Origin: Prostheceraeus crozeri
Taxonomy: Eukaryota; Platyhelminthes; Polycladida; Euryleptidae
Length of the DNA: 64,000 bases
Assembly (NCBI GenBank): GCA_907163375.1
Contig: CAJQUW010011503.1
Coordinates: 1 to 64,000, forward strand
Reading direction: 5' to 3'
Position 1 is the stretch's first letter, and each line of letters begins with the position of its first letter. This document shows positions 1-64,000 of the stretch, in pieces. Made by a program: the position numbers and the translations under genes. The notes under the pieces are model-generated. The model worked only from the letters and a program-made list of their open reading frames with translations. It had not been told where the DNA came from and searched no databases.

Positions 1-1014
1 CTTCTAACAGACCTCCACCTTCTAACAGACAGCCACCTTCTAACAGACAGCCACCTTCTAACAGACCTCCACCTTCTAACAGACAGCCACCTTCTAACAG
101 ACAGCCACCTTCTAACAGACAGCCACCTTCTAGCAGACCTCCGCCTTCTAACAGACCTCCACCTTCTAACAGACAGCCACCTTCTAACAGACCTCCACCT
201 TCTAACAGACCTCCACCTTCTAACAGACAGCCACCTTCTAACAGACCGCCGCCTTCTAACAGACAGCCACCTTCTAACAGACAGCCATCTTCTAACAGAC
301 CTCCACCTTCTAACAGACAGCCACCTTCTAACAGACAGCCACCTTCTAACAGACCTCCACCTTCTAACAGACAGCCACCTTCTAACAGACAGCCACCTTC
401 TAACAGACAGCCACCTTCTAGCAGACCTCCGCCTTCTAACAGACCTCCACCTTCTAACAGACAGCCACCTTCTAACAGACAGCCACCTTCTAACAGATCT
501 CCACCTTCTAACAGACAGCCACCTTCTAACAGACAGCCACCTTCTAACAGACCGCCGCCTTCTAACAGACAGCCACCTTCTAACAGACAGCCATCTTCTA
601 ACAGACCTCCACCTTCTAACAGACAGCCACCTTCTAGCAGACAGCCACCTTCTAACAGACCTCCACCTTCTAACAGACAGCCACCTTCTAACAGACAGCC
701 ACCTTCTAACAGACAGCCACCTTCTAGCAGACCTCCGCCTTCTAACAGACCTCCACCTTCTAACAGACAGCCACCTTCTAACAGACAGCCACCTTCTAAC
801 AGACAGCCACCTTCTAACAGACCTCCACCTTCTAACAGACAGCCACCTTCTAACAGACCTCCACCTTCTAACAGACAGCCACCTTCTAACAGACCTCCAC
901 CTTCTAACAGACAGCCACCTTCTAACAGACAGCCACCTTCTAACAGACCTCCACCTTCTAACAGACCTCCACCTTCTAACAGACCTCCACCTTCTAACAG
1001 ACCTCCACCTTCTA
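1..1014. repeat. 18-bp minisatellite, left block
   Basis: Head-to-tail copies of an 18-bp unit with core CTTCTAACAGACCTCCAC fill this block. Two main variants alternate: one reads ACAGACCTCCAC, the other ACAGACAGCCAC. Rarer marker variants (TAGCAGACCTCCGCC) recur at about 131, 419 and 725, spaced 288 and 306 bp, which are 16 and 17 units, so a higher-order repeat exists. The block enters from outside the window and decays at 1010-1045 (CTAACGGCG copies) where a retrotransposon begins. Open frames across it are a consequence of the 18-bp period and are not called as genes. Confidence 0.97.
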
Positions 1015-1189
1015 ACGGCGCTCTCACAACTTCCCTAACGGCGTAGCGTGCTGGTCGTATTCTCGTCCTCCTCGTTTAGTCAACTGTACATCACGGCATC
1101 TCGTCCTTTCCTTCGTTTTACGTCTTTTTCACTAACTGAAATTAACATCATTCGAATCATCAAGAAATTCTCTGTCTTCTGGTGTAACT

Positions 1190-2540
1190 TTGATGATCGT
1201 TTTAAGATCGTCATTCGACTTTTTGCTGTTTTTTATTCAATTGCTGTGTGCTTTGCAACTTCGCCTCCATGTTGCTTTCTCGACCGCTATTTTCCCTACT
1301 TGTCGATCTGGTATTATGTCATCGCCTGTAAGACTGCAATACACGCGAGCCGACATCCTCAATCTCCGACAGCCCTACACTCTACCTCGCACACAAAGGC
1401 GTCGCTTGTGGTTCCACAACTTGTTGCGCAATCGCGATTCATCCTCTGCTGCCTCCTACGTCCCTTCCATCCTATCCCTTATCCAAACATCTCTTCCAAA
1501 GCCCTGTGATGCAAACTTCAATGCCCCCGCCGCTGCGAGAATCAAATTGCGTGAAGCCAAACGTCTCAAACCTCGTGCTCCCTCAATTCTTCTATTCAAT
1601 GCCCGATCAATTTTCCCAAAGATTACCGATCTCAAGGTGAGAGTAGCAAAATTTGACCCTGACTTGGTCTGCGTCACTGAGTCCTGGCTTGACGCCTCCA
1701 CAGACGATCTTTCCATTTCTCTGCCTGGGTACCGTGTGATCAGGCAGGATCGTGATTCCAACGGTGGTGGAGTGATTCTGTTCTATAAAGCAGCTTTCCT
1801 CGCGCCTGTTATCAGCAGTGTGAGACTTTCTGACATCAAATCAAATGTTATTTGTTGTAGGTTTGACGAATTCGACGCAACTGTTGTAGTTATTTATCAC
1901 CCCTACTGGGGTAAGGTCCCTGCCCATGATGTTATGCTCGAACATCTGCAGAATTTTATAGATAGCTCTCAATCTAATCATTTTCTTATTGTTGGTGATG
2001 TAAATGATTTGAGGTTGCATTATAATGATTTTTTGTGTGCTTAATGATCTCTGTCAGCTAGTTACTGAACCTACCCGTAAAAACAATGTTCTTGACATCG
2101 TTATTACTAATCAGAAACATCTCTTTGCTCCCCCTATTTGTATTGCCCCTCTTGGGAGGTCTGATCACAAGGGTGTTTTTGTTCAGAGTATTGTCCCGAA
2201 AACGGTTCTCACGACTAAAATTAAGGTCCGCAGTTGTACTCCTTCCACCTTTTCTCAATGTCGGTCCATCTTTAGATCTATTGATTGGGAGCGCTCCATC
2301 TCTGATACTGATGACATTGACCTTCTTGTTGAAAATTTTCAATTGTTTCTCCTCACCTGCTACGAAACATTTTTCCCGGAAAAAACTGTTCGCATGCGGT
2401 CAACTGATCCGCCATGGCTGACCCCTCCCTCAAGGCTCTCTCTGATAGTCGAGATAAAGCCTTATCCCGTGGGAATACCCCCAAATTCATTCAGCTCCGG
2501 GAAAAGTTCATTAGTGAGTCCAATAAAGCTAGATTGAGAT
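1190..2540 (+). pseudogene. APE-type endonuclease part of the LINE ORF2 (frameshifted)
   Basis: In the first frame (to 2044) the endonuclease is recognisable from LLFNARSIFPK, VCVTESWLD, GGGVILFYK and the IVGDVND segment. That segment corresponds to the GDFN active-site motif, here with V for F. A shift near 2030 moves the rest into another frame, where TRKNNVLDIVITN and SDHKGVF give the C-terminal endonuclease motifs. This nuclease nicks target DNA to prime reverse transcription in such elements. A further shift near 2414 leads on to the linker before the reverse transcriptase. Non-functional as it stands. Confidence 0.85.
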
Positions 2541-4137
2541 ATCATTCGAACTTGTCTTCCACTTCTGTAGGCCTCACTGACAAGTGGAAGTCCATTAATT
2601 CCCAGCTTAATCGGACTCCTCCTCGCATCTGCTTAGATGAACCCTATGCTCTTCGGCTCAACAGCCAGTTTTCTGAAGTTTTTCAGCAGCCCGACATGGA
2701 TCACTTTGTGGATAATCGCCAACAATCTCCGCCTACCAAGTTCCCCTCTGTCTGTGATGAAGATGTTTTCAGATTAATAAAGAACTCCAAGTCAAACTCC
2801 TGTGGACCCGATGGCATTCCTGGGTATTTCTTTCGCATGTTTGCCGACATTCTCTCCATCCCCTCACCCTTATCTTCAATTTGTGTTTGAAGAATGCAAT
2901 TTTCCCTAAACCCTGGAAATTAGCCCACATCGTTCCTATACCCAAGAAGGACAGCCAGGATCATCGCCCTATTTCTATATTACCATTTCCCAGTAAAATC
3001 CTGGAGAAACTGATTAAGAAACTTGTCCTCCTTCCATCCCTTAATCACGAGCTTGACTCCCGTCAATTCGGGTTCATTTCCAACGGCTTCGGTGGCTGTA
3101 CAAACGCGCTTCTATCAATCCGTCTAACTATGCTTGAACATATGAGCCTCAAGTCGTCGAACATGGTCAACCTGCTTGCTGTTGACTTCCAGAAAGCCTT
3201 CGACACGATTAGCCATCAGGCTCTGCTGGAGACTCTTCTTCATAAATTTGACTGTAGTCCTTTTGTCATTCGCTTTGTTCGTAACTTTCTTTCAAACCGC
3301 ATGCAGAGAGTTTCTACTAACGACATTCTGACTCCCTGGAAAGACGTGACCAGCGGCGTTCCTCAGGGATCCATCCTAGGCCCCTTGCTTTTCATCCTCA
3401 TGATTGATGACCTTCCCCAACTCCCCGACACTCGTTTAGTTGCATACGCTGACGATATTACTTTACTTCATCTATGCGATCCTGACTCTGTTAATAGCTT
3501 TCAGTGTGTGTTTGATTCCTTTGTTTCCTGGTCAGAAGCCAAGAAGCTGTCTATTAATGTAAAGAAAACTAAATGCTTAACTGCTTGCCGTCTTTCTCAC
3601 AGTCCCACACCTGTCCCCGTTTTCATCCATGGTTGTGCTGTTGAACGTGTGAATGTTTTGAAGATTTTAGGAGTGTTTTTCGAAAATGATCTTTCTTGGA
3701 ATTATCAATTTCCCTTTTTATTTAGAAAATGCTGCCGTGGACTTTCTCTTGTAAAAAGGATAAGGAGTAACTGTACCGACCCGCAAACCATCTGGCAGGC
3801 CTATATGGCCTTTGTTTTCAGTCACGTTGCTTACTGCTGGCCATTGTTGTGCGACATGAAAGTTGCTAATTTACGTAGGTTAGAGAGGCTAGATCGTGTT
3901 GCCCGTCGATGGGCTGGTGTCTCGGACAAGCAGCCTCTCGGCTGTATGCTTGAGAATATTTGTAGACGCCTCATTGTAAAAATTTCCAAATGTAAATATA
4001 CTCATCCTCTCTCCCAATTTTTTATTGTACGCAACAATGTTTCGTGTGACATGCGACACCAACGTGTTCTTCTGCCTCAGAGGAGGAATCGAGCTTTCTA
4101 CCGGAATTCTTTTGTTAAATTTTCTCATTTTTCTTGA
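2414..4137 (+). pseudogene. Reverse transcriptase part of the LINE ORF2 (frameshifted)
   Basis: The segment starts with a linker that ends in SNSCGPDGIPG, the usual entry to a LINE reverse transcriptase. It then shifts frame near 2885 into a 418-residue run. In that run, motif A (VDFQKAFDT, residues about 101-109), motif B (GVPQGSILGPL, 159-169) and catalytic YADD (189-192) are intact. The last ~150 residues are the thumb/C-terminal region. The frame closes with TGA just before the 3' tail. The reverse transcriptase core alone would be intact, but the frameshifts upstream separate it from the endonuclease. Confidence 0.9.
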
Positions 4138-4215
4138 TGCCTGATGTACATGTTTCCGTTCCCTCCCTGTCATATACCGCTTTCGTATTGACCAATAAAG
4201 ATTTTCTATTTCTAT

Positions 4216-5114
4216 TTCTATTTCTAACAGACAGCCACCTTCTAACAGACAGCCACCTTCTAACAGACCGCCACCTTCTAACAGACCTCCACCTTCTAAC
4301 AGACCTCCACCTTCTAACAGACCTCCACCTTCTAACAGACCTCCACCTTCTAATAGTCCTCCACCTTCTAACAGACCTCCTCCTTCTAACAGACCTCCAC
4401 CTTCTAACAGACCTCCATCTTCTAACAGACCTCCACCTTCTAACAGACCTCCACCTTCTAACAGACCTCCACCTTCTAACAGACCTCCACCTTCTAACAG
4501 ACCTCCACCTTCTAACAGACAGCCATCTTCTAACAGACCGCCACCTTCTAACAGACCTCCACCTTCTAACAGACCTCCACCTTCTAACAGACCTCCACCT
4601 TCTAACAGACCTCCACCTTCTAACAGACAGCCACCTTCTAACAGACCTCCATCTTCTAACAGACCTCCACCTTCTAACAGACCTCCATCTTCTAACAGAC
4701 CTCCACCTTCTAACAGACAGCCATCTTCTAACAGACCTCCACCTTCTAACAGACCTCCACCTTCTAATAGTCCTCCACCTTCTAACAGACCTCCTCCTTC
4801 TAACAGACCTCCACCTTCTAACAGACCTCCACCTTCTAACAGACCTCCACCTTCTAACAGACCTCCACCTTCTAACAGACCTCCATCTTCTAACAGACCT
4901 CCACCTTCTAACAGACCTCCACCTTCTAACAGACCTCCACCTTCTAACAGACCTCCATCTTCTAACAGACCTCCACCTTCCAACAGACAATCACCTTCTA
5001 ACAGACCTCCACCTTCTAACAGACAGCCATCCTCTAACAGACCTCCACCTTCTAACAGACCTCCATCTTCCAACAGACCTCCACCTTCTAATAGGCAGTC
5101 GCCTTCTAACAGAC
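4216..5114. repeat. 18-bp minisatellite, right block
   Basis: The same 18-bp array resumes directly after the LINE tail. Here the ACCTCCAC variant dominates, unlike the left block. A variant pair (CTAATAGTCC, then CCTCCTCC) recurs at 4351 and 4765, a spacing of 414 bp or 23 units. The array decays at 5090-5114 with AGGCAGTCGCC and AGACAGGCACC. Long open frames on both strands (for example LLTDLH or EGGGLL repeats) arise because 18 is a multiple of 3 and the unit lacks stops. Confidence 0.97.
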
Positions 5115-5562
5115 AGGCACCCAGACACATAATTCGTTTATTTTTCCTTCACGATGTTTATCTGCCTTTTTTCTTCTGTTTTCGTTTTATCTCCGGAATC
5201 ATGTTGTTACTTCCCAAGTTTTTAAGTAGTGTATTCTTACTCTATTATCGTACACGAAGTTGAATTATTGGATTTCCCTGTCACCGTCTGAACATTATTG
5301 ATCGACTTCATTCCGACATTATTATCTTCAACATTCGATGTTTAATTTGCTTGACGTCTTTCACACAGAAGCCACGAGAGGCCATGAAGACGTTGTTTTT
5401 CATTTACGAATTCATTGAGAGACACTATGAGACTCGTGCTTGATCTGACGTAGTAAAGTGTGTAAAAGGCAAAAGTATTTCCTTACTGACAAAAAGTTGA
5501 ACAGAAAGACTGTCAGTGAGAATCCAGCTGATGTTATTGTCCTGCATTTGTTGTCTTTCCAG
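5115..5562. other. Unique sequence, probable intron or upstream region
   Basis: AT-rich unique sequence between the minisatellite and the first candidate exon. It ends in a polypyrimidine tract and TTTCCAG at 5557-5562, a good 3' splice site. I see no convincing coding exon here; a short ATG frame at about 5383 closes after 19 codons. Confidence 0.5.
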
Positions 5563-6227
5563 AAACGTTGGTCGGCATTGCAAATTATTGTAAGAGCTTC
5601 AATGGTGGAAAGAATTTCGCCTTCTCCGCCAGACTGTCATCGACTCCTACAGTCGGAGAACTAAGAGCTGCCTTGGGTGCAGAAATGAAGAAGGATCCGA
5701 AGACAATATCTTTGGGGAGGCGGACAGCACTGCATGGCGGAAAACCAGTCTACTTGGTGGGAGGTGTGTATTCTGACGTGTGTGGATGTCTCCATCAGCC
5801 CAATGAAGTTCAAGAGGAGAGAGCGGTGGCGCTGGTGATGGATGATGAGCAGCTGCCAATCATTCCCGATGTGATGAACTGCTTCATTGTTTCTCCTGCC
5901 GACGGTGAGTTGTGATGAGTCCTGTGTGTGATGATAGATCAATACTGAGATCACCATCTATTCCTAGAAAATATTGTTTCAGACTCTTTTTCAAACGAAA
6001 AGATTCTTGGCGATCAATGATATCAGGAGCCATCCTTGAATACACAAATCTTTAAAAATGTCTCCTCTTCACACTGAAACTAAGATAAGGCATCATTATT
6101 TGTTTTCCTCCGTGTTTTTGTTACTCTCTTTTCTTTGTAACTTGAAAACTGCAAAAATCGTCAACTTTTATCTTTAGTGAAACTTTTCTTTGCAGAGGTT
6201 GCATGCGTCTTATCACAGAGACGATAG
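5563..6227 (+). CDS. Candidate terminal exons of an unrecognised host gene
   Basis: Exon A spans 5563-5904. It follows TTGTCTTTCCAG, has no stop across 114 codons and ends at a textbook donor, G|GTGAGT. A 291-bp intron ends in TTTTCTTTGCAG at 6195. Exon B (6196-6227) continues in matching phase 1 and reaches TAG after about ten residues, VACVLSQRR. The predicted piece is soluble-looking, contains GRRTALHGGKPVYLVGG near its middle and matches no family I know. Upstream exons are not identified. The splice signals are seen; calling it a gene is inference. It could be a decayed exon. Confidence 0.5.
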
Positions 6228-7124
6228 ATGGGAGAGTGGCTGTGGACACGATGTCTAGGCTTCACTTTCAACTTTTAAAATTGATGATGTTACCAACTCT
6301 TCAGTTTCATTTTCAAACTGCCACAGCCAGCTCCCCAATACCTTGTAGCTTTCGTACATTAAGAAAAAGCATTGTATTTCACTCTCGATAGCTTTGGAGG
6401 TCATAGAAATGGTTGAAATGAGTTTGAGATTACATAGAATTCTCACAGTTCCAGATAGCCATGAAGCGGCGTCCGTCACTCCAGCTTGAGAATCCATTAA
6501 TGAATGAATTGGTGAATGGATATTTCAAATCATTTTTAGATAGAAATGTGAAATTTAAATGTATCCACATTTACAAACATTCATAGATTTTCAAACTTTT
6601 GATGAACTAAAATCTATTGAGAGAGCAAACTTTCATAGACTTCAGTAAAAGTCAATCAAAGATTTCTTCATCTCTCCATTATCTGTGACTAACAGTGATG
6701 AAGAATTGCAATATTCATAGATTTCTTAAGAGTTACATACAATGGCAATATATCATGGATTTTGCGGGCAGAAATATCAGACAGTCTCAGCTGCTAACAC
6801 AGCCCCATCTATGTCTGATATCACTGTCCTAAAAGTCCATGATATAATGCTACATTACATAAAGGTCTTTGAACTATCATAGCACCATACTCGTCATTTA
6901 TGTTCATCCCATAGCATTCTTTCACCCTCGCAGATCTCATACCGTCATAACATCGTGTAAGGTGTGACATTATACTTTGACAGTGATTACTCTTGTAACA
7001 AATCCATTGTTAACCCTAAATGCCACACACGGTGGGACAACTGCCGACTTGGGCGATCTTCCTTAAAACTCGCTGTTTAACAGAGGGTCCGGAAATGAGT
7101 TTGAGATTACATCCCGTACGAATA
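6228..7124. other. Intergenic / 3' region without recognised genes
   Basis: AT-rich sequence after the candidate stop codon. Apart from an imperfect hairpin at 6745-6850, listed separately, I see no coding exon or element boundary. Confidence 0.5.
6745..6850. repeat. 106-nt imperfect inverted repeat (hairpin)
   Basis: The left arm 6745-6783 and right arm 6812-6850 are 39 nt each and pair with about 7 mismatches around a 28-nt loop. The dimensions fit either a small foldback element or a pre-miRNA-like hairpin. No target-site duplication is obvious. Nothing in the sequence alone decides between these. Confidence 0.6.
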
Positions 7125-7126
7125 TA

Positions 7127-8893
7127 CAGGGTGATTTTTAATTGACGCAAGATTTAAAATTGTTTTTATTTCTACTTAGTCGACATGAAAAATGAAGTAT
7201 TATACATTTCTGAACACCTGAAACTGGGGAATTTATGAATATCAAAGCGGTTAAAGCATATCTATAATCTCCAATTTTTAAGAAATTTTTATATTCCATT
7301 ACATAAAATCATTGAAAACTTTACAACAAATGTTCAATCACGTCACCTTCGCTTTCTACAACAAGGTGCAGTCGTAGGAGGAGGTTTGCAATGGCACTTT
7401 GTATTTCACTTGAAGAAAAATTGTTGCATTCTTCTGCTATTCTGTGCATTAGCTGATTCATTGTGGAAGGACGACTGTGGTGGAAGACACGACCCTTTAA
7501 TGTCCCCCAAAACCAAAAATCGAGAGGGGATAAATCCGGAGATCTTGCTGGCCATCTTATGGAATGCCCTCTTCCAATGACTCGATCATTGGGGAAATGT
7601 GCCTTTAAGAATTGAATCACGTCTCCATGAAAATGGGGCGGTGCTCCATCTTGCGGGAAGATAGTGGAGTTTTTGATTCCCTTCTCATCCAGTTGTGGCA
7701 ACATGTGCTGCTCCAACATTCCAAGGTAATTGTTTCCAGTGACTGTGGAGTCAAAGAAATAGGGTTGCAAAACGAATGTTGACGATATGCCACACCAGAC
7801 AGTCACTTTTTCAGGATGAAGCCCTTTCGAAACCAAAACATTGACTGGGCTAGGGCTCCATATGACACAGTTGTGCCGATTAATGCTGCCATCAAGCGTG
7901 AAATTTGCCTCGTCGCTCCACAGGATGCGTTGGATAAGGTCCTCATTCGTAAGCAGCCAGTTGGCGAATTCAAGTCGATGGACCTTATCGCCATCCGTTA
8001 TTTCTTGATGGACACGTGTGCGATAGGGATACCATCTCAACTGCTTGCGAAGAACTGTCCACACATTAGATTGAGAAAATCCAGTCGCTTCCGAAATCTC
8101 ACGGGTGGAACAGCAAGGAATTTCGCGGCCACTCGTTATCTCAGCAACAGTCTTTTCCACTTCTTCTTCGCGCTCTTCTCTTAAACTTTTACGTCCTTTT
8201 CCTGGAGAATCGTTTACAGAACCGGTAGCTTTGAAACGAGTCACTAATCGTTGAATCGTAGTGACAGCGAATGGATCTCTATGCAACTTGTGTTTGGTCT
8301 TATATGCACGTAATGTTTGAAGGCAACTTTCATGATTTTGAGCGTACAGGAATATCAATTCAATTCTCGTTTCAGTAGACAGGGACATCTTGATCATTTG
8401 ACAACAGTGCCGTGTGTTGCAAGCCTTTATTCCACACTTGATAGCTCTGTAAACGCTGTTCATCGAGGCTTCATAGCTCCATCGCTTACTGATCGCTTTG
8501 CAAATGCTTTTCATTGACAGTTCATGACAATGAAATTATCACCATCAAGATCTCAAAGGCAAAATGAATTAATAGAAGTGTGATCAGATTGATGATAGAA
8601 TGCGTCTGATTTTCACTTGCTACCCTTTTCTATTCATATCTAATATCAATAATTTTTCTATGGTTGTGATTAAAGGAAGTTCAATGAAATGAAGTAATTC
8701 AGTGGTAATGAAATTCAAAGATAAAATATAAAAATTTCTTAAAAATTGGAGATTATAGATATGCTTTAACCGCTTTGATATTCATAAATTCCCCAGTTTC
8801 AAGTGTTCAGAAATGTATAATACTTCATTTTTCATGTCGACTAAGTAGAAATAAAAACAATTTTAAATCTTGCGTCAATTAAAAATCACCCTG
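7127..8893 (-). mobile_element. Intact-looking mariner-like DNA transposon
   Basis: Begins CAGGGTGATTTTTAATTG and ends with its reverse complement, flanked by TA on each side (7125-7126 and 8894-8895). The terminal inverted repeats are 169 bp (7127-7295 and 8725-8893), and I count one mismatch between them. The body is a single minus-strand transposase. Near-identical ends plus an open transposase suggest recent mobility. Confidence 0.95.
7321..8514 (-). CDS. mariner-like transposase (D-D-D type), uninterrupted
   Basis: 397 codons from the first ATG. The in-frame ATG at 8388 (residue 43, MSLSTETR) is a more likely start, because the family's helix-turn-helix region begins there and it gives about 355 residues, closer to the usual length. 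Residues ~45-150 form the DNA-binding helix-turn-helix part, including TTIQRLVTRFKATGSV. The catalytic acids are D201 in LWSDEANF, D289 in PQDGAPPH and D332 in SPDLSPLDF, so the triad is complete. By my count 42 residues separate D289 and D332, longer than the 34 of classical mariner and near the 41 of the group with WPARSPDL and FWG motifs. It cuts and pastes the element at TA sites. No stops or shifts. Confidence 0.94.
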   Translation of the reverse strand: MKSICKAISKRWSYEASMNSVYRAIKCGIKACNTRHCCQMIKMSLSTETRIELIFLYAQNHESCLQTLRAYKTKHKLHRDPFAVTTIQRLVTRFKATGSVNDSPGKGRKSLREEREEEVEKTVAEITSGREIPCCSTREISEATGFSQSNVWTVLRKQLRWYPYRTRVHQEITDGDKVHRLEFANWLLTNEDLIQRILWSDEANFTLDGSINRHNCVIWSPSPVNVLVSKGLHPEKVTVWCGISSTFVLQPYFFDSTVTGNNYLGMLEQHMLPQLDEKGIKNSTIFPQDGAPPHFHGDVIQFLKAHFPNDRVIGRGHSIRWPARSPDLSPLDFWFWGTLKGRVFHHSRPSTMNQLMHRIAEECNNFSSSEIQSAIANLLLRLHLVVESEGDVIEHLL

Positions 8894-8895
8894 TA

Positions 8896-10122
8896 TATAT
8901 CTGCAATTACCCATATGGTTACATAGTAATGCAGTTGACAACATCCGTGATTAAAGTGCTGGTAAACAAGGGGACCATGTCACATCAAGTTGAAGATGGC
9001 CATGTACGAGCCGTACACATGCATTATAATAATGAGGGCCCGAGGTGAGGATGCCACATCACAATCGGGTGCTGGATCATATTAAGAGGGCCCCAGTTAT
9101 AACATTACAGGGGCCTCATCTCATCATATCTGGAGGGTCCCTCCTGACTACGTCTGAGGGGCTACGAATACCATTATCGGTACTACAAATCTACGTATTC
9201 GATACATCCCGACCTTAAATGTAGAACTAGTGACTATACGATAAATACGAACTATGGTACTGTTGTTTAAGTGCATGACTAGTGACTGCCTACATATTTT
9301 CTTACTTTCTTATTAATCTGATTTTTGCATTACGTTGTAGCTAGTAAATAATTCTATAATTCACAATCTTACTTTATTTCAGATTGAATAATTTCAGATC
9401 GAAATATTCGATTGAGCGCATAGTAGGCCAACACTACAGTCTACTTTACGATTTTTATAGACGATGTAGCAGGTCTATAAGGTCCTAAGGTGAAGAACAA
9501 AGTAACAGACTCGAAACCTTGATTCGATATTGAGAATAAGGCGATTAAAACACGTTTGTGTATTTCTCATTCATAGTTCTGTAGTCCGGACAGAACCAGT
9601 TTGCTTGATTTTGAACATAATTCTGGGCACAGTCACTGTCTGAGGCTATCATATGGAATATGAAGTTCGAAAAAACCGTTCTACCCGCGGGTTTCTTCAT
9701 CTTGATTTTTGAAACAACTCCTTAGATGTTTTCCTCACGGGTTTCTTCATTTTGATCTTCTAATCTATAACCTTACCTAAAGAATAGGCATATCATATAG
9801 AATATGAATTTTGAAAAAACCCGTTTTACCCACGGGTGGGTAAAACGGGTTGCCAACCCTGCAATGAGGGTGCTGATGATATATATAAATAATGACGAGT
9901 GAGAACACATACATGTAGATGCACATGCGTTATTAGTATTATTATGCGCAAATAGTATGGAATATTTACAAATGATGTGGATGTGCAATGAAAAGATGAA
10001 AGCTATGGATGATGAAACTCTGGAAGGAGAGGACTAACAATGGTTCATGTATTTCAGTGAATAAAGTTAAATCACGAAACAGCACATTATAATAATAATA
10101 ACTACAGTAGCGAAGACATATA
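8896..10122. other. Intergenic sequence with a diverged tandem duplication and a hAT-like end
   Basis: No coding exon recognised. About 9648-9690 and 9790-9832 are diverged copies of one segment (TATCATATGGAATATGAA followed by an A-run and ACCCGCGGG), 142 bp apart. The second copy contains the hairpin listed at 9818-9861. The remainder is AT-rich unique sequence. Confidence 0.5.
9818..9861. repeat. Perfect 15-bp hairpin ending in a hAT-like terminus
   Basis: AACCCGTTTTACCCA (9818-9832) and its reverse complement (9837-9851) flank a 4-nt loop, CGGG. The sequence then reads TTGCCAACCCTG to 9861; on the other strand this is CAGGGTTGGCAACCCG, the style of a hAT terminal repeat. I did not find the opposite end, so this may be a solo end of a decayed element. 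Confidence 0.55.
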
Positions 10123-10124
10123 TA

Positions 10125-10651
10125 CAGGGTGTTCACGCTATTGCGGCCGCTAATAATAAATCAAGATATATAATGCTAAATCAAAAACATTGTGAATGTT
10201 TAACATAATAACGTTTAATTAAAATGTACAAAATATAACCAAAAATATACAAAATGGGTATTACATATATTGTTCAATATGGCGACCTTGATGTTCAATG
10301 CACATACCACAGCGCTTGGAAAAGTTGGAAAAACAATTTTGAACGATATTGTGATCAATCTGGTTGGATGCATACTCACATTTCTCAGCTAGTTCTTGTA
10401 ATGTAGTTGGCCTTGGTTGTGTGTAAACTTTTTGTAAACTCATTATAATTTCATTTTCAAACAGTACACCATTAAACCAAAGAATTAAATGAAACAAGTT
10501 TGCTAACGTTATATGAATGAATATAAATGAAATTCAAATACATAGATATAGATACTTGTGACAATCACAATGATTTTTATTTTGAACTGGTGGCCTGGAT
10601 AGCCTGAATGTTTGATTTAGTATTAGCGGCGGGAATATCGTGAACACTCTG
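10125..10651 (-). mobile_element. Internally deleted mariner-like element
   Basis: Starts CAGGGTGTTCACGCTATT and ends with an imperfect reverse complement, CAGAGTGTTCACGATATT on the minus strand, with TA on both sides (10123-10124, 10652-10653). The inverted repeats run about 40 bp and are diverged. Only the 3' end of a transposase gene remains inside, so it is a deletion derivative that would need a transposase in trans. Confidence 0.85.
10261..10497 (-). pseudogene. C-terminal remnant of a mariner-like transposase
   Basis: About 78 residues remain. The C-terminal pattern TLQELAEKCEYASNQID followed by CGMCIEHQGRHIEQYM matches the extreme C-terminus typical of the long-spacer mariner group, where a final Cys, Gly-x-HIE run ends the protein. 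All three catalytic acids lie in the deleted part, so it is inactive. Confidence 0.75.
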
Positions 10652-10653
10652 TA

Positions 10654-11499
10654 TAAACGGCATGATTTTATTAAATGTTTTATTAATGAGTGGAATCCTA
10701 GATCACTTTACATCAAGCTATTGAATCCTAATTATTAAGAGGTCGGGAAGAGAATGTTTATTAAGAAATAGGCAATTCATGCATGTCATTGAGCAACGTA
10801 CATGCATCATGTCAATCAGCAGTAATTGATAATGCAAAGATAAAACTCTTTATTCATGAACAAAAGAAGCAATTATACACACGAATGAACTCGGTAAGTG
10901 AAAAAAAAAGCGTCAAGTTTAAAAATCTAGAGGAAAGTCACACTAAAAAAAATAACTAGCAAAGTTGGTCTGGAATCCCAGCACCTGAGGGCGCTCCTCC
11001 ACTTTAAACGAGAGACACGCAAACAATGAGATGTGGCTCTAATTATGGCAAATGATATCTTTGCAGACAGATATCCAATGAATGACCTGGCTATCTGAGC
11101 GGTGCCATTTTTCACTTAATCTTTTGGAGATGTATTTTATGAATGATGATGTCTGAGTAGAATGCCGTCACACGAACATATGAAAGGGGTGCAATTGTAG
11201 CGTCTTTGTTCACATGCTGATTTGTATTTTAATTCTTTGCTTCTTTCGGCTGTTTTGAATGTTTGCTGGATTGTTTGATCTTCATATCGCACAGCGTCAA
11301 GGTTTACAACTTGTACGTCAAACAACGCCGGTGTTTGTGTCTAAAGTTTGTAGTAACAATTGATAATGGAAATCATTTTACCTGCAAAGGATCGCAATTT
11401 TTGAAAAACGAAACACGTTAAATTGGTGATGTTCCGGACCTCGGTGATCTCGTATAGGCTTCGTAAGCTAGACTGGAAATTCTAGTGCGATGTCTCGCT
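10654..11499. other. Intergenic sequence, nothing recognised
   Basis: AT-rich unique sequence. Short frames occur on both strands but none shows a family motif or splice framework. The part next to 11500 may already belong to the old LINE described below. Confidence 0.4.
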
Positions 11500-11610
11500 C
11501 TTTGTTACTGTTGAACAGTATTCACTCTGTCATTCGATGTTACAGCCAAATTTGTATGATGCAAACCAACATAGCTTTAGTTCTGACGTCATTTGCCGCT
11601 TTGATATATT
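11500..11610 (-). pseudogene. Far C-terminal fragment of an old LINE, cut off by insertions
   Basis: If the hAT-like element (11619-13332) and the palindrome (13443-31344) are mentally removed, the minus-strand frame of the LINE at 31351-33050 runs through 13436-13341 and into this fragment. One stop (TGA) intervenes. The segment reads LLSKYIKAANDVRTKAM and ends in a stop at about 11530. The match to a LINE C-terminus is by position and general style, so the call is tentative. Confidence 0.45.
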
Positions 11611-12269
11611 TACTTAACTCAGACCTGCCAACTGTCCCGGATTTTGGAGCTGTCCCGGATGTTCCGGAAAAGTTAAAATGCTGTCCCGGATTTTGAATTT
11701 ATTAACCTAAGATGAATTCTAGATCGTTTAAGAACGCATATTTTAAAAATTTGCGCTGCGCGCGCAATCCTAAGATAAGGAAACATGCATGATGATGAAG
11801 TTTGCGGATTTCTTGGTGGCATTGTCTTTTCACGCTGATGTCTTTTATTAATCATTTTGCAGCCCGGATGTATTTCCTTCTATCGAGTTTAAAAAGGTTT
11901 TTAAATTCATTGCACGGCATCCTAGATAAAAGCGTCCGTAGCCTTGATCTTAGAGTTTGGTTTCTCGAACCTATGGGTAGGAATCTGAATTTAACCAACG
12001 ACAGATTTAACTGTTAGGATTTCAAGAGTTGCTCTATATCGAAATGTTTATTCATTCGATCATTTGCCATCATAATCGACAAAATTCGCCAAGTCTTGTA
12101 GACCTTTAGTTAAACATTTTTTATGGTCCACAGTTGCCTTGCTGTTATGAAATAGACGTATTTATCATTTATACAAGCATGGGATTTTTCCGGCTTTTTC
12201 GGCTTTTGAAATCATTTTGATAATTTCGTTTGATAAGCAAAATATGCTAGTCTCTGTGGAAATTTTCGG

Positions 12270-12464
12270 TTGGCTTCACAAAATCGGCGAAAAGAACAAG
12301 AACATCGTCGTCGCATTCTGGATGAAAAGAAGTCTACTCTGAACTTGCATTCATTAGATGTAGTGTCAAAAGCTGCGACAAAGAAAATGTCTTCTAAAAT
12401 ACTGAAGCGTGCCTTGAAGAAACACACTTCTTCCCTTGCTAAGCGTGCTAAGATTTCTAACTAG
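12270..12464 (+). CDS. Lysine/arginine-rich reading frame inside the hAT-like element
   Basis: A 64-codon frame opens without a clear ATG (first codon TTG) and ends at TAG. It is strongly basic, with RRKEQEHRRRILDEKK near the start and LKRALKKH near the end, and predicts a coiled or disordered helix. It looks more coding-like than its AT-rich surroundings and may be the last exon of a captured gene or a remnant of the element's own protein. No family recognised. Confidence 0.35.
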   Translation: MASQNRRKEQEHRRRILDEKKSTLNLHSLDVVSKAATKKMSSKILKRALKKHTSSLAKRAKISN

Positions 12465-12877
12465 ACCCACTTTTTCATATACATTTGTACCTACGTACCT
12501 ACTATGAATTTCTACTGCTCATCTATGTATATGTAGGTTCTTACTTGATTCGATTTTTGTACATTTAACATATTCTAAATTGTGTAAATACCCATGTATT
12601 TTAATTATTATATTAAGTCATATAAATAGTTAAAAAGTAAAGACCTGTGTTAAATATTAAGCCTTTTAATTAGACGATTTCTAGGCTTTCTGGGGAATCA
12701 AAAACCTCAAAATGGCCATGCGCCGCTGATTCAGCTACTCTTTAAAAATCCGGCTTTTTATAATTGGTTCAATCCCATGCCTGTTTATAAATGATATTTT
12801 TCTACTTTTGATTACAAATCATAAATGGAGTTGAAAAGCTGGTGAAATGGGGTTGCTACTCGACCATTTTGGTAATA

Positions 12878-13283
12878 CCGTAATACCCCGCATATAGGAC
12901 GCACTTTTTTCTTCAGAAGTTGACCTAGAAGCCCAGGTGCGTCTTATCCACTGACACCTTTATTATAAAAAAATAATGCATTTATCAAAAATCAAAAATT
13001 TCCTATAAACATTTCATACTTGCAATATTTGTCAATATTTATCAATATATCAATATTTTTGACTGACAGGATGAGGGAGTCATGAATCAGCACACACTGC
13101 GATCGTAGCAATTGAATGGAGATGACTTAACTTAATGACACCGTTTCTATAAAAAATAATGGAAATTAAGGATTAAAATTAGGATGCGTCCTATACGCAG
13201 GCACACAGTCTTTCCATCGCTTTTGGGGTCAAATATTCACTGCGTCCTATACATGGTATCGTCCTGTACGCGGGTAGTTACGG
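12878..13283. mobile_element. Small TA-flanked element nested in the hAT-like element
   Basis: Left end CCGTAATACCCCGCATATAGGACGCA; the right end carries the reverse complement in diverged form (TACGCGGGTAGTTACGG). TA lies on both sides at 12876-12877 and 13284-13285. Internal repeats GCGTCCTATAC recur near the right end. About 406 bp with no gene: a miniature element of Tc1/mariner/pogo type by its TA duplication and end sequence. Confidence 0.7.
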
Positions 13284-13340
13284 TAATAAAATTTGTCCCG
13301 GATTTTCATGTTTCAAGGTTGGCAGGTCTGCTAACTTAAC

Positions 13341-13436
13341 AATGCTTCCAACATTCAATGTTTGTAACAAGCCGTAGAAATTTTGCTTCGAAACATCAAT
13401 AAGAAATGTGTGTAACGCAATCTGATATCATTATGC
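13341..13436 (-). pseudogene. LINE C-terminal fragment between two insertions
   Basis: This 96-bp piece sits between the hAT-like element and the palindrome. On the minus strand its frame joins, through the duplicated ACTGAA, to the LINE frame that ends at 31351. The Cys-rich ...FICECS continues as VHNDIRLRYTHFLL, which resembles the segment after the final Cys motif in LINE C-termini (ECP-x-DIR-x-Y). A TGA occurs at the end of the piece. Confidence 0.6.
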
Positions 13437-13442
13437 ACTGAA
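13437..13442. repeat. 6-bp target-site duplication, left copy
   Basis: ACTGAA immediately precedes the terminal AGTAGTAA of the palindrome. The identical hexamer follows the other terminus at 31345-31350. Confidence 0.85.
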
Positions 13443-13464
13443 AGTAGTAAGCACATCCCAGACG

Positions 13465-13532
13465 CAAGGACAGTGCGGTGCAGTGATGAGTCATGGCAAA
13501 ATCAAGGACAGTGCGGTGCAGTGATGAGTCAT
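13465..13532. repeat. Subterminal direct repeat of the palindrome (left)
   Basis: A 30-bp segment beginning CAAGGACAGTGCGGTGCAG and ending GATGAGTCAT occurs at 13465-13494 and again at 13503-13532, period 38 bp. The mirror copy lies at about 31255-31322. Repeats this close to both ends are the usual position of integrase or replication-protein sites; the role here is inference. Confidence 0.8.
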
Positions 13533-13929
13533 CAGGCGGACGCAAGGACAAAATGTGAAATGATGTGAAATGCAGTGTGAGGGAGATGGCCAAGGATGTG
13601 TTGGGAGGAATGGGTCCGTGAGGAGAAAACCGCCCCCCCCCCCCTCTGGACAGCTTGCTTCGATGTTGGCTTCTAGTGGACGGATTTTGTCGTGCGATAG
13701 CTCGTTTGAAAGCTAAGAGTGAGACAAATTCAGTGAAACAATCGGCTTGTTCCTATCTGTCTTCGTTCAAAAGTTAGAGCGGTTACAAGATTTTAGGTCG
13801 GAGCTCGCTTACCTGAAAAAATCCTAAGTGTCAGAGTGACTTTGTATGGGTAAAAATTTGAAAATTTTCCAAAGTGTGGAATTTCGACCTGGGACCGTCA
13901 CCAAAACATTTTTCATCAAATTTCGCTGA

Positions 13930-14900
13930 CCCCCCCCCCCCCCCCCAACGACTCAACTGACCAAATTGGTCGAAAAGACCAAAGTTGTTCAGAATCATGT
14001 GAAACAAACTTCTATCAAGGTTTCAGGTTGAAATTCGTCCAAAAAATTTTTTCGAAAATTTTCACTACGGTGGTCTCGACACTTAGGATTTTTTCATGAA
14101 AAAAAAAAATTTTTCAAAATGTTGGAATTGAGCTCCGAGACCCATCCCATCGTGTTTGTCGTCAAAAGTTGGGTCGGTGAAGTTTCGGTGAAAAAACCGC
14201 CCCCCCCCCCCCAACGACTCAACTGACCAAATTGGTTGAAAAGACCAAAGTTGTTCAGAATCATGTGAAACAAACTTCTATCAAGGTTTCAGGTTGAAAT
14301 TCGTCCAAAAAATTTTTTCGAAAATTTTCACTACGGTGGTCTCGACACTTAGGATTTTTTCATGAAAAAAAAAAATTTTTCAAAATGTTGGAATTGAGCT
14401 CCGAGACCCATCCCATCGTGTTTGTCGTCAAAAGTTGGGTCGGTGAAGTTTCGGTGAAAAACCCCCCCCCCCCCCAACGACTCAACTGACCAAATTGGTT
14501 GAAAAGACCAAAGTTGTTCAGAATCATGTGAAACAAACTTCTATCAAGGTTTCAGGTTGAAATTCGTCCAAAAAATTTTTTCGAAAATTTTCACTACGGT
14601 GGTCTCGACACTTAGGATTTTTTCATGAAAAAAAAAAAAAATTTTCAAAATGTTGGAATTGAGCTCCGAGACCCATCCCATCGTGTTTGTCGTCAAAAGT
14701 TGGGTCGGTGAAGTTTCGGTGAAAAAACCGCCCCCCCCCCCCCCCAACGACTCAACTGACCAAATTGGTCGAAAAGACCAAAGTTGTTCAGAATCATGTG
14801 AAACAAACTTCTATCAAGGTTTCAGGTTGAAATTCGTCCAAAAAATTTTTTCGAAAATTTTCACTACGGTGGTCTCGACACTTAGGATTTTTTCAAGTCC
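13930..14900. repeat. ~266-bp tandem array with poly-C and poly-A tracts (left arm)
   Basis: Four units begin with CAACGACTCAACTGACC at about 13946, 14212, 14475 and 14745. Each unit carries a run of 10-17 C, then GACCAAATTGGTC palindromes, then an A-run of 9-13 followed by T-rich sequence. Homopolymer lengths differ between units and between arms. Open frames within it are shadows of the repeat. Confidence 0.93.
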
Positions 14901-15274
14901 AAATGTGAAATGTCGCTTTTTTTTTTTTGCCAACTTGGACGATGAATTGTGGAGGATTGGAAGTGAATGAAGAGCTCGGGTTTCTTTTAGCGGCAAGACC
15001 GCACTTTGTTCTCTAGGATCTCCTCTTTTCAGATGCGTGACAGGCTCCGTTTCCAAATGAGAGCCTGTTAAAAATCGAGTTTTTGTGCATTTTCCAAGAT
15101 TTTGGAACTTTTTGAAAAAAACGACAGAGTTTTTTCATCTCGGCTTCTGGTCATCGTAGAGGGTCGAGGGATGTCTTAAATGAAAGGGGAGAGCGAGAAA
15201 ACGTGACACTCAAAATTTGGAGTCAATCGGAGCACTAGAACCGGAGATAGACGGGTTTAAAGTTTTTGGATGAT

Positions 15275-15368
15275 GGGTGTTACGTCATCAGCTGATCGCC
15301 ACACACTATATAAGCTGGGAACCGACAGAGACTTGTCATTAAGACGAGAGCGATTGTCAGAGGTAGGT
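15275..15368 (+). promoter_or_regulatory. Inward RNA polymerase II core promoter with splice donor (left arm)
   Basis: A CRE-like TTACGTCA and the palindrome ATCAGCTGAT precede TATATAA (15307-15313). An initiator-like TCATT places its A at 15338, 31 bp after the TATA start, the canonical spacing. About 25 bp later AG|GTAGGT is a plausible 5' splice site (15363). This would start a spliced transcript running toward the palindrome centre. No first-exon ATG is needed in so short a leader; the downstream acceptor is not identified. Confidence 0.6.
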
Positions 15369-16349
15369 CGTCTCTCTGAGCTCCGATGATAGCTTCGGAC
15401 ATTCCAAATCCCCGGTTTCTGTAAGAAACCGACTTAGAAAATTTCATTGCTGAACTCAGCTAAGGCGTCAGACTTAGAGGTTCGCCAGGAGATGGCCTTC
15501 GTCTCCAGGCCATAAAAGACTCCAAAACTTTAAAGGCTTGTAACTTTGCTTCTACAAGTCCGTTTGACTTGATTCAAAAAAGGTTCGGTTGCTATTGACC
15601 TGCTCTAAGTGATAGACTACTTATAAAATGTTGTAAGTAGTGCTAAAAAGTTGAAAAATTTAAATTCACTAGTTTTGGAGGTTTTCTGGGGTTTTCGACC
15701 CTGCTGAAGTCAACTAGATGATTTTTAATGATGTCTGAGCCAGTCTTCTCATGTTACAAGCAGCTTTTCACTGAAAGCGAGCAAGACACGGAGAGTTTTG
15801 CTGTAATATTCCACTGACAGGGTGTTCCTTCGGGACGGCGGACGATGCCGTAGTGATAAGTGTGGCAAGGGAGTGTGTCATAGTTTAGACCGTAACCGCT
15901 GGGACAACTCATGTCTCATGTTGGGCATTTGACACAGTTCTCAACGTAGCACTTTGAACGCCAATCGGTTGAGTCTTAGCTATCTTGTCATGGGTGGCCT
16001 CTAAACATCTCCATTGCAAAACGCTGGTGAATCAAGCTCTCTACGGCTTGCTATCAAGCTGATCAAAGTCTGTCAACCTCTTACCAACTCCACCGGTTTT
16101 CATGTCTGGCGATCAAGTCATGGACGGTGCACGATTTTCGGTGTGATACTTCCTGTGGGTGATTTCGAGACAGCGGTGAAGTGCGTAGCTGCACGGGACG
16201 TGGGCAATGGTAATCCTTGTGAAACCTCTCTGCGTCATGTTTGCAATTTTTCGTCTCCGTGATAGAGACAAGCAGAACTGATGAATGGAATGAAGGGAGG
16301 ACATTCATGCGCCACACGCAACACATCACAGACTTCTCTCTTTGCTAGT

Positions 16350-17215
16350 GAACAAGCTCTTGTCAGTGTCGTCAGAAACTTTATCATATTGTACAAAAGT
16401 TTTATTGCAACACAGGTTGATGTATAGTTAGAAAGTTTGATCATCAACGTTTTATTCGTAAGTCTAGTCAGAAACTGTATCATGGTTTGTAAAAGCAAAG
16501 TTAGTGTAGTCAATTAGTTCTTTACCGCGACACCCGTTTGAGAAAGTAAAGTTTGATCATGACGTTTATTCGTGAGTGTCATCAGAAAGTTCATCATGGT
16601 TTGTAAAAGCAAAGTTAGTGTAGTCAACTAGTTTTTACTACAACTCATGTTTGTGAAAATAAAGTTTGATCATTGACGTTGTATTCGTAAGTCTAGTCAG
16701 AAAGTGTATCATGGTTTGTAAAAGTTTTACTGCAACACAGGTTGATGTATAGTTAGAAAAGTTTGATCATGGCGTTTTATGAAACACAAATGCCATAAAT
16801 GTTAGCGCTAGTGTAGTCAAATAATTTTACTACGACGCACGTTTGTGAAAATAAAGTTTGATCATGACGTTTATTCGTGAGTGTCATCAGAAAGTGTATC
16901 ATGGTTTGAAAAAGTAAAGTTAGTGTAGTCAGAAACTTTATCATGTTGTATAAAGGTTTTACTGCTACACAGGTGGATGTATGGTTAGAAAGTTTGATCA
17001 TTGAAGTTGTATTCGTAAGTCTAATCAGAAAGTGTATCATGTTGTACAAAGGTTTTACTACAACACAGGTTGATGTATAGTTAGAAAATTTGATCATGGC
17101 GTTTTATGAAACACAAGTGTTATGAAATGTAAGCGTTAGTGTAGTCAAATAATATTACCGCGACACACGTTTGTGAAAATAATGTTTGATCATTGACGTT
17201 GTATGACTGACCGAA
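16350..17215. repeat. Degenerate tandem array (left arm)
   Basis: Motifs such as AGAAAGTTTGATCATG, GTTTTATTCGTAAGTC and TAGTGTAGTCAA recur every roughly 93-137 bp in shuffled, diverged form. The mirror copy is 27595-28440. Frames across it on the other strand repeat the same peptide words, so they are repeat shadows. Confidence 0.8.
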
Positions 17216-17220
17216 CTCAT

Positions 17221-17440
17221 CACAGCACTAGAAAGTTTTATCGAAAAGGTTTTACTGCACAGTGTAGATTGTCTTGTAACTTACTTTCACAGCACTAGAA
17301 AGTTTTATCGAAAAGGTTTTACTGCACAGTGTAGATTGTCTTGTAACTTACTTTCACAGCACTAGAAAGTTTTATCGAAAAGGTTTTACTGCACAGTGTA
17401 GATTGTCTTGTAACTTACTTTCACAGTGTTAGAAAGTTTT
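17221..17440. repeat. 67-bp tandem repeat, about 3.3 copies (left arm)
   Basis: Units start CACAGCACTAGAAAGTTTTA at 17221, 17288 and 17355, with a diverged fourth start at 17422. The copies are nearly identical, unlike the neighbouring degenerate array. The mirror is at about 27350-27573. Confidence 0.92.
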
Positions 17441-18786
17441 ATTGGAGACAGTTGGCAAATGTTTCCCTATTAGAAAATTCAAACTCCATGACTGTTAGAC
17501 TCGCTTCATCAGGTTTAGTAAAAGCAGTTTTCTACTGCAATGAGAGTTTAGAATGTTATATGAAAACAGTGTTCACCACAGCACTAGAAAGTTTTTATCC
17601 TTAGTTGAGATCCGGACTGCAGTGTGTAAAATGTTTTATGTGACAGTCTTTTCACAAACGGTGAAGTGTAAATTCAGAGTGAATACATCTGTTAGGTAGT
17701 CATTAACTTTGGATGTGAAGTAAAGCGAATCTGTGTACAGAATGAATTGAATATTAGACAACGCCTGCAAGTTTTTGACGACTTGAGTGGTTGAAACCAA
17801 GTCTAAGTTTAACATGTTGGATATCAAAGTGAGATGGATAGGAATAAGTGTTGAATGTTTTATAAAACCAGATGTTGTCACACACGTTGAGTGTGATTCC
17901 ATGACATTGAATCGCATGGGCTGTAAAGTCCATCATCCAAGGCTAGGCTCCTCTACGGTCGGATTTAGGGTTTTATATCACATGTGTTAACCGTTCGTGT
18001 AGAATACGTGAAGCACATGTTCGCTTAAACGCAAATGTTGAAATAAGTTTTGTAAGAAGTCTTTGACAGGTTGTTGTGAAACTTAGCGAACGTTGAAAAA
18101 AGTTTTATGAAATGTTTCTGCAGTCACACTCGTTAGCGTACCAGCTTTACTAAATGTGTTGTTTGCCTTTATGAAATTGAATGTGTGTGTTTTGTAAATA
18201 AAGACAGCGTGTTTGCACTCTGCATCGACAGCATACAAGTATAGACATAACAACTTATTGTTAGTCGAATGCATATGAGATAGGAAACGTTATGTGTGAG
18301 ATAAAAATCAACCTGCTAGATGAAGTGAAACACAAAAGTGTCACAACTGGTTTACGGGAAATAAAGGAGAACTGTGACAACGTTTACACTCATCATGGAC
18401 AGATGAACATACAAATCTGACATTCAAATGAAAGTCGTAAACATGAAATGTGGTGTAAGAAACTTTATGTCAACAACTTTATGTTGGTAAAACTTGCATA
18501 GATTGCAGGCGTGTTGAAAGCTGATATAAAGACCTGTAGAAACGCATAAGTCTTAGTTCAACGACTCGACCCTTGAACTCACACAATGAATACGTCTGTG
18601 TAGAAAACTCATTGGTAGGAAACAGCATTTTCTGTGCGAATGCAGACGATGTAAACATGACATTTAACATGGCTTGCAATAGTCAACATGCTGCCATTCA
18701 AAATGTTTATCATGAAACCTATCAGTGAAAAAACCCCTCCTGTGCCCACAAAGAATCATAAGTGCACTCTGCCGCCTGGTTGTCTC

Positions 18787-18897
18787 GCTAGCCCCTCAGC
18801 AGATAGAGTAGAACACAAAGATGAATGACAGCGCAGTCGGTGGGTGATCGTCTGTCGCGCTAGCCCCTCAGCAGATGGAGTAGAACACAAAGATGTA
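18787..18897. repeat. Duplicated 72-bp segment upstream of the 78-codon frame (left arm)
   Basis: GCTAGCCCCTCAGCAGAT, followed by GAGTAGAACACAAAGATG, occurs at 18787 and 18859. It lies about 350 bp upstream of the 78-codon reading frame, in a GC-richer stretch that also has a GCGCGCGC run near 19087. It may be an upstream regulatory repeat; that is inference. Confidence 0.75.
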
Positions 18898-19235
18898 CGC
18901 GCTCTCTCTCTGGCGCCCGTCTGTCACATGAAACAGAGAGCTATCGCATCTGTCCCACGAGCAAGGATGCAGGAACGTATCGTAGCACCTAGCTGATTCC
19001 CACACAGCTCATTGCCATCGCGTCGAAGATATTATCGTGGGCGGCTGAAAGGATTCTCACGTTGACAATTCGTTACTGTACACTCCGCGCGCGCGCAAGT
19101 CACCATTTGCTGTTAAAGCATGGACACTGTCGATTTGTTTAATTCTTCAATGTCTTGCTAGCCAGTTACAAAAATGTGTGAGAAATATAAGGGAGACGTT
19201 CACACTCATTCATCAATTACAAGTCGTTTGAAGCA

Positions 19236-19472
19236 ATGTCTTTCGATATTGCTTTCTTTGACATGAGTCGAACCCTTGAGCTCCGCTGTGGATGCAGGGT
19301 GAAGATGGGGAAAGTCTTTCTCCTGACTGCTTTGCAGGCAGAGAAAGGCGAAGCAATTCGCTGCCCCGTCCATCTTATTCCACATGAGCTTGTGGGGAAC
19401 CCTTTATTTAGGGATATGGCGCTAGAATATCTGGCGTTGCTGAGAATTCAGCGTCCGGAATACTTCGAGTAA
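19236..19472 (+). CDS. 78-residue protein of the palindrome, left copy
   Basis: Starts at ATG in the context AAGCAATG. TATAA lies at 19186-19190 and initiator-like TCATT/TCATC motifs at about 19206-19214, so the leader would be only 20-30 nt. The product is compact and has Cys-Gly-Cys near residue 19 and RCPVH near residue 42, a possible C-x-C/C-x2-H zinc site, and ends IQRPEYFE. The stop TAA sits in the loop of a perfect hairpin (19457-19484). Base composition is GC-richer than the rest of the arm. I recognise no family. The identical frame in the other arm supports selection or recent duplication, not function by itself. Confidence 0.6.
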   Translation: MSFDIAFFDMSRTLELRCGCRVKMGKVFLLTALQAEKGEAIRCPVHLIPHELVGNPLFRDMALEYLALLRIQRPEYFE

Positions 19473-19484
19473 TCGAAGTATTCC
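19457..19484 (+). terminator. Perfect 12-bp hairpin holding the stop codon
   Basis: GGAATACTTCGA (19457-19468) pairs with TCGAAGTATTCC (19473-19484) around loop GTAA. The loop contains most of the stop codon TAA (19470-19472). No AATAAA follows closely. It could act in 3'-end formation or translation, or be an inverted repeat of another kind; the role is unknown. The class 'terminator' is the nearest available label. Confidence 0.6.
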
Positions 19485-19499
19485 ATCGGTCCTTCCGAG

Positions 19500-22120
19500 G
19501 GCCCGGTCACCAATTCGTTGGAGGCCACCCTATTAACAAAGAAAAGTTACAGACTGTGCCACACACAAACACTAGATTCAAGGATCTCTATCTTTCTTAG
19601 AAAATGAAGAAGCTCTTATTAAATTCATCTGATGAGAACTCAACTTCATGACAAGGTGCCCAACACACATCTTCAAAGGTCTAACTGCCATGAAATCATC
19701 ATGTTTAAAGTTTTAAGGCCCCTATGATAAGTAGCAAGGATCTTTTACATGCTGTAAAATATAAACGTGTGTAGAGAGAGGTTTTGACCTGAAGTCATGA
19801 ATTTATTTCTTCACTACCCCTCAAATGGAAAGAGTAAGGGTGGTGGAAGAATCATCAGAGCAACATGTTGTATAGTAATGCAGGCAATGACAGCCACGAT
19901 TTGACTTACAGATTTAGCGTTTTATATAACATACATCAATGATAACTGTTGTTGTAGAGTGTATACATGCATTTACTGACTTAGCCATTGGTGAATGACA
20001 CATCTAAATTGGTAAAGTCCATCATCTAAGGGGTAGGCTTACCTACCGTCGGATTTAGGGACTTAGTCATTTGGATAATACAAATGAAACGATCTCTTTT
20101 AGTATAGAATACGTAATGCATATGTTCACTTTATAAAATGACTTTGAAGGCAAGACTTAATTTTCATGGTGAAAAGCCAGTTTTGATATCGTTGATGAGA
20201 GATAGTTACATACTCATTATGTTATACATTTTACATTTGATGTGGTCAGCTGAAAAATGATTGATACATGTTCAATAGAAGCGTTGTATGTATCTTAGTG
20301 ACTGGAATCATAAGTGTGTAAAGAGTTGATGAGGAAAATACATAATAGTCAACGCAGGAAAGTTTCTTGTTATCCAATCTAGGAATATATGAACATCATT
20401 CATCAGTCAGTGTTGTATTTTAAAAGTTGTATGCTGACAGAGACATAAGTTTACTAAATTATACAGCAAAACTCCTAAATCCATAGGATAGGTGCCCCTG
20501 TGTTGAAATTTAAGGATTTAACGTTTTAAAAGTGTAAGTTACATAGATAAATCACTAAGTCCATAGTATAGTCAAGCCTATGACAAGACTTGGCGTTTTA
20601 TATGATCCATGTTAGTAATATCTGCTCGTGTAGGATGTGACTCAATGAGTTTAGTCAGATAATGTATCATCAACTTTATTCACTTAGTTATATGATGGAG
20701 AAAGTGTGAGATAGAAGTGAAAGCGATCTCATAAAGTTTAGAAGACATAGTAGTAGCATTGTAGGAATAAGTAAAGTGAAAAGTTATGTCGCATGAAATC
20801 AGTGATGCAAGATTAGCTCGCATTGAAATGAATTGGTAGTGTAACAAACAAGCTATGTGAGATTCAGCATATGTTTGAAGACAAGCGCTGTTAAAAGGTT
20901 TTGAGATGATGTGAATTTTATCACGTCATGTTCATGGATGTAACAGAATGAATGTTTCTACTGGTTGAGTGTATAAGATAGAACACATATCATAGTTGTT
21001 GCATGTAAACTGGAGGTTCATATTCAACGAAAGCAAAGATTGAGATTGCAAAGTTTAATGAATAGGTAGTGTAGCAAATTGGTTAGACATAGTTAGAAGA
21101 AACCGCAGTAACATATCGTGATAGTATCATATTGCATTAGGACTGTTAATTTATGAAAGTAATTCACGTAAAGTTAAACTGAAGTAGTTTGTATACTTGA
21201 TGAAGACAAGATACTATGAGTGTGAACGTAGAAATAGCATGCAATGGAGTATGCGTTGAAATGATTGTATGCCAACTGTATATGAAAAGTTATTTCCAAC
21301 AGCAAATAAGTAACACGAACGTATTAAGGTGCTACAAGTCTTTCATATTGATGAGGCTGACTGGAAGAAATGACTGTTGTCGTAAATGGGGAATTCAGCC
21401 TATGTTGAAAGTCAGGTACTGTGAAAGTTTTTATGATGATATTTGTCAAGGTTGAATGCAAAGTATCACATCATGTTTATAGATGAAAAGCGGAAGAGAA
21501 TAAATGTCTTTACAGGTTTTGAGTGTATAGGATAGAACACATGAAACAGTTACACTATGTAAATAAAGTTAAAGGGTCACAGTTGATGAAAGGTAGCTTT
21601 GATAGATTTCACATGGGTTGTTATGTAGAATGAATTGATATTCATAAATGGAAGTATGATGTAGTGATAAAGTGTTTCTAAGCCTTTCTTATGAGTGTCT
21701 ATGTAAGGCTGACTTTCATAAGTTGAGAAATGACTGTCTTCATAAGTGCAGAATAAAAGTATCTAGCTAGCGCGCATTATCTTTCAGGGATGATTGAACT
21801 CAAGTATTGTTATGCAGTATGTCTTGTGATGATATTTCGTATTGAACACTGTATCAAGTCATAAGTATGGGTATGAAGTATAATAGAATAAATGTTTCAT
21901 TCACAGGTTGAGAATATAGGAGGCACAAAGTATTGGTTGTATGTCATAGAGGGAAAAGCAAGTAATTTATAGAGCGACAGAGTCGATGTGTATGTGAAAG
22001 TATGTTAACGTATACATCCTATCCGAGAAATAGTATTAGGTCTCTGTGTAGATGTCTCAATAACATTTCATGGTTGTATTAGCATAAATCTGGTCAGTTG
22101 GGTAGTTCTCCCTTTAATTT
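19500..22120. other. Inner part of left arm, degenerate repeats without recognised genes
   Basis: Rich in GTATAG, TTTATAT and AATGAATG words, with diverged copies of TATAAAA/hairpin units (for example 20025-20085 and 20490-20625). Several ~60-80-codon frames exist, including 21216-21455, but none shows a motif, and the surroundings look like decayed repeats. Mirror: 22680-25300. Confidence 0.55.
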
Positions 22121-22326
22121 TTTCTTTATATTCTCTCTCTCTCTATGTCTGCCTGTGTGTATTTTCTTCTTTGTATCTGGTTGGGTGAGTGTTGTGACTT
22201 TTTAAGTTGTTTTCCTTTAGAGTATAGAATATTCATTTCGTATAGAATATGATAATAGGAATATATTAAGGGTAGTATCTTTGTATATTGCAAGAGGTAT
22301 AGCATCATGGTTAGCAGGGTAGCAGC

Positions 22327-22467
22327 TCTATGTGTGTGAATTCCATGCATGTTTGTGTGAGCGTGTCTGTGTGCGTATGAGTGCGTGATAATAAAGCGAT
22401 GACTTGTATCCATTCATCAAACTAATGAACATTATACAAAAACAGAAGAAGCAAATGGCATCATTTG
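22327..22467. other. Unique spacer at the palindrome centre
   Basis: 141 bp that do not pair with each other. The left half is rich in GT (TGTGTGAGCGTGTCTGTGTGCG); the right half is AT-rich. This is the only unpaired sequence in 17.9 kb, and it fixes the orientation of the element. Confidence 0.85.
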
Positions 22468-24185
22468 GCTGCTACCTTGCTAACCATGATGCTATACCTC
22501 TTGCAATATACAAAGATACTACCCTTAATATATTCCTATTATCATATTCTATACGAAATGAATATTCTATACTCTAAAGGAAAACAACTTAAAAAGTCAC
22601 AACACTCACCCAACCAGATACAAAGAAGAAAATACACACAGGCAGACATAGAGAGAGAGAGAATATAAAGAAAAAATTAAAGGGAGAACTACCCAACTGA
22701 CCAGATTTATGCTAATACAACCATGAAATGTTATTGAGACATCTACACAGAGACCTAATACTATTTCTCGGATAGGATGTATACGTTAACATACTTTCAC
22801 ATACACATCGACTCTGTCGCTCTATAAATTACTTGCTTTTCCCTCTATGACATACAACCAATACTTTGTGCCTCCTATATTCTCAACCTGTGAATGAAAC
22901 ATTTATTCTATTATACTTCATACCCATACTTATGACTTGATACAGTGTTCAATACGAAATATCATCACAAGACATACTGCATAACAATACTTGAGTTCAA
23001 TCATCCCTGAAAGATAATGCGCGCTAGCTAGATACTTTTATTCTGCACTTATGAAGACAGTCATTTCTCAACTTATGAAAGTCAGCCTTACATAGACACT
23101 CATAAGAAAGGCTTAGAAACACTTTATCACTACATCATACTTCCATTTATGAATATCAATTCATTCTACATAACAACCCATGTGAAATCTATCAAAGCTA
23201 CCTTTCATCAACTGTGACCCTTTAACTTTATTTACATAGTGTAACTGTTTCATGTGTTCTATCCTATACACTCAAAACCTGTAAAGACATTTATTCTCTT
23301 CCGCTTTTCATCTATAAACATGATGTGATACTTTGCATTCAACCTTGACAAATATCATCATAAAAACTTTCACAGTACCTGACTTTCAACATAGGCTGAA
23401 TTCCCCATTTACGACAACAGTCATTTCTTCCAGTCAGCCTCATCAATATGAAAGACTTGTAGCACCTTAATACGTTCGTGTTACTTATTTGCTGTTGGAA
23501 ATAACTTTTCATATACAGTTGGCATACAATCATTTCAACGCATACTCCATTGCATGCTATTTCTACGTTCACACTCATAGTATCTTGTCTTCATCAAGTA
23601 TACAAACTACTTCAGTTTAACTTTACGTGAATTACTTTCATAAATTAACAGTCCTAATGCAATATGATACTATCACGATATGTTACTGCGGTTTCTTCTA
23701 ACTATGTCTAACCAATTTGCTACACTACCTATTCATTAAACTTTGCAATCTCAATCTTTGCTTTCGTTGAATATGAACCTCCAGTTTACATGCAACAACT
23801 ATGATATGTGTTCTATCTTATACACTCAACCAGTAGAAACATTCATTCTGTTACATCCATGAACATGACGTGATAAAATTCACATCATCTCAAAACCTTT
23901 TAACAGCGCTTGTCTTCAAACATATGCTGAATCTCACATAGCTTGTTTGTTACACTACCAATTCATTTCAATGCGAGCTAATCTTGCATCACTGATTTCA
24001 TGCGACATAACTTTTCACTTTACTTATTCCTACAATGCTACTACTATGTCTTCTAAACTTTATGAGATCGCTTTCACTTCTATCTCACACTTTCTCCATC
24101 ATATAACTAAGTGAATAAAGTTGATGATACATTATCTGACTAAACTCATTGAGTCACATCCTACACGAGCAGATATTACTAACAT

Positions 24186-24322
24186 GGATCATATAAAACG
24201 CCAAGTCTTGTCATAGGCTTGACTATACTATGGACTTAGTGATTTATCTATGTAACTTACACTTTTAAAACGTTAAATCCTTAAATTTCAACACAGGGGC
24301 ACCTATCCTATGGATTTAGGAG
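24186..24322 (+). repeat. TATAAAA-hairpin units (right arm, plus orientation)
   Basis: Two adjacent units: CATATAAAACGCCAAGTC ... ATGGACTTAG and TTTTAAAACGTTAAATCC ... ATGGATTTAG. In each, a TATA-like box is followed by TAAATCC or AAGTC and, 25-40 nt later, its complement, which would form a short stem. Related units lie at 24726-24781, 24863-24890 and 26811-26871, and in inverse form in the left arm. They may be serial promoters with small structured transcripts or simply decayed repeats. Confidence 0.5.
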
Positions 24323-25308
24323 TTTTGCTGTATAATTTAGTAAACTTATGTCTCTGTCAGCATACAACTTTTAAAATACAACACTGACTGATGAATGATG
24401 TTCATATATTCCTAGATTGGATAACAAGAAACTTTCCTGCGTTGACTATTATGTATTTTCCTCATCAACTCTTTACACACCTATGATTCCAGTCACTAAG
24501 ATACATACAACGCTTCTATTGAACATGTATCAATCATTTTTCAGCTGACCACATCAAATGTAAAATGTATAACATAATGAGTATGTAACTATCTCTCATC
24601 AACGATATCAAAACTGGCTTTTCACCATGAAAATTAAGTCTTGCCTTCAAAGTCATTTTATAAAGTGAACATATGCATTACGTATTCTATACTAAAAGAG
24701 ATCGTTCATTTGTATTATCCAAATGACTAAGTCCCTAAATCCGACGGTAGGTAAGCCTACCCCTTAGATGATGGACTTTACCAATTTAGATGTGTCATTC
24801 ACCAATGGCTAAGTCAGTAAATGCATGTATACACTCTACAACAACAGTTATCATTGATGTATGTTATATAAAACGCTAAATCTGTAAGTCAAATCGTGGC
24901 TGTCATTGCCTGCATTACTATACAACATGTTGCTCTGATGATTCTTCCACCACCCTTACTCTTTCCATTTGAGGGGTAGTGAAGAAATAAATTCATGACT
25001 TCAGTCAAAACCTCTCTCTACACACGTTTATATTTTACAGCATGTATAAGATCCTTGCTACTTATCATAGGGGCCTTAAAACTTTAATCATGATGATTTC
25101 ATGGCAGTTAGACCTTTTGAAGATGTGTGTTGGGCACCTTGTCATGAAGTTGAGTTCTCATCAGATGAATTTAATAAGAGCTTCTTCATTTTCTAAGAAA
25201 GATAGAGATCCTTGAATCTAGTGTTTGTGTGTGGCACAGTCTGTAACTTTTCTTTGTTAATAGGGTGGCCTCCAACGAATTGGTGACCGGGCCCTCGGAA
25301 GGACCGAT

Positions 25309-25336
25309 GGAATACTTCGATTACTCGAAGTATTCC
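25309..25336 (-). terminator. Perfect 12-bp hairpin holding the stop codon, right copy
   Basis: Mirror of the hairpin at 19457-19484 with loop TTAC as read on the plus strand. Confidence 0.6.
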
Positions 25337-25557
25337 GGACGCTGAATTCTCAGCAACGCCAGATATTCTAGCGCCATATCCCTAAATAAAGGGTTCCCCA
25401 CAAGCTCATGTGGAATAAGATGGACGGGGCAGCGAATTGCTTCGCCTTTCTCTGCCTGCAAAGCAGTCAGGAGAAAGACTTTCCCCATCTTCACCCTGCA
25501 TCCACAGCGGAGCTCAAGGGTTCGACTCATGTCAAAGAAAGCAATATCGAAAGACAT
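25321..25557 (-). CDS. 78-residue protein of the palindrome, right copy
   Basis: Same reading frame and same product as the copy at 19236-19472, on the opposite strand, so both are transcribed inward toward the palindrome centre. The stop again lies in the loop of the hairpin at 25309-25336. No difference from the left copy was noticed within the frame. Confidence 0.6.
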   Translation of the reverse strand: MSFDIAFFDMSRTLELRCGCRVKMGKVFLLTALQAEKGEAIRCPVHLIPHELVGNPLFRDMALEYLALLRIQRPEYFE

Positions 25558-27349
25558 TGCTTCAAACGACTTGTAATTGATGAATGAGTGTGAACGTCTC
25601 CCTTATATTTCTCACACATTTTTGTAACTGGCTAGCAAGACATTGAAGAATTAAACAAATCGACAGTGTCCATGCTTTAACAGCAAATGGTGACTTGCGC
25701 GCGCGCGGAGTGTACAGTAACGAATTGTCAACGTGAGAATCCTTTCAGCCGCCCACGATAATATCTTCGACGCGATGGCAATGAGCTGTGTGGGAATCAG
25801 CTAGGTGCTACGATACGTTCCTGCATCCTTGCTCGTGGGACAGATGCGATAGCTCTCTGTTTCATGTGACAGACGGGCGCCAGAGAGAGAGCGCGTACAT
25901 CTTTGTGTTCTACTCCATCTGCTGAGGGGCTAGCGCGACAGACGATCACCCACCGACTGCGCTGTCATTCATCTTTGTGTTCTACTCTATCTGCTGAGGG
26001 GCTAGCGAGACAACCAGGCGGCAGAGTGCACTTATGATTCTTTGTGGGCACAGGAGGGGTTTTTTCACTGATAGGTTTCATGATAAACATTTTGAATGGC
26101 AGCATGTTGACTATTGCAAGCCATGTTAAATGTCATGTTTACATCGTCTGCATTCGCACAGAAAATGCTGTTTCCTACCAATGAGTTTTCTACACAGACG
26201 TATTCATTGTGTGAGTTCAAGGGTCGAGTCGTTGAACTAAGACTTATGCGTTTCTACAGGTCTTTATATCAGCTTTCAACACGCCTGCAATCTATGCAAG
26301 TTTTACCAACATAAAGTTGTTGACATAAAGTTTCTTACACCACATTTCATGTTTACGACTTTCATTTGAATGTCAGATTTGTATGTTCATCTGTCCATGA
26401 TGAGTGTAAACGTTGTCACAGTTCTCCTTTATTTCCCGTAAACCAGTTGTGACACTTTTGTGTTTCACTTCATCTAGCAGGTTGATTTTTATCTCACACA
26501 TAACGTTTCCTATCTCATATGCATTCGACTAACAATAAGTTGTTATGTCTATACTTGTATGCTGTCGATGCAGAGTGCAAACACGCTGTCTTTATTTACA
26601 AAACACACACATTCAATTTCATAAAGGCAAACAACACATTTAGTAAAGCTGGTACGCTAACGAGTGTGACTGCAGAAACATTTCATAAAACTTTTTTCAA
26701 CGTTCGCTAAGTTTCACAACAACCTGTCAAAGACTTCTTACAAAACTTATTTCAACATTTGCGTTTAAGCGAACATGTGCTTCACGTATTCTACACGAAC
26801 GGTTAACACATGTGATATAAAACCCTAAATCCGACCGTAGAGGAGCCTAGCCTTGGATGATGGACTTTACAGCCCATGCGATTCAATGTCATGGAATCAC
26901 ACTCAACGTGTGTGACAACATCTGGTTTTATAAAACATTCAACACTTATTCCTATCCATCTCACTTTGATATCCAACATGTTAAACTTAGACTTGGTTTC
27001 AACCACTCAAGTCGTCAAAAACTTGCAGGCGTTGTCTAATATTCAATTCATTCTGTACACAGATTCGCTTTACTTCACATCCAAAGTTAATGACTACCTA
27101 ACAGATGTATTCACTCTGAATTTACACTTCACCGTTTGTGAAAAGACTGTCACATAAAACATTTTACACACTGCAGTCCGGATCTCAACTAAGGATAAAA
27201 ACTTTCTAGTGCTGTGGTGAACACTGTTTTCATATAACATTCTAAAACTCTCATTGCAGTAGAAAACTGCTTTTACTAAACCTGATGAAGCGAGTCTAAC
27301 AGTCATGGAGTTTGAATTTTCTAATAGGGAAACATTTGCCAACTGTCTC

Positions 27350-28440
27350 CAATAAAACTTTCTAACACTGTGAAAGTAAGTTACAAGACAATCTACACTG
27401 TGCAGTAAAACCTTTTCGATAAAACTTTCTAGTGCTGTGAAAGTAAGTTACAAGACAATCTACACTGTGCAGTAAAACCTTTTCGATAAAACTTTCTAGT
27501 GCTGTGAAAGTAAGTTACAAGACAATCTACACTGTGCAGTAAAACCTTTTCGATAAAACTTTCTAGTGCTGTGATGAGTTCGGTCAGTCATACAACGTCA
27601 ATGATCAAACATTATTTTCACAAACGTGTGTCGCGGTAATATTATTTGACTACACTAACGCTTACATTTCATAACACTTGTGTTTCATAAAACGCCATGA
27701 TCAAATTTTCTAACTATACATCAACCTGTGTTGTAGTAAAACCTTTGTACAACATGATACACTTTCTGATTAGACTTACGAATACAACTTCAATGATCAA
27801 ACTTTCTAACCATACATCCACCTGTGTAGCAGTAAAACCTTTATACAACATGATAAAGTTTCTGACTACACTAACTTTACTTTTTCAAACCATGATACAC
27901 TTTCTGATGACACTCACGAATAAACGTCATGATCAAACTTTATTTTCACAAACGTGCGTCGTAGTAAAATTATTTGACTACACTAGCGCTAACATTTATG
28001 GCATTTGTGTTTCATAAAACGCCATGATCAAACTTTTCTAACTATACATCAACCTGTGTTGCAGTAAAACTTTTACAAACCATGATACACTTTCTGACTA
28101 GACTTACGAATACAACGTCAATGATCAAACTTTATTTTCACAAACATGAGTTGTAGTAAAAACTAGTTGACTACACTAACTTTGCTTTTACAAACCATGA
28201 TGAACTTTCTGATGACACTCACGAATAAACGTCATGATCAAACTTTACTTTCTCAAACGGGTGTCGCGGTAAAGAACTAATTGACTACACTAACTTTGCT
28301 TTTACAAACCATGATACAGTTTCTGACTAGACTTACGAATAAAACGTTGATGATCAAACTTTCTAACTATACATCAACCTGTGTTGCAATAAAACTTTTG
28401 TACAATATGATAAAGTTTCTGACGACACTGACAAGAGCTT
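27350..28440. repeat. 67-bp triplicate and degenerate array (right arm)
   Basis: Mirror of 16350-17440. In this orientation the recurring words are ATGATCAAACTTT (at about 27604, 27698, 27791, 27928, 28023, 28120, 28232 and 28345), CAACCTGTGTTGCAGTAAAAC and TTACGAATAAAACG. Reading frames here (27697-28017, 28281-28559) repeat those words and are not called as genes. Confidence 0.8.
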
Positions 28441-29411
28441 GTTCACTAGCAAAGAGAGAAGTCTGTGATGTGTTGCGTGTGGCGCATGAATGTCCTCCCT
28501 TCATTCCATTCATCAGTTCTGCTTGTCTCTATCACGGAGACGAAAAATTGCAAACATGACGCAGAGAGGTTTCACAAGGATTACCATTGCCCACGTCCCG
28601 TGCAGCTACGCACTTCACGCTGTCTCGAAATCACCCACAGGAAGTATCACACCGAAAATCGTGCACCGTCCATGACTTGATCGCCAGACATGAAAACCGG
28701 TGGAGTTGGTAAGAGGTTGACAGACTTTGATCAGCTTGATAGCAAGCCGTAGAGAGCTTGATTCACCAGCGTTTTGCAATGGAGATGTTTAGAGGCCACC
28801 CATGACAAGATAGCTAAGACTCAACCGATTGGCGTTCAAAGTGCTACGTTGAGAACTGTGTCAAATGCCCAACATGAGACATGAGTTGTCCCAGCGGTTA
28901 CGGTCTAAACTATGACACACTCCCTTGCCACACTTATCACTACGGCATCGTCCGCCGTCCCGAAGGAACACCCTGTCAGTGGAATATTACAGCAAAACTC
29001 TCCGTGTCTTGCTCGCTTTCAGTGAAAAGCTGCTTGTAACATGAGAAGACTGGCTCAGACATCATTAAAAATCATCTAGTTGACTTCAGCAGGGTCGAAA
29101 ACCCCAGAAAACCTCCAAAACTAGTGAATTTAAATTTTTCAACTTTTTAGCACTACTTACAACATTTTATAAGTAGTCTATCACTTAGAGCAGGTCAATA
29201 GCAACCGAACCTTTTTTGAATCAAGTCAAACGGACTTGTAGAAGCAAAGTTACAAGCCTTTAAAGTTTTGGAGTCTTTTATGGCCTGGAGACGAAGGCCA
29301 TCTCCTGGCGAACCTCTAAGTCTGACGCCTTAGCTGAGTTCAGCAATGAAATTTTCTAAGTCGGTTTCTTACAGAAACCGGGGATTTGGAATGTCCGAAG
29401 CTATCATCGGA

Positions 29412-29510
29412 GCTCAGAGAGACGACCTACCTCTGACAATCGCTCTCGTCTTAATGACAAGTCTCTGTCGGTTCCCAGCTTATATAGTGTGTGGCGATCA
29501 GCTGATGACG
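29412..29510 (-). promoter_or_regulatory. Inward core promoter with splice donor (right arm)
   Basis: Mirror of the left promoter: TGACGTAA, ATCAGCTGAT, TTATATA at about 29480-29486 and an initiator-like AATGA, all on the minus strand. With the left copy this makes a pair of convergent promoters 14 kb apart. Confidence 0.55.
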
Positions 29511-29879
29511 TAACACCCATCATCCAAAAACTTTAAACCCGTCTATCTCCGGTTCTAGTGCTCCGATTGACTCCAAATTTTGAGTGTCACGTTTTCTCGC
29601 TCTCCCCTTTCATTTAAGACATCCCTCGACCCTCTACGATGACCAGAAGCCGAGATGAAAAAACTCTGTCGTTTTTTCAAAAAGTTCCAAAATCTTGGAA
29701 AATGCACAAAAACTCGATTTTTAACAGGCTCTCATTTGGAAACGGAGCCTGTCACGCATCTGAAAAGAGGAGATCCTAGAGAACAAAGTGCGGTCTTGCC
29801 GCTAAAAGAAACCCGAGCTCTTCATTCACTTCCAATCCTCCACAATTCATCGTCCAAGTTGGCAAAAAAAAAAAGCGAC

Positions 29880-30870
29880 ATTTCACATTTGGACTTGAAA
29901 AAATCCTAAGTGTCGAGACCACCGTAGTGAAAATTTTCGAAAAAATTTTTTGGACGAATTTCAACCTGAAACCTTGATAGAAGTTTGTTTCACATGATTC
30001 TGAACAACTTTGGTCTTTTCGACCAATTTGGTCAGTTGAGTCGTTGGGGGGGGGGGGGCGGTTTTTCACCGAAACTTCACCGACCCAACTTTTGACGACA
30101 AACACGATGGGATGGGTCTCGGAGCTCAATTCCAACATTTTGAAAAATTTTTTTTTTTTTTCATGAAAAAATCCTAAGTGTCGAGACCACCGTAGTGAAA
30201 ATTTTCGAAAAAATTTTTTGGACGAATTTCAACCTGAAACCTTGATAGAAGTTTGTTTCACATGATTCTGAACAACTTTGGTCTTTTCAACCAATTTGGT
30301 CAGTTGAGTCGTTGGGGGGGGGGGGGGGGGGTTTTCACCGAAACTTCACCGACCCAACTTTTGACGACAAACACGATGGGATGGGTCTCGGAGCTCAATT
30401 CCAACATTTAAAAAAATTTTTTTTTTTCATGAAAAAATCCTAAGTGTCGAGACCACCGTAGTGAAAATTTTCGAAAAAATTTTTTGGACGAATTTCAACC
30501 TGAAACCTTGATAGAAGTTTGTTTCACATGATTCTGAACAACTTTGGTCTTTTCAACCAATTTGGTCAGTTGAGTCGTTGGGGGGGGGGGGGCGGTTTTT
30601 TCACCGAAACTTCACCGACCCAACTTTTGACGACAAACACGATGGGATGGGTCTCGGAGCTCAATTCCAACATTTTGAAAAATTTTTTTTTTTTCATGAA
30701 AAAATCCTAAGTGTCGAGACCACCGTAGTGAAAATTTTCGAAAAAATTTTTTGGACGAATTTCAACCTGAAACCTTGATAGAAGTTTGTTTCACATGATT
30801 CTGAACAACTTTGGTCTTTCGACCAATTTGGTCAGTTGAGTCGTTGGGGGGGGGGGGGGTCAGCGAAATT
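29880..30870. repeat. ~266-bp tandem array with poly-G tracts (right arm)
   Basis: Mirror of 13930-14900. Units carry GAGTCGTTGGGG at about 30041, 30309, 30572 and 30841. The runs of G differ in length from the C runs in the left arm. Confidence 0.93.
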
Positions 30871-31344
30871 TGATGAAAAATGTTTTGGTGACGGTCCCAG
30901 GTCGAAATTCCACACTTTGGAAAATTTTCAAATTTTTACCCATACAAAGTCACTCTGACACTTAGGATTTTTTCAGGTAAGCGAGCTCCGACCTAAAATC
31001 TTGTAACCGCTCTAACTTTTGAACGAAGACAGATAGGAACAAGCCGATTGTTTCACTGAATTTGTCTCACTCTTAGCTTTCAAACGAGCTATCGCACGAC
31101 AAAATCCGTCCACTAGAAGCCAACATCGAAGCAAGCTGTCCAGAGGGGGGGGGGCGGTTTTCTCCTCACGGACCCATTCCTCCCAACACATCCTTGGCCA
31201 TCTCCCTCACACTGCATTTCACATCATTTCACATTTTGTCCTTGCGTCCGCCTGATGACTCATCACTGCACCGCACTGTCCTTGATTTTGCCATGACTCA
31301 TCACTGCACCGCACTGTCCTTGCGTCTGGGATGTGCTTACTACT

Positions 31345-31350
31345 ACTGAA
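31345..31350. repeat. 6-bp target-site duplication, right copy
   Basis: ACTGAA directly follows the terminal TTACTACT; identical to 13437-13442. Confidence 0.85.
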
Positions 31351-33050
31351 CATTCACAAATAAAATGAAATACAGTTTCTATTGTTCTATCATTGCGCAA
31401 ACTGCACATTCTTTCTTCATATTCTAATCTATTTCTGTAACTTCCTGTTCTTACCGCTAAATTATGATTTCCACACATCATTTTCAACAATGGTGCTATA
31501 TCTTTATGTGCTAAATTTAGGGTCAGATAATGTTTTATTGAGCAATCAAATTGTGCTGATTCCAAACAATCGGTTCCAGTGCGACTTGTTTTGGCGTCAT
31601 TTATCCATTCAGTTGTAAAATGTTCAGTCAATCTGGTTTTAATTATATTCTTGCATTGTCCAATAGTTAAATTTAAGTTGATTATGTTTCTTCAAGATGT
31701 GGTGGATGTAATCGCTTGATAAGTCTTCTTATTCTCCAAGACCATGTACATAAGTAGTTATTGCTATTCGAACTGAGTGAAATATGATGAAAGCAAATTT
31801 TCATAATACATTTATTCTGACTAAAAAGAATTCTAATCCAAAAATGATTGCAGCTTTATAGAAATAAAGTTCTTGAGGGAGTAATCCAAACTCACCTATC
31901 AAGCGGTAGTTTACAGTTGTAGGTGACAAATGATAGAAACGTTTGTAGAATTGAAACTGTATTATATTTGATTGAGACAATTTTTTATGAAAGCAAGATT
32001 CTCCATCTTACATCATTATTGATGAAGCTAGCATTTCAAAGGTATTTCTTACAATTGCTCCATTAACTTCTCCAAGTTCTTTTAATTTTTTGGTGGTTAA
32101 ATAAGCTGATTGATTTCCCTTTTTTAGATAGTGAAAGTAAATATTTTTCAGTATTATTTGATATCAAAAATCCCAAGTACTTATATTCTTTCACCATTTC
32201 AATTTGCTTTGTATAATTGTTTAAGTAAGTATCTAAAATAATCATATTCAAAATATCATTATCAATCATAATTTTTGTTTTGTCGTAATTAATTTTAAGA
32301 CCATTGACAATGCAAAAATGGTCGGCTATTTCTATTTGCTTGAGCAAGTCAGCTTTATCATTACTCATTAGGAGAATGTCATGTACATATATCAGACATG
32401 GTATGTGAATACTACCAATTGTCGCGGCATTTGTGGCTTCAATATTTGCGTGTAAATCTCTTTTGTCAAAGAGTTCATTAACATAGAAAAAGGGTTGGTG
32501 ATGAACTATGTCCTTGGGGTAGACCCTTTTGTAGATTAAATGCTTCAGATTCAACACCATCGTACAATATTTTATATTTTTTATCGGTAATTAATCCTTT
32601 CAGAAGGTGGAGAAAGTTAGTATTTGGAAGCAATGAATGCAGTTTCCTTTTTGCATACAGGTACCATCCAACTTTCAGCAAATGGGATTTCATATTCATT
32701 ATTTAGTAACTGTTTGAATAGTAGCAGCAATATAGTTAAAGTGTTCTCTGATTCTTTAAACATTTCTGATGCAAGCTCATCTGGGCCACTTGATTTGCTG
32801 TTTTTTGTAGCATTTAAATGAGAGTTTAAATAACTTGCGATGAATTTTCTTCTTCCTTTTGTTAATCAAATGCCAGTGTCTTATGATCATTATTTTCTTT
32901 TGCAATTATCAATTTTTCTAAATTATCATGTTTCGCCTTTCTTTTCTTATTTGTTTTTGGGTTTTTTCTTGAATACATCAGTGTCCGTAAATTTTCATTA
33001 GATTTATCTTTTATATATATTGTAACATCTTTCCTGTAAATTTTCCTCAA
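31351..33050 (-). pseudogene. Old LINE relic (reverse transcriptase and C-terminus), split by later insertions
   Basis: On the minus strand, order from 33050 down: a lysine-rich lead-in, SGPDELASEMFKES (usual entry of a LINE reverse transcriptase), motif B as GLPQGHSSSPTLF at about 32490-32530, a YVHDILLMS in place of YADD at about 32385, NGLKINYDKTK, then the C-terminal MMCGNHNLAVRTG and Cys/His residues (MCSLR, HFICEC) ending at 31351. Frameshifts and stops are many, and the catalytic YADD has become YVHD, so it is dead. It is interrupted at ACTGAA by the palindrome and continues at 13436-13341 and probably 11610. Confidence 0.8.
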
Positions 33051-33899
33051 TTTTGTTATATTTTTAGAATATTTTGATCTATGAATTATTTTTTTTGGAA
33101 TTACTTGCGCAATTTGTAATTGTTATCAATTCTCTATATATCTCATTCGTATTCATAGGATTGATTATTAATCAAATTAAGACACGACACGGTCAAAATA
33201 ATTCGAAGGATCCAGGAAACGGAAGATGCCAAAGTTAAACAACTACCCTAGTGTAGAATCTTGTAAATAATTAGGTAATTAAAAGTCATGAACGAATGAA
33301 TACAAATTAATACTAACTACATAGAGTAACTTACCCCAGTACAGAGCAGGAAGCGAAATATACATATAAAGGCTAGCCGACCCAACTTAAGACGGGAAGG
33401 GAAATAAATTAAAACTTATAAACGATTTTATTTTTACAATCCAAGAGCCAGAATGAGAGTTCGTCATGGACTTGACGAGAAGCTAACTTAAAAAAACAAA
33501 CGGTGAAAATAAGAATTAGCTATGTATGGAGTCATCAGGGAGGAACCATGTGGCTGCATGAAGCAAGGTTTCGGCCCCTAACCTCCAACCTATACCACAT
33601 GACGGGACCAGACCAACCATGTCGAATGCACGACATGGAAGGTCTCTCCAAGGAAACATAGCAGAACCTAACCGAAAATAAAATTTTGGAATTTTGAGAA
33701 CAAAAGGAAGCAAATGAATCTGGCAGAGGTTTCTTAGTCCAACATGCCAATGATGGAGGGCATCTGGCGGGGCAGAAAACAACCAAACTTAAAAACGAGG
33801 AACCTATTCTTTGAGGAGGACTTTATGCAAGAATTAACTAGCAGATTAACCTTATAACCCCTTCCTTTGAAGATATCGAAAATGCCCTTAGGGGCCCCC
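33051..33899. other. Sequence between LINE relic and Penelope-type relic
   Basis: Probably the C-terminal and 3' part of the Penelope-type relic: on the minus strand 33700-33900 gives broken pieces such as RGYKVNLLVN in several frames. The rest, 33051-33500, is AT-rich with no gene. Confidence 0.4.
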
Positions 33900-34920
33900 C
33901 TCTGATTGTGAAGGCGGAAGCATCAGAAGAAATCCTGGTGAAACCTATCGGATGAAGGATGAGTTGGGCAGCAAAGATGGTGTAAGACAGTGTTCAATGG
34001 CATTTTACTCTCGGGGAAAGTATACAGCACCACTGGGAAGCTGAACTCATCAACCTTATGGTAAACCTCTGTGATGTATTGGCCACCATCTTCGATCCTG
34101 ATTTTAACATCCAAATAATTAACGCATTTGTTGCTATCTCCGCTTCTGCTAGAATCCGGAGTAGATAGAGAATACCGGGTAGATTTCAGGAAGGATCTTA
34201 TCAAAATGTTTGTAATTAAACACACAAATGTCGTCGACATACCTTGTGGTACGAGAGAGAAGTTTGGCTAAGCCAAATCTCTTACTCGTTAGGAGCCCCG
34301 TCACAAATTTAAATTCCCTGTATGCTAAGAACAGGTCAGCCAAGAGTGAGCTGGAATTCCCACTCATAGGAATGCCCCGAATTTGTCTGAAGACAAGTCC
34401 CCCGAAAGTGACAAAAGTGTTATCCAGGATGAAACTAATAGCATTGAGGAATTGGGTTTTGGACCAGCAGTGATATCCTCTGTATTTTTTATTCGAGAAG
34501 AATGTTCTATAAAAGCCAATGCAATTGAAGCTCTTGGAACTGCTTAAATTAACTCACATAAGTCCTTCAAGGAGTCCTTAACCTGGTCTAAATTAAGATT
34601 CGTATAGAGTGTGGAGAAATCATATACATATACTTGTAAGGAGTGGCAATTCAGACCCGACATCCTGTCTAGAAATTCCCCAGAAGAGTTAATATAATGC
34701 TCCAGAAAGCGTTCACACCCGAATTGTGCTTAATGGAAAGGCAATAACAACTAAACTTGTTCCGGACCAATTGCAAACATTTGTTCACAAGTCTGGGCAA
34801 ATCATTGGAAGTGAGAGGCTGTTCCTGGCATTTGATAATTCCAAACATTTTTTGATCAAATTTTAGACTGTTTTCTTTCGTCCATTTGTAAAGAAATATT
34901 CGCTTATGGGCAATTCTCAT
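33900..34920 (-). pseudogene. Penelope-type reverse transcriptase relic
   Basis: Minus-strand pieces in three frames give FRQIRGIPMSGNSSSLLADLFL (residues before the palm's metal site), then RYVDDICVFN with the catalytic DD, then EIYP, NYLDVKI, TEVYHKVDEFSFPVV and finally HPSSDRFHQDFF. This order (GIPMG-x-LLADLFL, RYxDD, YLDL, T-x-Y-x-K-x-DF) is that of a family of reverse transcriptases I associate with Penelope-like elements. The frame shifts near 34150 and 34370. Family assignment is from memory of the motif order and is less certain than the reverse transcriptase call. Confidence 0.65.
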
Positions 34921-35916
34921 TTAACAGGCGCCATTTTTTTTTTTTGGTCAAGAAGTTCAAGTCATTAATTTTTGATGTTGGCTTCTATGTGATGGATAGA
35001 GAATAGCTAAAAAAATGGCGATTCACTGGGATATAGAGAAGGAAATTATTTGATGGATCCCGAGTGCTTTAGGAGCTTTGTCAGAGAATTGTGTAGCTAT
35101 CATCTATGCGTTATAAAGTATGCCAGATTATTATGAACAATCCATAAGGATCTGCGATAGAATCTCTACCAAGAATATTCATTTTCCGTGGGAAGAAATT
35201 TTATCAAATATAGACGGGATTCTGAAATACGATTCTACAACTAATTCATAATCTGGTATACTTTATGATGGGGTAATTTTAGGTGATAGATTAGGAATTT
35301 CTATTAACTACGGGAAACCACAACCATTGGGTATTCAATTTCAATTTGATTATCTTGGACCACACCATTGTTCAATTTCATTGATTTTCGCAAGTTTGAC
35401 CGTCGGTCTTACATCACCATACTTTTGTAGATCATTGAATTGTTTTCCGTTCCATGTCATCAGAAGTAATTATTTGATATAATGAGACCTCAACAATTTG
35501 TGCATTTTTCGCAAAGGGAACAAACATGATATCAATACTTCCAATATATTATATTCAAAAGAAAAGACTGACAAAACAAAGTGATGACTAACACACAGAT
35601 TATTAAACATCAACAGGTGCACTCAACGCCCAACACAACTTGATTAGATTTATAGTTGGAAAATTAGATTTTCAAACAACTTGATTAATTTACTGTATTC
35701 AGTAAATCGCTGTTACATGCGCAGTATCCTCTTGAATCAACACTCTGGGGAAGATTAATGACTGCTAGAACATCTGAAGCATCATAGAGCATTTCATGGC
35801 GTCTTGGAGGTCATCTGTATTGTCTGCAGCCAATAGGATGTATGGAGTTTACTTAAATAGAATTGACCTGTGCGTCCATTACAATTCGTGGATAGTTTTC
35901 CTCTCTCCAGTTCCCG
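34921..35916. other. Intergenic or 3' region, nothing recognised
   Basis: AT-rich. An imperfect inverted repeat (TTATAAAGTATGCCAGATTAT near 35113 and its complement near 35250) spans ~160 bp and may be a small foldback sequence. No coding exon seen. Confidence 0.45.
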
Positions 35917-38900
35917 TTATATCTTGCGACCACCGACGTACGTTCCAATGAGTTGGAAGTAACCGTTTTCTTGATCACCTTCATTACTTAGGTTCTGAAA
36001 ATCAAAAATATAGAAATCAGATATTAATGGTATATGTGTGATTGTAGACAATAATATTACACATAAATTACCAAAATGCCAGACGACTTTGAATTCATGA
36101 AGGCAAAAAAGCAAAAAGACAGCTCCCTAGTAGGCTGAATGTTTTTTTTTAAAAAAATAAACGTTCGACCTACCAGAGTGAGCTGTCTTTTTGCCTTAAT
36201 GATAATGAACCTCTCATGTATAGCCTAGCTAGCCATCAACTATGACTTCGAATTCGACAGTCCAGATAATAATCAATAATATGCATTGATCGACATGCAT
36301 AGCATATTTCATAGTCTAAATGGGAAAGCGATATTTCACTAACAAGAAATACATGTCGGCCTACATGTAGTAGGCTATACCAAAAGCTAGATTTTTTGTC
36401 GTCGAATTTAACCCATTCATAACATAATCAGAATGACTATAAGCTAATTAATCAACCACGTGCGCGTATATGTAGAATTAAAAATGCTTTCGAGAAGAGA
36501 TATGTAAAATTAAGACATGCTATTCATGCCAATGTCCATAATTTGAATAATCAGAATATTTCAATCTAGAAACTCTGATTTGATTGATATAATGTCTGAG
36601 TCACAGCTGATGAGCAATCAAGTTATAAAGCTAAAGAAAAATAATATAAAATGAGGTCAAGTTACAAAGACATGAAAAGTAAAGAAAAGAATAGACAACG
36701 TAATAGAGATCTCTAATATAGCAGCCTAAATTCGAATAGTATAAAATTAGCTTAAATTAGGATGTTAATGTTCATGATACAGAGAAAATAAATAGAAAAA
36801 AAAAAAAAATTCCGATATCGTTGTCATGATGAATATAAATTATTATTGCTCAACGAACGATAAATGACCCTCAACTTGCAATAGATATCATCGACGAATT
36901 TATCGCTACATTAGCTGTCAAAAGTTCTTATTGCACTGCTATTGTATGCAATGTATTCGTTGTATGCAAACATACAGGGTGACTCAAAAGTCTTAATCGG
37001 GTTTCAAATTGAGATTTCTCTGTAAGTATTTGCACTACAAACTCAATTTTTCGTTTATACTGTAGAGGAAGAACCAGAATTTCCAAAGAGACTTGCATTT
37101 TTACAATATATGCTGGAAGTGAGCTCTGTTAGCTTCATTACAAAGAATGACTCTTTTTTGAAAGTTTTCAAAAGTCTTGTTGATCGTGACTTTCGTCACG
37201 GACTGGACTGCTTCTGCAATCTTCACTCGCAGTTCTTCGTTGTCTGTTGGCCTATTCTTGTACACCATCTCCTTGATATGTATGACTCATATGACCTGAC
37301 CCCACAAAAAATAATCAAGAGGCGTTCTCGTCAAATCTGGGCTCCTAGCTGGCCAGTGGATGGGACCGTTCCTGCCAAAATCCAAATTCCATCGATTAGG
37401 GAATTGGATGTTGAGAATTCTCTCACATTCAGACCCCAATGAGGAGGAGCGCCATCTTGTTGGAAGACTGTCGTGGAAAATCTTCGTAGTCTCTTCAGTT
37501 CAGGAATGAAATAATCCCTCAGCATCTCGAGATAGGAGTCTTTCGTCACCGTTGTTTTCCATTTTCAAAGAAGTAAGGTCGATGATCCGGTCGCAAAACA
37601 TGGCCGATGGCCGCCCAGACCACCAAGCCTTTCGATTTTAGAGGAATCTCGTTACATAAATGTGGATTCTCATAGTCCCAAATCACCACAGTTGTGACTG
37701 TTAATTTTGCCATTTATTCAGTTCAGATGAAAGATGGCCTCGTCAAAAAACATAGCTTGTGGATGAAGCTGGGATCATCACATAGCCGGCTCTCTAAATT
37801 TCTTCACAAAACTGAAGCCTTGGTTCATAGTCGTCTGGCAACAGTTCATGAACACGGGAAATGTGAAATGATTTCATGCCAATTGTTCGCTTCAGAATAC
37901 GTCGAACAGTCTCGCGATGGCATGTCAAGCTGATTGACTGCATCCATTTCCCGCACCGACGATCTATATCTAGGATTGTTCTTCAAACTCCTCTTTCACA
38001 CGGTTTTATAAAACATCATCCTCATCAAGGGATGGGCGGACCATCTTCGCTCAGCATTCTTGGACAGAACCCCCGCGTCGCTCAGTAAATTTCTTAAACA
38101 CAAGTCGGGAATGTGCTTTCAGAAGGTGGCTTTGATGTGAAATTTCTTTGCCACTCCCGTCGGGCGGTAGTTACGGACTCATGCTTAAAAAAACCATTTA
38201 AAAAAAAATAAAGCAACACAAACGTTGATCCGATCTTGCACAGATAACATACTGGTTTCTATGATAGAAAAGTGAATATCAGCAGCTATTAAGTACCTAA
38301 ACGTTTTCCGAAATCAGTCTTTCACAGATATCTATGCTATGCTTCAATTCAACCGACATTTTGACGTCATGCATAACTATTGAGTAATGATGTAGATAGA
38401 AGTTCGATAATTATCATAAGTACCAATCACACATTAATGGAAATGGATAGCTTAGCATTCTTCTTTGTTGTCCTTCTTCATTATGCCTTCGTATTAACTT
38501 TCCGCTATTATTTCAATGGACGCATGTGGATTAAGTCTTGTTCACACTTAGCAGGTCACTTGATCAATCAAATTTAATGATGAAGTATTAGCATGTGGTT
38601 GTAGTCAATGAGAAAAAAATCGTAAGCGGACAATGTTTCATACCATTTGATAAATTAGTTGACCTCTATAAAATGAATGAGCAAGTAGTTCGACCTCTAA
38701 CTTGATTTTTTTCACAAATTGCGGTATGTTGCGAAAATTCTGGTTCTTCCTCTACAGTATAAACGAAAAATTAAGGTTGTAGTGCAAATACTTACTGAGA
38801 AATCTTGACTTGAAACCCGATTAAGACTTTTGAGTCACCCTGTATATTTCAGGACATAGAAATAGAACAATTGACATTTACAATACTTCAGCATAGAGTT

Positions 38901-39580
38901 ATTCTGAAGCACTTGCCAAATATTTTGATAAACAGTGATGTGATTGCGCTAGCTAAGGTAGCGTTTAATACAAGAACTTTGTAATAGAGCGATAAGAAAG
39001 CCAGTGCGCTAGTTGTAGCCATAGAAATCGAATAATTATTATGGTTTACGCTTTAAGGACGCTAGCTTTGCGTTCTATTGGAAGCTCCGTTTCAGAATGA
39101 ATGGCAGTGTTGACAAGAAGTGTCAAGAATTGGTTGATTGAAGTGTCAAAGTATGACAGCGTGCTGAAATGTGTGCAAATCCTCGACTTCGGTCTCGACG
39201 AATCCTAGAATGCAATAACTATCACTTGTGCTAAACTAGAACGTTATGAAAGATTTCATTATTAGAAAATGAAAAGTTCTTAGACAAAGACGTTGATGAA
39301 AATCTTCATTTAAACAAAGCTACTGTAGAAACAAGATGCCATGTAGGCTTGCCCGCACCGAAAAAATATCTGAACTTAGATGAGACTTTTCTTAATTAAG
39401 ATTAAAGACTTGTCTATATTTTTGAACATTTGATAATGTGAAACGACTTACTTCGTTCTTTTTTGACAGACGAGAGGCTGGAATCCATGTAGAATTGGTT
39501 GATCCGTCAATTGGAGTTGGCCAGCTTTTGCCTCTGTAACGTTGATCACGCTGATCTCTATTCAGAATATCTTCAAGCAT
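35917..39580 (-). CDS. Candidate two-exon small gene, 68 residues
   Basis: Exon 1 (39580-39452) starts at ATG and ends at the donor GAA|GTAAGT. Exon 2 (35994-35917) follows GATTTTCAG and reads to TAA. Both boundaries are phase 0, so the frame is continuous. The product begins MLEDILNRDQRDQRYRG, has WPTPIDGSTNSTWIP in exon 1 and GDQENGYFQLIGTYVGG in exon 2, without a signal peptide or membrane span. The intron (35995-39451, 3.46 kb) holds a mariner-like element and a foldback repeat. Additional exons upstream are possible. I recognise no family; the splice signals are seen, the gene is inference. Confidence 0.5.
36100..36197. repeat. 98-bp foldback repeat in the intron
   Basis: AAGGCAAAAA ... 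GACAGCTC ... TAGTAGG and its complement pair around a T/A-rich loop, with an 8-bp insertion in the left arm. Miniature foldback-element style; no clear target duplication. Confidence 0.6.
36975..38842 (-). mobile_element. Degraded mariner-like element in the intron
   Basis: Starts CAGGGTGACTCAAAAGTC and ends with the complement; TA on both sides (36973-36974, 38843-38844). Inverted repeats extend about 108 bp with about six mismatches. The minus-strand transposase is broken into short frames; 37331-37549 still shows VFQQDGAPPH with the second catalytic D. It belongs to the same broad group as the element at 7127 but has different ends. Confidence 0.9.
37331..37549 (-). pseudogene. Fragment of mariner-like transposase
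   Basis: About 72 residues: YLEMLRDYFIPEL, then TTVFQQDGAPPHWGLNVREF, then a shifted WILAGTVPSTG where WPARSPDL would be expected. Neighbouring frames contain further pieces up to about 38100. Inactive. Confidence 0.75.
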
Positions 39581-39589
39581 AATTGTTGA

Positions 39590-39782
39590 TGCAGAAACTC
39601 GTGCTGGCTGCTGCCGGAGTATGAGGTGTCCTTCAATCCTGTGACAGCCTCATTGTCGGCCTCGTTCCATGCAGAAACTCGTGCTGGCTGCTGCCGGACT
39701 ATGAGGTGTCCTTCAATCCTGTGACAGCCTCAATGTCGGCTTCGTTCCCTGCAGAAAGTCGTGCTGGCTGCCGGACTAGATG
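39590..39782. repeat. 80-bp tandem repeat, about 2.4 copies
   Basis: Units start GCAGAAACTCGTGCTGGCTG at 39591, 39671 and 39751. Copies are nearly identical. It lies just upstream of the candidate ATG at 39580 of the minus-strand gene, thus in its 5' leader or promoter. The period is not a multiple of 3, so it is unlikely to be coding. Confidence 0.9.
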
Positions 39783-40623
39783 CAAACGTTATTTCAACGA
39801 AGAGCGAATAGGAACTGCATGTAGAATGCACAAGAATTTACGCTGAATTGCAATCGATAGTGAGGTATTTTTGTGTTGTTTATGTCCTGTATCTTGCTGG
39901 CTTGTAATTGTAGTTGATCATCTCCTCAAGAGCATGATCCTTATGCGCAGGAGTGTGGAAATGTCTTTAATCTTTAGTACCTAAATTTCATGAAGTATTT
40001 CTGTCATTCATGATTTGACATAGTTTTCACGCTACAGCCCCTGTCCCACCTGTAGTTAATATTCTCAAGTGCGTGGCTGAATTTCGAGCGCTCGATGGCA
40101 ACTGCTGCCATTTCAGCACGACATTTGTATAGGCACATTGATTACATTGCTATTTTGGTATTTTCTGATATTCTTCGATAATTATCGAATGGATACTGTC
40201 ATTCATGTTGTCATAGTTTTGCAATGCAATATTGAATAGAATTACTTAACCTACCGAACTATACTTATCAAGTTTAATAATTTTTCATCAATTCACTAAA
40301 ATACAAGACTGATCAATGTTTGCTTTACTTTTTGAGCAATAGTAACGTTGTCATAGCATGAGTCATAGCAAAACTCCCGCTAGCGCGCCTGGTGAGCGGT
40401 GAACTGTCTCGCTCTGCGCGTTGTCAAACTCATTTTTCTGTGATCTACTGTGCGAACATGTGTCCAACATCATTGATTTTTATACCATCTTGTGTGCCTT
40501 GAGCTGCTCTTCATTTCAACGTATCGTTCCCAAAATTCCGTGCTGACATTTGGACGTTCGAGCGCTCGACAGTTGGAACGGCTTTGTGACTATTGTTATG
40601 AGGTTATCGCCATTGCCAGATAG
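39783..40623. other. Intergenic, probable LINE 5' leader from about 40030
   Basis: No reading frame of note. CGAGCGCTCGA-like words occur at 40087 and 40559, and base composition becomes more GC-rich after about 40380, consistent with an untranslated leader of the following LINE. The exact 5' end is not visible. Confidence 0.4.
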
Positions 40624-40677
40624 CAGTTCCCCACATCGCTGACATCTTCCCTACGCTGCACATGCAGACTTCCGGCT

Positions 40678-41442
40678 TTGTTCATACGCAAGTGTATCTG
40701 CCGACCGCAATGTACATGTCATGACCGTGCATCCCACGATGACGTCACGCCTGGTTTATTCGCGCGCCTCTTGTCTCTCAGATCGAGTGCGTCACCACTC
40801 AATCGTAAAGCCAGGCGTGCTCTCTGGTTTTTCGGACTTCTTCGTCATCCACGTACTACTTCATCTGCTACGTCAGTAACGCCATCTAAACCATCGACTT
40901 ATGAGGAAGTCAAGGAAAGACCATCAGACCAGCAAACAAATGTGGGATGGATTAACGTTCAGTCGCTTTCTAATAAAGGGAATACCACACAGACTATAAT
41001 CAAAGAGCAAAATTTCGACATCCTGGCCTTGACGGAGACCTGGCTTTCAGCGTGTGACGATATTCGCCTAAACATCGCGACGCCAGACAACTATGCCAGT
41101 GTCAATATTCCTCGCTCAACGGGACGAGGGGGTGGCGTTGCTGTCATCTATCGCCATCTAATGAAGTGTTCTCATATAACTTTGCCACCAACTTCCACGT
41201 TTGAAGCAGTCTGTGTTCGTCTATCTACTCAACGTAATCAGATTGTTCTACTCAACATCTATCGACCTGGCTCTAGCAGACCGCTGCGATCCTTTTTTGA
41301 AGAACTTACATCAGTGTTTGAGGTCATCGTATTACTCTCTTGCACCGTCATAGTTGGCGGCGATTTTAATATACATATGCAGAACAATGACAATCCTGAT
41401 GCGCGTCATCTTAGCGAGTTACTAACGAGTTTTAACCGTTAA
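40678..41442 (+). pseudogene. LINE endonuclease, 5' part, truncated by piggyBac
   Basis: The frame is open from 40624 without an upstream ATG. After a ~90-residue N-terminal part come VGWINVQSLSNK, LALTETWLS (catalytic E), GRGGGVAVIYR, VLLNIYRPGS and VGGDFNIH (catalytic D and N). It ends artificially in the inserted piggyBac terminus. The missing SDH motif is found after the insert, at about 44610. Confidence 0.9.
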
Positions 41443-44400
41443 ACGGCGTTGCCTTTTTTACTAGGATAACGGCGTTGTGGGGTGTTATTCACCCCATTAT
41501 TATATTTTCATTTTTTCATGTTTTATGGGATAGGTAAAATTGTCTGATGCTATCAAATAGTAATCGAACGACCTTCTTATGTCATAGGCTACTATATGAA
41601 AACATGTTACTAACGGATATATGACCCTAATGTATATAAAAAAGCGTCTATTCCGTTAGTACGCTCCGTCTATAATTGTCATCAATACATGTATTTTTGT
41701 CCCAGTGTTGAAACCTTATCTTAGCTTCAAGTTCATATAAAACAATCAACAAAGTGTATACGAAATAAACAAACCGATTATAATTTGACGTCACAGATAG
41801 GTCTATAGTGAAAAAATAATCAATCCAAACGTCACGAGCAGTCAGGACACAAAACGGAGGCGTGGTCTTTGCAAACGGAAATAGTACACATGCTGCAACG
41901 CATGCGAGTTTTTCTGTCTTGCTGACGGGTGCAGTATCGGCATCTCGTAGCCGGGAGAGGAGCGACGATCGATTCATTTCTTGGTAATGAAAAAGTCACA
42001 CCCACGAGCCGCATGGAATCTTTGATGCTTCGTTTTAGATTAGAAAGAGTTGCTCTATGACGAACAAGAGGCATCGCCAACTGGAAGCCCAGTTCACATT
42101 TGAAATTGAAATGTGAAACGATCTCTTGTTCATTTTGCTGCATGGTCCTCATAGCCGCCACGACACCAACATCAACAAGCGCCATGAAAACGGAAAATGA
42201 CCAACGGCGAGACTTGCGTTGGCATCGATACGAGCGGCAGAGTTTATCAAGAGTGTGCACTCCTCCTTTATTTCTGTTATAAAAATCTATTATTTCGGGT
42301 TTTTGGTTTTCACAATGAATGGCGGATGAGTGCATGGTGGAAAGCACGAGAACCGGGACCCTTTTCTTGTCCCAAAATGAGCAAAGGACCCTTGCCCCAG
42401 ACAAACAGTGTACATAGTCCCTTTTCCTTCGCCCGGCAATTGATTTGGCGGCAGGAGGTATCGAGCGATTGTTTCGGCGCATGGTTCCTACTATTGTGGT
42501 CCTTTCCTTCAGGAGTCGGTCAGCCAACTGAGTCGTTGTGAACCAACTGTCGGCAGTGATGTTGCGGCCTTTGTTCAACTAGTTCTCCGCCAATTTCATG
42601 ACAACAGCTTCTCCAATAGAATGGCTTGCATTTCTCTCCTCGTCAGACAAAGTATCGGCACCAATGTACACCAAACATTTCAGGAGAAAGGAATTTTCCT
42701 GATCCACGAGCCAGAATACCTTGATACCAGATTTGCCGGGTTTCGATGGTATGTACTGTCTAAATGAGACACGTCCGTGAAACTCGACTAGCTGTTCGTC
42801 GACGCATAAAAACGGCCCCGCGATGTAATTCCGTGCAAGCGATGCATTGAGCATGAGTGTCATTCCGGTCACGGCGCAATTTGTCATCGAATCGCATACA
42901 TTTTCGTATTTGTGAAAACCGCATGTAGCTCATTGTAGCTCGAAATATACAATGTCCTCGAATAGGATGCTACATTTCCTGGATATCACGGCGACCTGCC
43001 TTGAACGAACCTGAAACAGAAAGATCCCGCATGTGAATGCAAATAACTAAAATGTTCATAATAGCCTACATAATTTCTTATCAATGAACATCATCATAGG
43101 CGTAAATGTATGTATTATATTACTAGCCTGTCAATAAGGACGCAAAAATAGAGTAAAATTCGTCTCTCCTGTATTTTTCTCTACGAACCCATCAAAAAGT
43201 CCCAAATAGAATTCTCCTTTTATAACGAAACTCATAAAGACGATCTTTTTATAAAACGCATTATTTTTTGTTCCTTATGAGATAATATGTCATAGATAGA
43301 TTTTACTGTAGTAATTTTGAATAGTACTTATATAGACAGAAAGAATAGTAAATTGAATTTTGAATAGTTGCCCAGAAATAAGAACATGACTTACCTGCTA
43401 TAATAAGAAGCCCGATAAAAGCTTTGATTTCGACGAGTGTGACTGGCTTCCAGGCGACTCCACTTGCTGAAGCAACTCTTCGTCCTTCCAAATTTGTGAA
43501 TAACACGACTTCTGCGAGTATATCCTCAAAATACACGAGGAAAGATTCTTCATTTGATTGTGGGTGCAGTCCAGCTCGTAAGACTTGATTTCCGACATTG
43601 AAAACATTTCTAGATGACGCACGCCCAACACCATGGCCTGGTTGAATTATTTCCCGTGGTTCCATTCGCACTGATCATTGCTCCACCACCTACAGATGAG
43701 GCGGCTGATAAGAGATTGTCCGACGAGTTTGAGTCACTTTCACTTGAATTATTTGATTCAGGACTACTGTCAACAATTCTCTCAAGTTGTTCGACATCCA
43801 ATATATCATCGTCGCTATAATGATCTCCAGTTGGAAGATCTACGGTAGCGTCATCAACTTCGGCTGCTGCAGCATCATCAGATTCTATGCTCTCAGGAAA
43901 TTCTTCTTCTTTAGCCAGAATTCGGTTCGCAATTAATCGAGCTTGTCTTTCCGGAAGAGACCTTCTTGATGCAGACATCTCGACAGAATGTGCAACCACA
44001 TAAGAAACGCACTGAATTTATTGGCGTATTCGAGAGGAGGGCGCTTTGTCTTGGAAATCGATCACGTCGTGAGACAACTCCACTGCAAGCTTCGCAGGGT
44101 GCAATTTCTTGGAAATCAGAGAATAGAATTTCTTGGAAATAGGAGGACAGAATTTCTTGGAAAGCGATCACGTGAACGCTTGCTAAGTCAATAACATCAG
44201 AATTGTAACTCTAAACAACTTGGCAGCGATAAATTTCGTTTAGATAAAAAGAAAATGAACAAAAGTATCATTTTTTGAATGGGGTAGAAAACACCCCGCA
44301 ACACCGGAATCTATAAAATCACTCCTAAATCATAAACAATGTGGAATATAAATCCAATTTTTCTACTGAAAAAATATTATAATTATCCAAGAAAAGTCAT

Positions 44401-44492
44401 GAGATTTCAGCAATCGAACTAGAGTATAACAGAAGTTGTGTGTATTTAAATATCACTTGGGGTGGAAAACACCCCGCAACGCCGTTTAACGG
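41436..44492 (-). mobile_element. piggyBac element with perfect TTAA duplication
   Basis: Inverted ends CCGTTAAACGGCGTTGC and the exact complement, flanked by TTAA at 41432-41435 and 44493-44496. Both subterminal parts carry a GGGGTG...CACCCC palindrome (41477-41500, and 44277-44300 with 44460-44476). The minus-strand transposase is degraded. It lies inside the LINE, so it came later. Confidence 0.96.
41832..43978 (-). pseudogene. piggyBac transposase, intron-containing, inactivated
   Basis: Likely start ATG at 43978 (MSASRRSLPER). The N-terminus is acidic (SDDAAAAEVDD, NNSSESDSNSSDN). A frameshift near 43650 leads to the core (VEIKAFIGLLIIAG), which stops at the donor CAG|GTAAGT; a 384-bp intron (43011-43394) ends in TTTCTGTTTCAG. 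Then follow an in-frame TAG at about 42965, a frameshift near 42840, VDEQLVEFHGR with the first catalytic D, an in-frame TAG at 42580, and TADSWFTT with the second D. The third site reads GGVHTLD where piggyBac has GGVDTLD, so the catalytic Asp is His. The C-terminal Cys-rich zinc domain (RCRYCTRQQ to CPDC) is intact. Not functional. Confidence 0.9.
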
Positions 44493-46800
44493 TTAACAAG
44501 AAACAGTATATAAATGGACCGACTCATCGTTGTGGTGGAACACTTGATCTACTGATAACATCTGCTGACTTCGAACTCGAGAACATTTCTGTGAAGCCAC
44601 CTGGTATCATCTCTGATCACTCACTTGTGTGCTGCAGTTTACCACTTGCCGTTGCGTCAGAACCACCCACAACCCGCCTAGTTAGATCGTGGCGGCGAGT
44701 CGATCGTGTATCTTTGCGACAAGCGAGGACAGCCCACTGTGTCAGTCTGTTGTTGTCAATAGCGATGTTGATCACTTGACTGACACAGATAACAATGTCC
44801 TCCTTGATATATCAGACCGTCTCGCTCCGCTCCACAACGTTCAGGACCGATCAGATCGACGTGCACCGTGGTTCGATGATGAATGCCGACAGGCTCGTCG
44901 TGATTGTCGTCGCCACGAGCAACGCTATCGTCGCAGTGGAAACATGGCCGATCGTGTACTGTGGATTGACCACACGCGACGTCGTTTACGGTTGTATCGA
45001 CTTAAGAAAACTGCATATTGGAAAGATAAAGTGCAGCGCGACGGATCTACTCCGGCTAGCTTATGGAGATCGCTCTCTACATTAATTGGGCGTGATCGAA
45101 GATCTGAGGTGGCTTCCGAATACAGCGCAGATCAATTTCAGTCATTTTTCAAAGAAAAGATTACCAACATCCGAGCAGTTACAAAGGACAACCAATCATC
45201 ATCTGTACCACAGTCAGCCTCAACATGCTTTACAAGTTTTCATGTAATGAGCGAGGCAGATATTCGTCACGTCATTATGACTTCACCCGTCAAATCATGT
45301 ACTCTTGATCCCATACCGACATTCCTCGTACGTGAATTCATTGACCTCTTACCTTTCATTACCGCAATAGTCAACACTTCTCTGTCGTGTGGAAAACTAC
45401 CTAGCAGTTTAAAACTTGCCATTCTGAGACCTTGTCTCAAAAAGACGACTCTTGACCCGACGGATATGGCGAACTACAGACCAATATCAAATTTACCATT
45501 TTTGTCAAAAATCATCGAACGTGCTGTTGCTCAACAGATCAATGCCTATCTTATTGAGGAAAACCTTCTACCACGGTGCCAATCAGCCTACAGAAAATTT
45601 CATTCAACCGAAACGGCCTTGCTACGAGTTACATCGGATGTTCTCACTGCTGCTGACGATCGATGTGTGACACTCCTGAGCCTGCTCGACATGTCAGCTG
45701 CGTTTGACTGTGTCGATCACGAGCTACTACTCCTTCGACTTGAAAACCAATTTGGTTTTAAATCCGACGTTCTCCGCTGGGTGACATCTTTCCTAACGAA
45801 CCGTTTGGAACGGTTTCAAACATCCAATTCAGTATCAACCACACAGCAAATGTGTCAAGGCATCCCCCAAGGCTCAGTCTTAGGGCCCTTGCTATTCAAC
45901 CTGTACACAGCTGAGTTAAGTACCATCGTGGAATCCCATGGCATGCAGTTCCATCAGTACGCAGACGACTGTCAAATGTACATTAGCGTGCCCAGTGATG
46001 AAGCCCAGTCTGCTATCGACCGACTGTCCTGCTGCGTTTCTGACCTAGGGGACTCGTTGATGGCCTCCAGACTTCGACTTAATCCAGAGAAGACAATCGT
46101 TATCTGGTTGGGATCCAGGCAGCAAGTTGCAAAGATTAAACCTGCTAGCGTCGACATTTTGTCTACATCGATCACGCCTGTCGAGTCAGTGCGCAATCTT
46201 GGCGTTATACTGGACAGTAACCTAACGATGTCTGCAAACGTTACAGCTGTTTGCCGATCAGCCTTTTGCTTCCTACGCCAGCTAAGACCAGTCATCCACT
46301 CCCTACCAACCGACGCTGCTAAGACTTTAGTTCATGCTTTTGTATCATCTCGTGTTGATTACTGCAGTTCACTTTTCTACAATATCTCGGATGTTCTTCT
46401 ACGTCGTCTCCAAGCGGTACAGAACGCAGCAGCCCGCCTGATCACGGGAACTCGGCGACGTGATCATATCACTCCGGTCCTCCTTGAGCTTCATTGGCTC
46501 CCAGTACGGCAAAGGATAAAGTATCGGTTAGCAGTCCATGTTTTCAAAGTCCTACACGGCATGTCTCCGGACTATATTGCAGATGAGTGCACCCTAATCA
46601 AGCATCCTGGGGATCGCAAATTAAGGTCATATGATGTGTTGACATGTGCCGTACGTAGATCACATACGCGACTTGGTGATCGAGCCTTCGCGTGTGCTGG
46701 ACCTAAACTATGGAACAGCCTCCCTATCCATCTCAGGGACAGTGACCTACAGCTGAATACCTTTCGTCGGTCACTGAAAACTTTTCTATTCAGCGCCTAG
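44493..46800 (+). pseudogene. LINE endonuclease end and reverse transcriptase
   Basis: First come the endonuclease motifs GGTLDLLITSADF and ISDHSLVCC, then a one-base frameshift near 44725. From 44689 a 703-codon frame is open. Motif A is DMSAAFD (residues 334-340), motif B GIPQGSVLGP (391-400), YADD at 424-427. The C-terminal domain with VQNAAARLITGTRRRDH and WNSLPIHLRD is complete. This part encodes the polymerase that copies the RNA at the nicked target. Only the frameshift and the piggyBac insertion break it. Confidence 0.9.
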
Positions 46801-46857
46801 TGACTTTTACTGTTTTTGTGCGCTCTATAAATGCTCTTATAAATAAATATATTTTTG

Positions 46858-47681
46858 GAATACGATTTTGATCCTTATTCATTTCCCAATCAACGTCAAT
46901 TGCTTCCATGTGAAATAGCTGAAAGAACTTGACTGAATACTGATTCTTATATATTTTCAAATTGCATTCATGCTCTCAATTTTTCAGTTTTCATGTGTCT
47001 ATTTCACTGACTGTAAATCCAAAATGATGTGCTTCATACAAAATAGATTTATCGGCCTCCCGTACGATCACTGTGTAGAAATGTGATGTTCCTCGAATGA
47101 CCCACTTCGTTCCATGTTTACCTTGCAGCATGCAAATGAGACCGGAAGTATTCTCCGTCTACAAAACGAAGCGTTTTCAAGACTCTTTCATTAGATTTTG
47201 TGTGTACCGGTAATTTCATACGATGTCTTGTATTTTATGTATTTTCACTATTTTTATGCAATAATAATACTTGTATTTGATTATGCCTCAAATGAAAATC
47301 GAGAGGCTGTACAGAGACATGCCACAGCTCATGAAATTACAAGTTCAAGACAAGGTTGGACCTTGGGTGACGTTGAGTGCTCAACCCAATGTTTCAAAAA
47401 CTTCGTCTGTGAAAATAACCTTGGCCCAAGTTTTAAACATCGTTTTCGGCAGATTTTTCACTTATCTTTAACCCTCGCCACACTCGGGGCGTTTTTGCCC
47501 CCCCCCTGGCGAAATTTGTGAATATCTTTCAAACAAAACAAGCTACAGCCACCAGATTACTTTCTACGTATTCTGCAACTTTTGACAGAGGGAACGTAAA
47601 CTTGGCACTATTCTTTTGGCATGAGATCTATTTGAAAATTTGAATGTTTGGAATTGTTGACTGATTCCGGTGTATTCGCCT
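46858..47681. other. Intergenic; one solo piggyBac-like end
   Basis: No genes. TTAACCCTCGCCACACTCGG at 47469 followed by GGGGCGTTTTTGCCCC looks like a piggyBac-type terminus with a subterminal palindrome, similar in layout to the ends of 41436-44492. I found no partner end. Confidence 0.4.
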
Positions 47682-48524
47682 TTAACCCTTATCAGGCCAA
47701 GTTTTTCGGAACCTTTTGTTGGCCAAGTATTTACATCTTGTCAACAACCTATTTTTTTCAGAAGTTGACCACTGAATTCATTTCTTAATGAAGGATTGTT
47801 AATGTCAAAGATAGATTGTTACATGCTGATACATGATGCTTGAATATGTATAATATACTATGCACAGTAAGCCTGACGTACAGTTTTGTGTGTAGGCCTA
47901 CTAATTTGTTATAATTTCGATACTAGCGAAACTTTAGCTGTATTTTGTTCATGTTCATGCTGGACTTGCTTTCCTATCATTGAGGTTTGGATATTCATGT
48001 TGATGACAGTGGCAATCATTAAATTAAGCTAGAGTGATTATAGGCATTTTGTTCAAGCATGTCTTCATACTTCAGGTCGATTTGTAGATGAATTTAGATA
48101 AAATCAGCCTCAGTGCGCAACAACATCGGATTCCATGCATCTTTGCAGTGGCAATTAAGTCTTGTAGAAGTTGTTTGAATATGTAACGACACGTTTTTCT
48201 TGTTTTAACGCTGCCGCTCTCTTGAAAATTGTACAAGCAATACAGCAACTGTAACCTCGATCATGTTGTGATTGCGATATCCATTGACCATATGCACAAC
48301 GAACTGGATTTTGTTGTAATCCAAAATGATCAATATGGCTTCTTCAACATTGCGCTAAAAGTGTACAGTATTAGCCATGGCATTAGAAATTTTTAATTAT
48401 CTTGTAAAAAAGAGGGAAATCATCATTAAACCAAAATATGCACATGTATCATCGATTATTTGATTACAAAAATATCAGAAAACAATGTGTAACACGAAAA
48501 TCAAGGAGCATCAATACAGGAAAA

Positions 48525-49497
48525 TCAATACTTCGTAGCGTGTCCTTTGTTTTTCAAAACTTTTTTGATACGGTTTGGCATTGAAAATACCAGGTTTTTG
48601 CACAGTTGGGCACTGATGTCACGGCACCAAACAGACTTTATCACTTCCTCAAGATGACTGAGGGATGTGATTTCAATCTTTGATATTTTTCCTTCATAAT
48701 TGCCCATAAATTTTCAATCGGATTCAAGTCGGGTGAGTAACTCGGCCAATCAAGCACTTCGATCTGATTGGTGTTCAGCCACTCAGTTACAGTTTTTGCT
48801 TTATGACATGGTGCGGAGTCGTGTTGAAATATCTCGCATGATAGGACATTCATCCAGAGAGGCACTTTGTCACACAGAACATTCTAGTATCGTTGAGAAT
48901 TCATCATTTGACCTTTTGGGACAAAATAGAGACCACCGCGGCCATCGTAGGAGAAACATCCCCAAACCATAATTTGTGGGCAATGCTTTACGGTCGTTGT
49001 TACAAATCGCGGATCGTAGGGATTTGATGCAGGAGGTCGACGGACAAGGCCCCGCACATTATTGAATTGTCTAAAAGTACTCTCATCGGAAAATAGCACT
49101 TTTACCCAGTCTTCCGATGTCCAATGAGCATATTTTCGGCAAAATTCAATACGGCGTTTCACAGCTGCCTTCGGCATCAAGGGCTTGAGATGAACTTGTA
49201 ATCTTCTTCTGATGGTGCATGTCGACACGTTGGAAAACGAAGGAAGCACAGCTTTGACTTTAGAAGATGTAATGAAAGGTTGACTATTCACCAATCGCTT
49301 CAAAAGAGCATCATCTCGTCGGGTAGTTTTCTATTCGGACCTTTGCGCTCTTCAGAAATCACTCCGTTGATAATGCGATTCACTGTAGAGCAAGACAATA
49401 ACAATCGATCGGCGATTGCATTTTGTCGATAACCTTCTTCGTGTAAAATAAGAACTTGAGCTTTTTAAGTTGCGCTGATGTCTGCTTTCCTACCCAT
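48525..49497 (-). pseudogene. Tc1-like transposase, full length but broken
   Basis: Starts MGRKADIS at 49497 and ends KGHATKY at 48525, so both ends are present. Helix-turn-helix part: EGYRQNAIADRLLLS. Catalytic residues: D in VLFSDEST, D in FQHDSAPCH and E in [11 protein letters not shown], with 34 residues between the last two (DD34E type). Lesions: an in-frame stop near residue 11, a frameshift near 49310, a stop/shift near 48880 and a shift near 48650. Terminal inverted repeats were not found. Confidence 0.9.
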
Positions 49498-49960
49498 GTC
49501 AATGAGAATTCGTCGATGTATCAGAATTTGTGACGCTTCGCCTACTTAACACTACAGGTTGCATGAAAGAAAAATCTACAAATTATCATAGAAAGCTGAC
49601 ATTTCTTCTCTAATGAATCAGCATATGAATTTGAATAAAGAGCGTCATAGAAAGCCAACAGATTCAGACACTATGAGAGTTATATTTAGATGTTAATGAC
49701 CTTATATCTCTACCAAATCGTATTTTGCAGAAAATTTCTAATGCCATGGCCAATACTGTAATATGAGAGAGGAAACATTTCTCTACTTGTGTTGTTTCTG
49801 GTGCTCTTTGATGCCTACAGCGTACAGAAGAGCACAATAACTTTGTTGTCATCATAAAAAGATAAGCAACCGTTGAATGAGTTTCTCCTCCCATCGTCGA
49901 CTTCAGTTCAATAGGTTTTGCATCGATAAGCCATCACGGCTCTATCACTGTGATTCCCAA

Positions 49961-50395
49961 TCAAAGCCTTTGAGACAAAATAGCGATGTATGAAGATGTC
50001 CTTTCCAATTGGCATGTATCAAGCAGATTCAACAAGATTAGGCCTACTTCATCATTAGCAAGAATATTGCAATGTACTGATAGTATTATTATGCCACGCA
50101 ACGTGCTATCTACAGAGGCTTTGCGAGAAGAACATCTAGAAGAATTTAGTACCGAATGACGCGACTTCTTTCGCAACTTGCTACCTATGTAGGCTTTGCG
50201 AGAAGAACATCTAGAAGAATTTAGTACCGAATGACGCGACTTCTGCAACTTGCTACCTATGTAGGCTTTGCGAGAAGAACATCTAGAAGAATTTAGTACC
50301 GAATGACGCGACTTCTGCAACTTGCTACCTATGTAGGCTTTGCGAGAAGAACATCTAGAAGAATTTAGTACCGAATGACGCGACTTCTTTCGCAT
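49961..50395 (-). CDS. ORF with four 24-residue basic/serine repeats
   Basis: 144 codons from ATG at 50395 to TGA. Four copies of KSRHSVLNSSRCSSRKAYIG plus a linker (SKLQ or SKLRK) occupy the first two thirds; the DNA units start at about 50117, 50192, 50264 and 50336, with spacings 75, 72 and 72. All spacing changes are multiples of 3, so the frame is kept. The last ~50 residues are unrelated and moderately hydrophobic. No family recognised. It could be a real protein or a chance frame in a 72-bp satellite-like repeat. Confidence 0.45.
   Translation of the reverse strand: MRKKSRHSVLNSSRCSSRKAYIGSKLQKSRHSVLNSSRCSSRKAYIGSKLQKSRHSVLNSSRCSSRKAYIGSKLRKKSRHSVLNSSRCSSRKASVDSTLRGIIILSVHCNILANDEVGLILLNLLDTCQLERTSSYIAILSQRL
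50117..50395. repeat. 72/75-bp tandem repeat
   Basis: Near-identical copies starting GGCTTTGCGAGAAGAACATC. It coincides with the repeat part of the ORF at 49961-50395. Confidence 0.93.
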
Positions 50396-50808
50396 AGAAG
50401 ACCAGCTTGCATCGTTGACTTTTCATGATACAAGTTGTTCATTTGACAGTGGCTCCTCTTGGAGAAGATTGTTTTGAGTTGAACGACTCCAGCAATCTTC
50501 TGACAGGTGCGTCATTCGATGACGACCGAAACAATGTACACCAAACAGCGCTGACAGACAAATATGAGCCATGAAACTATCTAAAAATGACTAATTTGTC
50601 GCTGTTGACAAAATGTAGACGCTTGGCCTGATTGAGTGAAGTGTCATAAAATCTGATGCAGTAATGATTTCGAGGATGTGATATCTGGAAAGAGCAGTAA
50701 AAAAAGTACCCATCGTCCATAAATTTCAGCTTGGTGCATCTATTAGTGTTTGTACCGAATTTTGAAATGTGAATGTTGACAATTTGTATACGCTTGGCCT
50801 GATAAGGA

Positions 50809-51228
50809 TTAGTGTATCTTACAGTATCAGTTCTTGATGAAATGAGTTGAGATAAAGGATTCCTATCAATGTAAAGATATCCACAAATGCTTCTGAATTC
50901 TTCTTTTCACAAACTTTTTGAATTTGAAATCATCTGCCTACTATGTATGCGTGTTTGAAATTCAAATTTCAAATATGATTTTATATTATTTTTGTACTTT
51001 TTAGTTCTTCATCTAATCAGCAATTATTGAAAATTTTCAGAATGATGTTGCTTGTAGCCTCAGTGTCTCGATAAAAGTTCATCGAATTGTGTTGTTTCTT
51101 CACCTACAGAAACTAAATACTCAAATTTAGTATTTATATTTGTGTTGAACTAAAAGTTTGAATTTTTTGACCTCATCTAATACATCTCAATCAATCAATC
51201 TCAACGATTCATAATCATCATTTTGTTA
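50809..51228. other. Intergenic, nothing recognised
   Basis: AT-rich unique sequence between two elements. Confidence 0.5.
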
Positions 51229-51229
51229 A

Positions 51230-54200
51230 GGGTTGTCTTGCCCTAGAGAAAATAATTTTGCTTCACCTGCCAAGCAGGGACTCCTGGACCCCCATTGCTC
51301 TAATGTATTATTATCACTTTTTGATGCTAAGTAATCGACTCTATTTCATATAATCACAAACTTTAAAGCACATCAATGTTTAGAAACGTTATTTCGATGA
51401 CTGAAAATCATCCAGGACGCTTTCTGAGTGCAGTTCAGAGTTCTCATTTTTAAGTTTGCCATCTCGATGCTGCAAGCAAGAATAATGTATAATTTAGCAT
51501 ATCAATATGAGGAGTTGAATGGCAAAAATTGAGTTTGGTGATGCCAATCAAGTAGTGTTCTATGAATGCAACTAAATTTTATACCGAACGCATAATTACA
51601 TAACATACAAAATACATAGATAAAAAATACATTCCTATGTCTGTATTAGTAGCGTGTGCACCTCATCATGCTTTTCTCTGCCTCCTATTGTTCAGGCTAA
51701 TGTGTGCATGATCGCATTCAAGGCAGTTGAGGACATATTCTTCTTTTGTATACTTTTTACATGAAGTTCCGCCGACAATTGTAAATGTTTCGCCTGTTTT
51801 TTGGCTTCAAGAGGTTGGTATAGGCTACCCGAATTCTTTGATGAAGCAATAGTATTATTCACGTAATCTGCTCGCGTCAGGATAGCCCAAGGTGTAAATT
51901 ATGCTCCCATTTCGTGTAGGTCTATGTCATAGGACCATCGTCTGCCTTTGGGCTTGCAGATTTTATGGTATCGGAGGTGTTTGTCCCTAACATCCAAACC
52001 ATATATAATTTTGCATGTGCTCATGGATTGTAATCGGCTTTGTGTTGCTCTTTCCCTGAGCAGGGACATTGAATGGAACTATTGTTTGGTTATTCCAAAA
52101 CGAAACGTCAAGATGCGGCAGATTAGGCCTATTCCTTTTCTGTTTGGAGGTTCCTAATTTCGCAGGCCTACCACGTGTCTTCACACACAATGTGGTTTAG
52201 ACACGACGGTATTCTGCTACTTTCAAAAACGTCCATACAACTCCTCATGGTGACATTATCAGACCATTACAGCTAAACATCATGGACACTTAGCAACACT
52301 CCACTCTCTTAACGTGACCGCGGTCGGTTTGTTAACTGTGGCTGGTGACAATCGAGGTATAGAAGTTTCATCATTCTTCGGTTGCCATTTCTGTGGAAAT
52401 TTATATCGTCAGAGTCCTTGTGTGATCATCTACATTCATTTGTGTGATATCATCATCGTTTTCTTATAATCTGGAGAAATTGCTCTTCGTTCGTCGGTCT
52501 CAGTGTCTCATCTTGGCTGTCTGCATTGTGCGTGCTTGTGGAGTGTAGAAATCGCATTTTCACGTCACTGCATAGGTCACAAGAATCTGCCATATTAAAG
52601 ACCTATCAGTTCAACAAACTGAATTGACAGTCACAGCAGAAGTGTAGAGTAGTGCATTCTTTGATAGATAGTCAGAACCGACTTCAAGCAGTATGCAGTT
52701 TTCTAAGAAAGAAGATTGAAATAATGAAACACAACAACATATGAATTGAAAAAGAAATGATGGATGAGGTGGAGCAAATAGTAAGTCGAAGAAATAATGT
52801 CATCATTGTTGGATTGAGGGAGGATGATTGTGGAAACTTGAAGACTAGGAGCAAGAATGACCAAAACAAATTCAATGCCCTGCTGAGTGAGATGAACATC
52901 GCTGACCAAGAGTCATTTTCTTTCGGACGCATTGGTAGATTGAATTCCACAAGACCAAGACTAATTCAACTGCGATTCAATAACTATAGGACGAAACTAA
53001 AAGCTCTCAAACATACCAAGAATCTGCGACAGTCGAATACATACAAGGGTGCATACCTAAATAATGATCTGACGAATAACCAATTCAATTCAATTTATTG
53101 TATTCACTACATGTTGCAGAAATGACACCAAAGAAGAGAAATGAAGGCTTTGAGAGATGAATTGCAAATGAGGAGAGATTCAGGTCAGGATGTAGTTCTT
53201 CCGTATTGGACGATTATTCATCTACTGGTGTCATAACTCTCGATTTAAAAAAGGCCTTCGCTTGTCTAGATCATGGGAGCTTATTCAGGCCTCTGATAAG
53301 TATAAATCTCCACGAGATTTTCTACTTCGGTGTTGTGACTTCCTTCAAAATCACCGTCAAAGGCAAAAAATTAAGAAAGGACTGTTAGAGCTCGATTGTG
53401 CGCGTCACCTCTGACGTCCCGCAAGGGAGAACCTTCCTCCGTTTTTATTCTTTGTACACATGCGAACTCAGCAACCATCGAACAATGACACCTTCATTTC
53501 CAAGTATGCTGACGACGTCGTTATTGGCATTCCCATTCGCGCAAATGTAGACTTAGAACTTTCTATCAGAGAGGATCAACACGCAGAAAATCGGTGTAAC
53601 ACTCACGGGTTAAAACTGAACAAAAAGAAAACGAAAATGATGAATATCAAGAAGCCTAATCTTTCTGTTCCCTTACCATCCAATGTTGAATTCGTGTGGC
53701 AGCTTCGGATTCTTGTTGTGATCTACAATGAAGAATTTTCTTGGCATAGCCATGTAGAGAATATCTGCAACTAGCGTAAGAAAAAGATGGATATCTCATC
53801 GAATCATACGTGGATTCGACTGTCAGTGCCAAAAGTTCACTCCATTGCACATAAGAAAGCAGAATACAGCATTGAAACTGTTTCATGGTATCTCCGATCA
53901 AAGACATCCTCTTCATGCACTCTTACCAGATACGTTGCTCCGATCTCGAACATATAGAGTTCCACTGTCTCGAACTGTTTCTCGTCACTCCTCTTTCCTT
54001 CCTGTATAACTTTGTGCAATCAAGTTTGTAAGCATTCGCAAGATTTCACGCAGATCGATGATTTGAAGTTTTTATTTTTAGATCATTTTTGCGCCAGCGA
54101 TGACTTAATTTGTGTTTTGTGATACTTTTCACTACAAGAAATAAACATACTTGCTTGCATCAATAAATACTGCAAGGAAGCGCGGATTGTAGAGAGAACT

Positions 54201-54420
54201 TGACGGATTCCGTAACAGGGTCCAGGAGAGCCTGCTTGGCAGGTGAAGCATTTCTAGGTCGTAGCACTATAACAAATAATAATTGGCGGTCAAACCTTTA
54301 CATGTGACTTCATTATGCCAATTCATGAAAAGTCACGGAAGAACTTTCGGATGCATTCATTATTTACATTTCTATAGCTAATTGAATATTGAAAGACCTT
54401 GCAAAGCAAGACAACCGCTA
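51230..54420. mobile_element. Region bounded by long inverted repeats, TTAA-like ends
   Basis: Left: TTAAGGGTTGTCTTGC, then GCTTCACCTGCCAAGCAGG and CTCCTGGACCC (51269-51300). Right, inverted: GGGTCCAGG, CCTGCTTGGCAGGTGAAGC (54220-54250), then after about 130 extra bases GCAAGACAACCGCTAA (54406-54421). Outer and inner parts both match, so this is an element whose right terminus has an insertion. The flanking TTAA is imperfect at the right. No transposase recognised; the interior contains an unrelated LINE relic. piggyBac or Kolobok type by its target; low certainty. Confidence 0.5.
52757..53774 (+). pseudogene. Internally deleted LINE: ORF1-like part joined to reverse transcriptase
   Basis: 52757-53125 encodes an ORF1-like segment (RRNNVIIVGLRED, FGRIGRL, RPRLIQLRF, KNLRQS, LNNDLTNNQ), a pattern found in ORF1 proteins and related RNA-binding parts of LINEs. 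After a short frame-breaking insertion, about 53200 jumps directly to reverse transcriptase motif A (VITLDLKKAFACLDH), then DVPQG-like DVPQGR, and YADDVVIG in 53460-53774. The endonuclease and reverse transcriptase N-terminus are missing, so an internal deletion joined the two parts. Dead. Confidence 0.75.
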
Positions 54421-54898
54421 ACTATCCTGACAAGATCTTTCGATTAATGTATGGTTAGTTGCAATTTTCCATTTCAAATTGTGATCTAATAGAAATTTGT
54501 TGAAAAATTGGTGTTTTTTACTTTTGACATCCACCTCAGCCCAGAGATGACCTTGAAAATATAGATAGTAGACATAATGCTGTTTTACTGACCTTTCCAT
54601 TGTTGTGTGGTTTGGCAAAATTGTCACAACATTTTGGGAGATCAGAGAGATTTTGGGTGAATTCGCCTCCCAAACGCAGTGGGGGCGAGCGTTCGCATGC
54701 GATCAGCCATTAAGAAACCAGATGTAATAATATCTTTTGAATTCATGGCCTCAAGAAAACTTCTATATGATATGTGATTGATTCTATTGAATCCCATAGG
54801 AAGCAACAGGAAAAGCTGTTCAAAATATTTTCCAAAGCAGATGTAGAAATTAGGCACATGTAGATATCATTATAAACAGGGACATTTATAATAGCATA
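54421..54898. other. Intergenic, nothing recognised
   Basis: AT-rich unique sequence between two elements; only short unrelated frames. Confidence 0.5.
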
Positions 54899-54900
54899 TA

Positions 54901-56230
54901 AGGTGGATGAGGTGAATAAGGCCCAGCTGATAATAAGGCCCACTTGCTAGATCTCGGAAACCGCTTAACGAATTTAAGCGCAACAAAAAAGAAATGAAAA
55001 TATATCTAATTTTAAATAAGTGTCAGAAGATTTATCGATTTTGGTCCAGTGGATCAGATTCTATAGCATCTCAAAAAAAAAGTACATTCAAATTTCTTCT
55101 TTGATCTAATATTTGCTCTTCATTTGTTCAAGGATTTCATGACAAAATATTGGTGTAATGAGCTTTTAACATGGAAAATTATCTCTGGCGTATCCTCTCT
55201 ATGACCTTATATGGTAGTTTCATTTCTAAGTTCGGGAAAGTACGAAAAAGCACTGATTATAAAAAGATGTCAATGTAGCCAATAAGGCCCATACAAAATG
55301 CTAGTAATAAGGCCCGGGCCTATCACAGTATAATCAGTACTCCGAAAATCCAACGAAGTTCAGATCCACGTAAGCGTATATAGTCTTGCGTAGAAAGCAC
55401 AACTACTTAGGACCTACAAAAGAACTTTTTACTAATAAAAAGCGCTTTAAGCAAGCATCTGTTCTATCCACGAAGCAAACAAGTAGGCCCAAGCTCAGTT
55501 GTAGAAAAGTAGAGCAAGCTGCCAATAAATCGTGGGATTACAAAATTTGTGAGGAAGATGAAAAGTTAGATAGGCTTATGAGATAGCATGTGATGACTGA
55601 TTGGGTACACAAAGATTGTGTTGGTTTAAGTCATGGAAGTGATGAAGATGAGTTCCTATTTGTTTGTCCTGACTGTTCCAATGTAGGCCTATAAAGTCTG
55701 TGTTCATGACTGATAATATAATAGAGAGATTATACAATACCAAATACAAGGTTTCACCATCATATAGTTATTTTTTCCTCGTGTTAAAAATGTCTTGTTT
55801 TTCAATAAAAGTCGATGTATTTGAATGAACAATTTTGGTTTTTCTTTTTTACATAGGGGCTTAACTTAAGTCCTAACTTTGAATTACAAGAACATATTAG
55901 ATTTAACCTCATTCTATGCGTACCAGAAGAATCCATTGTATATAGCCAGATGTTAGAAATGACTTATAAGCTACGTAAATTGAATACATAAATTAAAAAC
56001 AAAAGTGGGCCTTATTATTACCTACACGTGTCGGTAATAAGGCCCACTCGGTGATTTTTCATCTTTTTGCTCGTGCACCAGAAGTTTCGCAATAATCGAC
56101 ATGAACTTCTCACACATGTCAGCTGCCCCAGAAATAGATAATTTGAATATAAATTCGAAGTATTTAATCAAAAATTCAAGACTGTAGAGCTCTAAGTCTG
56201 TTAGGTGGGCCTTATTCACCTCACCCACCT
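54901..56230 (+). mobile_element. pogo-like deleted element with GGCCTTATT end repeats
   Basis: Inverted ends AGGTGGATGAGGTGAATAAG and its near-complement (AGGTGGGTGAGGTGAATAAG), flanked by TA (54899-54900 and 56231-56232). The decamer AATAAGGCCC recurs at about 54917, 54932, 55281 and 55305 and near the right end, in both orientations. The interior keeps only a C-terminal fragment of a protein with a PHD finger, as found in some pogo/Tigger-like transposases. Internal deletion derivative, 1.33 kb. Confidence 0.8.
55386..55694 (+). pseudogene. PHD-finger C-terminal remnant of a pogo-like transposase
   Basis: One frame with a single internal TAG at 55584. Before it: a Lys-rich linker and SWDYKICEEDEKLD; after it: TDWVHKDCVGLSHGSDEDE and FVCPDCS. 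The spacing (W-x-C, then WVH-x-DC, then C-x2-C) is that of a PHD zinc finger with some Cys lost: the first C-x2-C shows Tyr in place of Cys, and the C-x2-C before DWVH is mutated. PHD domains at the end of DDE transposases have been seen in pogo-like families; here it is dead. Confidence 0.65.
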
Positions 56231-56232
56231 TA

Positions 56233-56628
56233 TTGGTCGGTAGCATCCAATTCATTATCATAAATACAAGCGTTGCACTTTATTAAGTGCTGAAGCCGTA
56301 GACCTTCTTGAGTTCTTCGAAGGAATACTTCATGTGGGCGTATAGTAAGCGTTAAACCTATACCATGGAGGGATTCATACCCGTTTGCTATAGATCCTTC
56401 CAATCTGAGCGGCGTGATCCAGGCTTCTCCGACTTGGCGTATTTAGGCTATGACATCCTGAAAAGCTGAAATACTAAACCCCTGGGAGGTAGTATTTCAG
56501 TCTTACCGTGGGTGCGGGATTTCCCATGGGATCGGAATATGTGACATGCTCCAGCAGAAGTGATTTTCGTGGCTGTGTGCTTCCATAGAAGTCATACAAA
56601 ATTTGTCGAAATATCATGCGAGATGTAT
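56233..56628. other. Intergenic with a perfect 11-bp hairpin
   Basis: CTGAAATACTA (56466-56476) and TAGTATTTCAG (56490-56500) are exact complements with a 13-nt loop, AACCCCTGGGAGG. No gene is recognised around it. Confidence 0.5.
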
Positions 56629-56654
56629 CCCTAGATGCCCGTTTTTGGATAAAA

Positions 56655-56905
56655 CATGCATGATTCCCATGCATGATCATACATGATTCATGCATGATCA
56701 TGTATGATTTATGCATGACCATGCATGTTTCATACATGATCATGCATGTCTCATGCATGATCATGCATGCACCATACATGGCCATGCATGATTTTCATGC
56801 ATGTTTTATCCATGAGACATCCATGTTATATGTATGAGACATGCATGTTATATCTATGAGACATGCATGTTTTGTCAATGAAATATCAATGATTTAATCA
56901 TGTGA
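56655..56905. repeat. CATGCATG-rich tandem array
   Basis: Overlapping palindromic units such as CATGCATGATCATGCATG and TCATACATGATCATGCATG, spaced about 15-25 bp, continuing into a looser ATGAGACATGCATG pattern. The periodic minus-strand frame (MIMHESCMIMH) is an artefact of the array. Confidence 0.9.
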
Positions 56906-56993
56906 CATCTATAATTTTACCATCGAATAGATGAAATTAACCAGGGATGCTAGTATCATTGTACAATCTGTATTGTAAGTTTATAGCACATTT

Positions 56994-59900
56994 TTGTCGT
57001 GGAGTGATGAATTCTACATGTTGCATGAATACAACATTGTAAAATTTACGAACATGCAGAACTTACTTTACAAATTGAAATACATTCATTACATTCCTGG
57101 CAAATTCCAGTCACTCCAGCATAGATGTGGCGCAAAGGCCATACATTATCTTCGATATAAAATTGCACATGTCACAGAGACATTCAAATGCAAATTAAAT
57201 AACCGTGTATAAAATCAACATCATGTTTATAGCAATGTATTGAAGACACAAGGAAAATTCATGCACAACGTGAATTAATGAAACGCAAATGAATCAGTCT
57301 CTAACACAGTTTTCAATCTCCGATTCAAAAAACATTTCTAATGAATTTATGGAATAAAAAATTAGAAAGAAGAGCTTTTACATGTTATTTGTAATTAGTA
57401 AAATAAGGTATTTTTCAAAAAAGACTCTGATCGAATAACAAATCATAATTCTAAAAGCTATCAGAGAAGTGTATTTTCTAGAAATGTTTTAAAACGATTA
57501 AAATGGCAGTGCAAGCGATTATTCGGAAGATGTTACTCTGAAATATTCTTTATATATTTTCTTGATGCAGCATTGTCGACCGGAAGGGTGCCATGACAGT
57601 TTATTGAGAAATTTAGTTGAAAGATATTTGAAATCATAATAAGAAACGATTGATCACTCATTCAGCTTATGGAGTTTTCTTCTGGAGCAAATATGTTATG
57701 GCACGGTACGCTTCTTCCCTTTGAGCTATACCGAATATAACGCTGTAGATTGAAGTGTATTCTTTTGTTCTTAATTCAAATTTCAAGCATGATTGATTTT
57801 CCGCACAATAGTAATCGTGTAAGAAAATATTTGTTAGACCTACATTTGGTAAAATAATTATTCTTGCTAAAATTATCCTTTGTACGATAGCATTCATAGA
57901 GATTACAAAAACTGAGCCCTGCTCTCCCAAGTAAACAGCAGAAGGAATGGATATCCTTCAAAAATAAAATTTTCCATACGTATTTAGAAAATGCACAAAG
58001 TTTTACCACCGTATAGGATGACGTTCATATAGTAGCACACATCGAACGATCAGATACAAATAATTTTGAAGAAAATCACTGTTATCAACATAAAGAAAAT
58101 TTCTCTTTCCGGATTTGATCATCCTTCATTTGAAAATCCTTCCAACCAGAAAACATGCCCACAGTCCGAATGCGTATTTCACGTCATCTGAAACACTGTC
58201 ATTTCGAGTCGAACACCGTCGCGACGTCATCATCACATTTTTAAGAATAGAGGTGATGTCACGAAAAATTTACAGTTCAACGGAGAAACAATCACCAGTA
58301 CTATGAAGTTTGAAGCGATGATACGAGGTCACTGAAAAAAAACATCTTCAGTTGGACCACAAGACGTTTGTCCGAATCTGATGATCGGTGGGACGTTGCG
58401 AATATATGAGAGATTTATGGGTAAATAATAATTCCAGTATTTCGGGGTTAATTAGCTCACAAGACAAGACGAAAAAACAGCCGAGCGTAGGTCAGGTATT
58501 GAGTCATTGATGCACAGATACGACGAGTTTGCGCAGCCTCAGCAATAAGCACCTGTAAAAAGAAGACAAATTTTGTGCTGATGTGCAGAGCAGCTAGAAT
58601 TATCATACTTAACTAATCTTAATTAACATTCTATAGGTAGGCCTACTCAAAGTTGAGAAGAGAAATCATTTATAGTAATTTTAGGTGTTGTAGTAAAGAC
58701 TATTAAGAAAACTGCTTTTGACTCATTTCATCTCTGACAATGTGGCAAGCGATATTATTCTTAGGAATTTTGATAGCAAATGAAGATATTCAGGAGTGGT
58801 TGAATTGTGATCATTAACAATTTATGAATTATTTTTTAATCAATGTTTGTAGTATCTATTAATAATTTTATTTTGATATTCAAGTACCGGTAACTGTTTT
58901 TACAAAAATGCAATCTGCAAATAAAAACGGAGTATAGCCTATTGCCGACCGCCTGTCAATCGTTCGTGAAATGAAGATAGTCAGGAATGCTTGAATTTTC
59001 TATAATATTAACACCGTACATGTAATTTCATTTTGTTAAAATCACAATCTGCAAACACACACATAATGTCATCTTGTCTACCGTTTATATGACAGCATCT
59101 CTTCAGGTATTCATGGTGACATGCGGGCCTACAACTAACATGTGACCATAATAACTAGGCCTACGATGATATGAAAAGTGCGATGCATAATTTGTAATAA
59201 GTAAACACAAATTGATATAACAGAGTGGCAATGAGTTTGTACTTCGATTGTTTTATATTAATCGTAAGGCATGAAAAATAATTGATTTTGCAAAACTAAA
59301 CCTATTGTTGGACTGCAACGCATAACTGATCTTTATTACAGTGTGCAGTCCGTCGTGTAGCATCTATGCCTTTTGTGTGCTTGATCATTTTTCTTAAACG
59401 ACTCGAAATATCAAATTGATATCATTTTCTAAAATGTAGCGATTCTGAAAAAATTAATTGAATATCATGGGCGTTAGCTACAGGTTTTCAGTTCAATATT
59501 TATGAAATGGAAATAGTGACCTATTTAAACAAGCTTCCTTGATGAATCCATTTTTCAGAAACAAGATTAAATTGTATAACTTAAGCAGATATCGAATAGC
59601 TCAATAGTTTGTCCGCATTGATAAAAATATTCTCCATCTAAACTTTTTGTAGTCCTGGAATAGATTTTTTATGCCTTATACCATGTTCAATTGTTTCAAT
59701 TTTTTTTTCAATTATTTGTCATCCAAATATTGATGCCATAGCACAAGTATAGCCTACTATTGAAGTGCTAAATTGAAATGGTTTTAATGCGTTAATTTAA
59801 GTTCTTTCATGCTCATAGTTTCTAGCATGCAACTATTTTGTCTCAACATGCCCAGATTTTTCTGCTATTTTCAAAGCAATCAGAAATTACGAATTTAAAA

Positions 59901-59999
59901 GCAGTGTATTACCGTTTCAACATATTCCCATTTGATTATGATTCTTTTCACGACTTTTGATCGATTTTTCAACGAGAAACGTCGTCGTGAAAACTGATA
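56994..59999. other. Interior of the 5.85-kb element, nothing recognised
   Basis: AT-rich; several 60-90-codon frames (for example 57667-57930 minus) but none with motifs, splice framework or repeats. Nothing supports a gene call. Confidence 0.45.
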
Positions 60000-60013
60000 T
60001 GCATGCACATTCT

Positions 60014-60199
60014 CATGTTGAATTCAAAGTGAATAGGTCTTGGGTTTTCCATCACACAAATGATGTCACATGCCCAAGACTTATTCACTTTGAATTCAAT
60101 ATGCCAAGAATTCCTCTTAGCAGCATATTTTAGGAGTTCTTGATAGTTATGATATTTATGTATAAATAAAGGATTCCCAAAATGTGCTGCTAAGAGGAA
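60014..60199. repeat. Two adjacent foldback hairpins
   Basis: First: CATGTTGAATTCAAAGTG, extending to GGTCTTGGG (60014-60044), pairs with 60073-60103 over 31 bp with about two mismatches. Second: TTCCTCTTAGCAGCATATTT (60111-60135) pairs with 60175-60199 with about two mismatches. They lie 8 bp apart. Confidence 0.85.
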
Positions 60200-62100
60200 C
60201 CGAGAGGAATTGAGATATTTTGTTGTTGCCAGTAAATTAAATTAAGTGTGACGCTAGTAGCTTTCTAGTATTTGCAAAATTAATAGCAGAGATAGCAGCA
60301 CAGTCATAGAAATGTCTCTACGTGTTCATGGTCAATAAACCAACTTTTGATTTATCGATTGTATCATATGACCAAATCTTTCCTTTGATTTTGTTTTCGG
60401 GATTTCCAAATACATGTACCTAGACTTGCAGTTAAATGCTGTAAGTTGACAAAATAAATTTGGAAACATTTAGAAGCTTACCCTTTTTCTGCGGTTTGAT
60501 CCAAGTGATGAATTTTTAATTCTGATGCACAAATCAAAGGAACTTGATGGCTTCATTGAGTGGAAGAACTCACTGACTACATGCGAGTGTTCATTTTTGA
60601 ATTGTGCTCCATGTTGTGCATGAAAACTAAGTAAGATAATGAAAAAACGTAGACGATGAATAAATAAAGGTGTGTAAGTAGAATATCCTCTTGATGCGCT
60701 GACTTTTGTAATATTAAGCAGTTAACACGGGTTCACGAGAACGAAGAGCGCACAACTTGGGCAGCTTTCTGTCCCACGCACAGAACTAGATTCATCTGCG
60801 CGCGCTTCGGTTTCCTAGAAAGGAAGAGTTATATGTAACCTTATATCGAAATGGCACAGAATTAGACAACTTGCTCCTTCTCGAATGGAAAATTCGTGTA
60901 TCGCTTGCTATTGGAAATGGCAAACAATAAGCTGTCAGCAAAGGACAACAGAGCGTGCGTGCTGTGATATCACTTCGCACACACCAAAACACACATCGAT
61001 GCCTGGCTTCGATTCAATGTATGTACTATACAGTGAGCAATGCCGAGGAGAGGATGTGAAAACATCAAGTGAACTAATTTTCGTACGCCTGCTACTTTCT
61101 TTAATAATGATCGGAAGGGTCAACATTATGGAGAAAACTTGTGGGCAATGATCTGAATTCTTCGAATCTGAAGGAATTTTGGCAATCGAAGCACTTCGCT
61201 GGAACTCACATTAATCCGCAAGCGACGCACGACTTTTTTCCTATCTCTGTAAGGTATTAGGAATTCCTTTTTGGCCACCTAATAGGCTCCTCAATGTGCC
61301 GTCCATTTCGTATTAATCACGCTTCTAGCAAACCGAAGCAGATAAACAAAATATTTAATTCTATGGTCCCACGTGATGGGCGGACAATAATTATTAAGCA
61401 GGGACGCTGAGTCACAGGTATCAACAGTTCCCAGCGAGAGAATATTATCGACCGCTCATGGCTCGCGAATGCGGCCACGATCAGGCTGCCAACAATGTGA
61501 CCGAACTTCCTCAGCTGCGTGCGCGTGGCGAATTTCCTTAATATAGTGACGGAAAGTTATAGAAGCGAGATACGATTACGCAGACTGAGCGAGATACTTA
61601 TGCAATTGTTTCTTTCAGTTACATGCTGATTTAATATCATAAGTTTTGCAAATTACTAGCTAAGTAATTTAGCGATCACACGAGCAAACTGATCAAAGTC
61701 GACTTGCTGATGGGCACGGTGTGGAACTTAGAAACTTCAATAAATGTTTCAATTTGAGAAGAAAAATGTGTGCCGATAGAATTGCTTAATATTGAAAAAA
61801 TATGTCATGTGTAGGCCTAATATTGTTGACCTGTTCGTCAGCATTGACTGATGTTATTGCCATTGTAGCTACAATGTACATGTAGTGAATGTGAAAGATG
61901 ATGAAAAATGAGTAGAAGAAAAGGAAGAAAAGAGGAACGAGTGAGTGAGTGAGAAAGAGAGAAGCGATGAAGTCACCTGAATATCTTAATTATACCCACC
62001 ATTTCATCAAATATAAAGGGCATATATAAAACACTCGAAATAATAGTAGACATGCATATTTCATATGTCGTATAGGCCCTATATGTTTCACATGTCGATA
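60200..62100. other. Interior of the 5.85-kb element, nothing recognised
   Basis: AT-rich, GC-richer around 60730-61560. One 88-codon frame at 60885-61151 has several Cys but no recognised motif. Confidence 0.4.
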
Positions 62101-62102
62101 TC

Positions 62103-62440
62103 CATGGATCATCGATGTTTTATCCATGAGCGATTCTTTGAGTAATTTAAATGCATTTGTTACTTCTTACAGCATCAATATTATTAGTAAAGTCGGTATC
62201 TAACTCAAATGGACAATTCTTCTCTACAGGAAACGCTCTTTTAATTATGTATTTTATCCACGTACATGGATCATCGATGTTTTTACCATGTACAATTCCA
62301 AATTACTATTCTGAGTAATTTTTATATACATTTCCCACTCTTTACAATGCTAAATATTATTAATATAGTTATATCTACACCAAAATAGACCATTTTATTT
62401 AATAAGGAATGAAATTTCTTGATAGGATTTATCCATGATA
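62103..62440. repeat. ~162-bp direct repeat near the right end
   Basis: Two diverged units begin CATGGATCATCGATGTTT at 62103 and 62265 and share GAGTAATTT, ACTCAAATGGAC/ACCAAAATAGAC and TTTATCCA positions. Subterminal to the right inverted repeat. Confidence 0.8.
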
Positions 62441-62484
62441 CATGCATCATGCATGTTTTATCCAAAAACGGGCATCTAGGGTAT

Positions 62485-64000
62485 ACTAAAAAAATCATCA
62501 TTTCTACAGAAAATCATGGCATGATTGTTAATAAGTGGACATTCACATCGCTTTTATCCTAACTAGCGCGTTGCTGAAACTGAGGCAATTGAGTAGAAAG
62601 CAATTAATGCATGCTCAGCGCTTGTAAGGAATATCATAAGCTATTTCCCCGTGTGTCCCAACACATTGGGGTGCGGCGAACGAAATCCAATGTTTTCATC
62701 AGACCCATTAGAAAGATGTTTCAGCAAATTACGACAGGGAGCTGGGCATGCGTATTTTATTTCAGCACAACAGTCTCGAAAAAATACGGGATTGAGCACA
62801 CTAAATTTGTTCTTAGACTTGAAATTGCCCGCCGAGAAATCAAGCGTCATAAAACGTGCGGATGAAGTTTTCCCCGCAAGATGATGAAGTTTGATTTGAC
62901 CGCAAAAGTGCTTAATTTTAACCACTCTTGTCAAATTCAAGTCTTTCAAAATGCGCGAAGACGCTCAAGGCAGCTGTTTTAAGCCGGGTGATGTGACACT
63001 GATACAATGCATCTTCGATGGATGGTCAAAACCCAATAGGTCAGTCAAAGATCCGGATGTGCGAATTTTTAAATCCCAGCAAAAGCTTGTGGGCTTAGGT
63101 CAAAGACATAGACCCCCGTAGGGGGCCTACATATCTGCAGTGTAGTCTATATAATCTGTATTTATCGATCCTGCTTATCTACCTAGAATGTAATAGTTAC
63201 TTGATAAATTTGATTCCGATTCTTCGACTGTTTAATGAAATTCTGAGCATCCATTGTACATGTTTGCTATGTCGTTCTATTAAAGCACATAAATGCATGC
63301 ACACAAGCAATGCATTGTTGACCGTGACCTGAGATCATGAATTGAAAGTGATTTATCCGAGCTGTATCCCAGCTTTGACGCATGCATGCTCCAATCATTC
63401 AGCTGCTTGCCGATTATTTGGCTCAGTCGAGAACGGGGAGAACCGTACATTGAGCAAAAATTAATTGCTAGTAAAGGAAGTACTTCGTGTATGTACTGTC
63501 TAAAGAGGAGAGCAATGCTAAAATGGACATTCGATTCCATGTTTTGATGGAATCACGGAGAATCGAACGGATTCTGAAATAACGTCCGGATAATCGTAGA
63601 TGCACTGTATACAGTTTTAATCATGTCAAAATCAGCTTTATAGCTCCACTTTGTCACCGTAAACTTGGAACAAAAGCTAAATTTTTCTTTTAGGAGAGCA
63701 ATCATCGCATAGGCTATTCCTGGTTCGGATCTGTGAAATCTGCAAATTGAGATTATCAAAGTTGGATTGTACTCAATCATGTTGTGAAAAACGTCCGTAA
63801 AACTTTCCAAAGAACTCCTAAATAAGTATCAATTCGGTAGAGGAGAATGGATGGGATATACCGGAAATATGCAGGATATTCCTTTTCAAGTCGCAAGAAG
63901 CAGTTCAACTACAATGCTGAAGCACGCATCATCAATCGATAATTTTAATCATTACCGAACAGGAGCTCAAGGTCTAGAGCAAAGATCGGCAATGATAAAA
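62485..64000. other. Right end of window, nothing recognised
   Basis: Short frames on both strands without motifs. A small palindrome CCCCCGTAGGGGG occurs at 63113-63125. No genes called. Confidence 0.45.

Follow-up and report, generated by a model that had tools for sequence, protein, structure and literature searches.

Among the described systems closest to the element reported here are the Mavericks/Polintons. The family to which it belongs resembles them in its 6 bp target duplication, its terminal inverted repeats, its length of 15–20 kb and its possession of a DNA_pol_B_2 polymerase, an rve integrase, an adenain-like protease and an ATPase-like protein. It differs in that the gene set appears to be divided over two kinds of element (A and B, below). 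Its polymerase is joined to zinc fingers and an endonuclease VII domain in a single protein, and one of its genes is TBP-like. Moreover, the copy in the window (the whole stretch of 64 000 nucleotides that was analysed) is gene-less and a full palindrome. To our knowledge, neither a split nor a palindromic Polinton has been described, and none was found in the part of the matching open-access literature that was covered, by title and opening of the abstract.

The symmetric recombinants (SYREC) of adenovirus 12, like other defective genomes of the snap-back type, are palindromes in which other DNA is joined to a single viral end, and they belong to a replicon that uses protein priming and strand displacement. 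The element, too, is a palindrome built from a single end around a short central loop. Those genomes are laboratory products of a free virus, whereas the present palindrome is inserted, between target duplications, at many sites in the chromosomes and forms an evolving lineage. The Bidnaviridae are two-segment, polB-bearing and derived from polintoviruses (PMC4061559); two complementary parts, conserved termini and a Polinton-type polB are features in common. Their segments are ~6 kb of ssDNA and their capsid is parvovirus-derived, whereas here integrated elements of 17–19 kb are involved, polB and the integrase being carried by different parts. Foldback elements, of which Galileo is one, and MITEs are also gene-less, have long inverted repeats and are mobilized in trans, as is proposed for the palindrome, but the palindrome is 17.9 kb, has arms 99.9% alike throughout, and is of about the same length as its gene-bearing relatives.

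Structure of the insertion and its empty site

The insertion in the window is a near-perfect palindrome of 17.9 kb. A left arm of 8884 bp (13443..22326, forward strand) and a right arm of 8877 bp (22468..31344, reverse strand) enclose a central asymmetric spacer of 141 bp (22327..22467); alignment of the arms recovered the same coordinates as the preliminary description, in which reverse-complementary arms differing by a few substitutions and small indels had been proposed. There are nine substitutions in 8870 aligned positions, and several of the indels fall in C, A or T homopolymers. Both ends carry the 17 bp terminus AGTAGTAAGCACATCCC (left, 13443..13459, forward strand; right, 31328..31344, reverse strand), which starts with the tandem trinucleotide AGT AGT. 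These are its only two occurrences in the window; with up to three mismatches allowed, the mean over 100 shuffles was 0.14, and a single shuffle had two occurrences.

Each arm comprises two modules. The outer module (arm positions ~1–3866; 13443..17308 on the forward strand in the left arm, ~27479–31344 in the right) is related to the end lying on the polB side in elements that bear genes, and contains 266 bp tandem repeats with poly-C (13934..14895, forward strand), a copy of the repeats being present in the right arm (29896..30858, reverse strand). The inner module of ~5 kb (17309..22326, forward strand; extending to ~27478 in the right arm) has matches, among the elements read, only in palindromic copies and in the divergent relative C7212, and none of the tested A or B proteins matches it. 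The element had been described as lacking recognizable genes. This holds insofar as the stop-to-stop frames that overlap the left arm reach at most 118 aa, and four A and seven B proteins, polymerase and integrase included, gave no matches to three palindromes at E≤0.01. It fails for a 25-codon remnant of the C terminus of g468, a zinc-finger/coiled-coil protein (16266..16340, forward strand; 76% identity, E 8.6e-8), which some A and B elements encode in a long open frame close to the element end. A search of Rfam at gathering scores gave no match. Carrying neither polymerase B nor an rve integrase, the palindrome is not in its own right an autonomous Maverick/Polinton.

The hexamer ACTGAA borders the palindrome on both sides as a target-site duplication (13437..13442 and 31345..31350). 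When the flanks are joined at a single ACTGAA, a LINE-like frame of 142 aa is generated on the minus strand, and this empty-site junction is matched at 93–99% in all 40 of the scored paralogous places in the genome (similarity scores only, from 1029 candidates). The flank duplication and the empty site confirm the earlier reading of a discrete palindromic insertion into a LINE. The left and right host flanks have no mutual similarity, which rules out a single locus mis-assembled as a foldback.

Copies of the palindrome and joint change of its arms

Markers were counted across the whole 2.05 Gb genome, control markers giving zero. The terminus has 138 exact copies, a 26-mer internal to the spacer occurs 103 times, and an inner-arm marker occurs 218 times, 109 per strand. 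A complete arm–spacer–arm arrangement was found at 98–100% in all 40 scored centre matches (from 219 candidates); the palindrome centre is therefore present at at least 40 loci, and at ~100 by marker count. Convergent pairs account for 78 of the 100 arm places listed (of 218), and in 33 of these 39 pairs a listed spacer lies between the two members; nine of the 22 unpaired places have a listed spacer within 4 kb and 13 do not. The comparison covers 68 of 100 listed spacer places, on contigs up to C8736 less one. No non-palindromic parental source of the inner module was found among the listed arm places. Several contigs stop at the centre of the palindrome or on the inner side of the element ends, within a few hundred bases of them.

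The target duplication is an exact 6 bp in 21 of 23 terminus pairs, with five of six positions matching in the other two. The search for further copies with the same ends and duplications, suggested in the preliminary description, was thus successful: the element moves as a palindrome with a 6 bp target duplication. Two short elements, of 2.1 and 4.9 kb, have also been mobilized, indicating that full size is unnecessary for movement.

Both arms change together between insertions. Arm–arm divergence in three copies is 0.10, 0.08 and 0.46%; divergence between the window palindrome and another, C498, is 2.6%. In the inner arm of these two palindromes, which have one centre, 32 of 37 substitutions are present in both arms, which argues that one arm has been copied onto the other. 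Comparison of arm block 6970–8884 with palindrome C368 gives 45 two-armed substitutions out of 54, and no column is heterogeneous in two copies. These pairwise counts are preferred to a count over all variable columns (sister arms equal in 1253 of 1292), which is inflated because ~775 columns come from arm positions 3912–6970, where C368 carries different sequence.

The main alternative invokes the same mobilizing machinery but has the arms homogenized by post-insertion gene conversion of the kind known from long palindromes in chromosomes. Near-identical arms in a chromosome favour conversion, and the symmetric changes are compatible with either timing, copying during replication being what we infer. 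Against this, the outer 480 bp differs block-wise, at both ends together, between the window palindrome and C498 (138 two-arm substitutions versus one one-arm), and terminal repeats of ~0.6–3 kb are also found in A and B elements, which have unique interiors. In addition, the best match of 19 of 24 ends is their own partner, including A and B ends lying 16–19 kb apart across such an interior; the remaining five are the two ends of C1041, the two of C3545 and one of C7473. Post-insertion conversion is possible, but on balance unlikely.

Gene-bearing elements with the same ends

The terminus pairs include three kinds of element, roughly alike in length: A, B and the gene-less palindrome, C. Kind A encodes a zinc finger–endonuclease VII–DNA polymerase B fusion and a TBP-like protein; kind B encodes an rve-chromodomain integrase, an adenain-like protease, an ATPase-like protein and a capsid candidate. 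Six A elements and one B element (C2949) were read whole; a further five A pairs and one B pair were typed from samples alone, and are no test of whether polymerase and integrase occur together.

The family has a polymerase of the DNA_pol_B_2 type found in Mavericks/Polintons: one A copy matches this profile at E 1.4e-5 (24.6 bits, slightly below the cut-off of 25.8), and several close homologues have a precomputed PF03175 assignment. What we take to be exo and pol motifs are visible in the A polymerase alignment. A PDB profile search with the polymerase matched zinc-finger proteins only, and no relatives were confirmed in IMG/VR, from which records close to this genome may be missing. Similar PDB searches gave no match for the A proteins g265/212 and g187 and mainly coiled-coil matches for the zinc-finger/coiled-coil protein. 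The integrase feature is present in C2949 (rve, E 1.3e-12; Chromo, 1.6e-7; PFV integrase, 9.5e-6). An adenovirus-like cysteine protease is likewise represented, through a match of the B protease to Peptidase_C48 (Ulp1; E 2.5e-5; score 24.7 bits, cut-off 20.7); the match to Peptidase_C5 of adenovirus is under the cut-off (E 0.094). The ATPase-like protein has a visible Walker A motif, weak Pfam matches below cut-offs (E 0.003–0.09) and a PDB match to RecA spanning only 24 residues. The 547 aa capsid candidate has nine homologues, all without a name, no Pfam or PHROG match, and four weak chance matches in a PDB profile search. A parvovirus-type capsid or SF3 helicase gave no match among the proteins covered by a general Pfam scan. 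The 5–6 bp duplication and long terminal inverted repeats of Mavericks/Polintons are also present, some of the repeats being interrupted.

A, B and C have end sequences in common, a feature that the preliminary description, which proposed no mechanism, does not mention. The outer module of the window palindrome has its best matches in the B element C2949 (97.2% over 2.7 kb) and the A element C3430 (98.5% over 0.87 kb); other A ends are ~80–96% identical to the window arm, many only ~80–94%. One end of the A element C1041 is closest to the window palindrome (97.8% over 279 bp) and the other to palindrome C498 (97.4% over 341 bp), while the ends of C498 resemble those of C1041 and C2949 at 97–98.6% over 277–342 bp.

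Polymerase and integrase occur together in none of the six A elements and not in the B element read whole. At E≤1, the seven B proteins are absent from the six A elements and the four A proteins from C2949, save for chance matches of 22–28 aa. On the contigs common to the A and B marker places listed (C351, C514 and C1621, compared by eye), the nearest listed A and B markers are 37 kb apart, which is a weak test. The division is incomplete, since g468 is present in B and in some A elements.

A and B could instead be independent families that have exchanged ends, A having an unrecognized integrase and B another polymerase, in which case the palindrome would be a satellite of one or the other. 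Several A proteins are without a Pfam match, and B was read whole only once. These points leave some room for two families, but the reciprocal absence of proteins described above, the passage of ends between kinds (C498 against C1041 and C2949), the occurrence of g468 in both C2949 and C7473, and genome-wide counts of 1157 A and 267 B markers speak against them, and we regard this explanation as doubtful.

It is very improbable that the palindrome is a MITE or foldback element of some other transposase that duplicates 6 bp, with no relation to Mavericks. Its lack of genes, inverted repeats and target duplication would suit such an origin, but its terminus, together with as much as 3.9 kb of the outer arm, is that of elements with polymerase B or rve integrase. 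An assembly or library artefact, such as a hairpin read or a collapsed duplicate, might be suspected from the contigs that break at the palindrome centre or just inside the ends, but is scarcely credible given the dissimilar host flanks, the 6 bp duplication, the clean empty site and the recurrence of the centre.

A probable split Maverick and its putative satellite

The element is probably a gene-less, full-size satellite, or 'full cheat', of a Maverick/Polinton split into A and B, moved in trans, with its arms templated one by the other in replication and its insertion carried out by the B integrase. The dependence of the palindrome on A and B helpers is inferred from the ends that they share. 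Enzymes of A and B would recognize the palindrome ends in trans, and replication may start by protein priming at the AGTAGT ends and proceed by strand displacement. Adenovirus ends also carry a duplicated trinucleotide, which serves jumping-back initiation (PMC4974454). The displaced strand could then fold back on itself, so that one arm would template the other in each cycle, and the B integrase would insert the replicated product. The first palindrome may have formed through snap-back of a strand, either displaced or still being synthesized, at a point ~8.9 kb from one end.

A fuller scheme, for which the case is about evenly poised, is a three-part endogenous Maverick in which A would provide replication, B would provide integration and the particle, and C would be a gene-less, full-length palindromic cheat, replicated and inserted, and perhaps packaged, in trans, with one arm rebuilt from its partner in every replication cycle.

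According to theory, partial cheats that complement one another can give rise to multipartite viruses, and the effect of gene-less full cheats on this process is a question that it poses (PMC10159356). In the present genome, two complementary partial cheats and a full cheat seem to coexist in many datable insertions, so that their origin, order and fate could be deduced from sequence. The co-evolving arms may, in addition, record the replication mode of a protein-primed palindrome.

The palindrome and its copies in the genome

The preliminary description read positions 13443-31344 as a near-perfect palindrome, inserted with duplication of ACTGAA at a site whose empty form is still readable. 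The palindrome is upheld, with arms of 8,884 and 8,877 bp flanking a 141-bp spacer; aligned over 8,870 positions, the arms differ by 9 substitutions and also by small indels. ACTGAA borders it at either end, and the host flanks are unlike each other. Joined, these flanks yield a LINE-like minus-strand frame of 142 aa, and the joined sequence is matched over the junction at 93-99% in all 40 genome places scored (1,029 candidates; compared by alignment identity). These matches support the empty site as well as the 6-bp duplication.

Elsewhere in the window, 18-bp tandem arrays occupy 1-1016 and 4222-5114; both strands of the latter contain long reading frames, which are spurious. Judged by eye, an open frame at 7321-8514 resembles a Tc1/mariner transposase, and 40678-46800 is presumably a LINE interrupted by a piggyBac-like transposase fragment (41832-42578, minus strand).

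The assembly searched (2.05 Gb in 14,165 contigs) contains 138 exact copies of the 17-bp terminus and none of its reversed control. Allowing two mismatches, a spacer 26-mer occurs at 103 places and an inner-arm 26-mer at 218, 109 per strand (controls 0). Among 100 inner-arm places listed, 39 convergent pairs (median 2,441 bp) account for 78, and 33 of the pairs enclose a spacer among the matches listed. For nine of the 22 unpaired places, a spacer among those listed lies no more than 4 kb away; three of the nine are on contigs that start within 50 bp of the spacer (C8237:4, C8431:50, C4713:46), indicating assembly breaks at the palindrome centre. An arm-spacer-arm query was matched completely, at 98-100%, in 40 of 40 scored matches (219 candidates). 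On this evidence, there are at least 40 palindromic centres, about 100 going by the marker counts, and the element travels in palindromic form. Some of the spacers (e.g. C1388, C1539 and C6094) share a single-base difference where the 26-mer begins, and these probably form a sub-lineage.

Elements sharing the terminus

Convergent terminus pairs number 25 among the 100 termini listed of the 138, and all were inspected. Eleven are kind A, with polymerase B and TBP-like genes (six read whole, five typed from samples), and two are kind B, the integrase/protease elements (C2949 read whole, C8081 typed from one sample). Eight are kind C, gene-less palindromes: the window element, C368 and C498 were read whole, and C9876, C7987, C9170, C9257 and C10109 were typed from samples, one of the two from C10109 being without a match. 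The spacer is also present in C9876, C7987 and C10109; for C9170 and C9257 it was not found among the 100 spacer places listed. The other four pairs are C7212, a divergent relative containing a reverse transcriptase frame; C4056, a short element of 4.9 kb; C1517, of 2.1 kb and classed by its ends, not its content; and C6389, in which neither of two samples matched anything. Three further single ends were typed, C244 and C3254 as kind A and C2317 as divergent kind B. C2317:233500-234100, behind the same terminus, represents another, divergent lineage of kind B, with 41% identity in the protease and 54% in the 394-aa protein.

An exact 6-bp target duplication is present in 21 of the 23 pairs examined out of 25, two being low-complexity (CTCTCT, TATATA); C9257 and C1517 agree at 5 of 6 bp. 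Two contig ends, in C1397 and C1643, have complementary 6-bp flanks (CATGTA/TACATG) adjoining the terminus and are probably halves of a single insertion divided by assembly. In C244, outward-pointing termini 64 kb apart share an identical 6-bp outer flank in inverted order, perhaps through inversion or duplication between elements.

In kind A, a polymerase of DNA_pol_B_2 type is joined with C2H2 zinc fingers and an endonuclease VII domain in one 1,364-aa protein. Of 8,000 metagenomic proteins scored, 4,662 are related to it; the best 120 are nearly all unnamed, on contigs of up to 21 kb. A TATA-binding-protein-like gene (PF00352) is conserved in kind A (L035:6092-6631, E 1.2e-21; L037:8720-9259). 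In BLASTP, three small paralogous proteins group with the polymerase protein, whose N-terminal region they also resemble on inspection by eye; further kind A proteins are without matches. The B element C2949 encodes an integrase (rve plus chromodomain), an Ulp1/adenain-like protease, a RING protein, an ATPase-like protein (weak match) and a 547-aa capsid candidate. At E<=1, and save for chance matches of 22-28 aa, four A proteins (polymerase, TBP-like and two others) are absent from C2949, and seven B proteins from six A elements. C2949 and the A element C7473 both hold a long frame for g468, a zinc-finger/coiled-coil protein (93%); the A element C952 has a relative at 27%. Markers for A and B number 1,157 and 267 genome-wide (<=2 mismatches; counts of a 26-mer, not of whole elements).

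Ends, arms and a possible mechanism

Over its outer 3.9 kb, the window arm resembles the polB-side end of the gene-bearing elements, best in the B element C2949 (97.2% over 2.7 kb) and the A element C3430 (98.5% over 0.87 kb), and at about 80-96% in other A elements. Over 400 bp, the best match of 19 of 24 ends is their own partner. Both ends of the A element C1041 are closest to palindromes (window, 97.8% over 279 bp; C498, 97.4% over 341 bp), and ends therefore pass between kinds; the remaining exceptions are both C3545 ends and one C7473 end. Terminal repeats of A and B measure about 0.6 to 3 kb, some interrupted, and the palindromes are the extreme of this length series. The three kinds are of roughly similar length (16.9 kb median in 11 A elements, range 13.2-32.2; 17.8 and 19.5 kb in the two B elements; 17.4 kb median in eight C elements, range 14.3-36.5), which would fit a packaging size limit, although two short movers run against it.

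The window element, C498 and C368 have a common centre and different target duplications, with arm-arm divergence within copies of 0.10, 0.08 and 0.46%. The window element and C498 diverge by 2.6%, mostly in the outer 480 bp, a block difference at both ends with 138 two-arm changes against 1 one-arm change. Their inner arms (3912-8884) show 32 two-arm and 5 one-arm substitutions. Between the window element and C368, compared over arm 6970-8884 as part of the C368 arm is different sequence, there are 45 and 9. No column is heterogeneous in two copies in any interval of any pair. Two-arm changes should be rare if arms mutated independently, which argues that one arm is copied onto the other, during spread of the lineage or soon after insertion.

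Such copying would most likely arise by protein priming at the ends, followed by strand displacement; the displaced strand would fold into a hairpin, whose completion would rewrite one arm from the other, and the kind B integrase would insert the product. The ends start with AGTAGT, recalling those of adenoviruses, which are described as carrying a duplicated trinucleotide used in jumping-back (PMC4974454). The first palindrome may have formed by snap-back at the spacer.

Relationship to Mavericks/Polintons

Mavericks/Polintons span 15-20 kb, and the gene-bearing relatives fit them in size, polymerase B and DDE integrase. The two genes are given as characteristic of the group (PMC6431247). That definition includes neither a division of genes between elements nor a fusion of endonuclease VII with zinc fingers, nor a TBP-like gene. 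Judged by titles, no literature match joining Polintons and TATA-binding protein concerned such an element, and no palindromic Maverick/Polinton was found by title and start of abstract among the literature matches listed. Among the nearest logical parallels are the symmetric recombinants of adenoviruses. Another is the two-segment organization described for bidnaviruses (PMC4061559).

Judged by their ends, kinds A, B and C would constitute a single family. The defining genes were tested for in the window element and were not found there; it is therefore filed as a satellite of this family and not itself a Polinton.
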